Shown here piece by piece: positions 1 to 64,000 of a stretch of 64,000 bases of DNA; the stretch's first letter is position 1, and each line of letters starts with the position of its first letter. The position numbers and the translations under genes were made by a program. This DNA is from Halolamina sediminis (lineage in GTDB: Archaea; Halobacteriota; Halobacteria; Halobacteriales; Haloferacaceae): contig NZ_CVUA01000001.1 in NCBI RefSeq assembly GCF_001282785.1, forward strand, positions 1,178,001 to 1,242,000. Reading direction: 5' to 3'. Below the pieces are notes generated by a model. That model was given only the letters and a program-made list of their open reading frames with translations. It was not told the origin of the DNA and did not search any database.

Positions 1-2
1 GT

Positions 3-317
3 GTCGCACTCGGCGTCGAAGCCATGCGGATGGTGCAGGAGGGTGTCGCCTCGCCCGAGGATATCGACGCCGCGATGGAGCTCGGCTACAACCACCCGCA
101 GGGGCCGATCGCGCTGGGGGACGTGGTCGGGCTCGACGTGCGGCTGGATATCCTCGAGCACCTCCGGGAGGAGCTCGGCGAGCGATTCCGGCCGCCCCAG
201 ATCCTGAAACGAAAGGTCCGGGCCGGCAAGCTCGGCAAGAAGAGCGGCGAGGGGTTCTACGTCTGGGAGGACGGTGAGATCGTCGGCACTAGCGGCGACT
301 GGGGTGAGAAACAGTGA
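3..317 (+). CDS. 3-hydroxyacyl-CoA dehydrogenase, C-terminal part (gene enters from the left edge)
   Basis: This is the 3' end of a gene that begins before the window; about 104 codons are visible. The visible part is the helical C-terminal (dimerisation) domain of the 3-hydroxyacyl/3-hydroxybutyryl-CoA dehydrogenase family. The stretch GVEAMRMVQEGVAS, followed by a Gly-Tyr-Asn-His-Pro-Gln-Gly-Pro run and the terminal KKSGEGFYVWE, is typical of that domain. The family oxidises 3-hydroxyacyl-CoA to 3-oxoacyl-CoA with NAD in the cytoplasm. The NAD-binding Rossmann domain lies outside the window. The stop codon overlaps the GTG start of the enoyl-CoA hydratase by 3 nt, so the two are translationally coupled and probably act in successive beta-oxidation steps. 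Substrate chain length cannot be told. Confidence 0.9.
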   Translation, partial: VALGVEAMRMVQEGVASPEDIDAAMELGYNHPQGPIALGDVVGLDVRLDILEHLREELGERFRPPQILKRKVRAGKLGKKSGEGFYVWEDGEIVGTSGDWGEKQ

Positions 318-1120
318 TCGAGGAGGTCGCGGCCGACTGCGAGACCGTCGACGCCGAGGTCGGGGCTCGGGGCGACCGCGTGGCCACGGTCACGCTCCGC
401 CGGCCGGACGCCCGGAACGCGCTGAACGCTCAACTCCGTGAGGAGCTTGCCGACGTGATCGACGCGGTGGAGGGGGAGGAGGTCCGGGCGGTCGTGCTCA
501 CCGGCGCCGAGGAGGCCGGCGCCTTCGCCGCCGGCGCGGACGTGACCGAACTCCGGGAGCGCGACGCGCTCGAACAGCGCGAGGCCAGCAAGCGCCCGCG
601 GGTGTACGAACACGTCGCGGACTGCCCGATGCCGGTGATCGCCCGGATCAACGGCCACGCCCTCGGCGGCGGCTGCGAGCTGATCCAGGCCTGTGACGTC
701 CGGATCGCCCACGAGGACGCCAAGATCGGCCAGCCCGAGATCACGCTCGGCATCATGCCCGGCGGCGGCGGCACCCAGCGGCTCCCCCGGCTGGTCGGCG
801 AGGGGCAGGCCATGCGCCTGATCCTCTCCGGCGAACTGATCGACGCCGCGGAGGCCGCGGAGATCGGACTCGTCGACGGGGTACACGGCGACGACGGCTT
901 CGACGATGCAGTGAACGAGCTCGCGGCGTCGATGGCCGCGAACAGCCCGGTCGCGCTGGAGTTCGCCAAGCAGTCGGTGAAAGCAGCCTCGCAACTGGGG
1001 CTGGAAGACGGCATCGAGTACGAGGCCGAACTGTTCGCCCAGCTGTTCGCGACCCACGACAAGGACGAGGGAATCGACGCGTTCCTCGAGGACCGCGACC
1101 CCGAGTGGCAGGGCGAGTAG
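314..1120 (+). CDS. Enoyl-CoA hydratase/isomerase (crotonase family)
   Basis: A 268-residue crotonase-fold protein predicted to hydrate 2-enoyl-CoA thioesters in beta-oxidation. Family motifs are in order: ARNALNAQL near residue 35, the oxyanion-hole segment AAGADVTEL near 75, ALGGGCELIQACD near 116 with the first catalytic Glu, and QPEITLGIMPGGGGTQRLP near 145 with the second. Both catalytic glutamates are present, so it should be an active hydratase rather than a Glu-less relative. The start is GTG at 314, inside the stop codon of the upstream dehydrogenase. The N-terminus has about 18 extra residues compared with the compact bacterial enzymes. The substrate could be short-chain or aromatic-derived acyl-CoA; the sequence does not decide. 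Confidence 0.93.
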   Translation: MIEEVAADCETVDAEVGARGDRVATVTLRRPDARNALNAQLREELADVIDAVEGEEVRAVVLTGAEEAGAFAAGADVTELRERDALEQREASKRPRVYEHVADCPMPVIARINGHALGGGCELIQACDVRIAHEDAKIGQPEITLGIMPGGGGTQRLPRLVGEGQAMRLILSGELIDAAEAAEIGLVDGVHGDDGFDDAVNELAASMAANSPVALEFAKQSVKAASQLGLEDGIEYEAELFAQLFATHDKDEGIDAFLEDRDPEWQGE

Positions 1121-1136
1121 CGGCCGCGGAGGAAGG

Positions 1137-1142
1137 TTTTTG
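1137..1142 (+). promoter_or_regulatory. TATA-like box for the thioesterase gene
   Basis: TTTTTG lies about 26 nt before the ATG at 1166. This spacing predicts a transcript starting at or next to the start codon, the usual leaderless arrangement in haloarchaea. It also suggests the thioesterase is transcribed separately from the upstream pair. Confidence 0.5.
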
Positions 1143-1165
1143 CGCCGGTCCGGAAATCCTCAGCC

Positions 1166-1546
1166 ATGGACGTCGAGGCGTTCTTAGAGCGCATGCCGTT
1201 CACGGACCTGCTGGGCATCGAGGTGACGGAAGTCGGCGACGGCCACGCCGAGGGCCGCGTCGAGATGCGAGAGGAGCTGGCGTGGGATGCCGAGGGGACG
1301 ACGGCCCACGGCGGCGTCACGTTCACGCTCGCGGACACCGTCGGCGGCGCCGCACTCCTCTCGCAGGTGGAGCAGCCGGTCCCGACTATCGACATGCGCA
1401 TCGACTACCTGGAAGCGGGGACCGGGGATTTCTCGGCCGCAGCGGAGGTGGTCCGGCTCGGCGACGATATCGCTGTCGTCGAAGTGACCGTGTGCAGCGA
1501 GGGGACTCACGTCCCCGACGCTCGCGGGGTGTACAAGACGGGGTGA
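1166..1546 (+). CDS. PaaI-type hotdog-fold thioesterase
   Basis: A 126-residue single hotdog-domain protein. The family hydrolyses acyl-CoA or aryl-CoA thioesters in the cytoplasm. The central helix carries the PaaI signature AHGGVTFTLADTVGGAAL around residues 46-63, where the His-Gly-Gly and the Asp of ALAD-type segments shape the active site. Length and the MDVEAFLERMPF lead are normal for the family. It sits 45 nt after the enoyl-CoA hydratase with its own TATA-like box, so a role in releasing or recycling CoA from beta-oxidation or aromatic acyl-CoA dead ends is plausible. The exact substrate is unknown. Confidence 0.88.
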   Translation: MDVEAFLERMPFTDLLGIEVTEVGDGHAEGRVEMREELAWDAEGTTAHGGVTFTLADTVGGAALLSQVEQPVPTIDMRIDYLEAGTGDFSAAAEVVRLGDDIAVVEVTVCSEGTHVPDARGVYKTG

Positions 1547-1617
1547 GGCGCCAATAAATCGTTAATAGCGATATCGAAATTCGGCAATCCCGGCTCCAGT
1601 GTTGCCGGCGGGACTGG

Positions 1618-1625
1618 CTTTATGC
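1618..1625 (+). promoter_or_regulatory. TATA box for lpdA
   Basis: CTTTATGC is centred about 26 nt before the ATG at 1648, again predicting a leaderless mRNA. The preceding 70 nt are comparatively AT-rich. Confidence 0.6.
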
Positions 1626-1647
1626 CACACTGACCCAAGATAGAGCC

Positions 1648-3051
1648 ATGTCAACTGAAGAGACCGACGTAGTCGTGATCGGTGCCGGGCCGGGCGGCTA
1701 CGTCGCCGCGATCCGTGCCGCACAGCGGGGCCTCGAAACCACCATCGTCGAGCGCGGCGAGCCGGGCGGCGTCTGCCTCAACCACGGCTGCATCCCCTCG
1801 AAGGCGCTGATCGACGTGGCACGCGCCGCGGGCGGGGTCGGCCGGATGACGGATCGCGGCGTCCACGCGCAGCCGACGGTCGCGTTCGACGAGCTGAGCG
1901 AGTGGCAGGATTCGGTCGTCGACCGGCTCACCGGTGGCGTCGAACAGCTCCTCGGCGCAAACGGCGTGACCTACCGGGAGGGGACTGCCCGCTTCCGTGA
2001 CGAGCACACCGTCGAGATCGACCCGCCGTCGCTGACCGCCGACTCGACGACGCTCTCCTTCGAGCACGCGGTGATCGCGACCGGGAGTCGGCCGATCGAG
2101 CTCCCGGGGTTCTCGTTCGACGACGAGCCGGTGTTGAGCTCCCGCGACGTGCTCGATCTCTCCGAGCGACCCGACCGGCTGGTCGTCGTCGGCGCGGGCT
2201 ACATCGGGATGGAGCTCTCGACGGCGTTCGCCGAGTTGGGCACCGACGTGACCGTCCTCGAAGCGCTCGACGACCCGTTGCCGGCCTACGGCGACGAGCT
2301 CGTCGAGCCGGTCGCCGAGCGCGCCCGCGAGCTGGGGATCTCCTTCTCCTTCGCCGAGGCCGCACAGGAGTGGTACGAGGACATCACGGGCGCACCGGTC
2401 GTCGTCACCGAGACCGAGGAGGGGGACCAGCAGGAGTACGAAGCCGATGCCGTGCTCGTCGCCGTCGGTCGCCGCCCGGTCGCCGACACGGTCGATCCGG
2501 ACGCTGCGGGTGTGACGGTCGACGACGACGGGTTCGTCGTCACGGGGAAGAACGGGGAGACCAGTCAGGAGCACATCTACGCCGTCGGCGACGTGGCGGG
2601 CGAGCCGATGCTGGCCCACGAGGCCAGCCACGCGGCACTGCACGCCGTCGAAGATATCGCGGGCGGGGATCCCGGCCCGGTCGGGCCCGTCCCGAGCGTC
2701 GTGTTCACCGAGCCCGAGATCGCAACCGTCGGGGTCGCTCCGGATGCTGCGGAGCGGGATGTCACCGTCGGCCGGATGGCGTTCCGCGGGAACGGCCGCG
2801 CGCTCACCGCGGGCGAGGAGGAAGGGTTCGTGCAGGTCGTCGCCGACGCCGACGACGGGACGCTGGTGGGTGCCCAGATCGTCGGCCCGGAGGCCTCAGA
2901 GCTGATCGGGGAGCTGACGCTCGCGGTTCGGAACAGGCTCACCGCGGCCGACGTGGCCCACACCGTCCACGCCCACCCGACGCTGGGTGAGGCGTTGATG
3001 GAGGCCGCCGCGAACGTCGACGGCGAAGCGATACACACCGTGAACCGCTGA
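1648..3051 (+). CDS. lpdA: Dihydrolipoamide dehydrogenase (E3)
   Basis: A 467-residue flavoprotein disulfide reductase. It reoxidises dihydrolipoamide on the E2 arm of 2-oxoacid dehydrogenases with transfer of electrons to NAD. The FAD motif VVIGAGPGGYVAA is at residues 8-20. The redox disulfide is GGVCLNHGCIPSK with Cys43 and Cys48. The NAD-binding motif VVVGAGYIGMELS lies near residue 180, and the C-terminal HAHPTLGEALMEAA carries the catalytic His-Glu pair. It is convergent with the E1 beta gene, with 6 nt between the stop codons. It is most likely the E3 for the E2/E1 operon on the opposite strand, although E3 enzymes are often shared between complexes and the glycine cleavage system. Confidence 0.95.
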   Translation: MSTEETDVVVIGAGPGGYVAAIRAAQRGLETTIVERGEPGGVCLNHGCIPSKALIDVARAAGGVGRMTDRGVHAQPTVAFDELSEWQDSVVDRLTGGVEQLLGANGVTYREGTARFRDEHTVEIDPPSLTADSTTLSFEHAVIATGSRPIELPGFSFDDEPVLSSRDVLDLSERPDRLVVVGAGYIGMELSTAFAELGTDVTVLEALDDPLPAYGDELVEPVAERARELGISFSFAEAAQEWYEDITGAPVVVTETEEGDQQEYEADAVLVAVGRRPVADTVDPDAAGVTVDDDGFVVTGKNGETSQEHIYAVGDVAGEPMLAHEASHAALHAVEDIAGGDPGPVGPVPSVVFTEPEIATVGVAPDAAERDVTVGRMAFRGNGRALTAGEEEGFVQVVADADDGTLVGAQIVGPEASELIGELTLAVRNRLTAADVAHTVHAHPTLGEALMEAAANVDGEAIHTVNR

Positions 3052-3057
3052 GGCGGC

Positions 3058-4035
3058 TCAGAGCGTGCGTTCGATCGCGCGGCGCACGTCGTCGGCGTCG
3101 GGGACGACCTCGTCTTCCTGTGCCGGCGAGAAGGGGATCGGCGTGTCAGGGACGCCGACGCGCTGCAACGGCGCGTCGAGGTGCCAGAACGCGTCCTCGG
3201 CCGACCGCGCGAACACTTCGGCGTGGAACCCGTAGGAGAGCGGACTCTCGTCGGCGACGACCAGCCGTCCCGTCTTCTCGATGCTGTCGGCGATCGTGTC
3301 GGTGTCCAGCGGGTAGAGCGACCGCGGGTCGATCACCTCGATCCCGAGGTCGTCGAACTCCCGGCTCGCCGCGAGCGCCTCGCCGAGCAGTCGCTGGGTC
3401 GCGACGACGGTCACGTCGTCGCCCTCCTGTTCGACGCTCGCCTCGCCCAGCGGCACCGTGAACTCCTCGTCGGCGGGCACCTCGCCGCGGCGCTCGTACG
3501 TCGTCTTGTTCTCGAAGAACACCACCGGGTCGTCCGACCGGATGGCGGACTTCATCAGTCCCTTCGCGGCCTCGGGGGTGCCCGGCGCGACCGCCTTGAT
3601 CCCCGGGAGGTGGGAGACCATCGAGTGGACCGTCCCGGAGTGCTGAGCTGCGGCGTTGAGCCCGGCGCCCTCGATCGCCCGGATCGTCATGGGGACAGAA
3701 CTCGCGCCGCCGAACATGTAGCGGGTCTTCCCGGCCTGATTCATCACCTGATCGTAGCAGACGCCGATGAAGTCCGAGAAGCTGAGGTTCACGACCGGCC
3801 GGAGTCCGGTCGCGGCGGCGCCGACGCCCGAGCCGATCTGTGCGGCCTCGCTAATCGGCGTGTTCCGTACGCGATCGAAGCCGAACTCGTCGTGGAGTCC
3901 GGCGGTCACCTCGAAGGAGCCGCCGTCCTCCTCGTCCTGCCCCATGATGAACACGTCGTCGTCCCGGAGCAACTCCTCACGGAGCGCCGACCGGATCGCC
4001 TCGCGGATGCTCAGCCGCTCGGTCTCGCCGCTCAT
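3058..4035 (-). CDS. 2-oxoacid dehydrogenase E1 component, beta subunit
   Basis: A 325-residue protein with the transketolase-like pyrimidine-binding domain in the N-terminal half and the transketolase C-terminal domain after about residue 200. With the alpha subunit it forms the thiamine-diphosphate decarboxylase of a pyruvate, branched-chain or acetoin-type dehydrogenase complex. Typical segments are FIMGQDEEDGGSFEVTAGL near residue 30 and NLSFSDFIGVCYDQVMNQAG near residue 84. The ATG overlaps the end of the E1 alpha gene by 4 nt, so the subunits are coupled. Substrate class cannot be set from sequence; several haloarchaeal complexes of this type have no assigned physiological substrate. 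Confidence 0.93.
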   Translation of the reverse strand: MSGETERLSIREAIRSALREELLRDDDVFIMGQDEEDGGSFEVTAGLHDEFGFDRVRNTPISEAAQIGSGVGAAATGLRPVVNLSFSDFIGVCYDQVMNQAGKTRYMFGGASSVPMTIRAIEGAGLNAAAQHSGTVHSMVSHLPGIKAVAPGTPEAAKGLMKSAIRSDDPVVFFENKTTYERRGEVPADEEFTVPLGEASVEQEGDDVTVVATQRLLGEALAASREFDDLGIEVIDPRSLYPLDTDTIADSIEKTGRLVVADESPLSYGFHAEVFARSAEDAFWHLDAPLQRVGVPDTPIPFSPAQEDEVVPDADDVRRAIERTL

Positions 4036-5066
4036 TCTCCACCCCCGTCGGCGCGGAGACGATCACGGAACCGCTCGACGTCGTCGACGGGCTCGGCGAA
4101 CACGTCGTCGTAGGCGTCCTCGGGGTCGGGCTCGTCGGCGTCGCGGGCGAACTGGACGGCGGCGTCGATCTCCTCGACGACCGACTCCCGGAGCTCCTCG
4201 AACGTCGCCTCGTCGATCACGCCCTCGTCCAGCAGGCGATTTCGGTAGTTGTCGATGGGGTCGTGTTCCCGTTGCCACTTCTCGACCTCGTCCTCGGAGC
4301 GATAGGGCTCCTCGTCGCCCTCGAAGTGGCCGCGGTAGCGGTACGTCTTGGCTTCGATCAGCGTCGGGCCGTCGCCGGCGAGTGCCCGCTCGCGGGCCTC
4401 GGTCACTACGTCGTTGACCGCCTCCACGTCCTGCCCGTCGACGATCTCCCCGGGAATGCCGTAGGATGCCGCCATGTCCGCGAGGTCCTCGATGTTGTGC
4501 TGCTCGTCGAACACCATCCCCTCGGAGTACTGGTTGTTCTCGATGACGAACGCGATCGGCAGCCCCCACGTCGCCGCAAGGTTGATCGCCTCGTGTACCT
4601 GGCCGGCGGCCGTGGAGCCGTCGCCACAGAACGCGATCGCCATCCAGTCCTCGTCGCGGAGGTCGGCCGTGAGCGCCGCCCCGGTGCCGAGCGGGACACT
4701 GGCGCCGACGATGGGCTGAGCGCCGAGCATGCCGGTATCGAGGTCGGCGACGTGCATCGACCCCCCGCGCCCGCTGCAGTAGCCCGCCTCCTTGCCGTAC
4801 AGTTCGGCCATGAGCCGGTCCGATTCGAGCCCCTTCGCGAGGCTGTGGCCGTGGGCGCGGTGGGTACTCGTGACGTAGTCGTCGCCGTCGAGCGCGCCGC
4901 AGGCGCCGACGGCGACGGCTTCCTGCCCCTGCGAGAGGTGGACGAACCCCGGGATCTCGTTGTCGGCGAACCGCTCGCTGACGCGGTTCTCGAACTCCCG
5001 TATCAGCAGCATCTTTCGGAGGGCGTTCCGCCTGTCGTCGGCTGAATCCAAGTCGAACTGTGGCAT
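4032..5066 (-). CDS. 2-oxoacid dehydrogenase E1 component, alpha subunit
   Basis: A 344-residue thiamine-diphosphate-binding subunit. The ThDP motif is visible as CGDGSTAAGQVHEA followed about 26 residues later by Asn-Asn (FVIENNQY). The segment STHRAHGHSLAKG matches the conserved His-containing loop seen near the active site. I place the start at 5066 (MPQFDLDSADDRR). The open frame continues upstream to 5150, but a TATA-like box at 5102-5110 lies inside that extension, and the extra residues do not resemble the family. It is followed by E1 beta with a 4-nt overlap and preceded by the SDR gene, 80 nt away. The promoter in that gap suggests E1 alpha-beta can be transcribed apart from E2. Confidence 0.93.
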   Translation of the reverse strand: MPQFDLDSADDRRNALRKMLLIREFENRVSERFADNEIPGFVHLSQGQEAVAVGACGALDGDDYVTSTHRAHGHSLAKGLESDRLMAELYGKEAGYCSGRGGSMHVADLDTGMLGAQPIVGASVPLGTGAALTADLRDEDWMAIAFCGDGSTAAGQVHEAINLAATWGLPIAFVIENNQYSEGMVFDEQHNIEDLADMAASYGIPGEIVDGQDVEAVNDVVTEARERALAGDGPTLIEAKTYRYRGHFEGDEEPYRSEDEVEKWQREHDPIDNYRNRLLDEGVIDEATFEELRESVVEEIDAAVQFARDADEPDPEDAYDDVFAEPVDDVERFRDRLRADGGGE

Positions 5067-5101
5067 GATAATGATTAACGCGTACGAATGAGCGGAGACA
5101 G

Positions 5102-5110
5102 CATAAAAAG
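5102..5110 (-). promoter_or_regulatory. Internal TATA box ahead of E1 alpha
   Basis: On the minus strand CTTTTTATG lies about 40 nt before the ATG at 5066, which gives a predicted leader of roughly 13 nt. It sits between the SDR and E1 alpha genes, so it would be an internal promoter of the operon, and it argues against the longer upstream start. Confidence 0.5.
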
Positions 5111-5146
5111 CTTGGTAGCGGGGCGATTCCGGCCGATTCTCGCCGT

Positions 5147-5935
5147 TCACTCCGAGAGGAGCTGCCCCCGGGTGTTGACCATTCCGCCGTCGACGACCAG
5201 CGACGAGCCGTTGACGAAATCGGCGCGGTCGCTCGCGAGGAACACCGCGGCGTCGGCCACGTCCTCGGGCTCGCCCATCCGCCCCCGGGGCACCCCAGCC
5301 AGGAACGGGTTCTCGCCGTCCGGATCAGTGCCGAGATCCTCCCGCATCAGCCCGGTGTCGACGGGTCCCGGATGGATCGCGTTAACCCGGACGTTCTCGT
5401 CGCCGAGCGCGTCGGCAAGCGCGTACGTCATCAGCCGGACCGCGCCCTTCGAAGTCGAGTACGTCACGTAGTCGCCGGCACCCTCAAGCCCCGCGATGCT
5501 GGAGATGTTGATGATGCAGCCCCCGTCGCCGTCGGCCATCCGCCGGGCGGCCCGCTGGGCGCCGAAGAACGTGCCCTTGACGTTCACGTCCATTACCTGG
5601 TCGTACTCGTCCTCGGTGACCGACAGCAGCGACTCGACCCGCACGACGCCGGCGTTGTTCACCAATACGTCGACGCCGCCGAACGCCTCTGCGGCGTCCA
5701 TCGCCCCCTCGACCGCGTCCGGGTCGGAGACGTCACACTCGACGAACGTCGCGTCGGCGTCGGTGTCCTCCCGGATCCGTTCGGCGGTCGGCTGCCCGCC
5801 CTCGCGTGGCTCCGCGTCGACGTCGGCGACGACCACGTCTGCGCCCTCGTCGGCGAACGCGAGCGCGATCGCCCGCCCGATTCCGCTCGCCGCGCCCGTC
5901 ACGACTGCCGTCTGCCCTGTCAGGAGTTCCGTCAT
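5147..5935 (-). CDS. Short-chain dehydrogenase/reductase inside the 2-oxoacid dehydrogenase operon
   Basis: A 262-residue classical SDR. The cofactor motif TGAASGIGRAIAL is near residue 10, NNAGVV near 90, and the catalytic Ser-Tyr-Lys set is NISSIAG followed by YVTYSTSKGA. The Asp-rich segment after the second beta strand (VADVDAE) favours NAD over NADP. I use the ATG at 5935 (MTELLTGQTAVVTGA); the frame can be read from 5962, but this adds nine residues with no family match. It lies 69 nt after the E2 gene and 80 nt before E1 alpha, on the same strand. The position suggests it supplies or removes the oxo-substrate of the complex, for instance by hydroxyacid or acetoin/diol oxidation. That link is inference. 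Confidence 0.88.
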   Translation of the reverse strand: MTELLTGQTAVVTGAASGIGRAIALAFADEGADVVVADVDAEPREGGQPTAERIREDTDADATFVECDVSDPDAVEGAMDAAEAFGGVDVLVNNAGVVRVESLLSVTEDEYDQVMDVNVKGTFFGAQRAARRMADGDGGCIINISSIAGLEGAGDYVTYSTSKGAVRLMTYALADALGDENVRVNAIHPGPVDTGLMREDLGTDPDGENPFLAGVPRGRMGEPEDVADAAVFLASDRADFVNGSSLVVDGGMVNTRGQLLSE

Positions 5936-6004
5936 CGTCCGGTCGTGTGACTGACGCCGCATAAATCTACGTTGCGCGGTACCACACCACAGAAGTCGGG
6001 ACGG

Positions 6005-7219
6005 TCAGTCGAGCAGCTCCTCGGCCGCCGCGAGCGTCTCGTCGAGCGTGACGAGGAACCGGGCCGCGTCGGCGCCGTCGACGACGCGGTGGTCGAAAGA
6101 GAGGCTGAACGTGATGTGACGGGGGAACTCGATCCCCGAGTCGGTGTTGACTGGCCGTTCACGAACGCGGTTGACGCCGAGGATCGCGATCTCGGGGGGG
6201 TTGATGATCGGCGTAAACGAGTCGCTGCCCACGACGCCGAGGTTCGACACCGTGAACGTCCCGCCGCTGAGGTCGTCGGCGTCGTACTCGCCGTCGAGCA
6301 CGCGGTCGGTCAGCCGGCTGCGCTGTCGGGCGAGTTCGCCGATCGACTTCCCGCCCACGTCGGGGATGACCGGCGTGACGAGGCCGCCGTCGAGGTCGAC
6401 CGCGACACCGATGTTGTGCTCCTCGTACAGCGTGTGCGTCTCGGTCTCGGCGTCGAAGGTAGCGTTGAACTCGGGATGTTCGTCCAGCGTCGCCGACACC
6501 GCGAGCAGCAACACGTCGGTCAGCGAGGCATCTTCGCCGGCAGCCTCGGCCGCCGCGAACGCCGCTTCGACCTCGACCTCCCGATCGACGGTGACGTGGG
6601 CTGCCTCCCGGTAGCTCGTGCTCAGCCGGTCGGCGATCGTCGAGCGCATCCCCGAGAACGTCCGTTCCTCGCGGATCGTCCGCCCGCCGGCGTCGCCCGC
6701 CGCGGCCGCCACGTCGTCGGCGACGATCCCGCCCTCCGGTCCGGTGCCTTCGACCCTGGAGAGCGTCACACCGAGCTCTTCGGCGCGGCGCTTGGCCCGC
6801 GGGCTCGCGCGGACGGTTCCGTCGTCGACGGCCGGCTGTGCGGGCTCCTCGACCGATTCAGGGGCTCCCCCGTCGTCGGTCGTCGCCTCTCCTGTCGCCG
6901 ACTCGGCGTCCTCGTCAGCGTCCGCCGCGGCCTCGCCCGGCTCTACGTCGATCTCCGCCCGGAGCGACGAGATGTCGGCGTCCGGCGGCGCGAAGATCCC
7001 CATGGCGGCCCCCGGCGGCCCCTCCTCCCCGGCGTCGAGATAGCGCTCCCGGAGCGCGCCGTCCTCCCGCGCTGCGACCTCGGCGGTCGACTTCTCGGAC
7101 TCGATCTCGGCGATCACGTCCCCCTCCTCGGCCGTCTCTCCTACGTCGAGGTACCACTCGATCACGATCCCCGTCTCCATCTCGACGCCGAGCTTGGGCA
7201 TCCGGACGACGTATGACAT
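6005..7219 (-). CDS. Dihydrolipoamide acyltransferase (E2) of a 2-oxoacid dehydrogenase complex
   Basis: A 404-residue E2. Residues 1-75 form a lipoyl domain with the modification Lys in EIESEKSTAEV. A linker rich in Ala, Glu and Asp follows. A peripheral subunit-binding domain (RASPRAKRRAEELGV, then GTGPEGGI) covers about 137-175. The C-terminal acyltransferase domain ends in SFDHRVVDGADAARF with the catalytic His. There is a single lipoyl domain, as in branched-chain and acetoin-type E2s. It is the first gene of the minus-strand group E2, SDR, E1 alpha, E1 beta; lpdA (E3) faces it. All subunits of a working complex are therefore encoded within 6 kb. Which acyl group is transferred is not known. 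Confidence 0.94.
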   Translation of the reverse strand: MSYVVRMPKLGVEMETGIVIEWYLDVGETAEEGDVIAEIESEKSTAEVAAREDGALRERYLDAGEEGPPGAAMGIFAPPDADISSLRAEIDVEPGEAAADADEDAESATGEATTDDGGAPESVEEPAQPAVDDGTVRASPRAKRRAEELGVTLSRVEGTGPEGGIVADDVAAAAGDAGGRTIREERTFSGMRSTIADRLSTSYREAAHVTVDREVEVEAAFAAAEAAGEDASLTDVLLLAVSATLDEHPEFNATFDAETETHTLYEEHNIGVAVDLDGGLVTPVIPDVGGKSIGELARQRSRLTDRVLDGEYDADDLSGGTFTVSNLGVVGSDSFTPIINPPEIAILGVNRVRERPVNTDSGIEFPRHITFSLSFDHRVVDGADAARFLVTLDETLAAAEELLD

Positions 7220-7244
7220 ATACTCTCAAGAAGAGGGGAATACC

Positions 7245-7253
7245 GACAAAAAG
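7245..7253 (-). promoter_or_regulatory. TATA-like box for the E2 operon
   Basis: On the minus strand CTTTTTGTC is centred about 31 nt before the E2 ATG, predicting a leader of only a few nucleotides. It shares the 96-nt divergent gap with the promoter of the next plus-strand gene. Confidence 0.5.
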
Positions 7254-7287
7254 CTGTTCGTCCCGGCGACTGAGGGGAGGCCGAGAG

Positions 7288-7292
7288 TTATG
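7288..7292 (+). promoter_or_regulatory. TATA-like box for the duplicated-domain protein gene
   Basis: TTATG is about 26 nt before the ATG at 7316, consistent with a leaderless transcript. Confidence 0.4.
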
Positions 7293-7315
7293 CGGCTGCG
7301 GCCGTCAGTCCTTCC

Positions 7316-8119
7316 ATGGTACTCACTGACGTTCGCGTGTTCGACAGCGTGACACAGCTCTCGGCCGACGACGAGCCGGGCGTCGTCGTCGCCGGGAGCC
7401 ACGGCGGCGCCTACGCGGGCTATCTCGCGGCGCGGGCTGGCGTCCGCGGGGTGATCCTCAACGATGCCGGCATCGGGAAAGAAGCGGCCGGCGTCGCGAC
7501 CCTCCCGGTGTTCGACGAGCACGGCACCCCGGCCGCGACGGTCGCCCACGACAGCGCCCGCATCGGCGACGGCCTCGACGCCGTCCGGTCGGGGCGGATC
7601 AGCCGGGTCAACGACGCGGCCGCCGCGCTCGGCTGCGCCGTCGGCGACGCGGTCGTCGACGCCGCCGAGCGGATGGGCGACGCCGAGCCCGCGCCGTCCC
7701 CGGCGCCGCGTTCGCCCGGGCGGTTCGAACTCGACGACGGCGACCCCGCGGTCTGGGGGATGGACTCGCTGTCGCTGATCCGCCCCGAGGACGACGGCCG
7801 GATCGCGATCACCGCGAGCCACGGTGCCCGGCTCGCCGGGGAACGGGACTCCTACATTGCGGGCGACGTGGCCGGAGCAGTGTTCAACGACGCCGGCGGC
7901 GGGAAGGACGACGCCGGCCGGAGCCGGCTCCCGTTCCTCGACGAACGGGGAGTCCCCGCGGCGACGGTCGCCCACGACAGTGCCCGCATCGGCGACGCGC
8001 GTTCGACGTGGGCAGAGGGCGTGGTGAGCGCCGTCAACGACGCCGCGGCCGCCTGCGACGCCTCGCCCGGAATGGACTGCCGAGCGTTCGTCGCCGCCTT
8101 GCGGGAGGCGATAGATTGA
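7316..8119 (+). CDS. Unknown protein made of two tandem copies of one domain
   Basis: I do not recognise a named family. The 267-residue protein is clearly an internal duplication. Residues about 22-115 and 163-250 each contain a Ser-His-Gly segment (AGSHGGAYAGYL and TASHGARLAGER), an Asn-Asp-Ala-Gly loop (VILNDAGIGKEAAG and VFNDAGGGKDDAG), then a shared 14-residue core PAATVAHDSARIGD, and a Val-Asn-Asp-Ala-Ala-Ala segment. Conserved Ser, His, Asp and Lys suggest an enzyme or ligand-binding fold. There are no signal peptide or membrane segments, so it is probably cytoplasmic. It is divergent from the E2 operon and 25 nt before a glyoxalase-fold gene, so a metabolic role is likely, but none can be assigned. 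Confidence 0.85.
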   Translation: MVLTDVRVFDSVTQLSADDEPGVVVAGSHGGAYAGYLAARAGVRGVILNDAGIGKEAAGVATLPVFDEHGTPAATVAHDSARIGDGLDAVRSGRISRVNDAAAALGCAVGDAVVDAAERMGDAEPAPSPAPRSPGRFELDDGDPAVWGMDSLSLIRPEDDGRIAITASHGARLAGERDSYIAGDVAGAVFNDAGGGKDDAGRSRLPFLDERGVPAATVAHDSARIGDARSTWAEGVVSAVNDAAAACDASPGMDCRAFVAALREAID

Positions 8120-8144
8120 TGCAGCGAGCGCCGACGTATGCGGT

Positions 8145-8597
8145 ATGTTCACGCGCATCCACCACGTGGCGTTCGTGGTCGGCGATCTGGACGCGGCGAC
8201 GGCGGCGTTCGAAGCACAGTTCGGCGTCGATCGTTTGGCTCGCGAGGAGATGACCGGGGAGTTCGAGCTCGAAGTGGCGCTCTATCCGGTCGGCGACGCC
8301 CTGGTCGAACTCATCACGCCGACGACCGAGCGCGGCTGGGTGTACGAGCACTGGCGCCAGCACGGCGACGGCTTCTTCCACATCGCCTTCGCCGTCGACG
8401 ACATCCGGGAGCGGATGGCCGAGCTCCGGGCGGCCGGGGTGGGGTTCGCGAGCGAGGAGCCCCAGCAGGGGTACGACTGGCTGGTCGCGACGATGGCCGA
8501 CGAAGACACGCTCGCGCCCATGCAGCTGGTGGAGGACGAGACGCCGCCGGAAAAGCGTCGGCGGCAGGCTACAGGTACTCGAGAATCCCGAGACTGA
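8145..8597 (+). CDS. VOC-fold protein, methylmalonyl-CoA epimerase-like
   Basis: A 150-residue vicinal-oxygen-chelate (glyoxalase fold) protein with two beta-alpha-beta-beta-beta units. Metal-ligand positions typical of methylmalonyl-CoA epimerase are present: His in IHHVAFVVGDLD (residues 5-16), Glu in ALVELITP near 58, His in GFFHIAFAVDD near 80, and a Glu/Gln in MQLVEDE near 130. The epimerase interconverts (R)- and (S)-methylmalonyl-CoA in propionyl-CoA metabolism, which would fit the acyl-CoA genes to the left. Other VOC enzymes share these features, so the assignment is tentative. The last 29 nt overlap the end of the convergent dctM gene. Confidence 0.75.
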   Translation: MFTRIHHVAFVVGDLDAATAAFEAQFGVDRLAREEMTGEFELEVALYPVGDALVELITPTTERGWVYEHWRQHGDGFFHIAFAVDDIRERMAELRAAGVGFASEEPQQGYDWLVATMADEDTLAPMQLVEDETPPEKRRRQATGTRESRD

Positions 8598-9849
8598 GCG
8601 GCGGGTAGTACGTGATCACCAGCAACGCGATCGCGAGGATCACGTAGTAGTCCCGGGTCTCCCGGAACACGTCCCACACGGGCACGTCCGCGATGTCCGC
8701 CGAGAGGTACACCGAGAGTCCCAGCGGCGGGGTGAGCAGCCCGAGCATCAGGTTGAACACCATGATGACTCCCGCGTGGATCGGGTCGACCCCGACCTCG
8801 GTCAGCGTGGGGAGGACGATCGGCGTCATCATCACCAGCGCCGCGATCGGGTCGAGGAACAGCCCGATGAACAGGAGGACGAGGTTCACCAGGATCAACA
8901 CGATGATCGGGTTGGTCGAGAGCGACAGCACGGTCGTCTCGAACAGCCTGTCGACGCCCTCGACGGAGAGCATGTAGCTGAACACGCTCGCGGCGCCGAG
9001 GATGATCACGATCGTTCCAGTGGTCTCGACGGTCTCCGTGGCGGCGTTCCAGATGTACCGAAGGTTCAGGAACCGATAGACGACGGTGTTGATCAGCAGG
9101 ATGTAGAACACCGTCACCGCGGCCGCCTCGGTCGGGCTGAACAGCCCGCCCAGCATCCCCGCGATGAGGATCACCGGCGTCAGGAGCGCCGGGAACGCTT
9201 TCGCGAACGAGGAGCCGATCTTGCGCAGTGAGGCCCGTTCGGAGTTACTCGGCAGCCCACGGGTCTTCGCGATCACCGCGGTGCCGAGCATCAGGAACGC
9301 GACGGTGAGCAGCGCCGGGAGTGCGCCCGCAAGCAGCAGCGAGACGACGGACACCTCCGCAATGATTCCGTAGAGGATCAGCGGGATGCTCGGCGGGAAG
9401 ATGGGGCCGGCGGTCGCCGACGCGCTGGTGATCGCCGCCGAGAAGTCGCCGTCGTAGCCGGCGTCTTTCATCGAGTCGATCAGAACGCGCCCGACGCCGC
9501 CGATGTCGGCGAGCGCCGAGCCGCTGATCCCCGAGAAGATCAGGCTGGTGAGGATGTTCACCTGCGCCAGCCCGCCGTCGTAGTGGCCGACCACGTCGTC
9601 GGCGAACTCGAATATCTTCTCGGTGATCTCGCCGTGGTTCATCAGCGAGCCGACGTAGATGAACAGCGGGATCGCCAGCAGCGTAAAGGAGTCCAGCTCC
9701 CGGACCATGTTCACCGCGGGGAACAGCAACGGCTGCCCGCTGAGGGCGCTGTACAGCGCGGCCGGCACCAACAGCGCGATCCACACCGGCACCCGTACCG
9801 AGGCCAGCGCCACGAACAGCAGCACCGCGATCAGACCCAGCACCGCCAT
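8569..9849 (-). CDS. dctM: TRAP transporter large permease (DctM)
   Basis: A 426-residue integral membrane protein, the 12-helix transport subunit of a tripartite ATP-independent periplasmic (TRAP) dicarboxylate-type transporter. The sequence is a string of hydrophobic segments from MAVLGLIAVLLFVALA to the end. Conserved DctM features include FSGISGSALADIGG near residue 110 and ATAGPIFPPSIPLILYG near 145. The start is the ATG at 9849, whose bases overlap the stop of dctQ (ATGA); upstream in-frame codons are Arg/His-rich and antisense-like. With DctQ and DctP it couples solute uptake to an ion gradient. The 3' end overlaps the convergent VOC gene by 29 nt. Confidence 0.92.
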   Translation of the reverse strand: MAVLGLIAVLLFVALASVRVPVWIALLVPAALYSALSGQPLLFPAVNMVRELDSFTLLAIPLFIYVGSLMNHGEITEKIFEFADDVVGHYDGGLAQVNILTSLIFSGISGSALADIGGVGRVLIDSMKDAGYDGDFSAAITSASATAGPIFPPSIPLILYGIIAEVSVVSLLLAGALPALLTVAFLMLGTAVIAKTRGLPSNSERASLRKIGSSFAKAFPALLTPVILIAGMLGGLFSPTEAAAVTVFYILLINTVVYRFLNLRYIWNAATETVETTGTIVIILGAASVFSYMLSVEGVDRLFETTVLSLSTNPIIVLILVNLVLLFIGLFLDPIAALVMMTPIVLPTLTEVGVDPIHAGVIMVFNLMLGLLTPPLGLSVYLSADIADVPVWDVFRETRDYYVILAIALLVITYYPPLSLGILEYL

Positions 9850-10325
9850 CAGCGACGCACCTCCTGGACCGCCGTGTAGATGCGGTAGCCGTAGATCGAT
9901 AGCAGGAACCCCGCCCCGAGCGTCGACGCCGCGTAGTAGACCGGGATCGGGATATCGACGGCCGGCGACGTGGAGTCGGCGAACGTCACCATTGCGATCA
10001 CCGAGCCGACGAAGATGACGTAGGCGGCGTACGTGCCCACCAGCGTCACGAAGATCTCGTGCAGCGGCTGCCAGCGTTCGGGGATGCGGTCGGTGAAGTA
10101 GTCGATCTCGATGTGGCGCTGTTCCCACTCCAGCGCGCCGACGATCATGAACGTGAGCCAGACAGCGGCGGCCTGTGCGACGATCTGGAGCCCGCTAATC
10201 CCGAGACTCAGGTTCCGCGAGACGACGCGGACCAGCATCAAAACGAGGATGAGCAGCAGCGCTACTGCGGAGCCGCGATACAGCGCACTCGTCGCCCGGT
10301 CGAACGCTCGCTCGACCCGCGACAT
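9849..10325 (-). CDS. dctQ: TRAP transporter small permease (DctQ)
   Basis: A 158-residue membrane protein with four predicted helices. Family features include VVSRNLSLGISGLQIVAQAA near residue 33 and the segment EWEQRHIEIDYFTDRIP near 64, the Glu/His/Asp motif found in DctQ proteins. It pairs with DctM in the membrane. The gene starts immediately after the dctP stop codon and overlaps dctM by one stop/start unit, so all three are one transcription unit. Confidence 0.9.
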   Translation of the reverse strand: MSRVERAFDRATSALYRGSAVALLLILVLMLVRVVSRNLSLGISGLQIVAQAAAVWLTFMIVGALEWEQRHIEIDYFTDRIPERWQPLHEIFVTLVGTYAAYVIFVGSVIAMVTFADSTSPAVDIPIPVYYAASTLGAGFLLSIYGYRIYTAVQEVRR

Positions 10326-11390
10326 CTATTCCGCGGGGTAGCCGTTACCGTGCAGCTGTTCGATCGTGTCGATCAGATCCGGGAACTGGTCCCGGATGCG
10401 CTGGCGGGTCGCGGTCCGGAACGCGTCCATATCGAGGTCCTCCGGCGGCACGATCGTGAGGTCGTTTTCGCGCATGAACTCCCGGTGGCCTTCGAGGTTC
10501 TCCTGTAGCGTCTCGGTCGCGCGGGACTGGTTCTCGCGCACCGCGTCGTACATGATCTGCTGTTGGCCGTCGGTGAGGTCGTCTTGGAAGATCCCCTCGT
10601 TGATGATGATCGCCAGCGGCACGTGCATGTGGTCGGTCTCGATGATGTGGCTCTGGTTCTCCCAGATCCCCGAACTCCGGATGATGTTGTAAGGGTTCTC
10701 CTGTCCCTGAATCGAGCCCGAGGCCAGCGCCTGTGGCACCTCCGAGAAGTCGATGTTCGTCGTCTCGGCGCCGAGGCCGACGAGCGCCTGCTCGTACATG
10801 CCGATCGGCACCGCACGCATCCGGTACTCGCCGAGCTCTTCGGGGTTCGTCGGCGGCTCGCCCTCGACGTTCAGCGTACACCGACGGGTCCCCTGCACCA
10901 CCGCGCCGAGCGACCGGATGTTGGTCTCGGATGCGAGGTTCTCGATCACGTCCTGTGCGATCTCGCTGTCCTGCGGGTCAGTCTTCTCGTAGATGTCCTC
11001 GTAGGGGTTGTCCGGGTCGTACAGGTACGGCGCGTCGAACACCTGTGCCGGCTGGTACTGGGTCCCCGTCAACGCGTAGGGGATGACGTACATCTCCAGC
11101 GACCCCGAGGAGACGTTCTCGATCGACTCGATCTGTCCCCCCAGCTCGCTGTTGCGGAACACCTCGACCTCGATGTCGCCGTCGGTCTCGGCCTCGACGT
11201 ACTCCTTGATCCACGCTCCGACATCGCCGTGCACCGACCCCTCCGCTGCCGGAGAGTTCACCCGCAGCGTCGTCGTGCCTCCAGTCAGCGAGGAGACACA
11301 TCCGCTCAGTCCGGCGAAGCTGCCGACCGCTGCGCCTGCTTTCAGATACGTTCGTCGTGTGGTCGTTGGCTGATTGTCACCATCTACCAT
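10326..11390 (-). CDS. dctP: TRAP transporter substrate-binding lipoprotein (DctP)
   Basis: A 354-residue extracytoplasmic solute-binding protein. The N-terminus has a Tat signal (TTRRTYLKAG) followed by a hydrophobic stretch and a lipobox (GLSGC) at about residue 31, the usual route for haloarchaeal lipoproteins. The mature part has the DctP core, with VQGTRRCTLNVEGEPPTNP including the conserved Arg used to bind carboxylate groups, and SGSIQGQENPYN further on. The ligand is therefore probably an organic acid; which one is unknown. It is the first gene of the dctPQM operon, with its own TATA box at 11411-11420 and a long perfect palindrome further upstream. Confidence 0.92.
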   Translation of the reverse strand: MVDGDNQPTTTRRTYLKAGAAVGSFAGLSGCVSSLTGGTTTLRVNSPAAEGSVHGDVGAWIKEYVEAETDGDIEVEVFRNSELGGQIESIENVSSGSLEMYVIPYALTGTQYQPAQVFDAPYLYDPDNPYEDIYEKTDPQDSEIAQDVIENLASETNIRSLGAVVQGTRRCTLNVEGEPPTNPEELGEYRMRAVPIGMYEQALVGLGAETTNIDFSEVPQALASGSIQGQENPYNIIRSSGIWENQSHIIETDHMHVPLAIIINEGIFQDDLTDGQQQIMYDAVRENQSRATETLQENLEGHREFMRENDLTIVPPEDLDMDAFRTATRQRIRDQFPDLIDTIEQLHGNGYPAE

Positions 11391-11410
11391 GGGCTATGGC
11401 TGGGCTATTG

Positions 11411-11420
11411 GGATAAATAG
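11411..11420 (-). promoter_or_regulatory. TATA box for the dctPQM operon
   Basis: CTATTTATCC on the minus strand is centred 25-26 nt before the dctP ATG. This is one of the best TATA matches in the window and predicts a leaderless transcript. Confidence 0.7.
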
Positions 11421-11544
11421 CTTAGGCAAGCGTCAGTCAATGTACGTCTCGGTAACTGATAGATGTTCACCGGTATTATCCGAATTCAATCAATTCCGTC
11501 GTGGCGAGTCCGCCGTCGGACGAAGGTATCCCGTTCGACGTCGG

Positions 11545-11570
11545 GAACGACGTTCGATCGAACGTCGTTC
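11545..11570. repeat. Perfect 26-bp palindrome upstream of dctP
   Basis: The half-site GAACGACGTTCGA is followed directly by its exact reverse complement, with no mismatch and no spacer. It lies about 155 nt before the dctP start and about 185 nt before the small zinc-protein gene. No T-tract follows on either strand and the region is not at a gene end. A protein-binding site therefore seems more likely than a terminator. Confidence 0.8.
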
Positions 11571-11755
11571 TCTCGATCTGATAGTTCGGGATCGTCTCGG
11601 GATGACGGTAGCCCTGCCCGTGAGCCGTCTCGGTCCACGACAGGGGTCGCTGCGTCACCGTCCGGCGAAGGGAGCACTGCCAGCACTCACCACTTAATGG
11701 ACACGACTGGTGAGGCAGTCGACCCACCGCGATCCGTCGCGTCGTTCGAGACACG

Positions 11756-12055
11756 ATGGCTTCGAGGCTGTTCGGGACCCGCACCGCGCAGGTGACGTGT
11801 ATCGGCTGCGGCGAGTCCATCGCGGAGGAGGACGCGTTCGAGTACGACAAGCACGGCGACATCTGGCGCCGCGAGGGGAAGGAGTTCGAGTACTTCTGTA
11901 AGCCGTGCTACCGGGAGTACTGTCACCAGAACCGCGACGGGCTCGAGGAGCTGCTCGTCGCGGCCGGCGCCGGGCGAACGGACCGGGAGACGTTCCTGCA
12001 GCAGTTCTGTGCGCTGCTGGCCGACGATGCGGCGCCGGACGGGGAGAAACCGTAG
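11756..12055 (+). CDS. Small zinc-ribbon-like protein of unknown function
   Basis: A 99-residue protein found as a conserved hypothetical type in haloarchaea. Two Cys pairs form a probable zinc site: CIGCGE near residue 15 and CKPCYREYC near residue 49, the latter with an extra Cys. The rest is acidic and charged, with no membrane segment. It stands alone between the TRAP operon, which diverges from it, and a convergent ATP-grasp gene. Function is unknown; a nucleic-acid or protein-binding zinc finger is possible. Confidence 0.8.
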   Translation: MASRLFGTRTAQVTCIGCGESIAEEDAFEYDKHGDIWRREGKEFEYFCKPCYREYCHQNRDGLEELLVAAGAGRTDRETFLQQFCALLADDAAPDGEKP

Positions 12056-12095
12056 CGGGGCCGTCGACGCGTACGGTACCGTCGACGCCGGTCCC

Positions 12096-13412
12096 TTACG
12101 ACTGCGGCCCGAGGTAGCCCCACGCCTGCAGTCGGTCGCCGTCCCCGTCGATCCAGCGCTCACCGATGTCGTCCCGGTAGTACATGTTGGGCATCACGAT
12201 GTCGTCGATGCGGTCGTACGCCTGCTCGCGCGCCGCCTGCATCGTCTCACCCGTCCCAGTCACGACGATGGGCATCCCGTTGTCCCCGGCGACGCGCCAC
12301 TGCCCGTCCACCTTCTTGGTGTCCTCCAAGTGAACCCCCTCGCGGCTCTCGGTCTCGAACACGACCGCGGCGTTCCGGGAGTTCTCGTCGTACGTTTCCT
12401 CGTCGTCGAACGGGAACGGCGGCAGGACGACCCGGACCGCGATCTGATAGCCGCTGTGCACCTCGACTTCGGGGTCGTTCCCGTGAGCGAGGTCGTAGAA
12501 GAACTGCCCCGTCGAGGACTCGATGGACTCCTCCTGCAGCGCGATGGTCGGGTAGCCAAACCGCGGCGTGAACTCGAGTGGGTAGATTCCGGTCTCGTTG
12601 ACGATGCAGTTGATGTCGATACTGCCGACGTACCCTTCCTCGGCGAGCCAGCCTTCGAGCCTACCGAACGTCTCCTCGAACAGCTTGTTCCGCCCGGCCC
12701 AGAACATCGACGTGCCCATCTCGCCGGTCGAGGGGCCGATGTTGCCCGGGAACAGCTTCTTGTGCTCGAAGTTGAAGTTGATCCGGTCGACGAACTCGTT
12801 CCCGTCGAAGAACCCGCAGACCGCGATCTCGACGCCCTCGACCTTCCGCTGGAGCTGGAACCCCTTCATCCGGTGGCCCCACGCCTTCTCGTACGCCTTC
12901 AGCACGTCCACGACGTCGCTGCCGTCGTCCTCGTCGCCGACGTACAGCAGACGCTTGACGTTCTGCACCTCCCCGAGCGGCTTGATCACGTACGGCGCGG
13001 GGTTCTCTTGGACGTGCCTGATGCCGGCGTCGAACTCCTCGAACACGTGGTGTTCGACGGTGTTGACGCCGTGTTCCTCGAGGATCTCCATCGCGTAGCC
13101 CCGATCTTCTTCGAGCCGGTCGGTGTTCGGCGTGCCGCCGACGACGGCTTTCCCTCGCTCACGGAGCTCTTGGGCGAGTTCGCCCGTCCCGACGGTGTCC
13201 CCCACCCAGATGTCGTCGAAAATGACCACGTCGGCCCAGTCGACTTCGGCCTCCCAGTCGTCGGTTTTCGGGACGAACCCGTCGCCGATCTCCCGGTCGC
13301 CCTCGGCTTCGATGTGGTACTTCACGTCGTGGCCCTCCCGGTGGACCTGCCACGCGAGGTCGGTGATCAGCGCGGCGTCGGCCGAGACGAACAGGAACTT
13401 CTTGGTGTCCAT
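12096..13412 (-). CDS. PurD-like ATP-grasp ligase
   Basis: A 438-residue ATP-grasp protein resembling phosphoribosylamine-glycine ligase (GAR synthetase). Haloarchaeal copies are usually annotated as PurD. ATP-grasp features include PYVIKPLGEVQNVKRLLYVG near residue 140, QRKVEGVEIAVCGFFDG near 190, and GSIDINCIVNETGIYPLEFTPRFGYP near 260, which holds the Mg/ATP-binding Glu and Asn. The N-terminal part (MDTKKFLFVSADAALITDLA) differs from the glycine-rich opening of true PurD, so the amine and acid substrates may differ. It stands alone and is convergent with the zinc-protein gene, about 60 nt from the nitrilase gene. Confidence 0.8.
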   Translation of the reverse strand: MDTKKFLFVSADAALITDLAWQVHREGHDVKYHIEAEGDREIGDGFVPKTDDWEAEVDWADVVIFDDIWVGDTVGTGELAQELRERGKAVVGGTPNTDRLEEDRGYAMEILEEHGVNTVEHHVFEEFDAGIRHVQENPAPYVIKPLGEVQNVKRLLYVGDEDDGSDVVDVLKAYEKAWGHRMKGFQLQRKVEGVEIAVCGFFDGNEFVDRINFNFEHKKLFPGNIGPSTGEMGTSMFWAGRNKLFEETFGRLEGWLAEEGYVGSIDINCIVNETGIYPLEFTPRFGYPTIALQEESIESSTGQFFYDLAHGNDPEVEVHSGYQIAVRVVLPPFPFDDEETYDENSRNAAVVFETESREGVHLEDTKKVDGQWRVAGDNGMPIVVTGTGETMQAAREQAYDRIDDIVMPNMYYRDDIGERWIDGDGDRLQAWGYLGPQS

Positions 13413-13471
13413 ACCGCCCGTTCAGCCGCCGGGATAGAGGTTCTTTCGGCAAAAACAGGGCAAAATGCCGC

Positions 13472-14311
13472 TTACAGCCGGCGGTCCCGCAGCGCCGGGA
13501 ACTCCTCGCGGACCGAGTCGACGCGGGACGGCGACAGCTCGGCGGTCACCAGCTCGGGGCCGTCGTCGCAGGTCGAGACCGGGGTGCCCCAAGGATCGTA
13601 CACCGTCGACCGGCCGACGAGCCGGTCGTCGCCCATTTCGCCGGCGCCGTTGACCGCGGCGACGTACGCGAGGTTCTCGATGGCCCGCGAACGCGGGAGC
13701 GTCCGCCAGTGCTCTACGCGCGGGTAGGGCCACGCGCTCGGCACCAGCACCAGCGAGACGCCCTCGTCGGCGAGCTCGCGGTACAGTTCGGGGAACCGCA
13801 GGTCGTAGCAAGTGGTCATCCCGACGGTGAACCCCTCGAACTCGACGGTCGGCAGCGACTCCCCCGGCGTGAGCAGTTGGTTCTCCGCGGAGTCGTAGCC
13901 GAACAGGTGCTGCTTGCGGTACACCGCCTGTAGTTCGCCCGCGCGGTCGAGGAACACCGAGGCGTTGGCCAGCCCCACTGACTCGGGTGTCGAGAACCCC
14001 GCCGCGGTGCTGGCTTCGAGATCCTCGACGATGCTGCCGGCTTGGACCGCGACGCCGTGGTCGGCGGCAACGCCGGCGATCCGGTCGAGCGTCGGGCCGT
14101 CGAGCGCTTCCGCCTCCCGGGCGTAGGAGTCGAACGCGAAGTAGCCGACGTTGAACAGCTCGGGCAGGCAGACGAGGTCGGCGCCGTTTGCGGCCGCGCG
14201 CTCGATGGCCGCGACCGCGCGGTCGACGTTTGCCTCGACCTGGCCCGCCTCGACGCGGTGCTGAGCCAGCGCGATCGTGATCGCGTCGTCGTCGCCGATT
14301 CCCTCGGTCAT
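13472..14311 (-). CDS. Carbon-nitrogen hydrolase (nitrilase superfamily)
   Basis: A 279-residue nitrilase-fold amidase. The Glu-Lys-Cys catalytic triad is visible: Glu in VCLPELFNVGYF (about residue 48), Lys in VYRKQHLFGYD (about 128) and Cys in GMTTCYDLRFPELYREL (about 163). The Arg-Phe-Pro-Glu-Leu-Tyr after the Cys is typical of omega-amidase and N-carbamoyl/amide hydrolases rather than true nitrilases. The likely reaction is hydrolysis of a small amide to acid and ammonia. The ATG overlaps the end of the SRPBCC gene by 4 nt, so the two are coupled. Confidence 0.9.
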   Translation of the reverse strand: MTEGIGDDDAITIALAQHRVEAGQVEANVDRAVAAIERAAANGADLVCLPELFNVGYFAFDSYAREAEALDGPTLDRIAGVAADHGVAVQAGSIVEDLEASTAAGFSTPESVGLANASVFLDRAGELQAVYRKQHLFGYDSAENQLLTPGESLPTVEFEGFTVGMTTCYDLRFPELYRELADEGVSLVLVPSAWPYPRVEHWRTLPRSRAIENLAYVAAVNGAGEMGDDRLVGRSTVYDPWGTPVSTCDDGPELVTAELSPSRVDSVREEFPALRDRRL

Positions 14312-14742
14312 GGTTTGAGCCCGAGCTCCTCCCGCAGCGCGGCCTCGAGGTTGTCAAGTTCCGACTCGAAGTTCTTCTTGAAGAAGCGCTCGACGCCGGG
14401 GAGCCGGCCATCGACGACGAACTCGTTGTGCAGCGTCGTCGTCCCGCCGTCGGACTCGATGGTGTGGGTGCCGGTCACCCGCAGCGCCGTGGACTTGCCG
14501 ACGAACTTGACGCGGTTCGGCGGGTCGCGCTCGACGTCCTCGGTCTCGATCGCGACGGTCGCCCCCACGCCCGGGATCGGGAGGCTGACGTGCCACGTCG
14601 CCTCCCGGCCCGCATCGTCGGCGACTTCGTACGATTCGACGACGCTGATCGCCTCGGCGCGCTTGGCGGGGTCCGCGATGAACTCCCACACCTGCTCGGC
14701 CGGGGCGTCGAACGTGAAGGTCCGTTCGACACGGACGGTCAT
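14308..14742 (-). CDS. SRPBCC (CoxG/START-like) protein
   Basis: A 144-residue helix-grip protein. The opening MTVRVERTFTFDAPAEQVWEF and IADPAKRAEAISVVES are characteristic of the polyketide-cyclase/CoxG branch, which binds hydrophobic ligands or acts as an assembly factor. I place the start at 14742 because the upstream frame is Arg-rich antisense-like sequence. It is coupled to the nitrilase-family gene by an ATGA-type overlap. No ligand can be inferred. Confidence 0.85.
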   Translation of the reverse strand: MTVRVERTFTFDAPAEQVWEFIADPAKRAEAISVVESYEVADDAGREATWHVSLPIPGVGATVAIETEDVERDPPNRVKFVGKSTALRVTGTHTIESDGGTTTLHNEFVVDGRLPGVERFFKKNFESELDNLEAALREELGLKP

Positions 14743-14825
14743 ACCCCGGGCTACGGGTCGGGGGGTGATAACGGGTAGGGACTGCGGCGGAGAAAACGTC
14801 CCGGCGCTTGCGGCGCGAGCTGGTG

Positions 14826-15053
14826 CTACCCCTGGGGCTCGACTCGCCACGTCGTGGACTTCGAGCGTCCCCACTTCTCGATCTCCACGTCGTCTGACTT
14901 CTCCGCCAGCGTCGGCAGGCGGCTGCCGACCTGCTTGGCCGAGAGCCCGATCGACTCGGCGATGTTCTTGGCCCGGAAGTACCGATCCCCAGAGGAGACG
15001 CTGTGACGTAGGTACGCGACGATGCGTGCCTCCTCCTCGGTGTAGTCGGTCAT
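14826..15053 (-). CDS. Small winged-helix protein (DUF7123-like)
   Basis: A 75-residue protein opening MTDYTEEEARIVAYLRHS. A helix-turn-helix is suggested by YFRAKNIAESIGLSAKQVGS and a wing by STTWRVEP. It resembles a conserved haloarchaeal DUF family of small DNA-binding-type proteins. A TATA-like GTTAAG lies about 30 nt upstream on the minus strand. It may be a regulator; the target is unknown. Confidence 0.8.
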   Translation of the reverse strand: MTDYTEEEARIVAYLRHSVSSGDRYFRAKNIAESIGLSAKQVGSRLPTLAEKSDDVEIEKWGRSKSTTWRVEPQG

Positions 15054-15095
15054 TCGTCGTGGCGTAAGGGGTTCGCGGTCTTAACGGTTTCCCGG

Positions 15096-15302
15096 CTACT
15101 CTCCCCAGAAGAGGTGGATCGCGGCGACGGCGGCGACGCCGACGGTCATCGCGATCGCGAACGGGACCGCCGCGGCGTGCATCCCGCTGTCGAACGTCGC
15201 GCTCGGGTCGACCAACGCCAACCACGCCGCGGCCAGCAGTGCGACCACGGAGAGGGTGACGCCGATCCCGAGACCCAGATCGGACGAAGTGTCGTGTGCC
15301 AT
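15096..15302 (-). CDS. Small two-helix membrane protein (DUF-type)
   Basis: A 68-residue protein opening MAHDTSSDLGLGIGVTLSV. Two hydrophobic segments, about residues 10-30 and 44-64, are separated by a short acidic loop, and it ends IHLFWGE. The start at 15302 is preferred because longer frames are basic and antisense-like. It is similar in size and layout to conserved haloarchaeal small membrane DUF proteins. No function is known. Confidence 0.75.
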   Translation of the reverse strand: MAHDTSSDLGLGIGVTLSVVALLAAAWLALVDPSATFDSGMHAAAVPFAIAMTVGVAAVAAIHLFWGE

Positions 15303-15804
15303 ACTCCCGCCTCCGGGGGGGCGAAAGGTAGTTCTTGCGACCGACCTCTTGCTGCGCGGTACCTGTGGAACGCTACCCACACACCCGTCGCAGATGCGGT
15401 GGCGCGAAGCGGTCGCGCCTCCGTGCGCGACCCGAGCGCGAGGTCCTCGCGAGTGAACCGAGCGAGGGCACGAGAGAGCTTGCTCTCTCGGAGGACGAAC
15501 GAGCGAACGGAGTGAGCGAGTGAGTCGGCTGGGGAGGCGTGTGGGCTGTGCGGTCGGGCGGGGCTGAAAGGGGCTGTCCGCTCGGCGACGGCGGCCGACG
15601 CAAGCACCACAGGAGGGAACGAAGTGACCGACGAGGAGCGCAGCGAGGCCCCCGGGCCGAGCGGGCAGGGGCTTTCACGGTGTTGTCGTAATCAAGCTTC
15701 ACAGGAGTAGAACCGGTGACACCGTCCCGACCGTAGCGCCCCCAACCACGACCAACCAATAATCGAACCGCAACCCCGAAACCCCACGGTGGTAATCGAG
15801 AGCC
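15303..15804. other. 500-nt gene-free region with repeat-like GC-rich sequence
   Basis: No credible gene is seen between the small membrane protein and the NUDIX gene. Positions about 15410-15680 are purine-biased, with repeated GAGCGAG/GACGAACGAGCG words, a perfect hairpin at 15471-15490 and the sequence GGGGCTGAAAGGGGCTG. This composition matches intergenic repetitive sequence I associate with haloarchaeal genomes, from memory. The last 120 nt are C- and A-rich and probably hold the NUDIX promoter. Confidence 0.6.
15471..15490. repeat. Short inverted repeat (hairpin) in intergenic element
   Basis: CGAGAGAG, four-base loop CTTG, then the mirror CTCTCTCG form a perfect 8-bp stem. It lies inside the repeat-like region and is not followed by a T-run, so it is unlikely to be a simple terminator. 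Confidence 0.7.
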
Positions 15805-16272
15805 ATGGAGACGACGCGCCACTTCACGGCCACCGTCTACATAGTCAACGACGGCGCCGCGGTCCTGCATTACCACCCGAAACTGGAGATCCACATCCCC
15901 CCGGGCGGGCACGTCGACCGCGACGAACTGCCCCACGAGGCCGGCCTGCGCGAGACGCGCGAGGAGACCGGCCTCGAACCGACGCTGCTCGACGAAACCG
16001 AGCCCGTGGGCGCGCCCGCGGGGCGGACCCTCCCCACCCCGCGGGAGCAGCTGCTGTACGACATCGACACCGACGGCGACGACGTGTTCCACCAGCACGT
16101 CGATCACGTCTACTTCGCGACGGTCCCGAGCCGGGAGATCGACCCCGCGCCCGGCGAGGCCGGCGCCGACGCGTGGGCGTGGTACGACCGCGACGACCTC
16201 GAAGAGAGCCACGTCGACGCCGACACGCAGGCACTCGCGCTGCGGGCGATCGAGGCCGCCGAGGAGACGTAG
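15805..16272 (+). CDS. NUDIX hydrolase
   Basis: A 155-residue NUDIX protein that hydrolyses nucleoside-diphosphate-linked or similar compounds. The NUDIX box is complete around residues 37-59: GGHVDRDELPHEAGLRETRE followed by ETGL. The metal-binding Glu residues (REXXEE pattern) are present. A proline-rich insertion RTLPTPREQ follows. The gene converges on the AsnB-like gene with no spacer between the stop codons. The substrate cannot be predicted. Confidence 0.92.
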   Translation: METTRHFTATVYIVNDGAAVLHYHPKLEIHIPPGGHVDRDELPHEAGLRETREETGLEPTLLDETEPVGAPAGRTLPTPREQLLYDIDTDGDDVFHQHVDHVYFATVPSREIDPAPGEAGADAWAWYDRDDLEESHVDADTQALALRAIEAAEET

Positions 16273-17382
16273 CTACACCTCGCCAGCGACCAGCGCGTCG
16301 ATGTACTGCCCGACGTGATCGTCCATCCGTTTTTTGAACCCCGCCTGTCGAGCCAGCCGGTCCAACTCCCGTGCGGCGTAGGTTCCGTACTGGACCGCCT
16401 TCTTCTCGGCCCCGCGAACGTCGTCCGGGACCACGCCATCGACCGCCCGACGGAGTGCGATCTTCCGCTCCTCGTCGGTCGCGAGCAGCTCCGCGGGGAG
16501 TCCCAGCGCGGCGTCGACGACGCGATCGTGGAGCAGCGGCGCGACCGGCTCGACGCCGGCGGCCCGCAGCGTCAGCACGTCCCGCGGGAGCTGGTCGGGG
16601 AGGCTCCGGATCACTTCCCGCGTCGCACCACGAACCGTGTTGGCGTCGACGCGGTGGTCCTCGGCGGGATCGACCACCTTCCGGTAGCCGCCGAACAGCT
16701 CGTCGGCGCCCTGTCCGACCGCGAGCCGGTCGAACCCGTCCGCGGCGGCCCGCTCGGCGACGAAGTACAGCGGCAGGGCGATCCCCACGTCCATCGCGTT
16801 CGAGCGCCCAGTCGCGCGGACGATCTCCGGGACTGCACGCTCGATATCGTCGTGATCGAACGCGACCACGTGGAGGTCGCGATCCATCGCGGCGGCGGCC
16901 TCGCGCGCCGCGTCAACGTCGTGGGACTCGGCATCCGCGAAGCCGGCGACGTAGCAGGGCGCCTCGGGTGCCCCCGCGGCGACGACCGCTGAGTCCACAC
17001 CGCCGGAGAACGCGACCGCGAGCCCGTCGGAATTCGGTTCGCGGACGCTCGTGAGCACGGCATCGCGGACGGCGTCGACGGCGGCCTCGTGGTCCGTCTC
17101 GGGCGCCGGGTTCGGCAGCGACCACACCTCCCGTCGGGCGCCGTCCGGTTCGACGACCGTGCCGGCGTCGAGGAGTTCGGGCTCGGCGAGGTCGGTCGGC
17201 TCGAAGCGCCAGTCCCGGCCGTCGCTCGCGGCGTCGAGGTAGAGCGGTTCGCGGCCGAGCACGTCCCGGACGAGCCGACCGTCGACCTCGCCGGCGAAGC
17301 CGCCCGTTCCGGGGAGGGGATCGCCGGACTCGATCGCATCACGGGCGGTCGAGGCGTCGGCGCCGTGGGGCGGTTCAGTCAT
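16273..17382 (-). CDS. AsnB-like ATP-dependent amidation enzyme without glutaminase cysteine
   Basis: A 369-residue protein with the asparagine-synthetase C-terminal (ATP-pyrophosphatase) domain. The PP-loop LAVAFSGGVDSAVVAAG is near residue 120, and GQGADELFGGYRKVV near 225 is the second conserved loop. Residues about 25-95 look like a reduced remnant of the glutaminase domain (GRLVRDVLGREPLYL), but the nucleophilic Cys2 is missing (the N-terminus is MTEPPH). Ammonia or another amine donor would therefore be needed. The start is the ATG at 17382, overlapping the PHP gene's stop by 4 nt. True asparagine synthetase, or a ligase for another acid, are both possible. Confidence 0.85.
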   Translation of the reverse strand: MTEPPHGADASTARDAIESGDPLPGTGGFAGEVDGRLVRDVLGREPLYLDAASDGRDWRFEPTDLAEPELLDAGTVVEPDGARREVWSLPNPAPETDHEAAVDAVRDAVLTSVREPNSDGLAVAFSGGVDSAVVAAGAPEAPCYVAGFADAESHDVDAAREAAAAMDRDLHVVAFDHDDIERAVPEIVRATGRSNAMDVGIALPLYFVAERAAADGFDRLAVGQGADELFGGYRKVVDPAEDHRVDANTVRGATREVIRSLPDQLPRDVLTLRAAGVEPVAPLLHDRVVDAALGLPAELLATDEERKIALRRAVDGVVPDDVRGAEKKAVQYGTYAARELDRLARQAGFKKRMDDHVGQYIDALVAGEV

Positions 17383-18065
17383 CGGAACAGTTCGCGCACG
17401 CCGCGCTGGACCCGGCGTTTCACGCCGCCGGCCGCCTGCCGGAACGAGATCCGCCACGGCGTCTTCTGGCCGACGACGCTGGTCCGGCCCTGCTGGATCG
17501 CCTGCAGGATCGCGTCGACGTTCCGCTCGTCGACGCCGATCTCCGTGATCGCTTGCCCGACCATCTCCGAGATGTGGGCGTCGCTCCCGGCGGTCTTGGG
17601 CACGTCGTGGGCGGTTGCGAACCGCTCGGCCTGTCGGTTCGATCGGCCCGTGAGCAGCCGGGAGTTGTACACCTCGATCGCGTCGGCGCTCGCGAGCTGG
17701 TCGTCGCTGATGTGGGCGGCGACGCCGTGTCGCGAGCTCTGGAAGGGGTGGGGGACGATGGCGATGCCGCCCTGCTCGTGGATGCGATCGAGCGTCTCGT
17801 CGTAGTCGAGCCCCGAGGGGATCGACTCCTCGATCCCCAGCGCGAGCACGTGGCCGGCCGCGGAGGTGACCTCCATCCCGACGATGCCGACGAGTCCGTA
17901 CTCCTCGGCCAGCGCGGCAGCCTCGTGGCTGGCGTCGATCTCGTCGTGGTCGGTGACAGCGATGACGTCGAGCCCGACGGCCGCGGCCTGTTCGACCAAC
18001 AGATCCACCGGATCCCGACCGTCGTGGGAGAGCTCGGAGTGACAGTGCAGCTCGGCCGAAAGCAC
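17379..18065 (-). CDS. PHP-domain metal-dependent phosphoesterase
   Basis: A 228-residue PHP protein. Metal-binding motifs are AELHCHSELSHDG at residues 4-16 (His-x-His), VTDHDEIDA near 41, a Glu in VGMEVTSAAGHVLALG near 68, and TAGSDAHISEMV near 163. This is the stand-alone PHP type that removes phosphate from small molecules or nucleic-acid ends. The start is GTG at 18065, supported by a TATA-like CCTTTTTA 27 nt upstream. It is coupled to the AsnB-like gene downstream by a 4-nt overlap, so the two products may serve one pathway. Confidence 0.9.
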   Translation of the reverse strand: MLSAELHCHSELSHDGRDPVDLLVEQAAAVGLDVIAVTDHDEIDASHEAAALAEEYGLVGIVGMEVTSAAGHVLALGIEESIPSGLDYDETLDRIHEQGGIAIVPHPFQSSRHGVAAHISDDQLASADAIEVYNSRLLTGRSNRQAERFATAHDVPKTAGSDAHISEMVGQAITEIGVDERNVDAILQAIQQGRTSVVGQKTPWRISFRQAAGGVKRRVQRGVRELFR

Positions 18066-18088
18066 GAGCCCGGGTTGGCGGCCGGCCG

Positions 18089-18096
18089 TAAAAAGG
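18089..18096 (-). promoter_or_regulatory. TATA box for the PHP/AsnB-like operon
   Basis: CCTTTTTA on the minus strand is centred 27-28 nt before the GTG start at 18065. The spacing supports both the GTG start and a leaderless transcript. Confidence 0.55.
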
Positions 18097-18162
18097 CGTC
18101 CGGTCCGGGCGGGTAGACGGCGGCTTTAGGACGGCCAAAATCTATCGGATATCTGAAAAGAG

Positions 18163-18168
18163 TTATTG
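18163..18168 (+). promoter_or_regulatory. TATA-like box for the ZIP transporter gene
   Basis: TTATTG is centred 25-26 nt before the ATG at 18191. Confidence 0.5.
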
Positions 18169-18190
18169 CGGTCGAGACGAAGGGTGAGAC

Positions 18191-19060
18191 ATGCAACTGG
18201 GAGGGAACCTCGCGTTCGTGTTCCTCGCCGGCCTCGTCACGGATCTGGCGACCGGGCTCGGCGCGTTGCCGTTCTTCTACACCGACGAGATCAGCGATCG
18301 CTGGAACGTCGCGCTGTGGGGGCTCGCGTCGGGGATCATGGTGTCGGCGTCGCTGTTCGGCCTGTTCAACGAGGGGTTGGCCTACTCTACGGGGCTGCCG
18401 CTCCTGCTCGTCGGCGGCATCGTCGCGGGCGCGGTGTTGGTGGAGATCTCGGATCGTGCCCTCGACAGGATCGACGTTGGCGGGCACGACGGCGAGCCCG
18501 TCGGGACCGACGGCGGCGACGACGGCCACGACGAGCGCGTGCTCAGTGCCGAGGCGTTCGCGACCCGCGATCTCAAGAAGCTCACGCTCATCCTCGGCAT
18601 CCTCACGATCCACAGCTTCCCGGAGGGCGTCGCCGTCGGCGTCTCCTTCGCGGAGTTGGGGCTGGAGGGGGGCGTCCCGGTTTTCGGCTTCTCGGTCCCC
18701 GTGCTCGCGGTGTTCATGACCGTCGCTATCTCCATCCACAACGTCCCCGAGGGGACGGCGATCGCGATCCCGATGCGGGCGATGGGGCTCTCGAACTGGC
18801 GGATGGTGGGGGCGGCGGTGTTCTCGAGCTTCCCCCAGCCGGTCGGCGCGGTGATCGCGTTCGTGTTCGTGCGCTGGGCGCAGTCGTTCCTCCCGTTCGG
18901 CTTCGGGTTCGCCGCGGGCGCGATGGTGTACCTCGTCGCGACGGAGTTCGTCCCCGAGGCACTGGAAACCGGCGCGGAGCTCCCCGGCGGCGGCCGTCGA
19001 GTACTGGTCGTGGGGTTCGCTGCCGGCGTGGCGGTGATGCTGCCGCTGCTGTTCGTCTGA
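18191..19060 (+). CDS. ZIP-family divalent metal transporter
   Basis: A 289-residue membrane protein with about eight helices. The metal-binding helices are recognisable: ILTIHSFPEGVAVGVSF near residue 137 and VAISIHNVPEGTAIAIP near 178, the two His-x-x-Pro-Glu-Gly motifs of ZIP proteins. A hydrophilic loop rich in Gly, Asp and His (about residues 95-118) sits between the third and fourth helices, as in other ZIPs. It probably imports zinc or another divalent metal into the cytoplasm. It is a single gene with its own promoter; direction and metal are inferred from the family. Confidence 0.9.
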   Translation: MQLGGNLAFVFLAGLVTDLATGLGALPFFYTDEISDRWNVALWGLASGIMVSASLFGLFNEGLAYSTGLPLLLVGGIVAGAVLVEISDRALDRIDVGGHDGEPVGTDGGDDGHDERVLSAEAFATRDLKKLTLILGILTIHSFPEGVAVGVSFAELGLEGGVPVFGFSVPVLAVFMTVAISIHNVPEGTAIAIPMRAMGLSNWRMVGAAVFSSFPQPVGAVIAFVFVRWAQSFLPFGFGFAAGAMVYLVATEFVPEALETGAELPGGGRRVLVVGFAAGVAVMLPLLFV

Positions 19061-19093
19061 CCCGTCGGTATCCACGAACACGCACAACGAAAC

Positions 19094-19102
19094 CCCTTTG
19101 CA
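19094..19102 (+). promoter_or_regulatory. TATA-like box for purL
   Basis: CCCTTTGCA is about 28 nt before the purL ATG. It is a weak match, but the spacing is right for a leaderless message. Confidence 0.4.
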
Positions 19103-19126
19103 CCCCGGCACTGACCACACGGGTGA

Positions 19127-21346
19127 ATGCCTCTCGCGGATGCGGACCACGACCTCGTCGTCGACGAACTCGGCCGCGAGCCCACGCGGGCCGAAGAGCA
19201 CCTGTTCGAGAACCTCTGGAGCGAACACTGCGCGTACCGATCCTCGCGCATGCTGCTCTCGGCGTTCGATAGCGAGGGCGAGTACGTCGAGATCGGCCCC
19301 GGCGACGACGCCGCGGTCGTCCAGGTCCCCGACACCGACACGCTGCTCACGTTCGGTATCGAGAGCCACAACCACCCCAGCTACGTCGACCCGTACGACG
19401 GCGCGGCGACCGGGATCGGCGGCATCGTCCGGGATACGCTCTCGATGGGCGCCTACCCCATCGCGCTCGCGGACTCGCTGTACTTCGGCCCGTTCGACCG
19501 CGAACACTCCCGCTACCTGCTCGACGGCGTCGTCGAGGGGATCGCCGACTACGGCAACGCGATCGGCGTCCCGACCGTCGCGGGCAGCGTCGCGTTCGAG
19601 GCGGGTCACGTCGGGAACCCCCTCGTCAACGTCGCCTGTGTCGGGAAGACGACACCCGAGCGACTCGTGACCGCCGAGGCCCAGGAGGCCGGTAATCGTC
19701 TCGTCCTCCTCGGAAACGCCACGGGACGGGACGGGCTCGGCGGCGCCTCCTTCGCGAGCGAGGACTTAGACGAGGACGCCGAGACCGAGGACCGCCCCGC
19801 CGTGCAGGTCGGCGACCCCTACTCGGAGAAGCTCCTGATCGAGTGCAACGAGGCGCTCGTCGACGAGGGCCTGATCGAGGCCGCGCGGGACCTCGGCGCC
19901 GCGGGGCTCGGTGGTGCCTCCTCCGAACTCGTCGCAAAAGGTGGATTCGGCGCGGAGATCGACCTGAATGCGGTTCACACCCGCGAGCCGGGCATGAACG
20001 CGACGGAGATCCTGCTCGCGGAATCCCAGGAGCGAATGTGCTACGAGGTGAAACCGGAGAACGTCGAGCGCGTCCGGGAGATTGCCGAGCGTTTCGACCT
20101 CGGCTGCTCGGACATCGGCGAGATCACCGAGGGGAACTACGTCTGCCGGTTCGACAGCGAGGCGCAACGCGCCTCGGAGGACCCGAGCGGGGAGCACAGC
20201 GACCCGCGAGGCGGCGAGACGGTCGTCGACGCCGACGCCGACTACCTCGCGGAGGGCGCGCCGCTGAACGACCTCGAACGCGAGCCACCCACCGCCCCGG
20301 ATCGCGACTTACCCGAGTTCGACCTCGCCGAAGCGGTCGAGGCGGTCGTCGCGGACCCCACCGCCGCGAGCAAGGAGTGGGTGTACCGCCAGTACGACCA
20401 CGAGGTCGGCCTGCGAACCGCAGTCGAACCGGGCGACGACGCCGCCGTGCTCGCGCTCCACGACGCCGGCGAGGAAGACGAGGAACACGCCATCGCGCTC
20501 TCGTCGGGCGCGAACCCCCACTGGACCGACTGCGACCCCGAGGCCGGCGCCCGCGCGGTCGCGGTTGAGAACGTGACCAACCTCGCGGCGACGGGAGCGA
20601 CGCCCCTCGCCGCGGTCGACTGCCTCAACGGCGGCAACCCCGAGGACCCCGAGACGTACGAGAGGTTCGCGTCGGCGGTCGCGGGGCTGGCCGACGCCTG
20701 CGCCGACCTCTCGGTGCCGGTCGTCGGCGGCAACGTCTCGCTGTACAACGACTCCGAGAGCGGTCCCATCGCGCCGACGCCGACGCTGGCTGTTCTCGGA
20801 ACGAAATCGGGGTACGACGCGCCGCCGACGACCGTCGCCGGCGAGGGGAAGCTTCTGCTCGTCGAGCCCGCCGAGTACGCCGCGGGCTCCGGGATCGGTA
20901 GCGACGACCCTCACGCGCTTGGCGGCTCGCTCCTCCTCTCGCAGTTCGGGGGCTCGGACCGCTTCCCCGCGCTCCCTGCGGACCCAGGCGCACTCGTGGA
21001 CGCGCTCGTTCGCGTCGCGGATCTCGACTCCACGCTCGCGACCCACGACGCCAGCGACGGCGGGCTCGCAGTGACGCTCGCGGAGATGGTCACCGACGAC
21101 GCGGGCGTCGCGGCCGAACTCGACGACGCGGCGGCGCTGTTCAGCGAGACGCCGGGCCGCGTCGTGGTCGAGACGACTGACGCCGACGCGCTCCGCGAAG
21201 CGCTCGGCGACGACGCCGCGGTGACGGAACTGGGCACCGCGACTGAGAACGGATCGCTGTCGCTCTCGCTCGGCGATGCGTCGGTCGAGTACGGGAGCGA
21301 GGAGATCCGCGACCTGCGCGACGTGTTGGCCCGGGAGCTGGCGTAG
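19127..21346 (+). CDS. purL: Phosphoribosylformylglycinamidine synthase subunit PurL
   Basis: A 739-residue protein of the small (archaeal/Gram-positive) PurL type. It converts FGAR to FGAM with ATP, using ammonia from PurQ, in de novo purine synthesis. Recognisable segments are [15 protein letters not shown] near residue 27, [21 protein letters not shown] near 85, [12 protein letters not shown] near 205, [11 protein letters not shown] near 290, and [15 protein letters not shown] near 450 that opens the second AIRS-like half. An Asp/Glu-rich insertion near residues 345-375 is typical of halophile adaptation. No PurS or PurQ gene is adjacent in this window. Confidence 0.95.
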
Positions 21347-21459
21347 GGCCGGAACGGTTCGCGACACTCACGCAAAATTTTGTCGAATTATGCGGTTAGA
21401 CCCTAGCAGAACAGCTAACTGTCTATCAAATATTTAAAGGGAGTAACGAACTGTCGACA

Positions 21460-21468
21460 GTATTTTCA
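21460..21468 (+). promoter_or_regulatory. Promoter region of the HEXXH lipoprotein gene
   Basis: GTATTTTCA is centred 29 nt before the ATG at 21493. A stronger AT block, AAATATTTAAA at 21428-21438, lies about 60 nt upstream and could instead drive a transcript with a leader of about 35 nt. The 21360-21440 stretch is markedly AT-rich and also carries the purL 3' end signal (CAAAATTTTG). Confidence 0.4.
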
Positions 21469-21492
21469 GTTCCGCGTCCCACCGGAAGCCGT

Positions 21493-22734
21493 ATGCGCCT
21501 CCTCCCGATCGCCTGCGCCCTCCTGCTCGTGCTTGCCGGCTGTGGTGCCGCCCCCGGGGGTCAGTCGCCGACGGCCGCCCCGGACGCGACAGCGTCACCG
21601 ACACCCGACACGGCGTCCACGCCCACACCCACGACCGGGGTGACGCCGGACGGGGACGGCGTCTCGATCCCCGACGACGGACTGCCGGTCGATCCGGACC
21701 CGGTGTTCGAGCGCGTCTTGAACCTCACCGGGCAGGACGTGGAGCCGCCGACGGTGTACACCGCCGAGAGCGGTGAGCTCCCGCCACAGGGCGCCTCGCC
21801 GTTCTACGCGTCGCTGGGGATCACGCCGCCCGAGGAGCGAGTCGGTGCGGCCGGCGCCGTGACGGACCCCTCGACGGTCTACCTGTTCGACCCGGCGCTG
21901 CGCGACGAGGCAGTCGCCGAGCGAACGCTGGCCCACGAGTTCGTCCACACTGTTCAGTTCCAGATGGGGTGGAAGAGCGACCTCCTCTCCACGCTCTCGG
22001 CGGATCGACGGTGGACCTACGACGTCCGCAAGACCAGCCGCCTCGTGATGGAGGGCACGGCGACCCACTTCGAGAACCAGTACCAACGAACCTACATGCC
22101 GTCGACGGAGCCCGTGACGTACACGGACCGCTACCGGAACGCCTCGGCGTGGAAGCGCCTCGTGCTGGCTCCCTATCGGTACGGCGCCCCCTACGTCGAG
22201 TCGCGACTCGATTCGGGGACGAGCCTCGCGGCGATCCACACCGACCCGCCGAACTCGACCGAACAGGTGCTCCACGGCAGCGACGATCCGATCACGTCGC
22301 TGAACGTCACCGCCGGCGAGGTCGGCGAGTGGGAGCGGACTGCCGGCGCCACGCAGGGCGAACTGTTCCTCCGCATCGCGCTCCGGACGGAACTGAACAA
22401 GTCCGCCGCCGTCGACGCCGCGGACGGCTGGGGGAACGACCGACGAGTGACGTACCGGCGCGGCGAGTCGACCGCGACGGCGTGGGTGCTACGGTGGGAC
22501 GACGCCGCGAACGCCACCGAGTTCGAGCGCGCGTTCGAGCGCTACCTCGACGAGAAAGCGACGCCGGCCGGAGAGCTCTGGACACGGCCCGACGGGAACG
22601 TGACCTACCGCCTGCAGCGTGCGAACGACCGGACCGTCGTGGTCTCCCTCGGCAACGAGTCGTTCGTTCGGGCGGCGAACGTGACGGCGGCGGACGGGCC
22701 ACGCGTCACGGTCGGGAACGCCTCGGCGGCGTAG
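21493..22734 (+). CDS. Hvo_1808-type surface lipoprotein with an HEXXH motif
   Basis: A 413-residue secreted lipoprotein. The signal peptide MRLLPIACALLLVLAGCGAA ends in a lipobox with Cys at residue 17. It is followed by a Thr/Pro/Ser/Ala linker to about residue 55, likely glycosylated and spanning the cell surface layer. The folded part contains TLAHEFVHTVQFQMGW near residue 140, an HEXXH zinc-protease-type motif, and a Glu in VMEGTATHFENQY 40-50 residues later that could be the third ligand. The family is known as a haloarchaeal surface protein group; protease activity is my inference. It is a stand-alone gene, convergent with an enolase-superfamily gene. Confidence 0.85.
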   Translation: MRLLPIACALLLVLAGCGAAPGGQSPTAAPDATASPTPDTASTPTPTTGVTPDGDGVSIPDDGLPVDPDPVFERVLNLTGQDVEPPTVYTAESGELPPQGASPFYASLGITPPEERVGAAGAVTDPSTVYLFDPALRDEAVAERTLAHEFVHTVQFQMGWKSDLLSTLSADRRWTYDVRKTSRLVMEGTATHFENQYQRTYMPSTEPVTYTDRYRNASAWKRLVLAPYRYGAPYVESRLDSGTSLAAIHTDPPNSTEQVLHGSDDPITSLNVTAGEVGEWERTAGATQGELFLRIALRTELNKSAAVDAADGWGNDRRVTYRRGESTATAWVLRWDDAANATEFERAFERYLDEKATPAGELWTRPDGNVTYRLQRANDRTVVVSLGNESFVRAANVTAADGPRVTVGNASAA

Positions 22735-22749
22735 CGGCTCCGCCGCCAG

Positions 22750-23832
22750 TCAGAACCCGAACCCTTCGTGGCTCCCGCGAGCGGGCACGGCGATCGGGCT
22801 CCGCGGGAGTTCGGGCGGGAGCGACGCCTCGTTGTAGACGCTGGGCGCGAGATCGTTCGGTCCGTCGGGGTAGAACAGCGACGCGATCTCCTGTGCCTGC
22901 CCGCGGCCGACCGAGAGCTCGAACTGCCCGCCGCCGTACAGCGTCACGCCGTTGTCGAGCGCCCAGCGCACGGTTCGGAGCAGCGACTCGACGGTGCCGA
23001 AGCGGGAGGGTTTGACGTTGAGCCACGACGGCTCCCAGGGGAGCGCGCGCACGTCGTCCATCCCGTGGATCGGGCTGTCCCACGAGACCCGCCCCTCCTC
23101 GCCCTCGAACACCGGCCGCGTGGCCTCGGTTACGAGGGGATCTTCGACGACAGCGTCGGGGAACCCCTCGACGATCCGGCGGTAGAACTCGGGGTCGGCC
23201 TCGGTGTCCACGTCTGTCCCCGCGTAGTGGCCCTTCAGGTCGACGACGCGGACGGCGTCGCGAGCCCGCAGATCGTCGATCAGTTCGTCGCTCCACTCGG
23301 GGGTGGGATCGAGTTTGAACCCGATTCGGGGGTTGCGCGACCGCACCTCGTCGACGCGGTCGGCGCTCGGCGGTTCGCCCAAGCGCGTGCTCGCGACGAA
23401 CCGAACTGGGTGGTGCTCGCGGTCGAGTAGGTCGGGGAGGCTCGTATCGTTCTGTCGGAGCGCGAGATCCAGCGTTGCGGATTCGACCGCCCAGCGCCGA
23501 TAGTCGAGCGAGTCCTCGCGCTCGGGCCCGTTGCCGGGGAACAGGTCGGTCGCCCCGAGCGCCGTCGAGAACTCCTCGAACGTGAACGAGCCAGTCGGGA
23601 GCGGGAAATCGCTGGCGTCGAGCGCGCTCGCGAGGCGCTCGTGGTCTTCCGTGTCGTACGTCACGTCTTCGCCGCGGCCAGTCGCGCCGTCGCCGCGGAG
23701 TTCGAACACGGTCGTGACACGGGTGAACCCGGAGGAGGTGTCCTGCTCGAACTGCTCGTAGCCGACGCTTTCGACCGTCAGCGGGAGCTCCCCGATCGCG
23801 CGGTACTCGGCTGGAACGTGACTGTCGGTCAT
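22750..23832 (-). CDS. Enolase-superfamily protein of uncertain reaction
   Basis: A 360-residue protein with an N-terminal capping domain (about 15-130) and a barrel domain. Barrel positions with probable roles are Lys173 (IGFKLDPT), Asp198/Lys200 (VVDLKGHY), Glu230 (VVEDPL), Asp252 (VSWDSP), Lys274 (LNVKPSRFG) and Glu305 (GGGQFELSVGRGQ). The glycine-rich GGGQFELSVGRGQ near the end resembles the terminal barrel strand of mandelate-racemase relatives. The metal-ligand pattern is not that of classic enolase or MLE, so the chemistry is uncertain. It has its own TATA-like box and no functional partner nearby. Confidence 0.8.
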   Translation of the reverse strand: MTDSHVPAEYRAIGELPLTVESVGYEQFEQDTSSGFTRVTTVFELRGDGATGRGEDVTYDTEDHERLASALDASDFPLPTGSFTFEEFSTALGATDLFPGNGPEREDSLDYRRWAVESATLDLALRQNDTSLPDLLDREHHPVRFVASTRLGEPPSADRVDEVRSRNPRIGFKLDPTPEWSDELIDDLRARDAVRVVDLKGHYAGTDVDTEADPEFYRRIVEGFPDAVVEDPLVTEATRPVFEGEEGRVSWDSPIHGMDDVRALPWEPSWLNVKPSRFGTVESLLRTVRWALDNGVTLYGGGQFELSVGRGQAQEIASLFYPDGPNDLAPSVYNEASLPPELPRSPIAVPARGSHEGFGF

Positions 23833-23857
23833 GGTCGGAGCAAGCAGCCCGCGGGGG

Positions 23858-23862
23858 TTAAC
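23858..23862 (-). promoter_or_regulatory. TATA-like box for the enolase-superfamily gene
   Basis: GTTAA on the minus strand is about 28 nt before the ATG at 23832, inside an otherwise GC-rich gap. Confidence 0.4.
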
Positions 23863-23927
23863 TCCGGTGGGCGGCGGGATCGGTCTATTCCGACTCCTCG
23901 GCCTTCACGGTGGAGGATCTCGGACGC

Positions 23928-25094
23928 TTAGTCGACGCTCTGATCGGGATTCGCGATGACGTCGTCCACCCTGAAGTGGTGGTAGAAGCCGTAGAGCATC
24001 GAGCCGGCGCCGACCACCGCGAGGAAGACGGTCGTGTCGCGGGGCAGCCCCGCCGTGCCGGTGACGAGCAGGAGGACGAACGACGCACAGACCGCGCCGG
24101 GCCAGTGGAGCGTGTGGGTCACTCGACCTAGACCCAGCCGCTGCAGGAGGTTCCCCTCGCGGCCGAGCCACAGCACCAACAGGAACAGGTAGAACGCGGG
24201 GACGGTCCCCGACGGGAGCGCCAGCGTCCGGCCGGCGCCCTCGACGAGGAGCCGGGTCCCGGTCGCCAACAGCTGTTGGAGCAACAGCCCGGTCACCACG
24301 CCGACCCCGAGGAGGTCGAACACCCGACGTGGCTCCGACCGTTTCCGGTCGATGCTCGGGAGCGTGAGCCCGGCGATCAGCCCGCAGTACACGAGTGCCA
24401 GCCCGGCGAGCAGGCCCAACCCCGACTCCGTGACGACGAGCCCGGCGACGAGCGCCGGGACGGTCAGCCACCGGTACTGTGCGGTCCAGCGCCGGACGTA
24501 CTGCTCGTACCCGTCGAACTCCCGCTCGTCGGGCGACGGGATCATCTGATCCTCCTCGTCGTCGATGTCGAGGTGGCTGTAGAACCCGACGAAGCAGTAC
24601 GCCGCCAGCGCGGCGCCGACGGTTACCGCCGCGGCGACGCTGCCGCGGTAGATCGTGAAGAACCCTGTCGCCCCGAACGCGACCGACAGCGCCGCGCCCC
24701 AGACGATCGAGTGGGTCATGCTCCGGTGGCGCGACGCCAGCCCGGTCCACAGCAGTAGGAGAACGAGCAGCGCCGACGGGGTGAACCCGACCGGAAGCGC
24801 CGACAGCACGCTCGCGAGCAGCGGCCCGGGGACGACGAGATCGACCGACGTGAGGAAGAAGACGACCAACACCCAGACGGTGAGCAGTCGGCCGAGCTTT
24901 CGGCGCGGGATCGAGTCGTGGCTGTCGATATCCGGGACCACTGCGCCGGCACGGGTGATCAGGCTCCCGAGCACCAGCGTCACGACGACGAGCGTCGGGT
25001 CGTCCGTCCCCATGTAGACGGGAACGACGAGCCAGAGGCTCGCGACCGGGAAGCGCTGTCGCCCCGCCGTGTAGTGCTCCTCGAAATCGCCCAT
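23928..25094 (-). CDS. YdjM-like membrane-bound metal-dependent hydrolase
   Basis: A 388-residue integral membrane protein with many hydrophobic segments. Conserved polar motifs of the YdjM/metal-dependent hydrolase family are PDIDSHDSIPRRKLGR near residue 55, SRHRSMTHSIVWG near 120, and FYSHLDIDDEEDQM near 172; the His and Asp residues would bind a metal at the membrane face. The TATA-like ATATTACTGG lies at 25147-25156, with a GAGGAG ribosome-binding site at 25099-25104 just before the ATG. This leadered, SD-containing arrangement differs from most genes here. The substrate is unknown. Confidence 0.82.
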   Translation of the reverse strand: MGDFEEHYTAGRQRFPVASLWLVVPVYMGTDDPTLVVVTLVLGSLITRAGAVVPDIDSHDSIPRRKLGRLLTVWVLVVFFLTSVDLVVPGPLLASVLSALPVGFTPSALLVLLLLWTGLASRHRSMTHSIVWGAALSVAFGATGFFTIYRGSVAAAVTVGAALAAYCFVGFYSHLDIDDEEDQMIPSPDEREFDGYEQYVRRWTAQYRWLTVPALVAGLVVTESGLGLLAGLALVYCGLIAGLTLPSIDRKRSEPRRVFDLLGVGVVTGLLLQQLLATGTRLLVEGAGRTLALPSGTVPAFYLFLLVLWLGREGNLLQRLGLGRVTHTLHWPGAVCASFVLLLVTGTAGLPRDTTVFLAVVGAGSMLYGFYHHFRVDDVIANPDQSVD

Positions 25095-25098
25095 GTCA

Positions 25099-25104
25099 CT
25101 CCTC
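25099..25104 (-). promoter_or_regulatory. Shine-Dalgarno site for the YdjM-like gene
   Basis: GAGGAG on the minus strand ends 4 nt before the ATG at 25094. Most genes in this window seem leaderless, so a clear ribosome-binding site with a TATA element about 55 nt upstream suggests a transcript with a leader of roughly 30 nt. Confidence 0.5.
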
Positions 25105-25163
25105 TTGGAGACTGTCGGCCACCGACGTACCTCGTTCGTCGGTCTACCAGTAATATGTTCGAC

Positions 25164-25271
25164 ATGGCAGTAAAATCCATCGCTACCCCCGGCAGCGGCG
25201 GTGGCGGGCTCGCTGGCGGCGGCTGTAATCCCCAGACCGAGTCGGCCGGCGGCGGATTGCTCGACTGTTAA
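25164..25271 (+). CDS. Possible 35-residue glycine-rich peptide with two cysteines
   Basis: A short frame, MAVKSIATPGSGGGGLAGGG then CNPQTESAGGGLLDC, ends with TAA. An in-frame ATG nine nucleotides earlier gives a 38-residue version. It has 12 Gly, two Cys and no membrane segment. It lies in the divergent gap before the YdjM-like gene and partly overlaps that gene's promoter on the other strand. Its third-position GC is lower than in neighbouring genes, and no clear TATA box sits 26 nt upstream. No modification enzyme is adjacent. I cannot tell a real peptide from a chance frame, but the composition is unusual for this genome. Confidence 0.35.
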   Translation: MAVKSIATPGSGGGGLAGGGCNPQTESAGGGLLDC

Positions 25272-25293
25272 GCTCTGCCCCTTTCTTCGTGGT

Positions 25294-25446
25294 TCAGAAC
25301 CCGACCAGCCCCAGCGCCAGCCCGAACGTCAGCACGAGGCCGACGACGAGCACCGCGGTGCCGATCCCGGCCTCCCCGGTCGTGAACTCCTGCATCGGCG
25401 CAGTCACGCGTCCCTCGTCGCCGTCGTCGTGATCGTGGTCGTCCAT
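25294..25446 (-). CDS. Very small His/Asp-headed membrane protein (DUF7550-like)
   Basis: A 50-residue protein. Residues 1-12 are MDDHDHDDGDEG, a His/Asp-rich head. It is followed by RVTAPMQEFTTGEAGIG and one hydrophobic segment of about 21 residues ending in GLVGF. This layout matches a conserved haloarchaeal single-helix DUF family. The head could bind a divalent metal, but no role is known. It sits 48 nt downstream of another small membrane protein gene on the same strand. Confidence 0.7.
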   Translation of the reverse strand: MDDHDHDDGDEGRVTAPMQEFTTGEAGIGTAVLVVGLVLTFGLALGLVGF

Positions 25447-25494
25447 GCGGGCGACTGTGGCCGGCGCGTACTTTGGCCTATCGGAACGGCGCGC

Positions 25495-25704
25495 TCACCT
25501 GTCCAAGTAGCCGGAGTCCCACACGAGCAGCATCCCCGCCACGGCGGCGAACATCCACCCGCCGAAGGAGAGCAGGAACATGAACCAGCCGACGTTCGTC
25601 CGGCCGGTCACCAGCAACAGTACCGTCCCGACGGTCATCCCGATCACCGTCAGTGCGACTGCGGCCGCGGCGGCCGTCCCACGCCTGCTGAGGCCGAACG
25701 CCAT
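25495..25704 (-). CDS. Small two-helix membrane protein
   Basis: A 69-residue protein opening MAFGLSRRGTAAAAAVALTV. It has two hydrophobic segments (about 10-32 and 38-62) joined by TGRTNVGW, and ends in WDSGYLDR. The positive N-terminus suggests it faces the cytoplasm. No family function is known to me. It is on the same strand as the 50-residue protein that follows it, so they could be co-transcribed. Confidence 0.72.
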   Translation of the reverse strand: MAFGLSRRGTAAAAAVALTVIGMTVGTVLLLVTGRTNVGWFMFLLSFGGWMFAAVAGMLLVWDSGYLDR

Positions 25705-25810
25705 TGCCCGGCCCTACGACCCCACGGGGGATAAACGACCCGGAGACGGTGAGACGCCGTCACCCGATTCGGACGAATGACACGGCGGTCGCTCGTGGCC
25801 CGAGCCCCGG

Positions 25811-28075
25811 CTATATCGACGGCGCCACCGTGTCGAGCGCCCGCTCGAAGTGGCTCCCCGTGAGTCGGATCTCGTCGGCGTGGTCGTTGGCTTCCTCGCC
25901 CGCGTAGCGGTCCGTCACGTCCTCGACGGCCAGCAGCGTCGCCTCGCGGACGACCGCGGCCACGTCCGCGCCCGTGTACCCCGCCATCGACGCCGCGATG
26001 GCGTCGAGATCCACGTCGTCGTCGAGCGGCTTCCCCTCGACGTGCACGTCGAGGATCGCCCGCCGCGCGTCCTCTCCCGGCGCGGGCACGTGGACGTGGG
26101 ACTCGAATCGCCCCGGCCGCAGGAGCGCAGGATCGAGCGCGTCCTTGCGGTTCGTCGCCGCCAGCACGACGAGGTTCGGGTTCTCCGCGGCGCGGTCGAG
26201 TTCCGTCAACAGCTGGGAGACCACGCGCTCGCCGACCTCGGAGTCGCTTCCGCCGCCGCGGGCGGTCGCGATGGCGTCGATCTCGTCGAAGAAGACGACC
26301 GCCGGGGCGGCCTGTCTCGCGCGCTCGAACAGCTCCCGGACTGCCTTCTCGCTCTCGCCGACGTAGCGGTCGAGCAGCTCCGGGCCGGCGACCTGCAGGA
26401 AGTTCACGCCGCTCTCGCCGGCGATCGCTCTCGCGAGCAGCGTCTTCCCCGTCCCGGGGGGCCCGTGCAGCAGCACCCCCGTCGGCGGCGACGCCTCGAC
26501 GGCGTCGAACAGCGGGCCGTAGGAGAGCGGCCACGCAACGGCACGTTCGAGCGTCTCCTTCGCATCGTCCTGTCCGCCCACGTCGTCGAAGCCGACTTCC
26601 GGCGACTCCGCGACGTACTCCCGCATCGCGCTGGGTTCGACCGCCGCCAGCGCGGACTCGAAGTCCGACCGCGTGACGGTGAGGTCGGCGGCCGCGACGG
26701 CGGTTTCGGGCTCGCTGTCGGCGGTTTCGGTCCCCTCCCGTCGCGCGCGCCGGAGCGACGACATCGCCGCCTCCTTCGCGACCGACGCGAGGTCCGCGCC
26801 GGTGAACCCGTGGGTGCGCTCGGCCAGTCGGTCGACCCGGACGTCGTCGGCCAGCGGCATGTTCCGCGTGTGGACCTCGAGCACCTCGCGGCGCCCGGCC
26901 TCTCCGGGGACGCCGATCTCGATTTCCCGGTCGAACCGACCGCCGCGGCGCAGCGCGGGGTCGATCTCGTCGACGCGGTTGGTCGCGCCGATGACGACCA
27001 CTTCGCCGCGGGCGTTCAGCCCGTCCATCAGCGAGAGCAGTTGGCCGACGACCCGGCTCTCCACGTCGCCGCCGTCCTCGCGCTTGGGCGCGACGGAGTC
27101 GATCTCGTCGAAGAAAACGATCGCCGGCGCGTCCGCCTGTGCGGCCTCGAACACCTCCCGGACGCGCTCCTCGCTCTCGCCTTTGTACTTGCTCATGATC
27201 TCCGGCCCGGAGATGCTAATGAACGTCGCGTCGACCTCGTTGGCGACGGCTTTCGCGATCAGCGTCTTCCCCGTCCCGGGCGGGCCGTGCAGCAGCACCC
27301 CTTTCGGCGGGTCGATCCCAAGCCGGGCGAACAGCTCGGGGTTCGAGAGCGGGAGTTCGACCGTCTCCCGGACGAGGTCGAGCTCCTCGTCGAGCCCGCC
27401 GATGTCCTCGTAGCTGACCCCGGTGCTGGTGCCGCCGCTTCCGGTCACGTCGACGGCGCCGCCGGCGGCGTCCTCGCTCGTGCTGTCGGACGTCTGGTCG
27501 ACCCCGGTCGTCGACACTCCCCCGACTCCCTTGGACTGCCCGACTTCGCCGGAGTGGCCCGACTCGACGGCTTCACCCTCGATCACCAGCCGGACCGCCG
27601 TGTCGTCGGTGACGCGAACCCGCCCGTCGGGGTCGGCCTCGTCGACGGTGAACGCGATCTCCGAGAGCCGTTCGAGCCGGAGTCGATCCCCCGGCGCGAC
27701 TGGGCGGTTCCGCACGTCCTCGCTCACGAGGCGCTCGATCGACTCCCGATCGACATCGACCTCGCCCAGCGCCGCGGGCGCACGGAGCGTGACCGACTCG
27801 GCTTCGGGCAGGTCGGCGGCGGCGACGCTGACGGTGTCGCCGACTTTCACGCCGGCGTTAGCGCGGCTGTCGGCGTCGATGCGGATCACGCCGTCCGGGA
27901 CGTCGCCACGGGCGGGCCAGAGCTTCGCGACGGTTTCGCGCTCGCCCTCGATCAGGACGGTGTCGCCCGAGAGCAGCCCCAACTGCTGTCTGGCGGCCTC
28001 GGGGAGCCGCGCGATGCCGCGGCCCGCGTCGCGTTTCTCGGCGGCGCGGACCGTCAGGCGGAGGGAGTCGCTCAT
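25811..28075 (-). CDS. Cdc48/p97-type AAA+ ATPase
   Basis: A 754-residue protein with the Cdc48 layout. An N-terminal double-psi barrel and second N-subdomain cover about 1-190 (opening [20 protein letters not shown]). An acidic, Ser/Thr/Gly-rich linker lies at about 185-235. The D1 AAA domain has [15 protein letters not shown] and [14 protein letters not shown], and the D2 domain has [15 protein letters not shown] and [14 protein letters not shown]. Both domains have intact Walker A and B and arginine-finger regions. The family unfolds proteins with ATP and feeds them to the proteasome. The long variable linker and the lack of a hydrophobic-Tyr tail mark it as one of the several haloarchaeal paralogs. 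It is a single gene. Confidence 0.93.
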
Positions 28076-28445
28076 GGCCGCGGGTGGGTCCGGGTGCCTC
28101 AAAGCGTTGCCGGAGACGGCCTCGACGCCCGCCGAACGGTTACGAGCGATCGTCCGAGCGACACGCGCGGCAGGCAGCGAGCACGGCACGACGACGGGCA
28201 GTGTCCTCCGACTGCGAGTGGCCGCTGGATAGCGGCGCCAACCGACTCGGCTGACGGTAGCAGACATCCCCGGGACTGTCGGAACAGGTCCGCTGCCGAA
28301 TTTGATATTGCCGTATGAGATTTATGAAACTAGTTCGGGATCGAAGTCGGGAACCTCACGAGTTCTCGGGAAATACTATAACAAAAGTACTACTGTTACG
28401 TATGGCCCATAAGTCTATTACTCGTCGGAGGTGTGCGTGCGGGTA
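28076..28445. other. Intergenic region between the Cdc48-like and rdfA genes
   Basis: 370 nt with no convincing gene. The first 200 nt are GC-rich. From about 28300 to 28425 the sequence becomes AT-rich with several TATA-like stretches (ACTATAACAAAAG near 28373, CCATAAGTCTATT near 28407). It carries the divergent promoters, most clearly that of rdfA. Confidence 0.6.
28408..28418 (+). promoter_or_regulatory. Probable rdfA promoter and GGAGGT ribosome-binding site
   Basis: CATAAGTCTAT lies 30-35 nt before the GTG at 28446, giving a short leader. GGAGGTG at 28427-28433 lies 13 nt before that GTG and nearer to alternative GTG codons at 28431 and 28437, so the start is somewhat uncertain. I prefer 28446 because it gives the MSDSG opening seen in this family. 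Confidence 0.4.
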
Positions 28446-29069
28446 GTGAGCGATTCCGGAACGTCGAACGGCGCGGGCAGGCGGGGGAAAGTAGTACAGT
28501 TGATCGACGCACACGAGCTGGACGGCGTCGGCGACCGGCTGGAGCGACGCTGGACCGCTAGCGGCGACGAGCGGCTGAGCTTGCGCGACCTCGCCGAGGA
28601 GTTCAACCGCGAACTCCTGCGGAGTACGATGGCGGAGGCGGGGATGCAACCCCTCGACGGCGAGGTCGACAACACGTACCGACTCCTCACTGGCGAAGAC
28701 GTCAGCGGTGCCGACCAGACTCGAACCGAGCGCCGGCTGCGGCGGGAAGGCATCGACGTCGACCAGCTCCGCGAGGAGTTCGTCACGTACCAAGCGATCC
28801 GTACGTATCTCAAGGGACACCGCGGCGCATCGTACGACGTGGATGCGGTCGATCGCGTCGAATCCGAGAAGAAACACATCCAACGACTCCGAGGGCGGGC
28901 TCGGACGGTCACCGACAGCAAACTGGAGCAGCTCGAAGGGAACGACGAGATCGACTTGGGGTCGTTCCGGACACTTGTCGAGGTGAACGTGCTGTGTGAG
29001 GACTGCGACGCACAGTACGACGTCGAGACGTTGCTTGACCGTGGTGGCTGTGACTGCGAAGCCACCTAA
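28446..29069 (+). CDS. rdfA: Rod-determining factor RdfA
   Basis: A 207-residue RdfA-family protein from the GTG at 28446. Features are GRRGKVVQLIDAHELDGVG at the N-terminus, GDERLSLRDLAEEFNRELLR near residue 45, a mainly helical middle, and a C-terminal zinc-type motif (VLCEDCDAQYDVETLL then GGCDCEAT). In Haloferax volcanii RdfA is required for rod-shaped cells (Schiller et al. 2024, as I recall); the molecular activity is unknown. It is followed after 60 nt by the SMC-like gene, an order I recall in other haloarchaea. The family match is good, but the start could also be the GTG at 28431. Confidence 0.85.
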   Translation: MSDSGTSNGAGRRGKVVQLIDAHELDGVGDRLERRWTASGDERLSLRDLAEEFNRELLRSTMAEAGMQPLDGEVDNTYRLLTGEDVSGADQTRTERRLRREGIDVDQLREEFVTYQAIRTYLKGHRGASYDVDAVDRVESEKKHIQRLRGRARTVTDSKLEQLEGNDEIDLGSFRTLVEVNVLCEDCDAQYDVETLLDRGGCDCEAT

Positions 29070-29100
29070 CAGTTCGGGACTCCCCTTTCGGCCAACATGT

Positions 29101-29106
29101 TTTATA
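29101..29106 (+). promoter_or_regulatory. TATA box for the SMC-like gene
   Basis: TTTATA is centred 26-27 nt before the ATG at 29130. This fixes that ATG (MQRPQASASAAT) rather than the in-frame ATG at 29097, which lies upstream of the TATA box. Confidence 0.65.
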
Positions 29107-29129
29107 CGAGTGCCGCTGACAGCACCTCT

Positions 29130-31070
29130 ATGCAGCGACCACAGGCGTCGGCATCCGCGGCGACGGTACACGCCCGAAACATCGGGGGCATTCAAGAGAC
29201 GACAGTCACGTTCGACCCCGGGGTGACGGTCCTCGTTGGCCGCAACGCGACCAATCGAACGTCGTTCCTGCAGTCGATCATGGCGGTATTGGGAAGCGAG
29301 AACGTCGCGATGAAAGGCGACGCCGACGAGGCAGAAGTCACGCTCGAACTGGGCGAGGAGACGTACAGTCGGACGTTCGATCGAGCGGGCGGCAGTATCG
29401 ATCGTAGCGGGGAGCCGTACTGCGAGGATCCGACGGTGGCGGATCTGTTCGCGTTCCTGCTGGAGTCAAACGAGGCCCGGCGCGCGGTCGCGACGAACAC
29501 AGACCTCCGGGAGCTGATCATGCGACCGATCGACACCGCGGAGATCGAGGCCGAGATCGACCGGCTCCAGGACCGCCGGGACTCCCTCGACGCCGAAATC
29601 GAGGCGATCGACGACCGGAAGGGCGAGCTCCGCGAGCTCGAAAGCCGCCGCGATGAGCTGGAAGCGCGGATCGAGGAGACGACAACCGAACTCGCGGAGA
29701 CCGAGGCCGAGCTCGACGCTGCTGACGCCGATATCGAGGCGCGCCGCGAGGAGCAGTCCGAACTCGAGAACCGGCTGGCCAAGCTCCGCGAGAAGCGTGC
29801 CGACCTCGAAGACGTCCGGTACGAGATCGACACCGAGCAGGAGAGCCTCACGGCGCTGGAAACCGAACGCCGAGAGCACGAGGCGGAGCTGGAGGAGCTG
29901 TCTGACCCACCTGACACCGATCCCGAGGATATCGACAGTCGGCTCCGAGAGCTCCGCGAGCGGAAGGGGGAGGTCGAGTCGCAGGTGAACGAGCTCCAGA
30001 GCGTGATCCAGTTCAACGAGGGGATGCTCGACGACGATGGGACCGCGACCCCGCCGGAGCTAACGGCCGCGGGTGAGGACAGCGTCACGGAGCAGCTAGT
30101 CGACGACAGCGTCACCTGCTGGACCTGCGGCACCGACGTCGAACCCGGCCAGATCGAGGCGACCGTCGAGCAGCTCCGCGAACACAGCCAGTCGAAAGTC
30201 GGCGAAGTCGACCGGCTGGAACGCGAGATCGAGGAGCTCAAAACGGAGAAACGCGAGATCGAGCAGAGCCGTCGCGAGCGTGAGCGGCACGAACGCCGGC
30301 TGCGCGAGCTGGACGACGAGATCGAGGAGGCCGAAGCGACCGTCGAGGAGCTCCGGGGCCAACGTGACTCGCTGACCGAGGAGATCGAACGGATCGAGGC
30401 CGAAGTCGAAGAGCTGGAAGCGGCGGAGTACGGCGAGATTCTGGATCTCCACAAGAGCGCGAACGAGCTGGAGTACGAACTCGATCGGCTGGAGGGCGAC
30501 CTCGAGGAGGTCGAAAGCGAGATCGCCGCGGCCGAAGAGCGGATCGGCGAGGAGGGCGACGTTCGCGAGGAGCTGGAGTCGGTGACGGATCGCATCGAGC
30601 GGCTCCGGACCCGGATCGACCGCATCGAGCGGGAGGCCGTCGAGGCGTTCAACGACCACATGGCGTCCGTGCTCGGGCTGCTCGACTACGACAACCTCGA
30701 CCGGATCTGGATCGAACGCATCGAACAGGAGACCCGAAAGGGACGCCGGAAAGTGACCGAGCAGACGTTCGAGCTCCACGTCGTCCGCACGACGGAGTCG
30801 GGCGCGGCCTACGAGGACACCGTCGAGCACCTCTCGGAGAGCGAGCGGGAAGTGATCGGGCTGGTGTTCGCGCTGGCCGGATATCTGGTTCACGACGTCG
30901 CCGAGACGGTTCCGTTCGTGCTGCTGGACTCGCTGGAGGCGATCGACTCGGCCCGCATCGCGGCGCTGGTCGACTACTTCGCCGACTACGCTGACTACCT
31001 CCTGGTCGCACTTCTGCCGGAAGACGCCGCCGCGCTCGACGACGAGTACGAGCGGATCACCGACATCTGA
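29130..31070 (+). CDS. Archaea-specific SMC/Rad50-related coiled-coil ATPase-like protein
   Basis: A 646-residue SMC-like protein. The N-terminal P-loop region VTVLVGRNATNRTSFLQSIM (residues 32-51) has the layout of a Rad50/SMC Walker A, but Asn-Arg replaces the usual Gly-Lys. Long Glu/Arg/Leu-rich coiled coils run from about 130 to 320 and 345 to 500. Between them Cys330-x-x-Cys333 (TCWTCG) forms a zinc-hook-like apex. The C-terminus has a signature-type LSESEREVIGLVFALAGY and a Walker B-like VPFVLLDSLEAID. Haloarchaeal relatives are called Sph; they sit next to rdfA in other species. It probably organises chromosomes or a shape-related assembly. Confidence 0.88.
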   Translation: MQRPQASASAATVHARNIGGIQETTVTFDPGVTVLVGRNATNRTSFLQSIMAVLGSENVAMKGDADEAEVTLELGEETYSRTFDRAGGSIDRSGEPYCEDPTVADLFAFLLESNEARRAVATNTDLRELIMRPIDTAEIEAEIDRLQDRRDSLDAEIEAIDDRKGELRELESRRDELEARIEETTTELAETEAELDAADADIEARREEQSELENRLAKLREKRADLEDVRYEIDTEQESLTALETERREHEAELEELSDPPDTDPEDIDSRLRELRERKGEVESQVNELQSVIQFNEGMLDDDGTATPPELTAAGEDSVTEQLVDDSVTCWTCGTDVEPGQIEATVEQLREHSQSKVGEVDRLEREIEELKTEKREIEQSRRERERHERRLRELDDEIEEAEATVEELRGQRDSLTEEIERIEAEVEELEAAEYGEILDLHKSANELEYELDRLEGDLEEVESEIAAAEERIGEEGDVREELESVTDRIERLRTRIDRIEREAVEAFNDHMASVLGLLDYDNLDRIWIERIEQETRKGRRKVTEQTFELHVVRTTESGAAYEDTVEHLSESEREVIGLVFALAGYLVHDVAETVPFVLLDSLEAIDSARIAALVDYFADYADYLLVALLPEDAAALDDEYERITDI

Positions 31071-31149
31071 GTCGGCTCGGCGCCCGCTCGCGGGGGCCTC
31101 GTCGTGCTGTCGACGATACTGTTAACACGCCCCCACCGACAGGGTGGGT

Positions 31150-31647
31150 ATGAGCGAATCCCCGTTCGACGCGTTCGACGCGATCGACACACAGATCCTC
31201 GTGATCCTCTCGGAGGACCCGCGGATGTCCTACCAACAGCTCTCCCGTCGGTTGGAGGAGGAGGGGTACCAGATGAGCGCCGAGGGGGTCCGCCGACGCG
31301 TGACCGATCTGATGGCGGCGACGACGCCGTTTTTCCTGCTCGACCCCGAGCAGTTGGCGTGGGAGATCGTCCGGATCTCGGTCCGGGCGACCGACGGCCC
31401 GGGCGACAAGGACGAGGCGTTCGACCGCATCGCCGAGATGCCGTTCTGGCACGTCACCAAGGGAATCGGGACGTACGACATCTACGGCGTCGGGATGGCG
31501 CCGACGATGGCCGACATCGACGCGATGGTCACCGAGATCCGCGGCTACGACTGCGTGGCCGAGATCGACTTCATCGTCGTTACCGACCGCCGGAGCGATC
31601 TGGAGGACTACTACCGGCAGGGGCTCCGTGAGGGCGACGAGGAGTGA
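31150..31647 (+). CDS. Lrp/AsnC-type winged-helix regulator
   Basis: A 165-residue protein opening MSESPFDAFDAIDTQILVIL. An AsnC-like helix-turn-helix covers about 15-60 (DPRMSYQQLSRRLEEEGYQM, then GVRRRVTDL), and a RAM-like ligand-binding domain follows (about 75-150: GIGTYDIYGVGMAPTMADID and CVAEIDFIVVTDRRS). It is the third gene of the rdfA/SMC-like cluster, 79 nt after the SMC-like gene. Its ligand and targets are unknown; position suggests it controls, or is co-expressed with, the shape-type genes. In H. volcanii a disk-determining gene lies near rdfA; I cannot say whether this is its counterpart. Confidence 0.85.
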   Translation: MSESPFDAFDAIDTQILVILSEDPRMSYQQLSRRLEEEGYQMSAEGVRRRVTDLMAATTPFFLLDPEQLAWEIVRISVRATDGPGDKDEAFDRIAEMPFWHVTKGIGTYDIYGVGMAPTMADIDAMVTEIRGYDCVAEIDFIVVTDRRSDLEDYYRQGLREGDEE

Positions 31648-31687
31648 GGCCGGGGGTATTTCTTCCTCCGGCCGGTAGCGGGGCGCG

Positions 31688-32290
31688 ATGACCGACCACG
31701 GCTGTAAGGTGTGTCGCGTGCTTGACGAACGGGGGCTCGACCGGCTCGACGACGAGCTCGTCGCGCGCTGGCGAGGGGAGTCGGGCGAACGGATGGGGTA
31801 CCGGCGGCTCGCCGACTGGCTCAACGCCGCGCTGCTGCGCCGGGAGATGGAGCACGTCGGCCTCCCTACCGGCGGCGGCGAGGCGCGCTCCCGGTACGAC
31901 CGGCTGACCGACGACGACACCGCCGACGCGGTCGCGGCGCTGCTCCGCCGGGCCGGTGTCGCCGTCGACGACCTTCGCGACGACTTCCTCTCCTACAGCG
32001 TCGTCAGAACCCACCTGCGGGACTGTTTGGGGGCGGAGCGCGACCCCGAACCCCCATCGGACTGGGAGGCCGACCGACTCGACGACCTCGCGGAGTACAC
32101 GACGGCGCAGGCCGCCGAGGCGGTCCGGTCGCTGGTGAACAAGGAGAGTCTCGCCGCCGGCGGCGAGGTGGAGCCGACAGTCACGATCCGCGTTCGCTGC
32201 TCGGCCTGTGGGACGGCCGTCCCCGTCGAGGAGGCGCTCGCGGCGGGAGCGTTCTGTGCCTGTGCCGAGTGCGACTGTGGGGCAGAGTAA
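31688..32290 (+). CDS. Second RdfA-like protein with two zinc-type Cys clusters
   Basis: A 200-residue paralog of RdfA. The shared core is visible in GERMGYRRLADWLNAALLRR and in DDLRDDFLSYSVVRTHLRD, which parallel GDERLSLRDLAEEFNRELLR and DQLREEFVTYQAIRTYLKG of the first copy. Unlike that copy it has an N-terminal CKVC (residues 6-9). The C-terminal cluster has more Cys (VRCSACG, then FCACAECDCGAE). It lies 40 nt after the Lrp-type gene on the same strand, closing a four-gene cluster. Function is inferred only from the family and the neighbours. Confidence 0.8.
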   Translation: MTDHGCKVCRVLDERGLDRLDDELVARWRGESGERMGYRRLADWLNAALLRREMEHVGLPTGGGEARSRYDRLTDDDTADAVAALLRRAGVAVDDLRDDFLSYSVVRTHLRDCLGAERDPEPPSDWEADRLDDLAEYTTAQAAEAVRSLVNKESLAAGGEVEPTVTIRVRCSACGTAVPVEEALAAGAFCACAECDCGAE

Positions 32291-32488
32291 CACGTTTTCC
32301 GCGGCGGTAATTGGCATTTTGCGAGTAACGGGGACGTTCGAAAACGGACATTGGTGTTTTTATCTTTACTAAACATACTAGAATATTATTCAGTTCAAAA
32401 CCACGGTTAGCGAAACCTTCTCAGCAGGGGGCGTCGGCAGCGCCGCCGCTCGTGGACGGGCAAAAACTGGAGAAAGGGCGGGGCAGTC
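32291..32488. other. AT-rich gap between convergent genes
   Basis: The 198-nt gap between the second RdfA-like gene and the facing dipeptidase has an AT-rich core at about 32350-32400 with T-runs (GTTTTTATCTTT on the plus strand). These T-runs are a plausible transcription terminator for the rdfA cluster. No gene is seen. Confidence 0.5.
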
Positions 32489-33661
32489 CTACCAGACCTG
32501 TTCGAGCGCGCGGAGCACGTTCCCGCCGAGCACCTTCTCGATCTCCTCGTCGTCGTAGCCGTTCGCGACCAGCCAGCGCGGGATGTTCTGCCAGGCCTCC
32601 GTGGGGTTCTCGAGCCCCTCGACGTACTCGCTCTGGAGGGTGGACTCGGGCAGTTCCATCCCGTGGTACTCCGAGAGCACGCGCAGCAGTTCGGTGTGGT
32701 CGCCGTACAGCACGTCCGGCCCGAACGCGACGTGGTCGATCCCGATCAGATCGACGACGTACTCGAAGTGCTCCATGTACGTCTCGATGTCGGGCAGGTG
32801 AGTCGAGGAGAGGAGGCCGACGACGCCGCCGGTGTCGGCAATCGCCTCGAACACCTCGTCGGACGTGCCGCGGGCACCCATCCCCGCGCCCTTTGCGAGT
32901 GCGTGAGTGTCGAACACGGGCTTCTCGCTCACTGCACAGGCGTCGAGCGAGGTCTGCGGGCTGGCGTGGCTGACCGAGATCGCCATCCCCACGTCGTTCA
33001 TCCGCTCGACGGCGCTGGCGCCGAACCCGGTGAGCCCGCCGTCGCGCTCGTGGATGTCGCCGCCGCCGGTACCGAGCGCGTTCGAGCTGTTGTAGGTGAT
33101 CCCCATCGAGCGAACACCCATGCCGTACAGCTGTTCGATCCGGTCGAGCTCGTTCTCGATCATCGCCGCCGACTCGATCGACTGGACGACCGCGAGCTTC
33201 CCCTCCTCGCGGGCTCGGTGGATGTCGTCGACGCTCCGACACTGGAACGCGTAATCGGAGTGGGCGAGATCACAGGCCCGCATGCTGACCTCGTGGGTGA
33301 TGTCGTCCCACTTCCAGCCGTGCAGCGAGTGGACGCTGGAGAGCCCGTCGAACTGCATGTCGAAGACGGCATCGAGGTTAGTCTCCGCGAGGAACTCGTA
33401 GGCGGTGTGGATCCGCCCCTCGCGGATGTAGTCGAACAGGTCCTCGTCGATCTCCGCGGGGAACTGGAACGCGTGGTCGTGCAGCGAGAGCACCACGTCG
33501 TCGGTGAGCTCGTCGACGCGCGCCTCCTGTTCGTCGGAGAGCTCGATCGTCCGGGGCTCGAACCCCGCGGTCTTCTCCGTGAGTTCGAACGCGCGGTAGT
33601 CCTCGTCGGCGTCGAGGTAGTCGTACGGCTGGTACCCGTCGAACTGCTTGTCTGCACCCAT
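32489..33661 (-). CDS. M19-family (renal dipeptidase-like) dipeptidase, copy 1
   Basis: A 390-residue amidohydrolase-fold protein of the M19 membrane-dipeptidase family, which splits dipeptides and often accepts a D-residue at the C-terminal position. Family positions seen are Glu163 (VVQSIESAAMIEN), GITYNSSNALGTG near 187, His232 (SVSHASPQT), His253 (VFDTHALAKG) and DHVAFGPDVLYGDH near 320. The first motif is LHDHAF (His61-x-His63) instead of the usual His-x-Asp. There is no signal peptide, so it should be cytoplasmic. The start at 33661 (MGADKQFDGYQPYDYLD) matches the paralog at 44675-45871. It opens the peptide-salvage island next to an amidase gene. Confidence 0.88.
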   Translation of the reverse strand: MGADKQFDGYQPYDYLDADEDYRAFELTEKTAGFEPRTIELSDEQEARVDELTDDVVLSLHDHAFQFPAEIDEDLFDYIREGRIHTAYEFLAETNLDAVFDMQFDGLSSVHSLHGWKWDDITHEVSMRACDLAHSDYAFQCRSVDDIHRAREEGKLAVVQSIESAAMIENELDRIEQLYGMGVRSMGITYNSSNALGTGGGDIHERDGGLTGFGASAVERMNDVGMAISVSHASPQTSLDACAVSEKPVFDTHALAKGAGMGARGTSDEVFEAIADTGGVVGLLSSTHLPDIETYMEHFEYVVDLIGIDHVAFGPDVLYGDHTELLRVLSEYHGMELPESTLQSEYVEGLENPTEAWQNIPRWLVANGYDDEEIEKVLGGNVLRALEQVW

Positions 33662-33754
33662 ACGTCTCACACGGACCGGAGCGTTACTTAGCCGTTTGGG
33701 TCGCGGGAACAGTACACGGATTCACCCCGATCAGCCACTCCGGATCGCCCGCGG

Positions 33755-35227
33755 TCAGTCGCTGTCCGACCCATCTACGGTGGTCCAGCAGGCACCTGCC
33801 CGCAGCGCCGTCGCGTCGGCGCCGCGTTCGGCGACGAACTGGAGACCGACCGGGAGCCCGTCGAGGCTGCCACACGGGACGCTGACCGCGGGGTGGCCGC
33901 TGACGTTGAACGGCCCGGTGTTCGCGAGCGCGCCGAACAGGTCGTCGACCGCCTCGTCCCACGTCGGTGCAAGCATCGGCACAGTCGGCGAAGCGAGTAC
34001 ATCCACGTCCGCGAGCGCGTCGTCCACGCCCGCGGCGAGGTGGCGTCGAGCCTCGTGGGCGGCGACGTAGGCGGCGTCGCCGTCGGCCTGCCTCCGGTGT
34101 TCGGCGTACAGCATCGCGGCTTTCAGCGGCGCGCCGAGCTCGCTCTCGCCGCCGCGGGCCTCGTGGAGGCGCTCGATCAACGCCCGCTCGCCGGGCGAGA
34201 GCGACCAGTAGTTCGTGGTGTCGGCCGCGAGGTAGTTCCCCACCTCGGTCATCCCGATAGCCAGCCAGGCCGGGAGCCAGCGGTCGTAGTTCTCGATCGA
34301 CACCGACCGGACGGTCGCGCCGGCGGCCGCGAGCTCGTCGACCGCGTCACGGACGACGCCGTCGATCCGGGGTGCCGCGCCGAACAGCTCCTCGGGGAGG
34401 CCGATCGTGAGCGCTTCGGGCGCCGGGTCGACGACGGCGTCTGCCGCGGCCGTGGGTTCGCCGTCGTGGGTCCGCTCGTCGCGCGGGTCGGGGCCAGAGA
34501 CGGCGTCGAGGCCGAGCGCGAGGTTCTCGACGGTCGGGGCGAGGAAGCCGACGTTGTCGAGCGTCTTGGCGTACTGGACGAACCCCGCGTGGCTCACCAG
34601 CCCCCGGCTGGGTTTGAGCCCCGGGACGCCGGCCCACGCCGCGGGGAAGCGGATCGACCCGCCCGTGTCGGAGCCGACCGCGAGGTCGACCTCGCCGGTG
34701 GCGGCGGCGACGCCGCTGCCAGCCGAGGAGCTGCCGGGCTGGCGCGCCGGGTCGTGGGGGTTCCGGGCGAGGCGGAGTCGCATGCTCTCGCGGCTGCCGC
34801 CGAAGGCGAACTCGTCCATGTTGGTCTTGCCGACGATCCGGGCGCCAGCGTCGAGCAGTCGGGCGACGACGGTCGCGTCCCGGGCGGGGACGTAGGCCGG
34901 GTCGGTCAGCAGCGGCGAGCCACAGGTCATCGGCACGCCCGCCACCGCGACGTTGTCCTTCACGCCGACAGTCAGCCCGTCGAGCGGGCCGGAAACGCCC
35001 CCGCGGGCTACGTCACAGCGCGTGAGCCACGCGCCGAGTTCGTCGGCGTCCGGGTCGGGCGCCCAGTGCTCCCGCTCGGGCGGCTCCGGAGCGGCGACCG
35101 CGTCGAGCGCGTCGAGCACCGCGTCCTGCTCGGCGAACTGTTCGGCCAGCGCGTCGGCGTCGGCGACCGACAGCGAGAGTCGGTCGGCGTACGCCGCCAC
35201 GTCCTCGGGGCTGGGGGCCTCGGACAT
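33755..35227 (-). CDS. Amidase (amidase-signature family)
   Basis: A 490-residue amidase-signature enzyme. The Ser-cisSer-Lys triad is visible: Lys in LTVGVKDNVAVAGVPMTCGS (about residue 90), cis-Ser in QPGSSSAGSGVAAATG (about 165) and the nucleophile Ser in DTGGSIRFPAAWAGVPG (about 190). The family includes GatA, but here gatB and gatC are absent and the peptide island follows, so hydrolysis of a peptide amide, acyl-amide or urea-type substrate is more likely. It lies 93 nt upstream of the dipeptidase gene on the same strand, so the two may be one operon. Confidence 0.88.
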   Translation of the reverse strand: MSEAPSPEDVAAYADRLSLSVADADALAEQFAEQDAVLDALDAVAAPEPPEREHWAPDPDADELGAWLTRCDVARGGVSGPLDGLTVGVKDNVAVAGVPMTCGSPLLTDPAYVPARDATVVARLLDAGARIVGKTNMDEFAFGGSRESMRLRLARNPHDPARQPGSSSAGSGVAAATGEVDLAVGSDTGGSIRFPAAWAGVPGLKPSRGLVSHAGFVQYAKTLDNVGFLAPTVENLALGLDAVSGPDPRDERTHDGEPTAAADAVVDPAPEALTIGLPEELFGAAPRIDGVVRDAVDELAAAGATVRSVSIENYDRWLPAWLAIGMTEVGNYLAADTTNYWSLSPGERALIERLHEARGGESELGAPLKAAMLYAEHRRQADGDAAYVAAHEARRHLAAGVDDALADVDVLASPTVPMLAPTWDEAVDDLFGALANTGPFNVSGHPAVSVPCGSLDGLPVGLQFVAERGADATALRAGACWTTVDGSDSD

Positions 35228-35337
35228 ACGCGTGCCAGTTCGGGGCGCGGGGCTTCAAGCTGACGCCGACGGGTCGCGGTAAACGTGACCTGTACACAAG
35301 CTATTTGCTACCCCGGCCGAGTGGGTAACCCGAGGAG

Positions 35338-36258
35338 ATGTACGCAGAGATCAACGGGGCCGACCTCTACTACGAGGTCCACGGCCCGGACGACGCGCCC
35401 GCCATCGTCTCGCTGCACGGCGGGCCCGGCATCAGCGACCACCAGAAGGGGAAGGAGGCGTTCGACGCGCTCACCGACGCCTACCGACTGGTGGTGTACG
35501 ACCATCGAGGCTGCGGGCAGTCGAGCCTGACCGAACCCTACTCGAACGAGCAGTATGCGAGGGACTGCGAGGGGCTGATTCAACACCTCGACCTCGACGA
35601 AGTGGTGCTCGTCGGCGGCTCCTACGGCGGCTTCATCACCCAGGAGTACGCGACCCGGTTCGGCGACCGCGACCACTTCGAGGGGTTCGTGCTCCGTGAC
35701 ACCGCGGCCTCGCACGCCTACGAGGACAACTCCGTCGAGAACGCCCGGGAGTCGTGGGACGAGATGAAGGCTCGGAACTTCGACCTGCCCGACATCACCT
35801 GGGAGGAGTTCATGACGGTGATGGACGGCAACGTCGAGTCCGACGAGGAGTTCGAACGCATCTGGCTGGGGATGCTGCCGCTGTACGCCCCCAACCTCGA
35901 CGCGTTCGACGTGGAGGCAGCAAAGGAGTCCACCGCCGAGCGCGATCTCCACCACGAGACCCACAACGAGATGTTCACCAACGCCTACCCCAACATGGAC
36001 TACACCGACGACCTGCCCGACGTGGACGTGCCGGCGCTCGTGACCGTGGGCCGCCACGACTGGATCACGCCGCCGGAGGCCAGCGTCGAGATCGCCGACC
36101 TGCTGCCGGACTCGCGGCTAGTGATCTTCGAGTCCAGCGGCCACTCGCCGAACCTCGATCAGCACGACCAGTTCATCGCTCGTGTCCGGGAGTTCTTCGA
36201 CGAGATCGGCTACGGCGAGCCGTACGCCGCCGCGGCCGACGGGGGTGAGCGACGATGA
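35338..36258 (+). CDS. Alpha/beta hydrolase, proline iminopeptidase-like
   Basis: A 306-residue alpha/beta hydrolase opening MYAEINGADLYYEVHGP. It has the oxyanion HGGPG motif (SLHGGPGISDHQ near residue 28), the nucleophile elbow VGGSYGGFITQEY (Ser about residue 97), an acid in VGRHDWITPPE and the catalytic His in SSGHSPNLDQ near 266. The HGGPG and GGSYGG combination is typical of S33 proline iminopeptidases, which remove N-terminal proline from peptides. It has no signal peptide. The last 4 nt overlap the start of the S9 peptidase gene, so the two are translated together. Confidence 0.9.
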   Translation: MYAEINGADLYYEVHGPDDAPAIVSLHGGPGISDHQKGKEAFDALTDAYRLVVYDHRGCGQSSLTEPYSNEQYARDCEGLIQHLDLDEVVLVGGSYGGFITQEYATRFGDRDHFEGFVLRDTAASHAYEDNSVENARESWDEMKARNFDLPDITWEEFMTVMDGNVESDEEFERIWLGMLPLYAPNLDAFDVEAAKESTAERDLHHETHNEMFTNAYPNMDYTDDLPDVDVPALVTVGRHDWITPPEASVEIADLLPDSRLVIFESSGHSPNLDQHDQFIARVREFFDEIGYGEPYAAAADGGERR

Positions 36259-38081
36259 CGGAGACGAGCGATCCCGACGTGATGAACCTCGCCGACGCGC
36301 TCTCGGTGTCGTGGCGCCCCGGCGAGCCCCGACGGCTCACCTACGTCGAACGCGAGCGCGGCGCCGACACCGTCTACGACTACCGCTTCGACATCGACGC
36401 CTCCGAGCGCGTGGTCGCGTTCGACGAGCGCATCTCGGGGCGCTGGGGGCAGGTCGACTGGGGCCCCGACGGCCGGTATCTGCTGTACACCCGCGGCGGC
36501 GACGTCCGGGTGTACGACACCGAGACCGGCGAGCAGTCGACGCCCGCACCGAGCGACGCGTTCGACAACGCCCCGCGATTCGCGCCCGACGGCGAGCGGA
36601 TCGCGTTCGTCTCCGGCCGGGGCGACGCCGGCAACGACATCTGGGTCGTCGACCGCGACGGGAGCGACCTCGAACAGGTCACCGAGGGCGCGAACCCCCA
36701 CGACGACAAGCGCTGGGAGCCCGCGTGGTCGCCGGAGGGCGACCGGATCGCCTACGTCGGCGCCGCCGACTGGCACGGCCGCGACTGGGCCGACGAGGCA
36801 CACGTCGTCCACGTCGGCACGGGCGAAGTCGACCGCCTCACCCGCGGGCTGAGCGTCACGTCGGTCCCCTCGTGGGCGCCCGACGGCGACAGGGTGGCGT
36901 TCTTCGCGAAGGAGGTCGCCGAGCCGTGGTACCGACACTCCGAGGATATCCACGTCCACGACCTGCGACGGGGGAGCCGAGAGATCTACCCGGTCGAGGC
37001 GTCCCACCAGTACAACGTTCAGCAGCCGATCTGGGACGGCACCGACCGGCTGTTCTTCCCGACCCGCGAGCGGGGGAAACAGCAGTTGGAAGCGATGCTG
37101 CTCCACGACGACAGCGACGCGCGGGGGATCCCGACCCGCGTGACTGTCCACGATGGCGTCTTCGGCGCCGGCCCCGTCGCGCTCTCGCCCGACGGCGAGT
37201 ATCTGGGGTTCTCCTACGCGGAGGCTGACCTGCCGCCGCACCCGCGGGCGATCCCGACCGCCGGGGGGCACGAACAGCAGCTCCGTGATCCCGAGGTTCC
37301 CGACGGCGTCGTCGTCCCGGAGAACGTCACCTACGAGAGCTTCGACGGCCAGTACGTCAACGGCTACCTCTACAAACCCGAGGACGTCACCGAAGACGAC
37401 CCCGCGCCGGCGCTGGTACAGGTCCACGGCGGCGGCCACTTCCAGTACGGCGACGGCTGGCACGCCATCGAGCAGTACCTCGTCGCCCACGGCTACGTGG
37501 TGTTCGCGATCGACTTCCGGGGCTCCGGCGGCTACGGCCGGGCGTTCCAGGAGCTCTCGATGGCGGACTGGCACGGCGGGCAGGTCGACGACGCCCGCGA
37601 GGCCGCGCGGTTCGTGCGGTCGCTGCCGTACACCACCGACGGCGTCGGCATCTACGGCGGCTCGTGGGGCGGCTTCATGACGCTGATGAGCCTCACCCGC
37701 TACCCCGAGGTGTGGGACGCCGGCGTCGAGTGGTACGGCGTCTCGAACCAGTTCACCGACTACGAGGAGGTCGACCGCGTGGGGCGGCTGCTCACCGAGC
37801 GGGACATGGGCGGCACGCCCGAGGAGGCCGAGGAACTCTACCGGAAAGCCAGCGCGGCGTTCGACCTCGACCGCGTCGAGACGCCGCTGCGGGTGCTCCA
37901 CGGCGCCGAGGACGAGCGCGTCCCGATCAACCAGGCCGAAGAGCTGATCGACGAGCTCGACGACGGCCCGGTCCCCTTCGACGCCACCATCTACGAGGAC
38001 GAAGGGCACGGGTTCCGCGACGAGGCCAACCGTCGCGACGCGATCGAGCGGACCCGGGGCTGGTTCGACGAGCAGCTCTGA
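36255..38081 (+). CDS. S9-family prolyl oligopeptidase/acylaminoacyl peptidase
   Basis: A 608-residue protein with a WD40/TolB-like beta-propeller in residues about 20-330 (repeats such as PDGRYLLYTRGGDVRVYD) and a C-terminal alpha/beta hydrolase domain. The catalytic triad is Ser in IYGGSWGGFMTLM (about residue 474), Asp in GAEDERVPINQAE and His in EDEGHGFRDEANR near 580. The family cleaves short peptides, often after Pro or at blocked N-termini. It is coupled to the proline-iminopeptidase-like gene by a 4-nt overlap and followed by a dipeptide ABC transporter. Imported peptides are therefore its likely substrates. Confidence 0.93.
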   Translation: MTETSDPDVMNLADALSVSWRPGEPRRLTYVERERGADTVYDYRFDIDASERVVAFDERISGRWGQVDWGPDGRYLLYTRGGDVRVYDTETGEQSTPAPSDAFDNAPRFAPDGERIAFVSGRGDAGNDIWVVDRDGSDLEQVTEGANPHDDKRWEPAWSPEGDRIAYVGAADWHGRDWADEAHVVHVGTGEVDRLTRGLSVTSVPSWAPDGDRVAFFAKEVAEPWYRHSEDIHVHDLRRGSREIYPVEASHQYNVQQPIWDGTDRLFFPTRERGKQQLEAMLLHDDSDARGIPTRVTVHDGVFGAGPVALSPDGEYLGFSYAEADLPPHPRAIPTAGGHEQQLRDPEVPDGVVVPENVTYESFDGQYVNGYLYKPEDVTEDDPAPALVQVHGGGHFQYGDGWHAIEQYLVAHGYVVFAIDFRGSGGYGRAFQELSMADWHGGQVDDAREAARFVRSLPYTTDGVGIYGGSWGGFMTLMSLTRYPEVWDAGVEWYGVSNQFTDYEEVDRVGRLLTERDMGGTPEEAEELYRKASAAFDLDRVETPLRVLHGAEDERVPINQAEELIDELDDGPVPFDATIYEDEGHGFRDEANRRDAIERTRGWFDEQL

Positions 38082-38132
38082 CGGCCCCTCCCTGGCCCGT
38101 TCTCCCCCGAGAAATCTGGGCGGTATGCTAAG

Positions 38133-38140
38133 ACTTATGG
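38133..38140 (+). promoter_or_regulatory. TATA-like box for peptide ABC system 1
   Basis: ACTTATGG lies about 35 nt before the ATG at 38172, giving a predicted leader of 8-9 nt. A GTCGTTCC word occurs between the box and the start. Confidence 0.45.
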
Positions 38141-38171
38141 TGAGAGGGTCGTTCCCACGAGACAGAGACCC

Positions 38172-40019
38172 ATGACAGACGACAGCCCAGACATCGAGAA
38201 GCTCGTCAACCGTCGATCGGTCCTCCGATACGGCGCAATCGGGGGGGCGATCGGGCTCGCCGGCTGCACCGGCGGTGGCGGGACGGACACCGCGACCGAC
38301 GGCGAGGACACGCCGAGCAGCACCGCCGAGGGGACGCCGCTCTCGACGGAGCAGGACATCGAGCGCGGCGGGAAGCCGATCGTCGGCCTCGGCGCGGAGC
38401 CACAGGCGTTCAACCCGCTGGTCACCTCCGACTCCGACGCGTGGGCGATCATGGATCGCATGTACCCGTACCCGACGGTCCGTGACCCCGCCGACGTGGA
38501 GAACACCCACCCCTACGTGTTCAACGACTGGTCGTTCGACCCGGACTCGCTCACCGGCGAGGTGACGCTCACCGAGGGGTTCGAGTGGTCCGACGGCGAG
38601 CCTCTGGACGCCGAAGGTGTCGCTTGGTGGTTCCAGTACCTGATGGACCAGTCGGGCCACCGCTACGAGTCCAACACCAACCAGCTCGCGAGCATCGAGG
38701 CCACCGGCGACTACTCGCTGGAGTTCGAACTCGAGAGCAGCACGGCCGCGGTGTTCACGCCCGAGACGGGCGTGTTCGCGGTGCCGATCCTGCCGGCGCA
38801 TATCTGGCAGGACATCGACGACTACACCCAGTACGCCCCGGACGAACTGATCGGCGCACAGGGGTTCGAGTGGAACGACTCCAACCCCGGAAACTGGTAC
38901 GAGCTGAACGCCAACCCCGACACGCTCCCCGACGAGATCCACGAGGGGCCCTACATCGAGTCGCTCCGGTTCCGCGTGTTCGGAGACATGACGACGCTGA
39001 TCCAGGAGCTCCAGCGCGGGAACGTCGACCTGACGTATAACTCCATCACGCCGAACCGCGCGTTCCAGCTTCAGGACGCCGACTCGGTGAAGGTCTGGAA
39101 CTCCCGGGCACGCGGCTACAACTACATCGCCCACAACATGCGCCGGGTGCCGTTCGACGACAAGCCCTTCCGGCAGAGCCTGGGGTTCATCTACCCGTTC
39201 AACTATCTCCAGAGCCAGCTCCGGCGTGGCCTGACCGAGCCCGGCGACTACGTGGCCGCGGGCGTGTACGAGCCGTGGCGGCCGGATAGCTTCGACGAGC
39301 CGATGGACCACGGCCCGTACATGACCGAGGACGGCCAGCTCGACGTGGAGCAGGCGCGTGAGTTCCTCCGCAACGCCGACGGCGAGCACGAGTACACGTT
39401 CGGCCCCGTCGAGTCCGATCAGGTCACCGGCGATCAGGAGATCCGCGTCGACGGCGAACTGCTCACCGACGCCCACACGAACAACGACGGCGAAAGCGGG
39501 CAGGGGCCGATCAGCCTCGTGATCACGCCGCCGAGCACCGCACCGGTGGAGGCCCAGGCGGGCGCCCGGTTCGTCGAGAACCTCAACGAGGTCGGCATCC
39601 CCGCGGAGACCCAGCCGGTCGCCGAGGGCTCCCAGAACTCGCTCATCTGGGTGCAGGAGGACTTCGACATGTGGTCTTCGGGCTGGATCTGGATGCCCAA
39701 GCCCCACATGTACATGGGGTTCTGGCTCACCAGCAGCAGCGTAGACGCCGACTCCTCCAGCGACCAGGTCAACCTCAACCCGATGGGGTACACCAACGCC
39801 GACGACCTGATCTCGGAGGTACAGACCACCTTCGAGCCCGACGCCCAGAAAGCCGCCACCAAGGAGGCGCTGGCCCGGGTGTACGAGGACCAGCCGGTGC
39901 TCGTCACGGAGTACCCCAACCGGCTCCACGCCTCCTCGAACACCTTCGAGGGCTGGGTGAAGGTGCCGGGTGGTATCACGCAGAACCCGTGGACGTATCT
40001 GAACGTCCGCGAGGCCTAA
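38172..40019 (+). CDS. dppA: Peptide ABC transporter substrate-binding lipoprotein, system 1
   Basis: A 615-residue family-5 extracytoplasmic solute-binding protein of the DppA/OppA type. It has a Tat motif (VNRRSVLRYGA, residues 12-22), a hydrophobic run and lipobox GLAGC with Cys about residue 36, then a Gly/Thr/Asp/Ser linker. The mature protein shows typical segments such as LTEGFEWSDGEPLDAEGVAWW near 135 and NMRRVPFDDKPFRQSL near 320. The ligand is probably a di- or oligopeptide. It starts the dppABC-DF operon (38172-44308). The mature protein would be anchored to the outer face of the membrane. Confidence 0.92.
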   Translation: MTDDSPDIEKLVNRRSVLRYGAIGGAIGLAGCTGGGGTDTATDGEDTPSSTAEGTPLSTEQDIERGGKPIVGLGAEPQAFNPLVTSDSDAWAIMDRMYPYPTVRDPADVENTHPYVFNDWSFDPDSLTGEVTLTEGFEWSDGEPLDAEGVAWWFQYLMDQSGHRYESNTNQLASIEATGDYSLEFELESSTAAVFTPETGVFAVPILPAHIWQDIDDYTQYAPDELIGAQGFEWNDSNPGNWYELNANPDTLPDEIHEGPYIESLRFRVFGDMTTLIQELQRGNVDLTYNSITPNRAFQLQDADSVKVWNSRARGYNYIAHNMRRVPFDDKPFRQSLGFIYPFNYLQSQLRRGLTEPGDYVAAGVYEPWRPDSFDEPMDHGPYMTEDGQLDVEQAREFLRNADGEHEYTFGPVESDQVTGDQEIRVDGELLTDAHTNNDGESGQGPISLVITPPSTAPVEAQAGARFVENLNEVGIPAETQPVAEGSQNSLIWVQEDFDMWSSGWIWMPKPHMYMGFWLTSSSVDADSSSDQVNLNPMGYTNADDLISEVQTTFEPDAQKAATKEALARVYEDQPVLVTEYPNRLHASSNTFEGWVKVPGGITQNPWTYLNVREA

Positions 40020-40035
40020 CTCCCCCACCACCTCC

Positions 40036-41022
40036 ATGGTTCGGATTACTGGCCGCTATCTGCTCCGCCGAGTGGCGATCAGCGTCGTCACCGTCTACAT
40101 ACTCGCGAGCCTGCTGTTCGTGCTGATGCACGCCATGCCGGGCAGCCCGATCGACGCGCTGGTGGGTCCGGGGATGACGACCGAACAGATCGAGAACATC
40201 GAGCAGCGGTTCGGGCTGAACCAGCCCATCTGGCTCCAGTACGTCGAGTTCATCACCTCCGTCACGGTGTTCGACTTCGGCTACTCCGTCCAGACGCTGG
40301 AGCCGGTGCGCGAGCGCCTGCTCGATCGGTTCGTGCCGACGATCGTCCTGTTCGCGCCCGCGTTCATGCTTCAGTACTCGATGGGGACGATCATCGGGAC
40401 GTTCCTAGGCTGGAAACGCGGGACGAAGACCGACCTCGCGGGGTTCACCACGGGGCTGTTCATGTACTCGATCCCGTTTTTCTGGCTGGGCTGGATCCTC
40501 GTGGGCGTGTTCTCCTACGAGATGGGGCTGTTCCCCAGCGGCTCGATGATGCCGGCGTTCACGAGCAGCTTCGGCTGGGCCGACGCGGTGATCAACCTCG
40601 TCTGGCACATGACTCTCCCCGTGCTCTCGCTGGCGCTGGTCGGCTGGGCCGGGCCGATGCTGATCATGCGGACGACGATGCAGGACGTCGTCGACGCCGA
40701 TTACGTCGACTTCGCCCGCGCACAGGGGTACGACGAGCCGACGGTGATGACCCGCTTCGGCGCGCGCAACGCGCTGATCCCGGTCGTCACCCAGGGGATC
40801 ATCGGCATCGCGTTCATGATCGACGGCTCAGTCATCGTCGAGACGGTGTTCTCTTGGCCTGGGATCGGCCAGCTGCTTGTCGACGCCATCTTCGCGAAGG
40901 ACCTCCCGACCGCACTCGCGGCGTTCTACACGCTGGGGGTGTTGATCGTCGTGCTCAGGCTCGTCACGGACGTGGTGTACACGATGATCGACCCGCGGAT
41001 CGAGTTCGGGGGTGAAGCCTGA
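40036..41022 (+). CDS. dppB: Peptide ABC transporter permease DppB, system 1
   Basis: A 328-residue membrane protein with six helices of the DppB/OppB type. The N-terminal ITGRYLLRRVAISVVTVYI and AMPGSPIDALVGPGMTTEQ are characteristic. The coupling loop with the EAA-type motif is DADYVDFARAQGYDEPTVMT near residue 215. It pairs with DppC to form the membrane channel. The gene starts 16 nt after dppA and its stop overlaps the start of dppC. Confidence 0.92.
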   Translation: MVRITGRYLLRRVAISVVTVYILASLLFVLMHAMPGSPIDALVGPGMTTEQIENIEQRFGLNQPIWLQYVEFITSVTVFDFGYSVQTLEPVRERLLDRFVPTIVLFAPAFMLQYSMGTIIGTFLGWKRGTKTDLAGFTTGLFMYSIPFFWLGWILVGVFSYEMGLFPSGSMMPAFTSSFGWADAVINLVWHMTLPVLSLALVGWAGPMLIMRTTMQDVVDADYVDFARAQGYDEPTVMTRFGARNALIPVVTQGIIGIAFMIDGSVIVETVFSWPGIGQLLVDAIFAKDLPTALAAFYTLGVLIVVLRLVTDVVYTMIDPRIEFGGEA

Positions 41023-41975
41023 TGGCGACCGAGACCAGAGAGGTCGACGCAGACTCCGACAGCGGGCTTCGTGAGCGGCTCTACCCGCTGATCGTCGGCG
41101 TCCGCCGCACGTGGGGACAGTTTACCGAGTCCCGGCTGGGCGTGCTGGGGCTGGCGATCATCGCGGCGATCTCCTTCGTCGCGGTGTTCGCACCGTACAT
41201 CGCGCCCCACCCGCTGGAGTGGCAGGCCTTTGGCAACAACCCGACGTTCTCGCAGGCGAGCCAGCTCCCCCACCCGCCCGCGTTCGGCGACCCGTTCTTC
41301 GCCCCGTTGGGCACCGACCACCTCGGCCACGGGATCTTGACCCAGCTGATCTACGGCTCCCGGACGGCGCTGTTCATCGGGCTGGCGGCGGGGGTGCTCT
41401 CCTCGCTGGTGGGCGTCCCGCTGGGGATCATCAGCGGCTACTACAGCAACACCTGGGTCGACGAGGGGATCCAGCGCGTCGTCGACGTGATGTACGGCCT
41501 GCCGTTCCTGCCGCTGGTGATCGTGCTGGTGTTCATCAACGGCGTCACGACGACGAACATCATCCTCGGCATCGTCGCGAAGTCGTGGCTGAACAACGCC
41601 ATCGTCATCCGCGGGCAGGTGCTGTCGCTGTCGAAGCGGCCGTTCGTCGAGGCCGCGGAGGCAAGCGGCGCCAGCGACTTCCGGATCATGTGGCGACACC
41701 TCCTGCCGAACGTCCTGCCCCTGGGGTTCATCTACCTCGCACAGGACGCGGCGTTCGCGATCCTGATCCAGGCGAGCCTGGCGTTCCTCGGGCTCGCTGA
41801 CTTCACCCAGGTCTCGTGGGGGACGATGCTGCAGTGGATACAGGTACAGGGCTACATCTACACGGCGCCGTGGTGGCTGATTCCGCCGGGGATCATGATC
41901 GCCCTGCTGGCGGCGTCGTTCTACTTCATCGGCTACAGCCTCGAAGACGTCATGAACCCCGGATCGAACCAATGA
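41022..41975 (+). CDS. dppC: Peptide ABC transporter permease DppC, system 1
   Basis: A 317-residue permease. The N-terminal cytoplasmic tail is followed by RLGVLGLAIIAAISFVAVFA, the large DppC-type loop with PLGTDHLGHGILTQLIYGSR near residue 92, and the EAA-like motif FVEAAEASGASDFRIMWRHL near 206. The start overlaps the dppB stop, and the stop overlaps the start of the fused ATPase gene (ATGA), so all are coupled. Confidence 0.92.
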   Translation: MATETREVDADSDSGLRERLYPLIVGVRRTWGQFTESRLGVLGLAIIAAISFVAVFAPYIAPHPLEWQAFGNNPTFSQASQLPHPPAFGDPFFAPLGTDHLGHGILTQLIYGSRTALFIGLAAGVLSSLVGVPLGIISGYYSNTWVDEGIQRVVDVMYGLPFLPLVIVLVFINGVTTTNIILGIVAKSWLNNAIVIRGQVLSLSKRPFVEAAEASGASDFRIMWRHLLPNVLPLGFIYLAQDAAFAILIQASLAFLGLADFTQVSWGTMLQWIQVQGYIYTAPWWLIPPGIMIALLAASFYFIGYSLEDVMNPGSNQ

Positions 41976-44308
41976 GTAGCACGACCACACCGACGGCCGA
42001 CGAGTCACAGGGGACGGTCCTCGACGTCGAGGACCTCTCAGTCACCTACCGGATGGACGACGAACCGGACGTCAACGCGGTCCAGAACGTGAGCTTCAGC
42101 GTCGAGGCCGGCACCACGTTCGGGCTGGTCGGCGAGTCCGGCTGCGGGAAGACGACCGCGGCCCGCGCGCTGATCGGCCTGCTCGACGAGAACGGCGAGA
42201 TCACCGGCGGGAGCGTCCGTAAGGGCGGCCGCGATCTCACGGCGGTGAGCGATGCGGCGCTTCGCGACGCCCGCTGGAACGAGATCGCGACCATCCCCCA
42301 GAACGTGATGAACGCGCTCAACCCCGTCGAGACCGTCGGCTCCCAGATCCTCGACGTGATCCAGCTCCACACGGATCGCGACCGCGAGCAGGCCCGGGAG
42401 CACGCCGAGGGGCTGTTCGAGCAGGTCGGCCTCATCCCCGACCGGATGGCGGACTACCCCCACGAGTTCTCCGGCGGGATGCTTCAGCGGGCGGTGATCG
42501 CGATGGCGATGTCGTGTGACCCGGACCTCATCATCGCCGACGAGCCCACGACGGCGCTCGACGTGGTCGTCCAGGACGAAATCCTCGCCGAGCTCGACGA
42601 GCTCCAGCGGGAGATGGGCGTCGCGATGTTGGTGATCAGCCACGACATCGGCGTGATGGCCGAGATCTGCGACGACGTCGGCGTGATGTACGGCGGCGAG
42701 CTGATGGAGGTCGGGAGTGCGACCGACGTGTTCACCGACCCCTCGAACCCCTACACGCTGGGGCTGGCGAACTCGTTCCCGGACATCACCGACCCGGATC
42801 GCGAGCTCGTGGACATCCCCGGGACCGCCCCGGAGCTCACCGGCGAACACCAGGGCTGTCCGTTCGTGGCGCGCTGTCCGTTCGCGACCGACGAGTGCGA
42901 GCAGTACCACCCCGACCTGACGGCGGCGCCGGGCGCGCCCGACCACCGCTCGCGCTGTCACTTCGTCGACGAGGTCGACCGCCTCCGGGAGGAGGCTGCC
43001 GACCCGGCGACGTGGGGCGGCGCCGCCGGCGGCGACGAGGCCGCGGCCGAGCCCGGCGACGAGGCCGTGCTCGAAGCCGAGGCGGTCCGCAAGTACTTCG
43101 ACACCGGCAGCGGGCTGCTCGACTCCCTGTTGGGCCGGGAGTCGACGCCGGTGAAAGCCGTCGACGGCGTCTCCTTCGACGTGAACGAGGGGGAGATATT
43201 CGGCATCGTCGGCGAGTCGGGCTGCGGGAAGTCGACGCTGGGGCGGACACTGCTGAACCTCCACCCCGCGACCGACGGGACGATCTCGCTGAACGGCGAG
43301 GCGATCGACGAGATCCCCAACGAGGAGTTCCGTCGCCGGGCTCAGATGATCTTTCAGGACCCGTTCGAGAGCCTGAATCCCCGGATGACGGTGCAGCAGA
43401 CGATCACCGAGCCGCTGGCACTGCTTGGCGAGGATCTGACCTACTCCGAGCGGATCGCCGTCGCCGAGGAGACGCTCGCGGAGGTGGGGCTCTCCCCGCC
43501 CGAGGAGTATCTGCAGCGGTTCCCCGACCAGCTCAGCGGCGGCGAGCGCCAGCGCGTCTCGATCGCGCGGGCGCTGGTGGTCGACCCGAGCTTCCTGCTC
43601 GCCGACGAGCCGGTGTCGATGCTCGACGTGAGCATCCGGGCCAGCGTGCTCAACATCCTCCGGCGGCTCCGCCGCGAGGAGGGGCTGACGCTGTCGATCA
43701 TCAGCCACGACCTCAGCCTGATCCGGAACGTCAGCGACCGGACGGCGGTGATGTACCTCGGCGAGTTCGTCGAGGTCGGCGACACCGACCGGATCGTCGA
43801 GGACCCGAAACACCCCTACACCGAGGCGCTGGTCGACTCGGTGCCGGTGCCGGACCCGACCGTCGAGCGGACGCCCGTGGACATCAGCGGCGAGCCGCCG
43901 TCGCCCCGGGACCCGCCCTCTGGCTGTCGGTTCCACACGCGCTGTCCGGCGGTCATCCCCCCCGAGGAGTTCGAGTTCGCGGACGGGCGGTTCCGCGAGC
44001 TCATGGACCTCCGACAGGATCTCGACACCGACTCGGTCCGCGTCGAGCGCGCACGGGAGCAGGCCGAGGCGCCCGACGATCCCGAGTCCGTCGCCGCCGC
44101 GATCAAGCAGCGGCGCTTCGACGGCGCGTTCGTCGACGCCGAGGCCGAGGCCATCGTCGACGAGGCCCTGACCACGCTCGCCCGCGGGGAGAAAGACGCG
44201 GCGGTCGAGCGCTTGGCTGACGCGTTCACGACGCCGTGTGAGCTCGAGGAGCCCGAACTCGTCGAACTGGAGGACGGGCGGCAGGTTTCCTGTCACCTGT
44301 ACGACTGA
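41972..44308 (+). CDS. Fused DppD-DppF ATPase of peptide ABC system 1, with extended tail
   Basis: A 778-residue protein carrying two complete ABC ATPases. The first (about 10-330) has [31 protein letters not shown] and [12 protein letters not shown], and ends in an oligopeptide-type Cys domain (FVARCPFATDECEQ). The second (about 365-650) has [31 protein letters not shown] and FLLADEPVSMLD. The last 125 residues begin GCRFHTRCPAVIPPEEFEF and then run through about 100 extra helical acidic residues before the closing Cys-His (RQVSCHLYD). Bacterial DppD and DppF are usually separate genes. Both ATP sites look functional; the fusion would fix their 1:1 pairing. Confidence 0.92.
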   Translation: MSSTTTPTADESQGTVLDVEDLSVTYRMDDEPDVNAVQNVSFSVEAGTTFGLVGESGCGKTTAARALIGLLDENGEITGGSVRKGGRDLTAVSDAALRDARWNEIATIPQNVMNALNPVETVGSQILDVIQLHTDRDREQAREHAEGLFEQVGLIPDRMADYPHEFSGGMLQRAVIAMAMSCDPDLIIADEPTTALDVVVQDEILAELDELQREMGVAMLVISHDIGVMAEICDDVGVMYGGELMEVGSATDVFTDPSNPYTLGLANSFPDITDPDRELVDIPGTAPELTGEHQGCPFVARCPFATDECEQYHPDLTAAPGAPDHRSRCHFVDEVDRLREEAADPATWGGAAGGDEAAAEPGDEAVLEAEAVRKYFDTGSGLLDSLLGRESTPVKAVDGVSFDVNEGEIFGIVGESGCGKSTLGRTLLNLHPATDGTISLNGEAIDEIPNEEFRRRAQMIFQDPFESLNPRMTVQQTITEPLALLGEDLTYSERIAVAEETLAEVGLSPPEEYLQRFPDQLSGGERQRVSIARALVVDPSFLLADEPVSMLDVSIRASVLNILRRLRREEGLTLSIISHDLSLIRNVSDRTAVMYLGEFVEVGDTDRIVEDPKHPYTEALVDSVPVPDPTVERTPVDISGEPPSPRDPPSGCRFHTRCPAVIPPEEFEFADGRFRELMDLRQDLDTDSVRVERAREQAEAPDDPESVAAAIKQRRFDGAFVDAEAEAIVDEALTTLARGEKDAAVERLADAFTTPCELEEPELVELEDGRQVSCHLYD

Positions 44309-44402
44309 ACGGGCGTGACGCAGGCGCGGTGACGCGCCCCACCCCGTTTTCGCCCGGCGTCGGACGACACAGTTATGTGCCACCGATGTACACGATCACC
44401 CG

Positions 44403-44633
44403 ATGACCGAAAGCGCCAATCCCGTGAGTCGTCTGATCACCGCCGGCGGGCAGAAACTGTTCATGCTCGCGCTGAGCGTCGCCGCGGTGCTGGCCGCGGT
44501 CGGGTTCTCGATCGTCGTGTTCGGCGCGTTCTCCGACCTGGTCGCGACGACGGTCGATCGCGCCATGATCGTCGGTATCGGCGTCGTGTTGATGAGCCTC
44601 GGCGGCGGGCTCGGCTACTCGGCGGTGAACTGA
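44403..44633 (+). CDS. Small two-helix membrane protein
   Basis: A 76-residue protein opening MTESANPVSRLITAGGQKLF. It has two hydrophobic segments (about 20-42 and 54-74), the second glycine-rich (GGGLGYSAV). It lies 94 nt after the peptide transporter genes with a TATA-like GTTATG about 30 nt upstream, so it may be transcribed separately. It resembles haloarchaeal small membrane hypothetical proteins; no function is known. Confidence 0.75.
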   Translation: MTESANPVSRLITAGGQKLFMLALSVAAVLAAVGFSIVVFGAFSDLVATTVDRAMIVGIGVVLMSLGGGLGYSAVN

Positions 44634-44674
44634 GCCCGGCCGACAGCGCCGGAGCGGCGGCCTCGGCGTTCGGG

Positions 44675-45871
44675 CTACCAGACCGTTTCGAGCACCCGGA
44701 GCGTGTTCCCCCCGGTGACCTTACGGATCTCTTCGTCGGAGTACCCCTCGCGGACGAGCCACCGGACGATGTTGTGCCACGCCTCCGTGGGGTTCTCCAT
44801 CCCCTCGACGTAGTCGAACTCGATCTCCTGCCAGTCGGGGTACTTCTCGTAGTTCTTCCCCATGTACTTGTGGAGGCCAACGTGGTCGCCGTACAGCGTG
44901 TCCGGCCCGAACGACACGTGGTCGATCCCGACGAGGTCTTTCACGTACTCGAAGTGGTCCATCACGGACTCGATGGTGTGGGTCGGGTTGTCCGGGGAAG
45001 CGACGTTGTGCGGTGCGGACTGGATCCCGATGACGCCGCCGGTGTCCGCGACGGCTTCGAGTACCTCGTCGGCGTCGAGGCGTGTGATGTCGAGCAACTC
45101 CCGGGCGCCGTTGTGTGAGAGCATCACGGGGTCCTCGCTCGCCGCGCAGGTGTCGAGGGTGGTCTGCCGGCTCGCGTGGCTCGGGTCGATCAGGATGCCG
45201 AGCTTGTTCATGCGCTCGACGGCGTTCTCGCCGAAGCTGGTGAGGCCGCCGTCGCTGTCCTCGTCGTTGATCCCCGTCCCGAGCGCGTTCGACTCGCTGT
45301 AGGTGACCCCCAGCGCGCGGACGCCGAGCCCGTAGAGCACGTCGAGCCGGTCGAGCTCGTTCTCGATCATCATACAGCCCTCGATGCTCGGGACGATCGC
45401 GACCTGTCCGTTCTCGTGGGCCTCGCGGATGTCGTCGACGCTGCCCGCACGGGTCACGAACTCCTGTTTCGCGATGTCGGCAGCCCTGATCCCCAGGTCG
45501 TGGACGACCTCCGAGAACTTCCAGCCGTTCTTCGAGTGCATCCGGAGCACGCCGTCGAGGTGCCAGTCGAACACCGCGTCGAGGTTCGACGCTGCCAGCG
45601 CGTCGTAGGCGGTCATCGCCCGCCCCTGCCGGCAGTAGTCGTCGATCTCCTCGATGTTCTCGGGGAAGTAGAACGCGTGTTCGTGGAGCGAGACCATCGT
45701 CTCCGCCGCGGAGAGCCGGTCGGCACGCGCCGTCTCCTCTTCGTCGAGGGGGATCTCGTACGGCTCGTCGAAGTAGTGCGGCCCGTCCTGCGTATCGAAC
45801 TCCTCGTAATCCTCGCCGGCGTCCAGATACTCGAACGGCTCGTACCCCTGATACTGCTTGTCAGTACCCAT
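44675..45871 (-). CDS. M19-family dipeptidase, copy 2
   Basis: A 398-residue paralog of the copy at 32489-33661, sharing the opening MGTDKQYQGYEPFEYLDAGE (there MGADKQFDGYQPYDYLDADE). Active-site positions are IVPSIEGCMMIENELD (Glu), GVTYSESNALGTG, IDPSHASRQT (His) and VMLSHNGAREL (His), the last closer to the family consensus than in copy 1. The first motif is LHEHAF (His63-x-His65), again His-x-His. It should hydrolyse dipeptides in the cytoplasm. It is downstream of the MDR oxidoreductase gene on the same strand, with a 54-nt gap, next to peptide ABC system 1. Confidence 0.88.
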   Translation of the reverse strand: MGTDKQYQGYEPFEYLDAGEDYEEFDTQDGPHYFDEPYEIPLDEEETARADRLSAAETMVSLHEHAFYFPENIEEIDDYCRQGRAMTAYDALAASNLDAVFDWHLDGVLRMHSKNGWKFSEVVHDLGIRAADIAKQEFVTRAGSVDDIREAHENGQVAIVPSIEGCMMIENELDRLDVLYGLGVRALGVTYSESNALGTGINDEDSDGGLTSFGENAVERMNKLGILIDPSHASRQTTLDTCAASEDPVMLSHNGARELLDITRLDADEVLEAVADTGGVIGIQSAPHNVASPDNPTHTIESVMDHFEYVKDLVGIDHVSFGPDTLYGDHVGLHKYMGKNYEKYPDWQEIEFDYVEGMENPTEAWHNIVRWLVREGYSDEEIRKVTGGNTLRVLETVW

Positions 45872-45925
45872 GGGTAGCGGTGTCACTACGCTAGCATAGT
45901 TCTTTCGAGGGCCGTGGGGCGTCCG

Positions 45926-46960
45926 CTACCGGGACGGCCGGACGACGACCTTACCGAACACCTCGCGGTCCTCGATGATTCGGTGGCCCTCCGCCAGTTC
46001 CGCTAGCGGGAGCACGCAGTCGATGACGGGCCCGACCTCTCCGCGGGCAGCCAATGCCACAGCGTCACGGAACTCCTGTCGGTTCCCCATCGGCGCCCCC
46101 AAGATCTGGCGGTGGTGCTGGTACACCGAACGGATGTCGATGTCCGGGTCCGGGCCCGAGGTCGCGCCGCAGATGACCATCTTCCCGCCCATCGCGAGGC
46201 TGTCGATGGACCGCTGCCACGTCTCCTCGCCGACGTGGTCGGCGACGACGTCCACGCCACGGCCGTCGGTGAGTGCCATCACCGCCTCGTCGAACGGCGT
46301 CTCGGTGTAGTCGATCACCTCGTCCGCCCACCGGTCGAGTCGCTCGGCTTTCTCCTCGGTCGAGGTGGTGGCGTACGCCGTCGCCCCCACCATGTCGGCG
46401 TACTGGAGCGCGGCGTTGCCGACACCGCCGCTGGCGCCGAGGATCAGCGCGGTGTCCGAGGGGCCAAGATCGCCGACGGTGAACATCATCCGGTAAGCAG
46501 TCGTGAACGCCGCGGGGAGCGCCGCCGCGGCCACCCAGCCCAGCGAGTCGGGTTTCGGGTCGACGTTGTCGGCCGGGACCGTGACGTACTCCGCGAGCCC
46601 GCCGGGGCGGTCCTCGCCGATGATCTCGTACTCGTGGCACATCGTGTGTTCGCCGGCGAGACAGTACTCACACTCCCCGCAGGTGACGCCGCCGTACACC
46701 ATCACCTCGTTCCCGAGGCGTTCGGTCGAGACGTTCTCACCGACGGCGTCGACGACGCCGACGATGTCGCCGCCGGTGCGTTTGGGGAACACGTCGTCCT
46801 CCTCGGGGTGGCCGACCCGGGCGAACACGTCGAACCGGTTGAGCCCGCAGGCTTCGACCCGGAGCCGGAGTTCGTCCGAGCCGGGTTCGGGGGTCTCGAC
46901 GTCGACGATTTCGATGGCTTCGGCCGCCGGTCCCTCGTGGGTAATGTGACCTGCACGCAT
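45926..46960 (-). CDS. MDR-family zinc oxidoreductase, copy 1
   Basis: A 344-residue medium-chain dehydrogenase/reductase. The structural zinc lobe is present (CGECEYCLAGEHTMC near residue 88). The Rossmann motif is LILGASGGVGNAALQYA near 158. The usual catalytic-zinc Gly-His-Glu motif is replaced by GGDIVGVVD, so it resembles quinone-oxidoreductase-like members with only a structural zinc. The ATG at 46960 (MRAGHITHEGPAAEAIE) is supported by a TATA-like CGTATTTGCC 26 nt upstream. It is divergent from the IclR regulator gene, a common layout for a regulated catabolic step. Substrate is unknown. Confidence 0.87.
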   Translation of the reverse strand: MRAGHITHEGPAAEAIEIVDVETPEPGSDELRLRVEACGLNRFDVFARVGHPEEDDVFPKRTGGDIVGVVDAVGENVSTERLGNEVMVYGGVTCGECEYCLAGEHTMCHEYEIIGEDRPGGLAEYVTVPADNVDPKPDSLGWVAAAALPAAFTTAYRMMFTVGDLGPSDTALILGASGGVGNAALQYADMVGATAYATTSTEEKAERLDRWADEVIDYTETPFDEAVMALTDGRGVDVVADHVGEETWQRSIDSLAMGGKMVICGATSGPDPDIDIRSVYQHHRQILGAPMGNRQEFRDAVALAARGEVGPVIDCVLPLAELAEGHRIIEDREVFGKVVVRPSR

Positions 46961-46980
46961 ACCGGGGACGTTCGCTGGAC

Positions 46981-46990
46981 GGCAAATACG
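46981..46990 (-). promoter_or_regulatory. TATA box for MDR oxidoreductase copy 1
   Basis: CGTATTTGCC on the minus strand is centred 26 nt before the ATG at 46960. It lies in the 124-nt divergent gap shared with the IclR gene. Confidence 0.55.
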
Positions 46991-47014
46991 TGTTTCGGCG
47001 GCGCCGATTCCTTT

Positions 47015-47048
47015 GAACGAGCGGGAGGATCGTTCCGGCTGGCGGAAC
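47015..47048. promoter_or_regulatory. Overlapping inverted repeats in the IclR divergent promoter
   Basis: GAACGA (47015-47020) pairs with TCGTTC (47030-47035) across a 9-nt spacer. GTTCCG (47032-47037) pairs with CGGAAC (47043-47048) across 5 nt. They lie just upstream of the IclR gene's TTAA box, where an IclR-type autoregulatory site would be expected. This is a candidate operator by position and symmetry only. Confidence 0.4.
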
Positions 47049-47084
47049 AATTAAGCCGGGCCCATGCGAAGCATCGGCAAGCTC

Positions 47085-47840
47085 ATGTCAAACGGTTCGA
47101 ACCCGCTGAAATCGGTCGAACGATCGTTTCAGGTCCTCGAATTCGTTCGCGATAACGAACCGGTCACCCTGACACAGGTCTCGGAGGCGCTCGCGCTGTC
47201 GAAAAGCACGATCCACCGCCACCTCGCGACGCTCATCTCGATCGGGTACGTCAGTCGGGAGGACGGCCAGTACCGCGTCTCCTTCGAGTTCCTCAGCTAC
47301 GCCAACCGCATCCACCTGCGAGATCCCGCCTACCCGATGATCAAGCGGAAGGTCCGCGATCTCGCCGACGACTCCGAAGAGCTCGTGCAGTTCACGACCC
47401 ACGAGGACGGCCGGCTGGTGTACCTGTTCAAGGAGACGGGGCGCAACGGCCTCGTCTCCCGGTCGGACGCCCGAACGTTCCGGCCGCTGCACGCGACTGC
47501 GGGGGGGAAGGCTATTCTCTCGACGTGGCCGCGTGCCGAGGTCGAGGCGTACATCGACCGGAACGGGCTCGAAGCGATCACCGAACACACCATCACGGAT
47601 CCGGCCGTGCTGTTCGAGGAGCTCGAACGAGTTCGAGAACGCGGCTACGCTACCAACGTCGAGGAGACGGTCGAGGGACTGGGCGCGGTGTCGGTCCCCA
47701 TCGAGGCTCAGGACGACAGGGTCGTCGGCGCCTTGGGTATTTCGGGACCGATCAACCGCGTCGGCGACGGTGACGGTGAGTACACCCAACTGCTTCTCGA
47801 CGTGAAGAAGGAGCTCGAACTGAACATCAGGCTGCTGTAG
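47085..47840 (+). CDS. IclR-family transcriptional regulator
   Basis: A 251-residue IclR protein. The N-terminal winged helix (NPLKSVERSFQVLEFVRDNE, then LALSKSTIHRHLATLISIGY) covers about 8-70. The effector-binding domain follows, with PLHATAGGKAILSTWPRAEV near 135 and RERGYATNVEETVEGLGAVS near 188. The start is the ATG at 47085, with a TTAA box about 33 nt upstream. It is divergent from MDR oxidoreductase copy 1, with inverted repeats between them. It is the only regulator inside the 32-64 kb island, so it is the best candidate for control of the peptidase and oxidoreductase genes. The effector is unknown. Confidence 0.92.
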   Translation: MSNGSNPLKSVERSFQVLEFVRDNEPVTLTQVSEALALSKSTIHRHLATLISIGYVSREDGQYRVSFEFLSYANRIHLRDPAYPMIKRKVRDLADDSEELVQFTTHEDGRLVYLFKETGRNGLVSRSDARTFRPLHATAGGKAILSTWPRAEVEAYIDRNGLEAITEHTITDPAVLFEELERVRERGYATNVEETVEGLGAVSVPIEAQDDRVVGALGISGPINRVGDGDGEYTQLLLDVKKELELNIRLL

Positions 47841-48151
47841 CGTGTTAATTATTCTCATAGTGAACGATCGTTCCGGTGTGGAAAACGATCGTACCCGGCC
47901 GAGGGCGCCATCGATAACTATCACAAACGTACACTTGTTATGGTTCGGGGAGCCGTTCCCGCAAAACGGAACGAAGTTACCGGAGAGCGGTTCATCGTTC
48001 GTCCCACACCACTCCTCGTGTGCCGCAGTTCCGACGACTGCACGGTTTCGGCGTGCGCTGTTGGCTCAGCCGTTCCGCTCCGGACTGGACACGCGTTCGA
48101 TTTCTGGGGAGAACAGTTCTGCAAAGCGGGAACAGCGCCCGCTCGATCGCC
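47841..48151. other. Gene-free gap between convergent genes with repeated GATCGT palindromes
   Basis: The 311-nt region between the IclR gene and the end of the M28 gene holds no credible gene. GAACGATCGTTC (47862-47873) is a perfect 12-bp palindrome. A second AACGATCGT starts at 47883, about two helical turns downstream. The word GATCGTTCCGG at 47866-47876 also occurs at 47028-47038 in the IclR promoter. Confidence 0.6.
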
Positions 48152-49930
48152 TCAGTTGGGGAGGCGGTTCCGGGCCTGTCGGAGCTCGTACACCGTCTCG
48201 TTCTGTGCGCGCTTCAACTGAACCTGGATGAACCGAGCGTCGTCCTCGCCGACGCGTGCGAGGTCGTGGGCCGGGTCGTACCGCGGGACGGGGTTCCGGC
48301 TCGTCGCCGGGTCCTGTTCGAACTGCCCGTCCTCGACGAGGTAGAGCCGAGTGAGGGTGCGAGAGAGGTCGGTGATCGCACGGTTCGCGGTCTCGGGGTC
48401 GATCTCGCCCGCTTCGGCGCGCTCCCGGAACGACCCGATCTCCTCGCGGAGCGCCCGGAGTTCGTCGAGAGTCGGCCCGAAGTCGAAGGCGTCGCCGGCG
48501 GCGTCGTCGTACTCCTCGACTTGGTCGATCAGGCGGTCGGCGTACCGGGCGTGGTCGAACGGCAGCAGCTCCGCGTTCAGTACGCGCAGGATGCTGACCG
48601 CGTAGATCCGGATGTCTCGCAGGAGTTCGTCCTTCCCAGCTTTGTCGAGGGTATCAGTCGAGACGTGCCAGGCGTCGGAGTTCCCGCCGCAGCCGCCGAC
48701 AGGGTGGTAGCCGCGTTCTTCCCTGACCTCTTCGGGGATGTTCGAGCCCAGCATGAAGAAGCCGGTCACGCCGATGTTGTCGAGGGAGTAGTCGCCCGCA
48801 CGCGGCGGGAACTGCTCCGCGGAGGGGATGCCGGCGACGTCGTCGATCGCGTCGGTCACGAGGCCGTGCGCCTCGGGCGTCCAGCAGGACATGTCCGTGT
48901 ACTCCGCGGAGTCCTTCGCGCCGGGGCTATCCATGTTCACCTGTGCGACACAGCGCTCGGCGATTTCGAGCGCGTGTTCGTCGGTGTACCACGTCGATCC
49001 GGCGTAGCGCCCGGTCGAGTGGGCGGGCCACCAACAGATGCGGATGTCGCGTTTCAGCTCGTCGCTGTGCTTCTCCAACACCCGGGCGAGTTCGAGCATT
49101 CCGGCGTCGCCGGTCGCGTTGTCGGTGATGCCGACGTACCACGAGTCGTAGTGGCCGTGCAGCAGCAGGAAGTCGTCGTTCTCGGGAGCCGCCCCGCCCT
49201 CGATCCGTGCCTCGACGATCGGGCACGCCATCCAGTCGGTCGTGAGGTCGGTCGACAGTTCGAGCTCGAGCCCCTCCTCGCTCTCGGCCCACTCCCGGAG
49301 GATCTCGCCGTCGTGTTTCGTGACGTTGGCGATCGGCACGTCCGGGATGCGTTCGCGCTCGTCGTAGGGGGGTGCACCGCCCCACACCGGCGTCGCGATC
49401 CCGTCGTGTGGCTCCCGTCGGTGTTCGTGGATCGCGATCACGCCGCCGGCGCCTTTCTCCTCCAGGAGGGTCGTGGCGCCGATAGAGAAGCTCCCGCCGT
49501 CGACCAGCGCGATCCGCCCTTCGAGATCGTCAAGCTCCGCGAACGGCTCGCGGGGGCCCGCCTCGCCGTCGTCGACGAGGTCGCTGCTGGCGGTGCCGAC
49601 GTACTCGACCTCGGCTTCCACCGTCGTCGACGCCGAGAACCCGACGGTTTTGACGATGCCGGGCTCGAACGTCTTGTTGATCGTTCGGATCGACGCGTCG
49701 TGGGGCTGGCTGATGTACAGTTCGGGGTCGAACCGCTGGTGTTCGACACCGAGGGCGTCGAGTCGGCCGGTCAGGTAGCTCGCGGCCGCCCGTTCGTCCT
49801 CGGAGCCGGAGAGGCGGTTCAGCTCCGAGAACTCCTCTAAGAGGTCCCAGGGCTCGTCGATCGAGATCTCGTCGACGACCCGCCGCTCCACGTCGCTCAG
49901 CGCGCTCCTGTCGGTGATTGCCTCGCTCAT
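48152..49930 (-). CDS. M28-family peptidase with altered active site, copy 1
   Basis: A 592-residue protein with an M28 zinc-peptidase fold and a PA-type inserted domain (about 90-230, including KGAGGVIAIHEH). Conserved metal positions are His260 (LLHGHYDSW), Asp270 (ITDNATGDAGMLELARVL), Asp334 (QVNMDSPGAK) and His422 (DAWHVSTDTLDKAG). The usual Glu-Glu pair is replaced: WWPAHSTGRYAGSTWY puts His304-Ser305 where the catalytic and metal-binding Glu should be. A C-terminal helical domain of about 130 residues follows. No signal peptide is seen. It may be an aminopeptidase with unusual chemistry, or a non-hydrolytic relative. It is divergent from the enolase-superfamily gene. Confidence 0.85.
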   Translation of the reverse strand: MSEAITDRSALSDVERRVVDEISIDEPWDLLEEFSELNRLSGSEDERAAASYLTGRLDALGVEHQRFDPELYISQPHDASIRTINKTFEPGIVKTVGFSASTTVEAEVEYVGTASSDLVDDGEAGPREPFAELDDLEGRIALVDGGSFSIGATTLLEEKGAGGVIAIHEHRREPHDGIATPVWGGAPPYDERERIPDVPIANVTKHDGEILREWAESEEGLELELSTDLTTDWMACPIVEARIEGGAAPENDDFLLLHGHYDSWYVGITDNATGDAGMLELARVLEKHSDELKRDIRICWWPAHSTGRYAGSTWYTDEHALEIAERCVAQVNMDSPGAKDSAEYTDMSCWTPEAHGLVTDAIDDVAGIPSAEQFPPRAGDYSLDNIGVTGFFMLGSNIPEEVREERGYHPVGGCGGNSDAWHVSTDTLDKAGKDELLRDIRIYAVSILRVLNAELLPFDHARYADRLIDQVEEYDDAAGDAFDFGPTLDELRALREEIGSFRERAEAGEIDPETANRAITDLSRTLTRLYLVEDGQFEQDPATSRNPVPRYDPAHDLARVGEDDARFIQVQLKRAQNETVYELRQARNRLPN

Positions 49931-49950
49931 GCAAGCTGGTGTTGCGAACC

Positions 49951-49963
49951 GAACTATTTCAAT
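49951..49963 (-). promoter_or_regulatory. TATA-like box for M28 copy 1
   Basis: ATTGAAATAGTTC on the minus strand is centred about 27 nt before the ATG at 49930, fitting a leaderless message and the ATG start. Confidence 0.5.
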
Positions 49964-50003
49964 ACTCGCATGGGGGTGAGTATCAGGGGAACCGGCACAA
50001 CGC

Positions 50004-50008
50004 TTAAT
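50004..50008 (+). promoter_or_regulatory. TATA-like box for the MLE-type gene
   Basis: TTAAT is centred about 27 nt before the ATG at 50033. It supports that start rather than an in-frame ATG at 49970, which lies upstream of the box. Confidence 0.5.
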
Positions 50009-50032
50009 TCGTTCGTTCACACTGATGTTGCC

Positions 50033-51130
50033 ATGATAACGAGTGTCGAGGTCGTGAGCCGCGAGATTCCCTACGCCGACGCGTTCCCGACGTCGTACGA
50101 CGATCAGAGCCCCACCCAACACGTGTTCGTGCGGGTGCGCACGGACGACTCGACCGGCTACGGCGAAGGGTCGGCGCTGAAGTGGTTCACCGGCGACACC
50201 GCGGCCACCATGGCGTCGATCGTCCGATCGGAGTTCGTCCCGGCGATCGAGGGGAAACCGGTCACGGCGGCGCTCGGCACCTGCCGTGATCTGGCCGACC
50301 GCCTCCCGGGTAACCCGGGTGCGAGCGCCGGCGTCGAGATGGCGCTGCTCGATCTCCGAGCGAAACAGCTCGGCGTCCCCGTCCGCGAGCTGCTGGGTCA
50401 GCCCCGCCGAGAGTCGGTCCCGCTCGCGTTCGCTTCTGGCGCGCTCCCGGCGGAGACGGTGGCGGCGAACGTCGTCGACGCCTTCGAGGCGGGGTTCCGG
50501 ACGTTCAAGATCAAGGTCGACGGCGATCTCGACGGCGACGCCGCGCGGATCAACGCCGTCACCCGAGAGCTCGCCGAGCGGGCCGACCCCGAAGAGGTGT
50601 TCGTCCGCGCCGACGCCAACACCGGCTGGGAGTCGTACGAACGGGCGGTTCGGGCCATCGATCGGATCGACCGGCAGGCGTTCGTCGAGTACTACGAACA
50701 GCCCGTGGCCGCCGACGCCGCCGGCGACCTCCGGTCGCTGCGGACCGTCCGCGGGGTACCGGTGTTCGCCGACGAGGCAGTCCACGACGTCGCGGAGGTG
50801 CGCGAGCTCACTCGCGAGCCCGCGGCGGTCTCGGGGTTCTGTGCGAAGCTCGCCAAGGCGGGGTCGCTGATCGAGATCGTCCGAATGGGCGAGCTGGCAG
50901 CCGACGCCGGCCTCCCGGTGACGCTGGTCAGCGCGTTCGAAACCTCCCTCGGCGTGGCGGCGAACCTCCACGTGGCGTCGGTGCTCCCGACGCTCTCCTC
51001 GGCGGCGGAGCTGGGCGCCAACCTCATCGCAGAAGATCCGGTCGACCGATCGATCGAGCGGGCGGCCGACACGCCCGTCCCCGAGGGCCCGGGGCTGGGC
51101 GTCGAACTCGACGACGCGCTGTTCGACTGA
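50033..51130 (+). CDS. Muconate-lactonizing-type enolase-superfamily enzyme
   Basis: A 365-residue MLE-subgroup protein. Catalytic Lys residues are Lys159-x-Lys161 (RTFKIKVDG) and Lys272 (FCAKLAKAG). Metal ligands are Asp194 (VRADANTGW), Glu222 (VEYYEQPV) and Asp247 (VFADEAVHD). The spacing closely follows that of Ala-Glu epimerases. However, the Asp-x-Asp dipeptide-binding motif near the C-terminus is replaced by Glu-Leu-Gly (SSAAELGANLIAED). The reaction is probably racemisation, epimerisation or cycloisomerisation of a carboxylate. It sits between the two M28 genes, which run away from or toward it, so an amino-acid or peptide-derived acid is a reasonable substrate guess. Confidence 0.88.
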   Translation: MITSVEVVSREIPYADAFPTSYDDQSPTQHVFVRVRTDDSTGYGEGSALKWFTGDTAATMASIVRSEFVPAIEGKPVTAALGTCRDLADRLPGNPGASAGVEMALLDLRAKQLGVPVRELLGQPRRESVPLAFASGALPAETVAANVVDAFEAGFRTFKIKVDGDLDGDAARINAVTRELAERADPEEVFVRADANTGWESYERAVRAIDRIDRQAFVEYYEQPVAADAAGDLRSLRTVRGVPVFADEAVHDVAEVRELTREPAAVSGFCAKLAKAGSLIEIVRMGELAADAGLPVTLVSAFETSLGVAANLHVASVLPTLSSAAELGANLIAEDPVDRSIERAADTPVPEGPGLGVELDDALFD

Positions 51131-51142
51131 GCCGTCGGCCAG

Positions 51143-52948
51143 TCAGTTCGGGAGCGCCTCCTGCAGCCGCGACAGCTCGAACACCGCGTCGTTCTGTGCC
51201 CGCTGCAGTTCGACCTGCAGGAACCGGTACTCGTCGTCGTCCTCGTCGTACACTTCGAACAGCGAGGTGTGCTCGAAGCGCGGGTACGGTGGGCGGTTGT
51301 ACGCCGGGTCCTGTTCGAACTGCCCGTCGCTGACGAAGTTGAGCCGGGTCAGCGTCCGCGACAGCGTCTTGATCGTCTCGTTCGCGGTTTCGGGGTCGAT
51401 CTCGCCGGCTTCGACGCCGTCGTAGAACGACTCGACCGCGTCGGCGAGCTCGTCCAGCGCGTCGAGGGTGGGAGCGAAGTCGAACGCGTCGCCGGCGAGC
51501 TCGTCGTAGTCCGCGACGATCGAGCGATGGCGCTCGACGTTTCGAACGTGGTCGTGGGGGAGCACGTCCGCCCGGAGCAGCCGCGAGACCAGTACGGCGT
51601 ACATCCGGATGTCACGCACCAGCTCGGGCTTGCCCGCCTTGTCGATCGTGTCGGTGCTGAGGTGCCAGGCGTCGGCGTTCCCGCCACAGCCGCCGACCGT
51701 GTGCCAGCGCATCGTCTCCCGCACGTCGGCGGGGATGTTCGAGGAGAGCGTGAACGCACCCGAGACGCCGAGGTTGTTGAACGAGTAGTCGCCGGCGCGC
51801 CGGGGGCGGTTCTCGCTGTAGGGGGCGCCGGTGGCGTCCTCGATCGCGCCGGAGACCACGCCGTGCATCTCCGGCATCCAGCACGCCATGTCGACGTACT
51901 CGGTGGAGCCCTTCGCACCCGGGCTGTCCATGTCCACGTGGGCGACGCAGTCCTCGGCGAGCGCCATCGCGAACTCGTCGGCGTACCACGTCGACCCGGC
52001 GTAGCGCCCCGTGGAGTGGCCGGGCCACCACGCGACACGGAGGTCACGCTGCAGCTCCTCGGAGTGCTCCTCGAAGACGCGGGCCAACTCCAGCAGGCCG
52101 GCGTCGCCGGTCGCGTTGTCCGCGATCCCGACGGCCCACGAGTCGTAGTGGCCGTGCAGCAGCACGAAATCCTCGTCGTCGGGGTCGGCGTTCCCGGCCT
52201 CGATGCGGGCCTCGACGATCGGACACGCCATCCAGTCGGTCCTCACGTCGGTTTCGAGCGTCACCTCGTGGGTGGTCTCGGCGTCGGCGTACGACCGCAG
52301 CTCGTCGCCGTCCGGCCGGGTGACGTTGGCGATCGGGATGTCCGGGATGCGCTCCTTCTCGTCGTAGGGGGGTGCGCCGCCCCAGACGGACGTAGCGATC
52401 CCGTCGTGCGGTTCGCGCTCGTGTTCGTGGATCGCGATTACGCCGGCGGCGCCTTTCTCTTCCAGCACCCGGGTCGCCCGGATCGAGAGGCTCCCCGCCG
52501 CGGTGAGCGCGACTTTCCCGTTCAGATCGTCCACGTCGGCGTAGGGCCGAGTGACGTTCACGGCGTGGTACTGGCTCCCGTCGTCGGCGCCCACGTCGCT
52601 CTGCTCGGCCTCGCCGACGTACACCAGCTCGCCGGTCACCGACCGCGACGCCGAGAACGCGACGGTCTTCACCGGTCCCGGCTGGAAGGCGCCGTCGTCG
52701 ACCGTGACCGACGCGTCGTGGGGCTGGCTAATGTACAGCTCGGGATCGTAACGTTCGTACTCGACGCCGACGGCGTCCAGCCGCCCGGTGAGGTACTCGG
52801 CGGCGCGCCGTTCGTCCTCGGTGCCCGAGACGCGCTCGAGTTCCGAGAACTCCTCCAGCAGCGCCCAGGGCTCGTCGATCGACACTGCGTCCGTGAGTCG
52901 TGATTCGTACTGGTCTAGCGACTTCTGGCCGGCACTCTCCTGAGACAT
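51143..52948 (-). CDS. M28-family peptidase with altered active site, copy 2
   Basis: A 601-residue paralog of the product of 48152-49930, collinear over its full length. Shared motifs are LYISQPHDAS, a PA-type domain (AAGVIAIHEHEREPHDG), LLHGHYDSWAVGIADNATGD, AWWPGHSTGRYAGSTWY, HVDMDSPGAKG and DAWHLSTDTIDKAG. The Glu-Glu pair of ordinary M28 enzymes is again His-Ser. This conservation in both copies indicates a real subfamily feature, not decay. A TATA-like GGTTTTTGTGC lies 28 nt before the ATG. It is convergent with the MLE-type gene (12-nt gap) and lies upstream of MDR copy 2 on the same strand. Confidence 0.85.
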   Translation of the reverse strand: MSQESAGQKSLDQYESRLTDAVSIDEPWALLEEFSELERVSGTEDERRAAEYLTGRLDAVGVEYERYDPELYISQPHDASVTVDDGAFQPGPVKTVAFSASRSVTGELVYVGEAEQSDVGADDGSQYHAVNVTRPYADVDDLNGKVALTAAGSLSIRATRVLEEKGAAGVIAIHEHEREPHDGIATSVWGGAPPYDEKERIPDIPIANVTRPDGDELRSYADAETTHEVTLETDVRTDWMACPIVEARIEAGNADPDDEDFVLLHGHYDSWAVGIADNATGDAGLLELARVFEEHSEELQRDLRVAWWPGHSTGRYAGSTWYADEFAMALAEDCVAHVDMDSPGAKGSTEYVDMACWMPEMHGVVSGAIEDATGAPYSENRPRRAGDYSFNNLGVSGAFTLSSNIPADVRETMRWHTVGGCGGNADAWHLSTDTIDKAGKPELVRDIRMYAVLVSRLLRADVLPHDHVRNVERHRSIVADYDELAGDAFDFAPTLDALDELADAVESFYDGVEAGEIDPETANETIKTLSRTLTRLNFVSDGQFEQDPAYNRPPYPRFEHTSLFEVYDEDDDEYRFLQVELQRAQNDAVFELSRLQEALPN

Positions 52949-52970
52949 CGTATTGGTAAGTCAATCCGTG

Positions 52971-52982
52971 GCACAAAAACCT
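52971..52982 (-). promoter_or_regulatory. TATA-like box for M28 copy 2
   Basis: AGGTTTTTGTGC on the minus strand is centred about 28 nt before the ATG at 52948. It shows that copy 2 has its own promoter and is not only read from MDR copy 2. Confidence 0.5.
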
Positions 52983-53034
52983 TCGCGTGCCGACCACCGG
53001 ATGGCTCCCGGGCGATCCCCGCACGAGCGACGGC

Positions 53035-54069
53035 TCACTCTTGGGGCGTCACGACGACCTTGCCGAACACCTCCCGGTTCTCGATGGCGCGGTGGCCCTC
53101 GGCGACGCGATCGAGCGGGAGCACGCGGTCGACGACCGGCGATACCTCGCCCCGGGCGATCAGGTGGCCGACGTCCCGGAAGTCCTGGCGGCTCCCCATC
53201 GGCGTCCCGAGGATCCGCCGATGGCGCTGGTACACCGAGCGGATGTCGATGTCGGGGTCCGGCCCCGAAGTCGCGCCGCAGATCACCATGCGCCCGCCGG
53301 TCGCGAGGCTGTCGATGGACCGCTGCCACGTCTCCTCCCCGACGTGATCGGCGACGAGGTCCACCCCCCGGCCATCGGTGAGTTCGACCACACGCTCGTC
53401 GAACGGTTCCTGGGTGTAGTCGATCATCGCCTCCGCCCAGGCCCCCGCTTTCTCGGCCTTCCAGTCGGCGGAGGTCGTCGCGTACACTTCGGCGCCGATC
53501 CGGTCGGCGAGCTGGAGGGCGGCGTGGCCGACGCCGCCGCTGGCGCCGAGGATCAGCGCGGTCTCGCTCGGCTCCAGTCCCCCGCCGCTCACGAGCATTC
53601 GCCACGCGGTCGTGAACGAGGAGGGCCAGGCGGCCGCCGTCGTCATGTCGACGTCGTCGGGCACCGATTCGAGGTTCGCCGCGGGCACCCGGACGTACTC
53701 CGCCAGCCCGCCGGGGAAGTCGCTCCCGAACTTCCGATCGTGGGGGCACATCGTCTGCTCGCCCCGCTCACAGAACTCACACTCCCCACAACTCACGTGG
53801 TGGTAGACGTTGACCCGGTCGCCGGGCGTCCACCCCTCGACGCCGTCGCCGACCTCGTCGACGACGCCCGCGATCTCCGTTCCGGGCCGCTTCGGGAACG
53901 TCGCCTCGATCTCCGGGTGGCCGACGCGGGCGAACACGTCCGCGTGCTGGAGCGCACACGCCCGCACCGCCACCGTCACCTCCTCCGGGCCGGGTTCGGG
54001 TCGCGGGAGTTCGCGGATCGCCAGTACGTCCTCCGGGGCACCGCTGTCGACGATGTGAACTGCTCGCAT
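53035..54069 (-). CDS. MDR-family zinc oxidoreductase, copy 2
   Basis: A 344-residue paralog of the 45926-46960 product, the same length and collinear. It has a structural zinc lobe (CGECEFCERGEQTMC), a Rossmann motif (LILGASGGVGHAALQLA) and the near-identical segment VGEETWQRSIDSLATGGRMV. The catalytic-zinc motif is again absent (RPGTEIAGVVD). The start at 54069 (MRAVHIVDSGAPEDVLA) matches the paralog. It is divergent from peptide ABC system 2 and lies 86 nt upstream of the M28 copy 2 start on the same strand. The reaction probably involves oxidation or reduction of a product of the peptide pathway; this is inferred. Confidence 0.87.
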   Translation of the reverse strand: MRAVHIVDSGAPEDVLAIRELPRPEPGPEEVTVAVRACALQHADVFARVGHPEIEATFPKRPGTEIAGVVDEVGDGVEGWTPGDRVNVYHHVSCGECEFCERGEQTMCPHDRKFGSDFPGGLAEYVRVPAANLESVPDDVDMTTAAAWPSSFTTAWRMLVSGGGLEPSETALILGASGGVGHAALQLADRIGAEVYATTSADWKAEKAGAWAEAMIDYTQEPFDERVVELTDGRGVDLVADHVGEETWQRSIDSLATGGRMVICGATSGPDPDIDIRSVYQRHRRILGTPMGSRQDFRDVGHLIARGEVSPVVDRVLPLDRVAEGHRAIENREVFGKVVVTPQE

Positions 54070-54177
54070 ACGCCCGCCGTCGGCGGCCACAACCATAGCT
54101 CTATGCGCCTCTCCGGGATTCGTTCGGCAATGTGAGGGGCTGAGTGTAATGTAAGAATTATGGGAACAACCCAAGAC

Positions 54178-54187
54178 ACTATATACC
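54178..54187 (+). promoter_or_regulatory. TATA box for peptide ABC system 2
   Basis: ACTATATACC is the strongest TATA match in the window. It lies 33 nt before the ATG at 54215, giving a leader of about 6 nt. An in-frame ATG at 54188 directly abuts the box and cannot be in the transcript. Confidence 0.75.
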
Positions 54188-54214
54188 ATGACAGTGAGAA
54201 CCAAACGTAAGCCC

Positions 54215-56032
54215 ATGACCGACCAGAGACCCGACAACCCGGTACAGAGACGCAACTTTCTGAAAAAGACCGGCGCACTGGGAGCGACGGTGACGCTCGC
54301 TTCCTTCGCCGGCTGTGCGGGCGGCGACGGTGACGGCGGCGACAACACCGACACGGAGACCGTCGCGGGCGGCGGCGACAGCGACACCGTCGAGATGGAG
54401 GGGTTCCAAGTGCCCTCCGAGAACGTCGTCCCCCAGAGCGAACTGGACGACGCACAGGCGATCCCCGAGCTCACCCTGATCGTCAACCCCCCGGACGCAC
54501 AGCCCGACGACCACGAGACGTCGATGTTCGTGACCGAGGAGATCGCCAAGCTCGGCCTCGACACCACCGTCGAGACGATGACGTGGCCCTCCCAGTCCTC
54601 GACCGTCTGGGACGGCGAGGACTGGGACATGACGTTCTGGCAGATGGTCGGGCGCCCGTCCCGACTCGACCCCGACGAGTTCTCGGTCCAGATGGGGCAC
54701 TCGAGCTTCCAGACGGGGTACAACTACTACTTCTGGGAGGACGAGGAGTACGACGAGAAAGTGATGGCCCAGCGCGAGGAGCTGGACCAGGACGCCCGCG
54801 AACAGCTGGTCAAGGAGTGCCAGCAGATCTTCCACGACAGGGGGCCGAGCACGTTCCTGATGTACCCCGACAAGACGATCCCGTGGAACAGCGAGCGCTG
54901 GGAGGGGGTCGTCGAGCTCAACGGGATGGGTGCGGTGAACATGCTGACGTTCGCCAACATGGAGCCCACCGGCGACCGGACGGAGCTCAACATCGCGTAC
55001 GATCAGGAGCTGCAGGCGCTCAATCCGTTCGACCAGTCCGGTGAGATCGACATGATCCAGCACCGGATGATCTGGGACCGCCTGGCCTGGCCCAACGAGT
55101 CGGCCCTGCCCGAGCCCCGCCTCGCCGAGGAGTTCAACTGGAAGGACGACACCACCCTCGAAGTCCCGATCAAGGAGGGCCACACGTTCCACGACGGCGA
55201 GCCGGTCACCGCCGAGGACGTGAAGTACAGCTACAACATCCACCGCGACTACTCGACGTACTTCTCGGGGCCGGTCGAGCCGGTCAACGAGATCACGGTC
55301 GTCGACGACCACACCGTCGAGTTCAGCTTCGACTACCACTTCGCGCCGTTCCCGATGGCGGCGATGGGCCGCATTGCGATCATCCCCAAGCACAAGTGGA
55401 CCGACATCATCGAGAACCGGATGGACGTCGACAACCCGATGCTGTACCAAGAGGAGGAGCCCCTGGGGTCGGGGCCGATGGAGTTCGTCCACTGGAAATC
55501 CTCCGAGGAGGTCCGTCTGGAGCGGTTCGAAGACCACTTCGACCCGATCGCCTACGAGGCGCGTAACTCCCGGATCATCCCCAGCGTCCAGACGATGCTG
55601 ACCCAACTCGAGAACGGCACGCTGGACATGCTGGCGAACTACCGCGGCGACAAGGACGTGCTGCAGGATCGCGTCGACGAGAACGACAGCCTCAGCATGG
55701 CCGCGACGACGACGGTCGGGTTCAAGCAGATCTCCTACAACAACGATCGCCCGCCGTTCCACATCGACGGGTTCCGCCGCGCGATGAACCACCGCTTCGA
55801 CAAGGAGACGATCGTCAACGACATCTACGGCGGCTGGGGGTCGATCGCGCCGAACACGCTGGTCTCCTCGGCGCTGGAGAACTGGCACAACAGCGAGCTC
55901 GAACGGTACGAGTTCAGCCTGCAGGCCGCCGCGAACGAACTCATCGAGGCCGGCTTCGTCTGGGACGAGAGCGACGGGATGTTGTACATGCCCGCCGACA
56001 ACACCGAGATCGACGGGGACGATCAGCCCTAG
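54215..56032 (+). CDS. dppA: Peptide ABC transporter substrate-binding lipoprotein, system 2
   Basis: A 605-residue family-5 solute-binding protein. It has a Tat motif (VQRRNFLKKTGA) and lipobox SFAGC with Cys about residue 35, then a Gly/Asp/Thr-rich linker. Segments such as VTAEDVKYSYNIHRDYS and PPFHIDGFRRAMNHRFDKET are typical of DppA/OppA proteins. It shares the family but not close identity with the system 1 protein, so the ligand range probably differs. The start at 54215 (MTDQRPDNPVQRRN) is set by the TATA box at 54178-54187. It heads a five-gene operon running to 59981. Confidence 0.92.
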   Translation: MTDQRPDNPVQRRNFLKKTGALGATVTLASFAGCAGGDGDGGDNTDTETVAGGGDSDTVEMEGFQVPSENVVPQSELDDAQAIPELTLIVNPPDAQPDDHETSMFVTEEIAKLGLDTTVETMTWPSQSSTVWDGEDWDMTFWQMVGRPSRLDPDEFSVQMGHSSFQTGYNYYFWEDEEYDEKVMAQREELDQDAREQLVKECQQIFHDRGPSTFLMYPDKTIPWNSERWEGVVELNGMGAVNMLTFANMEPTGDRTELNIAYDQELQALNPFDQSGEIDMIQHRMIWDRLAWPNESALPEPRLAEEFNWKDDTTLEVPIKEGHTFHDGEPVTAEDVKYSYNIHRDYSTYFSGPVEPVNEITVVDDHTVEFSFDYHFAPFPMAAMGRIAIIPKHKWTDIIENRMDVDNPMLYQEEEPLGSGPMEFVHWKSSEEVRLERFEDHFDPIAYEARNSRIIPSVQTMLTQLENGTLDMLANYRGDKDVLQDRVDENDSLSMAATTTVGFKQISYNNDRPPFHIDGFRRAMNHRFDKETIVNDIYGGWGSIAPNTLVSSALENWHNSELERYEFSLQAAANELIEAGFVWDESDGMLYMPADNTEIDGDDQP

Positions 56033-56050
56033 GCCTCTTTTCTTTTAAAT
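56033..56050 (+). terminator. T-rich gap between dppA and dppB of system 2
   Basis: The 18-nt spacer is CTTTTCTTTTAAAT-like. T-rich tracts end archaeal transcripts, so partial termination here could give more binding protein than permease mRNA. It could also act as a weak TATA for a downstream message. Confidence 0.4.
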
Positions 56051-57028
56051 ATGGGACTCAAAGAATTCGTCACGAGGCGTATCATTCAGATCGTCGTCCT
56101 CTACTTTGCGATAGCGACGATGCTGTTTTTCCTGTTCCGGGCGGCGCCCGGTGATCCGCTGGCGGCGTACATCGGCACCGGGTTCACCCAGGAGCAAGCG
56201 GCACAGATACGGGCGACGTTCGGGCTCGACCAGCCCGTCCACGTCCAGTACTGGAAGTACATGACCAACCTGGTCACGTTCAACTTCGGGCTCTCCTACA
56301 TCACGGGCGACCCGGTCTGGGGGATCATTCAGGACCGCATCTGGAACACGCTCGCCCTGATGGGCACGTCTGTCGTGCTGGCGTACCTGATCGGCGTCCC
56401 CTTCGGCGCGTACCTCGCGTGGAACCGCGGGACGAAACGCGAGCGCTTCGGCGTCGTGTTCGCGCTCATCTCCCGGAGTGCGCCGGTGTTCTGGACGGGG
56501 CTGCTCGGTATCTGGCTGTTCTCGTTCAAGCTCGGCTGGCTCCCCGCGGGGTCGATGTCGCAGCCGGGGGTGACCTACTCCAGCAAGCTCGCACAGTTCA
56601 CCAGCCCCGACTTCCTGCGACACCTGATCCTGCCGGCGCTCGTCCAGGCGTTCTACTTCTACAGCCTGCCGGCGCTGCTGATGCGCAACAGCATGCTCGA
56701 AGTGATGAACGAGGACTTCGTGGACTTCGCGGAGCTGAAGGGGATCAGCGATTTCTCGGTGATGCTGAAACACGCCGCCCGGAACGCGCTGCTCCCGATC
56801 GTGACGGCGTTTGCCGTCGCCGCCGGCTTCGCCGTTGGCGGCAGCGTCGTCCTCGAAACCGTGTTCGCGTGGCCGGGCCTGGGCCGAGAGATGGTCCGGG
56901 CGGTGATCGCGAACGACTACCCCGTGGCGCAGGCGACGTTCCTGATCCTCGCCGGACTGGTACTGATCGCGAACTTCCTCGCGGACTTGGCGTACGGCTA
57001 CCTCGATCCGCGGATCACCTACGACTGA
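56051..57028 (+). CDS. dppB: Peptide ABC transporter permease DppB, system 2
   Basis: A 325-residue six-helix permease. Typical segments are FVTRRIIQIVVLYFAIA at the N-terminus, RAAPGDPLAAYIGTGFTQEQ near residue 35, and the EAA-type loop NEDFVDFAELKGISDFSVML near 218. It ends LADLAYGYLDPRITYD, as DppB proteins do. It lies 18 nt after the binding-protein gene and 3 nt before the dppC gene, in one operon. Confidence 0.92.
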   Translation: MGLKEFVTRRIIQIVVLYFAIATMLFFLFRAAPGDPLAAYIGTGFTQEQAAQIRATFGLDQPVHVQYWKYMTNLVTFNFGLSYITGDPVWGIIQDRIWNTLALMGTSVVLAYLIGVPFGAYLAWNRGTKRERFGVVFALISRSAPVFWTGLLGIWLFSFKLGWLPAGSMSQPGVTYSSKLAQFTSPDFLRHLILPALVQAFYFYSLPALLMRNSMLEVMNEDFVDFAELKGISDFSVMLKHAARNALLPIVTAFAVAAGFAVGGSVVLETVFAWPGLGREMVRAVIANDYPVAQATFLILAGLVLIANFLADLAYGYLDPRITYD

Positions 57029-57031
57029 CTC

Positions 57032-57967
57032 ATGAGTGACCAGAACACCTCGGCTCTCGATTCGCAGCCGACCGACAACCCCCTCGACTCGGAGTTCTCG
57101 ACGTGGCGGGAACGCCAGGTCGACGCGTGGCGTCGCCGTCTCGCCTTCCTCAAACAGGAGCCGATGGGGCTTGCGGGCATCATCATCCTGCTCGCGATCA
57201 TCCTCGTCGCGATCTTCGCGCCGGTGATCGCCCCCTACGAGCCGACCGAGACCGACTACGGCAACTCGCTGGCTCCGCCCAGCGCCGAGCATCCCCTCGG
57301 CACCGACAGCGCGGGCCGTGACATCTTCAGCCAGCTCGTGTTTGGCGCGCGCCCGGCGCTCCAGATCGGCCTGCTCAGTGCGATCAGTGTCGCGTTCGTC
57401 GGGATGAACGTCGGCTTGATCGCGGGCTACTACGGCGGCTACGTCGACGACGCCCTGATGCGGCTGGTCGACTTCGCCTACGGCATCCCCTTCACGCCGT
57501 TCATCATCGTGCTCGTCGCGCTCTGGGAGCCGTCGAAGTGGACCATCGTCGGCGCCATCGCGTTGCTGCTGTGGCGCCAGACCGCACGGGTCGTCCGCTC
57601 GCACGTGCTGAACCTCAAGGAGAAACCGTTCGTCAAGAGCGCCCGGACCGTCGGCGCCAGCGATCGGCGGATCATCTACCGACACATCGCGCCCAACGTC
57701 CTCCCGCTGGTGTTCCTCTACGGAAGCTTCGCGATCGCGTGGGCGATCCTGACCGAGGCCTCGATCAGCTACCTCGGCTTCGGTGACCCGACCGCGGTCA
57801 CGTGGGGGCAGATGCTCCAGTCGGCACAGCAGTCACAGGCGCTCGCCCGCGACGCGTGGTGGTGGTTCACGATGCCCGGCATGGCGATCATGCTGACGGT
57901 CATCTCGGCGTTCCTCATCGGTCGCGGCTACGAAGAGCAACTGAACCCCGAACTCCAAGAACAATGA
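57032..57967 (+). CDS. dppC: Peptide ABC transporter permease DppC, system 2
   Basis: A 311-residue permease opening with an acidic cytoplasmic tail, then MGLAGIIILLAIILVAIFAP. The conserved loop PLGTDSAGRDIFSQLVFGAR is near residue 88 and the EAA-type motif FVKSARTVGASDRRIIYRHI near 200. It ends in a short charged tail. The stop codon overlaps the ATG of the dppD gene (ATGA), so the two are coupled. It forms the channel with DppB of the same operon. Confidence 0.92.
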   Translation: MSDQNTSALDSQPTDNPLDSEFSTWRERQVDAWRRRLAFLKQEPMGLAGIIILLAIILVAIFAPVIAPYEPTETDYGNSLAPPSAEHPLGTDSAGRDIFSQLVFGARPALQIGLLSAISVAFVGMNVGLIAGYYGGYVDDALMRLVDFAYGIPFTPFIIVLVALWEPSKWTIVGAIALLLWRQTARVVRSHVLNLKEKPFVKSARTVGASDRRIIYRHIAPNVLPLVFLYGSFAIAWAILTEASISYLGFGDPTAVTWGQMLQSAQQSQALARDAWWWFTMPGMAIMLTVISAFLIGRGYEEQLNPELQEQ

Positions 57968-58974
57968 CACTACTCGAAGTCAACGATCTACACGTGACGT
58001 ACGCGGGCGATCCGGACGTCGAGGCCGTCAGGGGGGTCTCGTTCACCCTCGAAGAGGGGGAGACCCTGGGCATCGTCGGCGAGAGCGGCTGTGGGAAGAC
58101 GACGCTCGCACAGGCGATCATGGGCGCGCTGCCGGACAACGGCGAGATCACCGGCGGCGAGATCATCTTCGACGGCGAGGAGATCACCCATCTCTCGAAC
58201 CGCGAGCGACGCGAGATTCGCTGGGAGATGATGTCGATGATCAGCCAGAGCGCGATGAACAGCCTCGATCCGGTGTACCGGGTCAAAGACCAAATCAAGG
58301 AGGCGATCCAGGAACACCGGGAGATGTCCGACGCGGAGTGTTACGAGCGCGCCCGGGAGCTGATGGGGCTGGTCGGGCTCGACCCCGACCGCGTCGAGGA
58401 CTACCCCCACCAGCTCTCCGGCGGGATGCGCCAGCGGGTCATCATCGCCATGAGCCTCGCGCTCGACCCGGAGCTCATCATCGCCGACGAGCCGACGACC
58501 GCGCTCGACGTGATCATCCAGGAGCAGATCCTCTACCGGATCAAGGAGCTCCAGCGCGAGCTCGGCAACTCGATGGTGATGGTCACCCACGACATCAGCG
58601 TCGTCGCGGAGACGTGTGACAGCATGGTGGTGATGTACGGCGGCGAGCTGATGGAGTCCGGCAACGTCGACGAGATATTCAACAACGCTCACCACCCCTA
58701 CACGCTGGGACTCCAGAACGCGTTCCCGAGCGTCGAGGGCGAGAAGCGTGACCTGACCAGCATCCCGGGCTCGCCCCCCGACCTGTCGGAGCCGCTGGAG
58801 GGCTGCCCGTTCGCGTCCAGATGTCCGTTCGCCGCCCCCGAGTGTGCCGAGGAGGTGCCAGTACAGGAGCCGGTCGAGGGCCACAGGGTTCGCTGCCACG
58901 AGCCGGTTCCGTTCGAACAGATCCGCGACCAATCCCGCGAGGACGAGACATGGCTATCACAGAACAAAGCTTGA
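57964..58974 (+). CDS. dppD: Peptide ABC transporter ATPase DppD, system 2
   Basis: A 336-residue ABC ATPase from the ATG at 57964 ([17 protein letters not shown]). It has Walker [17 protein letters not shown] near residue 41, signature [15 protein letters not shown] near 145, Walker [13 protein letters not shown] near 168, and the oligopeptide-type C-terminal Cys domain ([15 protein letters not shown]). Unlike system 1, the two ATPases are separate genes. The last 25 nt overlap the dppF gene in another frame, an unusually long overlap that suggests tight coupling. Confidence 0.93.
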
Positions 58975-59981
58975 ACTGGGACTACGACGGTCCCATCATC
59001 GAAGTGACGGGGCTGGAGAAGCACTTCCCCCAGAGCACCGGGATCATCCACCAACTGATCGGCGGCGAGACGAGCCACGTCAAGGCCGTCGACGGCGTGG
59101 ACATGGCCATCGAGAGCGGCGAGACGATGGGGCTGGTGGGCGAGTCCGGCTGTGGGAAGTCCACGCTGGGCGAGGTATTGATCGGCCTGCAGGAGGCCAC
59201 CGGCGGCTCCATCAAGTTCCTCGGCACGGAGCTCGAGGAGATGTCCGAGGCCCAGCACAAGGAGTTCCGCCGGAACGTCCAGATGGTCTTCCAGGACCCT
59301 TACGAGTCGCTGAACCCCCGGTTCTCCGTCGAGCAGTGGATTCGCGAGCCGCTCGAGGTCCACGACATCGACGATCAGGACGCACGAATCTACCAAGCGC
59401 TCGAGCGGGCGGAGCTGACGCCGCCGGAGAACTACGTCAACGAACACCCCCACGAGCTCTCCGGCGGGGAGCGCCAGCGCGTCTCGATCGCCCGCGCGCT
59501 CGTGCTCGAACCCAAGTTCATCGTCGCCGACGAGCCGGTGTCGATGCTGGACGTCTCGGTCCGCGCGAGCATCCTGAACCTGCTCCGCGACCTCGTCGAC
59601 GAGCTCGACATGGGCGCGCTATACATCTCTCACGACCTCTCGCTCATCCGGCAGATGTGCGACCGGACCAGCGTGATGTACCTCGGGAAGGTGGTCGAAC
59701 GCGGGCCGACGGAGCGGCTCATCAAGGGGCCGAAACACCCCTACGCGAGAGCGTTGCTCGACGCCGTCCCCGTTCCGAACCCCGCACACGACATCTCGGA
59801 ACCGCAGCTCGAAGGGGAGCCGCCGGACCCCGTCGACCTGCCGGAGGGCTGTAACTTCCGGCCGCGGTGTCCGTTCGCCGCCGAGGAGTGCTTCGAGGAG
59901 CCGGGCCTCGACGCCTTCGGGACGGCCGACGGCGAGCATGCGGCTGCCTGCTGGCGGGTCGAAACAGTCGACAACATGTGA
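58950..59981 (+). CDS. dppF: Peptide ABC transporter ATPase DppF, system 2
   Basis: A 343-residue ABC ATPase from the ATG at 58950 ([14 protein letters not shown]). It has Walker [17 protein letters not shown], signature LSGGERQRVSIARAL and Walker B FIVADEPVSMLD. The C-terminal Cys domain is the ordinary short one (CNFRPRCPFAAEECFEEPG, closing Cys in AACWRVET), without the long insertion seen in the system 1 and system 3 proteins. It closes the five-gene operon and is followed by a 9-bp hairpin and a convergent M32 gene. Confidence 0.93.
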   Translation: MAITEQSLNWDYDGPIIEVTGLEKHFPQSTGIIHQLIGGETSHVKAVDGVDMAIESGETMGLVGESGCGKSTLGEVLIGLQEATGGSIKFLGTELEEMSEAQHKEFRRNVQMVFQDPYESLNPRFSVEQWIREPLEVHDIDDQDARIYQALERAELTPPENYVNEHPHELSGGERQRVSIARALVLEPKFIVADEPVSMLDVSVRASILNLLRDLVDELDMGALYISHDLSLIRQMCDRTSVMYLGKVVERGPTERLIKGPKHPYARALLDAVPVPNPAHDISEPQLEGEPPDPVDLPEGCNFRPRCPFAAEECFEEPGLDAFGTADGEHAAACWRVETVDNM

Positions 59982-59983
59982 GG

Positions 59984-60008
59984 CCCCGTCGGCGTGACAC
60001 CGACGGGG
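59984..60008. terminator. Hairpin between convergent dppF and M32 genes
   Basis: CCCCGTCGG, a 7-nt loop (CGTGACA) and CCGACGGGG form a perfect 9-bp stem in the 42-nt gap between stop codons. It lacks a strong T-run, but the position between convergent genes suits a bidirectional end signal or RNA 3' stabiliser. Confidence 0.55.
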
Positions 60009-60023
60009 TCGTCGCGTCGCCGG

Positions 60024-61535
60024 CTACAGCTCGTAGATGTCGGCGTACTTCTCTTCGATGCGATCGACGAAGTACTCGGTCGTGAGTCGCTCGCCGGTCG
60101 CAGCCTCTGGCAGTTCGTCGGTCCGGTAGCGCTTCCCGTGGCGGTGGACGTGCGCCTCCATCCACTCGCGGATCTCGTCGAACCGACGCTCGCGGACGAG
60201 TTCGTCGAGAGAGCTGCCGAACTCTTCTTCGAGGTAGTGCTGGAGTTGGGCGGAGAACACCGTCCCCAGGGAGTAGCCCTGAAACGTACCGATGCGGCCG
60301 ATGCTCCAGTGGATGTCCTGCAGGCAGCCCTCGCTGTCGTTCTCGGGGCGGATCCCGAGGTACTGCTCGTACTTGTCGTTCCAGACCTCCGGGACGTCCT
60401 CGACTTCGAGCTCGCCGTTCAGCAGCGCGCGCTCGATCTCGAACCGGACGACGATGTGGAGGTGGTAGGTGACCTCGTCGGCCTCGACACGTGTGAGGTT
60501 GTCCTCGTACACCTGGTTTGCGGCCTCGTAGGCCTCCCGCGGCGTCACGTCAGAGAGCCGGGGGAAGTGCTTCACCACGATCGGGAGGAACTGCTCCCAG
60601 AACGCCTCGGAGCGGCCGACGTGGTTCTCCCAGAAGCGGCTCTGTGACTCGTGGATCGAGTGGCTGCGGGACTGCCCTAGCGGGCCGGGGAACGCGCCCT
60701 CGTCGAGGCCCATCTCGTAGGTCGCGTGCCCGTACTCGTGGAGTGAGCTGTCCAGCCCGTCGACGGGCGAGTGGTCGTGGAACCGGGTCGTGATGCGCAT
60801 GTCGTACCGGTTGCCGTAGGAGAACGGGTGCGGCGACGTGTCGAGCCGTGCGCGGTCCCAGTCACAGTTGACGAACGAGAGGGCGTCCTTCGAGAGCGCC
60901 ATCTGGGTGTCCTCGTCGTAGGGGCCGCGCTCGACGAACGGGCCCGATGGGTCCACGTCGCTCGCCCGGATCTCCTCGATGAGTGGGACGAGCGCCTCCT
61001 TCAGGTTCTCGAGCACTCGCTCCGCGGTTTCGACCCCGACGTAGGGCTCGTACTCCTCCAGCATGACCGCGAACGGCTCCTTCTCGGGGTCGATCTGGTT
61101 CGCCTGCTCGCGTTTGAGCTCCAGCAGCTCCGCCAAGTAGGGTGCGAACGTCTCGTACTCGTCGTTGGCTTTCGCTTCCTCCCAGGCGTCGTTGGCCTCG
61201 GAGATCACCGCGTTGATCTCCTCGGTGAGCTCCTGATCGACCGCCGCCGTCCGCTCGTGCTCGCGGCGGACTTCGCGGACGACGGCCTGCTCGTCGTCGT
61301 CGAGGTCGGCGCCGTCGACGGCGTCGAGCCACGCCTCGACGTCGTCGCCGGTCAGCGCCTCGTGCTGGAGCGAGGAGACCAGCCCGCGCTGGGTCGATCG
61401 CGCCGGCGTCCCGCCCGGCGGCATCATCACCTGCTGGTCCCAGAACAGGAGGTTGTCCATCGTTTCGAGCGTCCCGACCCGTTCGGCCCGGTCGAGCAGT
61501 CGCTGGTACGCGTCAGCCGGAGATATCTCGGCCAT
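60024..61535 (-). CDS. M32-family metallocarboxypeptidase (Taq carboxypeptidase type)
   Basis: A 503-residue helical zinc carboxypeptidase. The HEXXH motif is LHEYGHATYEMGLDEG near residue 268, followed by the family's SHSIHESQSRFWENHVG near 295, which supplies the third ligand Glu, and by GTFQGYSLGTVFSAQ near 414. M32 enzymes remove C-terminal residues from peptides in the cytoplasm. Length is normal for the family (about 500). It is convergent with peptide ABC system 2 and divergent from the racemase-like gene, so it probably degrades the peptides imported by these systems. Confidence 0.93.
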   Translation of the reverse strand: MAEISPADAYQRLLDRAERVGTLETMDNLLFWDQQVMMPPGGTPARSTQRGLVSSLQHEALTGDDVEAWLDAVDGADLDDDEQAVVREVRREHERTAAVDQELTEEINAVISEANDAWEEAKANDEYETFAPYLAELLELKREQANQIDPEKEPFAVMLEEYEPYVGVETAERVLENLKEALVPLIEEIRASDVDPSGPFVERGPYDEDTQMALSKDALSFVNCDWDRARLDTSPHPFSYGNRYDMRITTRFHDHSPVDGLDSSLHEYGHATYEMGLDEGAFPGPLGQSRSHSIHESQSRFWENHVGRSEAFWEQFLPIVVKHFPRLSDVTPREAYEAANQVYEDNLTRVEADEVTYHLHIVVRFEIERALLNGELEVEDVPEVWNDKYEQYLGIRPENDSEGCLQDIHWSIGRIGTFQGYSLGTVFSAQLQHYLEEEFGSSLDELVRERRFDEIREWMEAHVHRHGKRYRTDELPEAATGERLTTEYFVDRIEEKYADIYEL

Positions 61536-61613
61536 ACAGGTACGTTACCGTACAACAATGAAAACAGTACCCATTCCCGTCACGCTGGTCGGTAGTCATC
61601 GTAGGGGGACGCT

Positions 61614-61650
61614 GGCCGATACTGACCCGTCGAGAGGCACGCAGGCCGAT
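61614..61650 (+). repeat. Pair of GGCCGAT direct repeats 30 nt apart
   Basis: GGCCGATAC occurs at about 61614 and again at about 61644, both preceded by an ACGC-type context, in the divergent gap before the racemase-like gene. Two short direct repeats about three helical turns apart could be a regulatory site, though chance cannot be excluded in GC-rich DNA. Confidence 0.3.
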
Positions 61651-61686
61651 ACCCCTCTGGGAGCACCCTTCGGCCCCGGAGGTAGG

Positions 61687-61693
61687 TTTATCG
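61687..61693 (+). promoter_or_regulatory. TATA box for the racemase-like gene
   Basis: TTTATCG is centred 27 nt before the GTG at 61717. It supports a leaderless transcript starting at that GTG instead of any of the longer in-frame starts upstream. Confidence 0.55.
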
Positions 61694-61716
61694 TGGTCCG
61701 ACCGTCAGATCAGCCC

Positions 61717-62436
61717 GTGACAGAGATTGCCTACCTCGTCCCGGGACGGGGACTGGACGCCGCGGAGCTCGACCGACGCGAGGGGATCGCCAACGAACTC
61801 ACCGACGCCAGCGTCACCGTCGTCGACGCCGACGACGGGCCGCTGTCGATCGAGAGCGAAGTCGAACACGAGTGGTGTGTGCGGAGCCTGCTCGGCCTCC
61901 TCAGGGAGACCGAGGACGAGTACGACGGGTTCGTCATCGGCTGCTTCGGCGACCCGGGGCTCGCGGCGGCGCGGGAGTTCGTCGACAAGCCCGTCGTCGG
62001 CCCGGCGTCGTCGACGTTTCACACCGCAGCACAGCTCTCCGATCTGTTCTCCTGTCTGACGATTCGCTCGACGCCGGCGTCGAAACGCCGGCAGATACTC
62101 GCCGACGGGCTCGGCGATCGGTTGGCGAGCGTGCGCGTCGTCGAACAGGGGGTGCTCGACGTGGATCACGAGTCAGAGGAGATCGTCCAGAAGATGGTGC
62201 GCGAGGCCGAGGCGGCAGTCGAGGCCGACGGCGCAGAGTCGGTCGTCCCCGGCTGCATGAGCCTCGCGTTCATGCAGGTCCACGATCGCGTCGCCGAGGC
62301 GCTCGGCGTGCCGTTCCTCGACCCCGTCCGCATCAGCCTCGGAACGGCCGCGATGTGGGCCGAGCAGGGACTGACACAAAGTCGGGTTACCTACCCCGCG
62401 TTCTCGGCGGAACGGGAAGCGAGCCTGTTCGAGTGA
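61717..62436 (+). CDS. Hydantoin/Asp-Glu racemase-family protein
   Basis: A 239-residue two-domain racemase-type protein. Both catalytic-type Cys residues are visible: FVIGCFGDPGLAAAREFVD near residue 72 and SVVPGCMSLAFMQ near 178. VGPASSTFHTAAQLSD near 95 matches the hydantoin racemase branch. Such enzymes invert the alpha-carbon of amino acids or hydantoins without cofactor. The start is GTG at 61717 (MTEIAYLVPGRGL), set by the TATA box; longer frames lack family similarity. It lies between the M32 carboxypeptidase and the third peptide transporter, which fits handling of D-residues from peptides. That link is inference. Confidence 0.85.
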   Translation: MTEIAYLVPGRGLDAAELDRREGIANELTDASVTVVDADDGPLSIESEVEHEWCVRSLLGLLRETEDEYDGFVIGCFGDPGLAAAREFVDKPVVGPASSTFHTAAQLSDLFSCLTIRSTPASKRRQILADGLGDRLASVRVVEQGVLDVDHESEEIVQKMVREAEAAVEADGAESVVPGCMSLAFMQVHDRVAEALGVPFLDPVRISLGTAAMWAEQGLTQSRVTYPAFSAEREASLFE

Positions 62437-62466
62437 GGCCGGCACGGCCGCCGGGGCGCGGGGTGG

Positions 62467-63738
62467 CTACTCCCGGTGGAGGTGGCAGGCAGCGAAACGA
62501 CTCCCCGTGTGGCTCGATTCGAGTTCGTACGCCGGCTCCGCCTGTGCGCAGATGCTTTCCTCGGCGAAGGACTCGGTGAGCAGGGCCGTCGCCCTCTCCC
62601 ACTCCGTCGCGACGACGTGGTCGAGCGCCTCGTCGACGATGGCGCCGGGCTCGCCATCGACGGTCACCCCATCGAAGTACTCGGCCTCGACGGCTGCGCG
62701 GTCCTCGGGGTCGAATGCGCGACGTCTGACCGCGCGCATGAACTCTCGGACGGCCGCCCAGGCGTCGTCGTCGAGGTCGTAGGCATCCGGCGGGATGAGT
62801 TCGGGACAGCGCGTTCGGAACCGACAGCCCGACGGCGGATTGACGGGGTCGGGAACGTCGCCCTGCAGGATGGTCCGCGAGCCGGCCTGGCTGGGGTCGG
62901 GAACCGGGATCGCCGACAGCAGTGATCGCGTGTAGGGGTGTTTCGGGTCCTCGAACAGCTCCTCCTTCTCGGCCAGCTCCACGATCTGGCCGAGATACAT
63001 CACCGCGACGCGGTCGGAGATGTGCCGGATCACCGAGAGGTCGTGGCTGATGAACAGGTAGGTGAGGTTGAACTCGTCCTGGAGCTCCCGCATCGTGTTG
63101 AGCACTTGGGCCTGAATCGAGGCGTCGAGCGCGCTCGTCGGCTCGTCACAGACGATGAAGTCCGGGTCGACCGAGAGCGCCCGTGCGAGGTTGATGCGCT
63201 GACGCTGCCCCCCAGAGAACTGGTGAGGGTAGCGGTTGTAGTGCTGGGGGTCGAGGCCGACGGCCTCCAGCAGCTCCCGGGCCCGCTCCTCCCGGCCCGC
63301 CCTGTCGTAGAGGTCGTGGGCCTTCATCGGCTCCTCCACGATCGGGCCGACTTTCATCCGTGGGTTGAGCGAGGACTGCGGGTCCTGGAAGATCATCTGC
63401 TGGTCCTTGCGGGTCCGCCGGAGCTGGCCCTTATCGAGGTCGGCGATGTTTCGACCCTTGAAGTAGATGGCGCCGTCGGTCGGCTTGAGCAGGCGGAGGA
63501 TCGTCCGCCCGAGCGTGGACTTCCCGCAGCCGGACTCGCCGACGAGCCCCAGCGTCTCGCCGCGCTGGATCTCGAAAGAGACGTCGTCGACGGCACGGAC
63601 GTGCTCGACGGTCCGTTTGAGCGGGAACCCCCCGCTGAAGTCGAGCTTCACGGTGTCGAACACGCCGCTGCCCGTCGAGAAGTGTTTCTCGAGGTTTTCG
63701 ACGCGGAGGATCGGCTCCCCGTCGTCGGCCTCGCTCAT
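62467..63738 (-). CDS. dppF: Peptide ABC transporter ATPase DppF, system 3, with extended C-terminal tail
   Basis: A 423-residue ABC ATPase opening [20 protein letters not shown]. It has Walker [17 protein letters not shown] near residue 68, signature [15 protein letters not shown] near 178 and Walker [16 protein letters not shown] near 200. The C-terminal Cys domain opens [19 protein letters not shown] and then has about 95 extra acidic, helical residues before the closing Cys-His ([10 protein letters not shown]). A comparable insertion is found in the fused ATPase of system 1. The ATG overlaps the end of the dppD gene by 4 nt. The other genes of the system lie beyond the right edge. Confidence 0.92.
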
Positions 63739-64000
63739 CGGTCGCCCTCCGTCACCTGCAGGTCTTCGCCGAACTCGTCGTTTTCGGACTGTATCGGCGG
63801 GCTGTGCTCGTAGTCGACGTCGAAGGCGTCGTGTTTCACACACGCCGCGTTGTGTCGGGTGCCGGTGTGGCTCACGTTCCGGGGCTCGGGGTTGATCTCC
63901 CGACAGGCCTCACGCGCGTCGGGACATCGCGGGTGAAACCGACAGCCCGACGGGGGGTCGATCGCTTCGGGCATGACCCCCTTGATCGGGGTGAGCGACT
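63735..64000 (-). CDS. dppD: Peptide ABC transporter ATPase DppD, system 3, C-terminal part (gene runs off the right edge)
   Basis: Only the 3' end (about 88 codons) is visible. It has the oligopeptide-type C-terminal Cys cluster ([20 protein letters not shown], then [10 protein letters not shown]), followed by a 30-residue acidic tail ending QVTEGDR. The ABC core lies outside the window. It is coupled by a 4-nt overlap to the dppF gene downstream, so system 3 also keeps its two ATPases as separate genes. Confidence 0.88.

Follow-up and report, generated by a model that had tools for sequence, protein, structure and literature searches.

In Haloferax volcanii, rod formation and motility require both rdfA (hvo_2174) and the neighboring gene sph3 (hvo_2175), as described by Schiller and coworkers (Schiller et al. 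2024, PMC10869688). The same study reported adjacency of RdfA and SMC-like genes for 42 of 54 RdfA proteins, and within the RdfA family a requirement for rod shape is known only for hvo_2174 (PMC10869688). The archaea-specific SMC-related proteins (ASRPs) have been described as a family with a zinc hook that includes coalescin ClsN as well as Sph1 and Sph2; the members are called ATPases in that work, and a word search of its text finds no discussion of the catalytic glutamate (PMC9389158). Regulation has been linked to CsmR, an Lrp/AsnC-type protein that affects how rdfA and sph3 are expressed in H. volcanii (PMC13286277).

The window analyzed here, a 64,000-nucleotide stretch of the Halolamina sediminis genome, contains four co-oriented genes on the forward strand that bring these protein families together. 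The first, rdfA1 (28446..29069), encodes an RdfA family member that falls in the core clade of the family tree and matches PF21811 with 254 bits (cut-off 27). It is followed by the gene for its partner ASRP (29130..31070), a member of the Sph/coalescin family of SMC-related proteins that matches NF045487, the NCBIfam model 'archaea-specific SMC-related protein', with 683 bits (cut-off 300), by a gene for an Lrp/AsnC-type regulator (31150..31647; PF13404, HTH_AsnC, 32.3 bits with a cut-off of 27), and by rdfA2 (31688..32290), which encodes a second RdfA (PF21811, 174 bits, cut-off 27) that belongs to an Lrp-linked clade and has no ASRP of its own. Both RdfA proteins exceed the curated PF21811 cut-off over their full length. 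Adjacent RdfA and SMC-like genes from the same two families make up the rdfA-sph3 pair of H. volcanii, from which the window differs in adding an Lrp gene and a distant second RdfA without its own SMC-like partner, and in that the cluster does not include ddfA (PMC10869688).

A preliminary description of this DNA had listed four genes on one strand, two copies of RdfA, gaps of 60, 79 and 40 nt and an AT-rich block at each end, and the gene calls and family models agree with it in each respect; no other gene intervenes. The gaps hold with the conserved starts, those at 28446 (conserved in Halolamina), 29130 and 31150 being backed by conservation in sister species. The GC content drops to 39% at 28300-28399 and at 32300-32399; the dips correspond to a promoter region between divergent genes and an intergenic region between convergent ones, both ordinary for such a genome. 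A whole-genome search found exactly two RdfA genes, rdfA1 and rdfA2, and their adjacency is therefore not a matter of chance. Values of dN/dS between 0.13 and 0.27 for rdfA1, lrp and rdfA2 indicate that these genes are under purifying selection. Read by eye, a TATA-like box is located 27-30 nt upstream of each of the four starts, and the boxes of rdfA1, ASRP and rdfA2 are conserved in sister species; that of ASRP, at ~29100, consists of a conserved TTTATACGA ahead of ATGCAGCGA. Since each gene is preceded by such a box, a single four-gene operon is not to be assumed.

RdfA matches were collected in 99 genomes belonging to the order and in seven belonging to the genus, and the 120 loci fetched were searched with the four window proteins. 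The order rdfA-ASRP-lrp-rdfA occurs in four of the seven Halolamina genomes, namely that of the window, G099, Halolamina pelagica (G101) and Halolamina sp. CBA1230 (G104), the last of which has the cluster next to a ParA gene on plasmid pCBA1230-01. This gene order was not seen outside Halolamina, either in the ~100 genomes from the taxonomic order or in the fetched loci from other genera. Conservation of the order across Halobacteria, to which the preliminary description had looked for support, was thus not borne out; the order is restricted to part of one genus, a restriction that the same description had taken to speak against its proposal. One further Halolamina genome (G102) keeps rdfA1-ASRP and is missing lrp-rdfA2 exactly between the ASRP gene and an M19 dipeptidase gene, and Lrp is absent from the whole of that genome. 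At this locus (L186, ~3844-3861) the ASRP and M19 dipeptidase genes are convergent and end ~15 nt apart. In G099, lrp and rdfA2 are orthologous to those of the window (88% and 72% identity), and the rdfA1-ASRP pair that precedes them is a different one. The missing module in the one genome and the different front pair in the other indicate that the cluster is a composite of separable modules. One conserved four-gene operon is rejected on the basis of the synteny and of the TATA-like boxes ahead of each gene.

The pairing of RdfA with ASRP is far more widespread than the four-gene order. An ASRP gene is located within 1 kb of the RdfA gene in 110 of 141 loci, or 106 if the four Halolamina rdfA2 are excluded. 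The distance matrices of the two proteins are correlated in a mirror-tree comparison of 107 loci (r 0.86, with a permutation maximum of 0.11), a value that is not corrected for the species tree and comes from a set that includes two loci fetched twice. The correlation indicates that RdfA and ASRP evolve as a pair. Of the complex of RdfA, SMC-like, Lrp and RdfA-like products that had been proposed from the sequence, the RdfA-ASRP part is thus retained as a conserved unit, with 106 of 141 loci adjacent and trees that mirror each other, while the four-gene complex is not, as its order occurs in one genus and lrp and rdfA2 differ from the first pair in ancestry, in the ASRP they usually accompany and in their catabolic surroundings.

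The window ASRP resembles ClsN and Sph1/Sph2 in that it matches the family model across its full length, has a zinc hook and carries a head at either end of its coiled coil (PMC9389158). The hook is a CxxC motif in the middle of the coiled coil (CWTC in the window ASRP), and both of its Cys residues are invariant in 107 RdfA-paired ASRPs. The paired ASRPs differ from the described proteins in the ATPase site. At the position after the Walker B Asp, where the catalytic Glu would normally stand, 75% of the 107 proteins have Ser and 15% have Gly, 90% in all, with Glu absent from the residues listed there, and the Walker A Lys is replaced by Arg in 64%, the window ASRP included. With a Walker A motif of GRNATNRTS and a Walker B motif of LLDSLE, the window protein departs from the pattern of a hydrolyzing SMC/Rad50-type ATPase. 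Based on the Ser or Gly in place of the catalytic Glu and the Arg in place of the Walker A Lys, we infer that paired ASRPs bind nucleotide with weak or no hydrolysis. Assignment to Wadjet or Lamassu anti-phage defense was considered and rejected: the ASRP matches were weak and mostly in the coiled coil, the other three proteins were unmatched, and JetA/B/D or LmuA/C partners were absent.

The predicted structure of rdfA1 is confident (pLDDT 91.6, pTM 0.71) and has about eight helices, one of which spans 29 residues (142-170), followed by a small Cys-rich C-terminal domain. Within this domain C189, C192 and C207 (rdfA1 numbering) are at least 90% conserved among 117 RdfA sequences. Zinc-type Cys clusters had been noted in both RdfA proteins of the cluster, and the alignments bear this out: the C-terminal Cys residues are conserved, and rdfA2 has an additional N-terminal CKVC that is invariant among the six close relatives aligned. 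A protein of the rdfA2 clade (L066:4983-5588) has lost the C-terminal Cys pairs and retained the N-terminal CKVC. The rdfA1 model had no match at E 0.001 or better in a Foldseek search of the PDB and the viral structures of BFVD, and an RdfA sequence profile returned nothing significant against the PDB. The earlier statement that the activity of RdfA is unknown therefore stands, with a confident model that matches no known fold, as does the tie of RdfA to rod shape, given that RdfA and the neighboring SMC-like protein are needed for rods in H. volcanii (PMC10869688). The middle region of RdfA weakly matches (~20 bits) parts of three larger proteins of ~770-990 aa, from three genomes (L181, L182 and L183), that look HsdR-like and homologous to one another; this match may be due to chance or to a shared helical module.

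The two RdfA proteins of the window belong to different parts of the family. In a tree of 141 sequences, rdfA1 falls in a set of 64 (support 97) and rdfA2 in a separate set of 44 (support 98), within which it belongs to the Lrp-linked clade, a 21-member subclade with modest support (SH-aLRT 91). The 17 members of this clade outside Halolamina come from at least ten genera, many of them on plasmids; the hosts are Natrinema, Natrialba, Haloterrigena, Natronococcus, Salinadaptatus, Haladaptatus, Halorussus, Halomarina, Haloglomus, Halorientalis, Halocatena and uncultured strains. An Lrp homolog is present at 14 of these 17 loci and an adjacent ASRP gene likewise at 14, the usual order being lrp > rdfA > ASRP, or rdfA > ASRP with lrp convergent. 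Halolamina, Halocatena and locus L168 have retained lrp-rdfA with no ASRP after it. It may be that rdfA2 uses no ASRP at all, a possibility suggested by Halocatena and L168, where lrp-rdfA2 has no neighboring ASRP gene. That rdfA2 is virus-borne was rejected, as no rdfA2 relatives were found in viral contigs.

The Lrp of the window combines an AsnC-type HTH domain, for which PF13404 exceeds its cut-off, with a RAM domain, for which RAM-only structures matched at TMt ~0.8; PF01037 was not reached at E 0.01. Its predicted structure (pLDDT 76) matches Lrp/AsnC structures in Foldseek with E 6e-10, Pyrococcus proteins leading. Among these is PH0140, an Lrp/FFRP amino-acid regulator that is also the best sequence-profile match (E 1.4e-14). 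The structure of PH0140 was solved with L-Ile and D-allo-Ile, and the resemblance to this amino-acid-binding protein makes it plausible that the window Lrp binds an amino acid as well. The window protein shares with CsmR the Lrp/AsnC type and a link to RdfA genes. By its published description, CsmR has a shorter sequence that diverges from canonical Lrp, whereas the window protein has the full Lrp fold; CsmR, which binds TATCA-N4-TGATA, is moreover not described within an rdfA cluster, whereas the lrp of the window is gene-linked (PMC13286277).

On its downstream side rdfA2 borders an island of ~28 kb (32492..61535), identified from family models and neighbor searches, whose genes are for the use of peptides and amino acids. 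The island encodes two M19 dipeptidases (32492-33670 and 44678-45886), an IclR regulator (47064-47840), an M28 peptidase (51146-52948) and an M32 carboxypeptidase (60027-61535), as well as an amidase, an alpha/beta hydrolase, an S9 peptidase and oligopeptide ABC transporter proteins, among them two oligopeptide-binding proteins with permeases. Among the seven genomes of the genus the S9 peptidase is present only in G000, G099 and G101. The same run of alpha/beta hydrolase, S9 peptidase, binding protein and permease genes directly follows lrp-rdfA-ASRP in Halorussus salilacus, and racemase and M28 genes are found near lrp-rdfA2 in Halocatena, L168 and CBA1230. Homologs of the peptide island were found within 5 kb of 4/16 rdfA2 loci outside Halolamina compared with 3/113 other RdfA loci (Fisher p 0.005), the reference proteins being those of the window and of CBA1230 together with two Haladaptatus proteins. 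At rdfA2 loci of the Natrinema type the neighbors are acyl-CoA and F420 enzymes (11/16 versus 13/113), a count that is not independent because its reference proteins came from those same loci. An unbiased Pfam tally of 65 neighbors of rdfA2 loci yielded aldehyde and acyl-CoA dehydrogenases, M28 and S9 peptidases, hydantoinases, Asp/Glu racemase and AMP ligases, versus a mixed set with IclR at the top for 65 control neighbors. The position of Lrp-linked rdfA genes in catabolic blocks suggests a link to nutrition and not to cell shape alone, with the reservation that co-location of rdfA2 with catabolic genes does not prove co-regulation.

A 20-bp palindrome, TAACAAAAGTACTACTGTTA, is located at 28379..28398, upstream of the TATA-like box of rdfA1 and ~48 nt before the start codon, and is a candidate operator. 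The corresponding pattern, TWACRNNNRTAYNNNYGTWA, has a single match in the 2.84-Mb genome, which is the rdfA1 site (0 for the reversed control). In four sister Halolamina the palindrome occupies the same place ahead of rdfA1, and it is also found in other families. Exact copies are present in the 300 nt upstream of rdfA at 19 of 141 RdfA loci compared with 0 in 30 shuffles, and are 17 times denser in the promoter zones of rdfA and ASRP than elsewhere in the same loci, counts that are not independent as these same loci served to define the pattern. Across 195 genomes of the order the palindrome occurs 0 to 36 times per genome, the reversed control being nearly always 0; the 21 genomes without RdfA have 0-1 copies and more than half of the RdfA-bearing genomes have two or more, a comparison that is not corrected for phylogeny or completeness. 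An IclR-type gene is no more than 1.5 kb away at 13 of the 30 sites listed, versus 13.6% of random windows, a proximity that makes an IclR-type protein the likeliest binder, and the palindrome is predicted to be probably an IclR-type operator. The palindrome at rdfA loci shows no association with an adjacent IclR gene (3/25 versus 27/110, p 0.28), and the binder therefore need not be encoded locally.

We see about an even chance that the locus represents a nutrient-regulated RdfA-ASRP machine to which Halolamina has added a second, Lrp-controlled RdfA as an adaptor, as opposed to a four-protein shape complex. A complex of all four products, linked to DNA or the envelope and setting cell shape with the regulator tuning it, is the less likely reading and an improbable one. 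Co-orientation, the short gaps, the joint requirement for rdfA and sph3 in H. volcanii rods (PMC10869688) and the recurrence of the order in four of seven Halolamina genomes are consistent with it, but the order stops at the genus, G102 retains rdfA1-ASRP and lacks lrp-rdfA2, and the kin of rdfA2 sit in catabolic blocks. The main rival to the nutrient-regulated machine is that the modules are chance neighbors, lrp-rdfA2 being the regulator cassette of the peptide island with no interaction with the adjoining rdfA1-ASRP. This is possible, if rather doubtful: the presence of lrp-rdfA2 goes with that of the island and not with any given rdfA1-ASRP pair, and in Halocatena lrp-rdfA2 adjoins racemase and M28 genes with no ASRP alongside. 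Against this, most kin of rdfA2 retain an ASRP, and two different rdfA1-ASRP pairs, that of the Halolamina type and that of the G099 type, are found in this arrangement, which hints that there is some reason for an ASRP to be adjacent.

The palindrome admits another explanation, which we regard as very improbable, namely that RdfA is itself a DNA-binding protein that recognizes the palindrome and autoregulates, with ASRP bridging such sites. Suspicion first fell on RdfA as the binder because the genome has a single such site, which lies at rdfA; the recurrence of the site at rdfA and ASRP promoters agrees with this, as does its scarcity in genomes without RdfA (0-1 sites) next to the 2-14 sites of many that have it. 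On the other hand, the RdfA model matches no DNA-binding fold, the RdfA-rich genomes G012, G043 and G053 have no site at all, and the proximity of 13 of the 30 listed sites to IclR genes points to a different protein.

In the nutrient-regulated machine, module 1 (rdfA1-ASRP) is the widespread haloarchaeal rod-factor pair, made up of the SMC-like ASRP, which has a zinc hook, a coiled coil and a degenerate ATPase head, and of the RdfA dedicated to it. The second module, lrp-rdfA2, belongs to the separate RdfA clade that normally appears as lrp/rdfA/ASRP within catabolic blocks; in the window it is without ASRP. Lrp would sense an amino acid and set the level of rdfA2, and the palindromic, probably IclR-type operator would set that of rdfA1, in some genomes acting at the ASRP promoter too. 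RdfA1 and RdfA2 could then serve as alternative adaptors of the single neighboring ASRP, whose action on the nucleoid or on cell shape would thereby be coupled to the nutrient state. If so, RdfA-Sph would shift from a 'cell-shape factor' to a nutrient-controlled SMC-like switch. A broader generalization, which we consider unlikely, is that RdfA-ASRP pairs form a general haloarchaeal class of nutrient-switched, coalescin-like chromosome organizers with a non-hydrolyzing, ATP-locked head, with a local regulator, Lrp or IclR, tying each paralog to a catabolic block; rods would be the read-out of one paralog only, and RdfA2 would re-target a shared ASRP. Three leads were not found in the literature cited: a clade of Lrp-linked RdfA proteins whose genes sit in catabolic blocks, the palindrome shared by promoters of rdfA and ASRP genes, and the degeneration of the ATPase site.

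Another RdfA subfamily, at loci L102, L116 and L145, is preceded by a 19-bp palindrome, TAACNGNCTNAGNCNGTTA, that occurs twice. Within the window, a second near-match to the palindrome of rdfA1, with one mismatch, is located at 47921-47940, 81 nt downstream of the IclR gene of the island, and the sole tRNA-like match in the 64 kb, with an undetermined anticodon, lies at 15959-16043.
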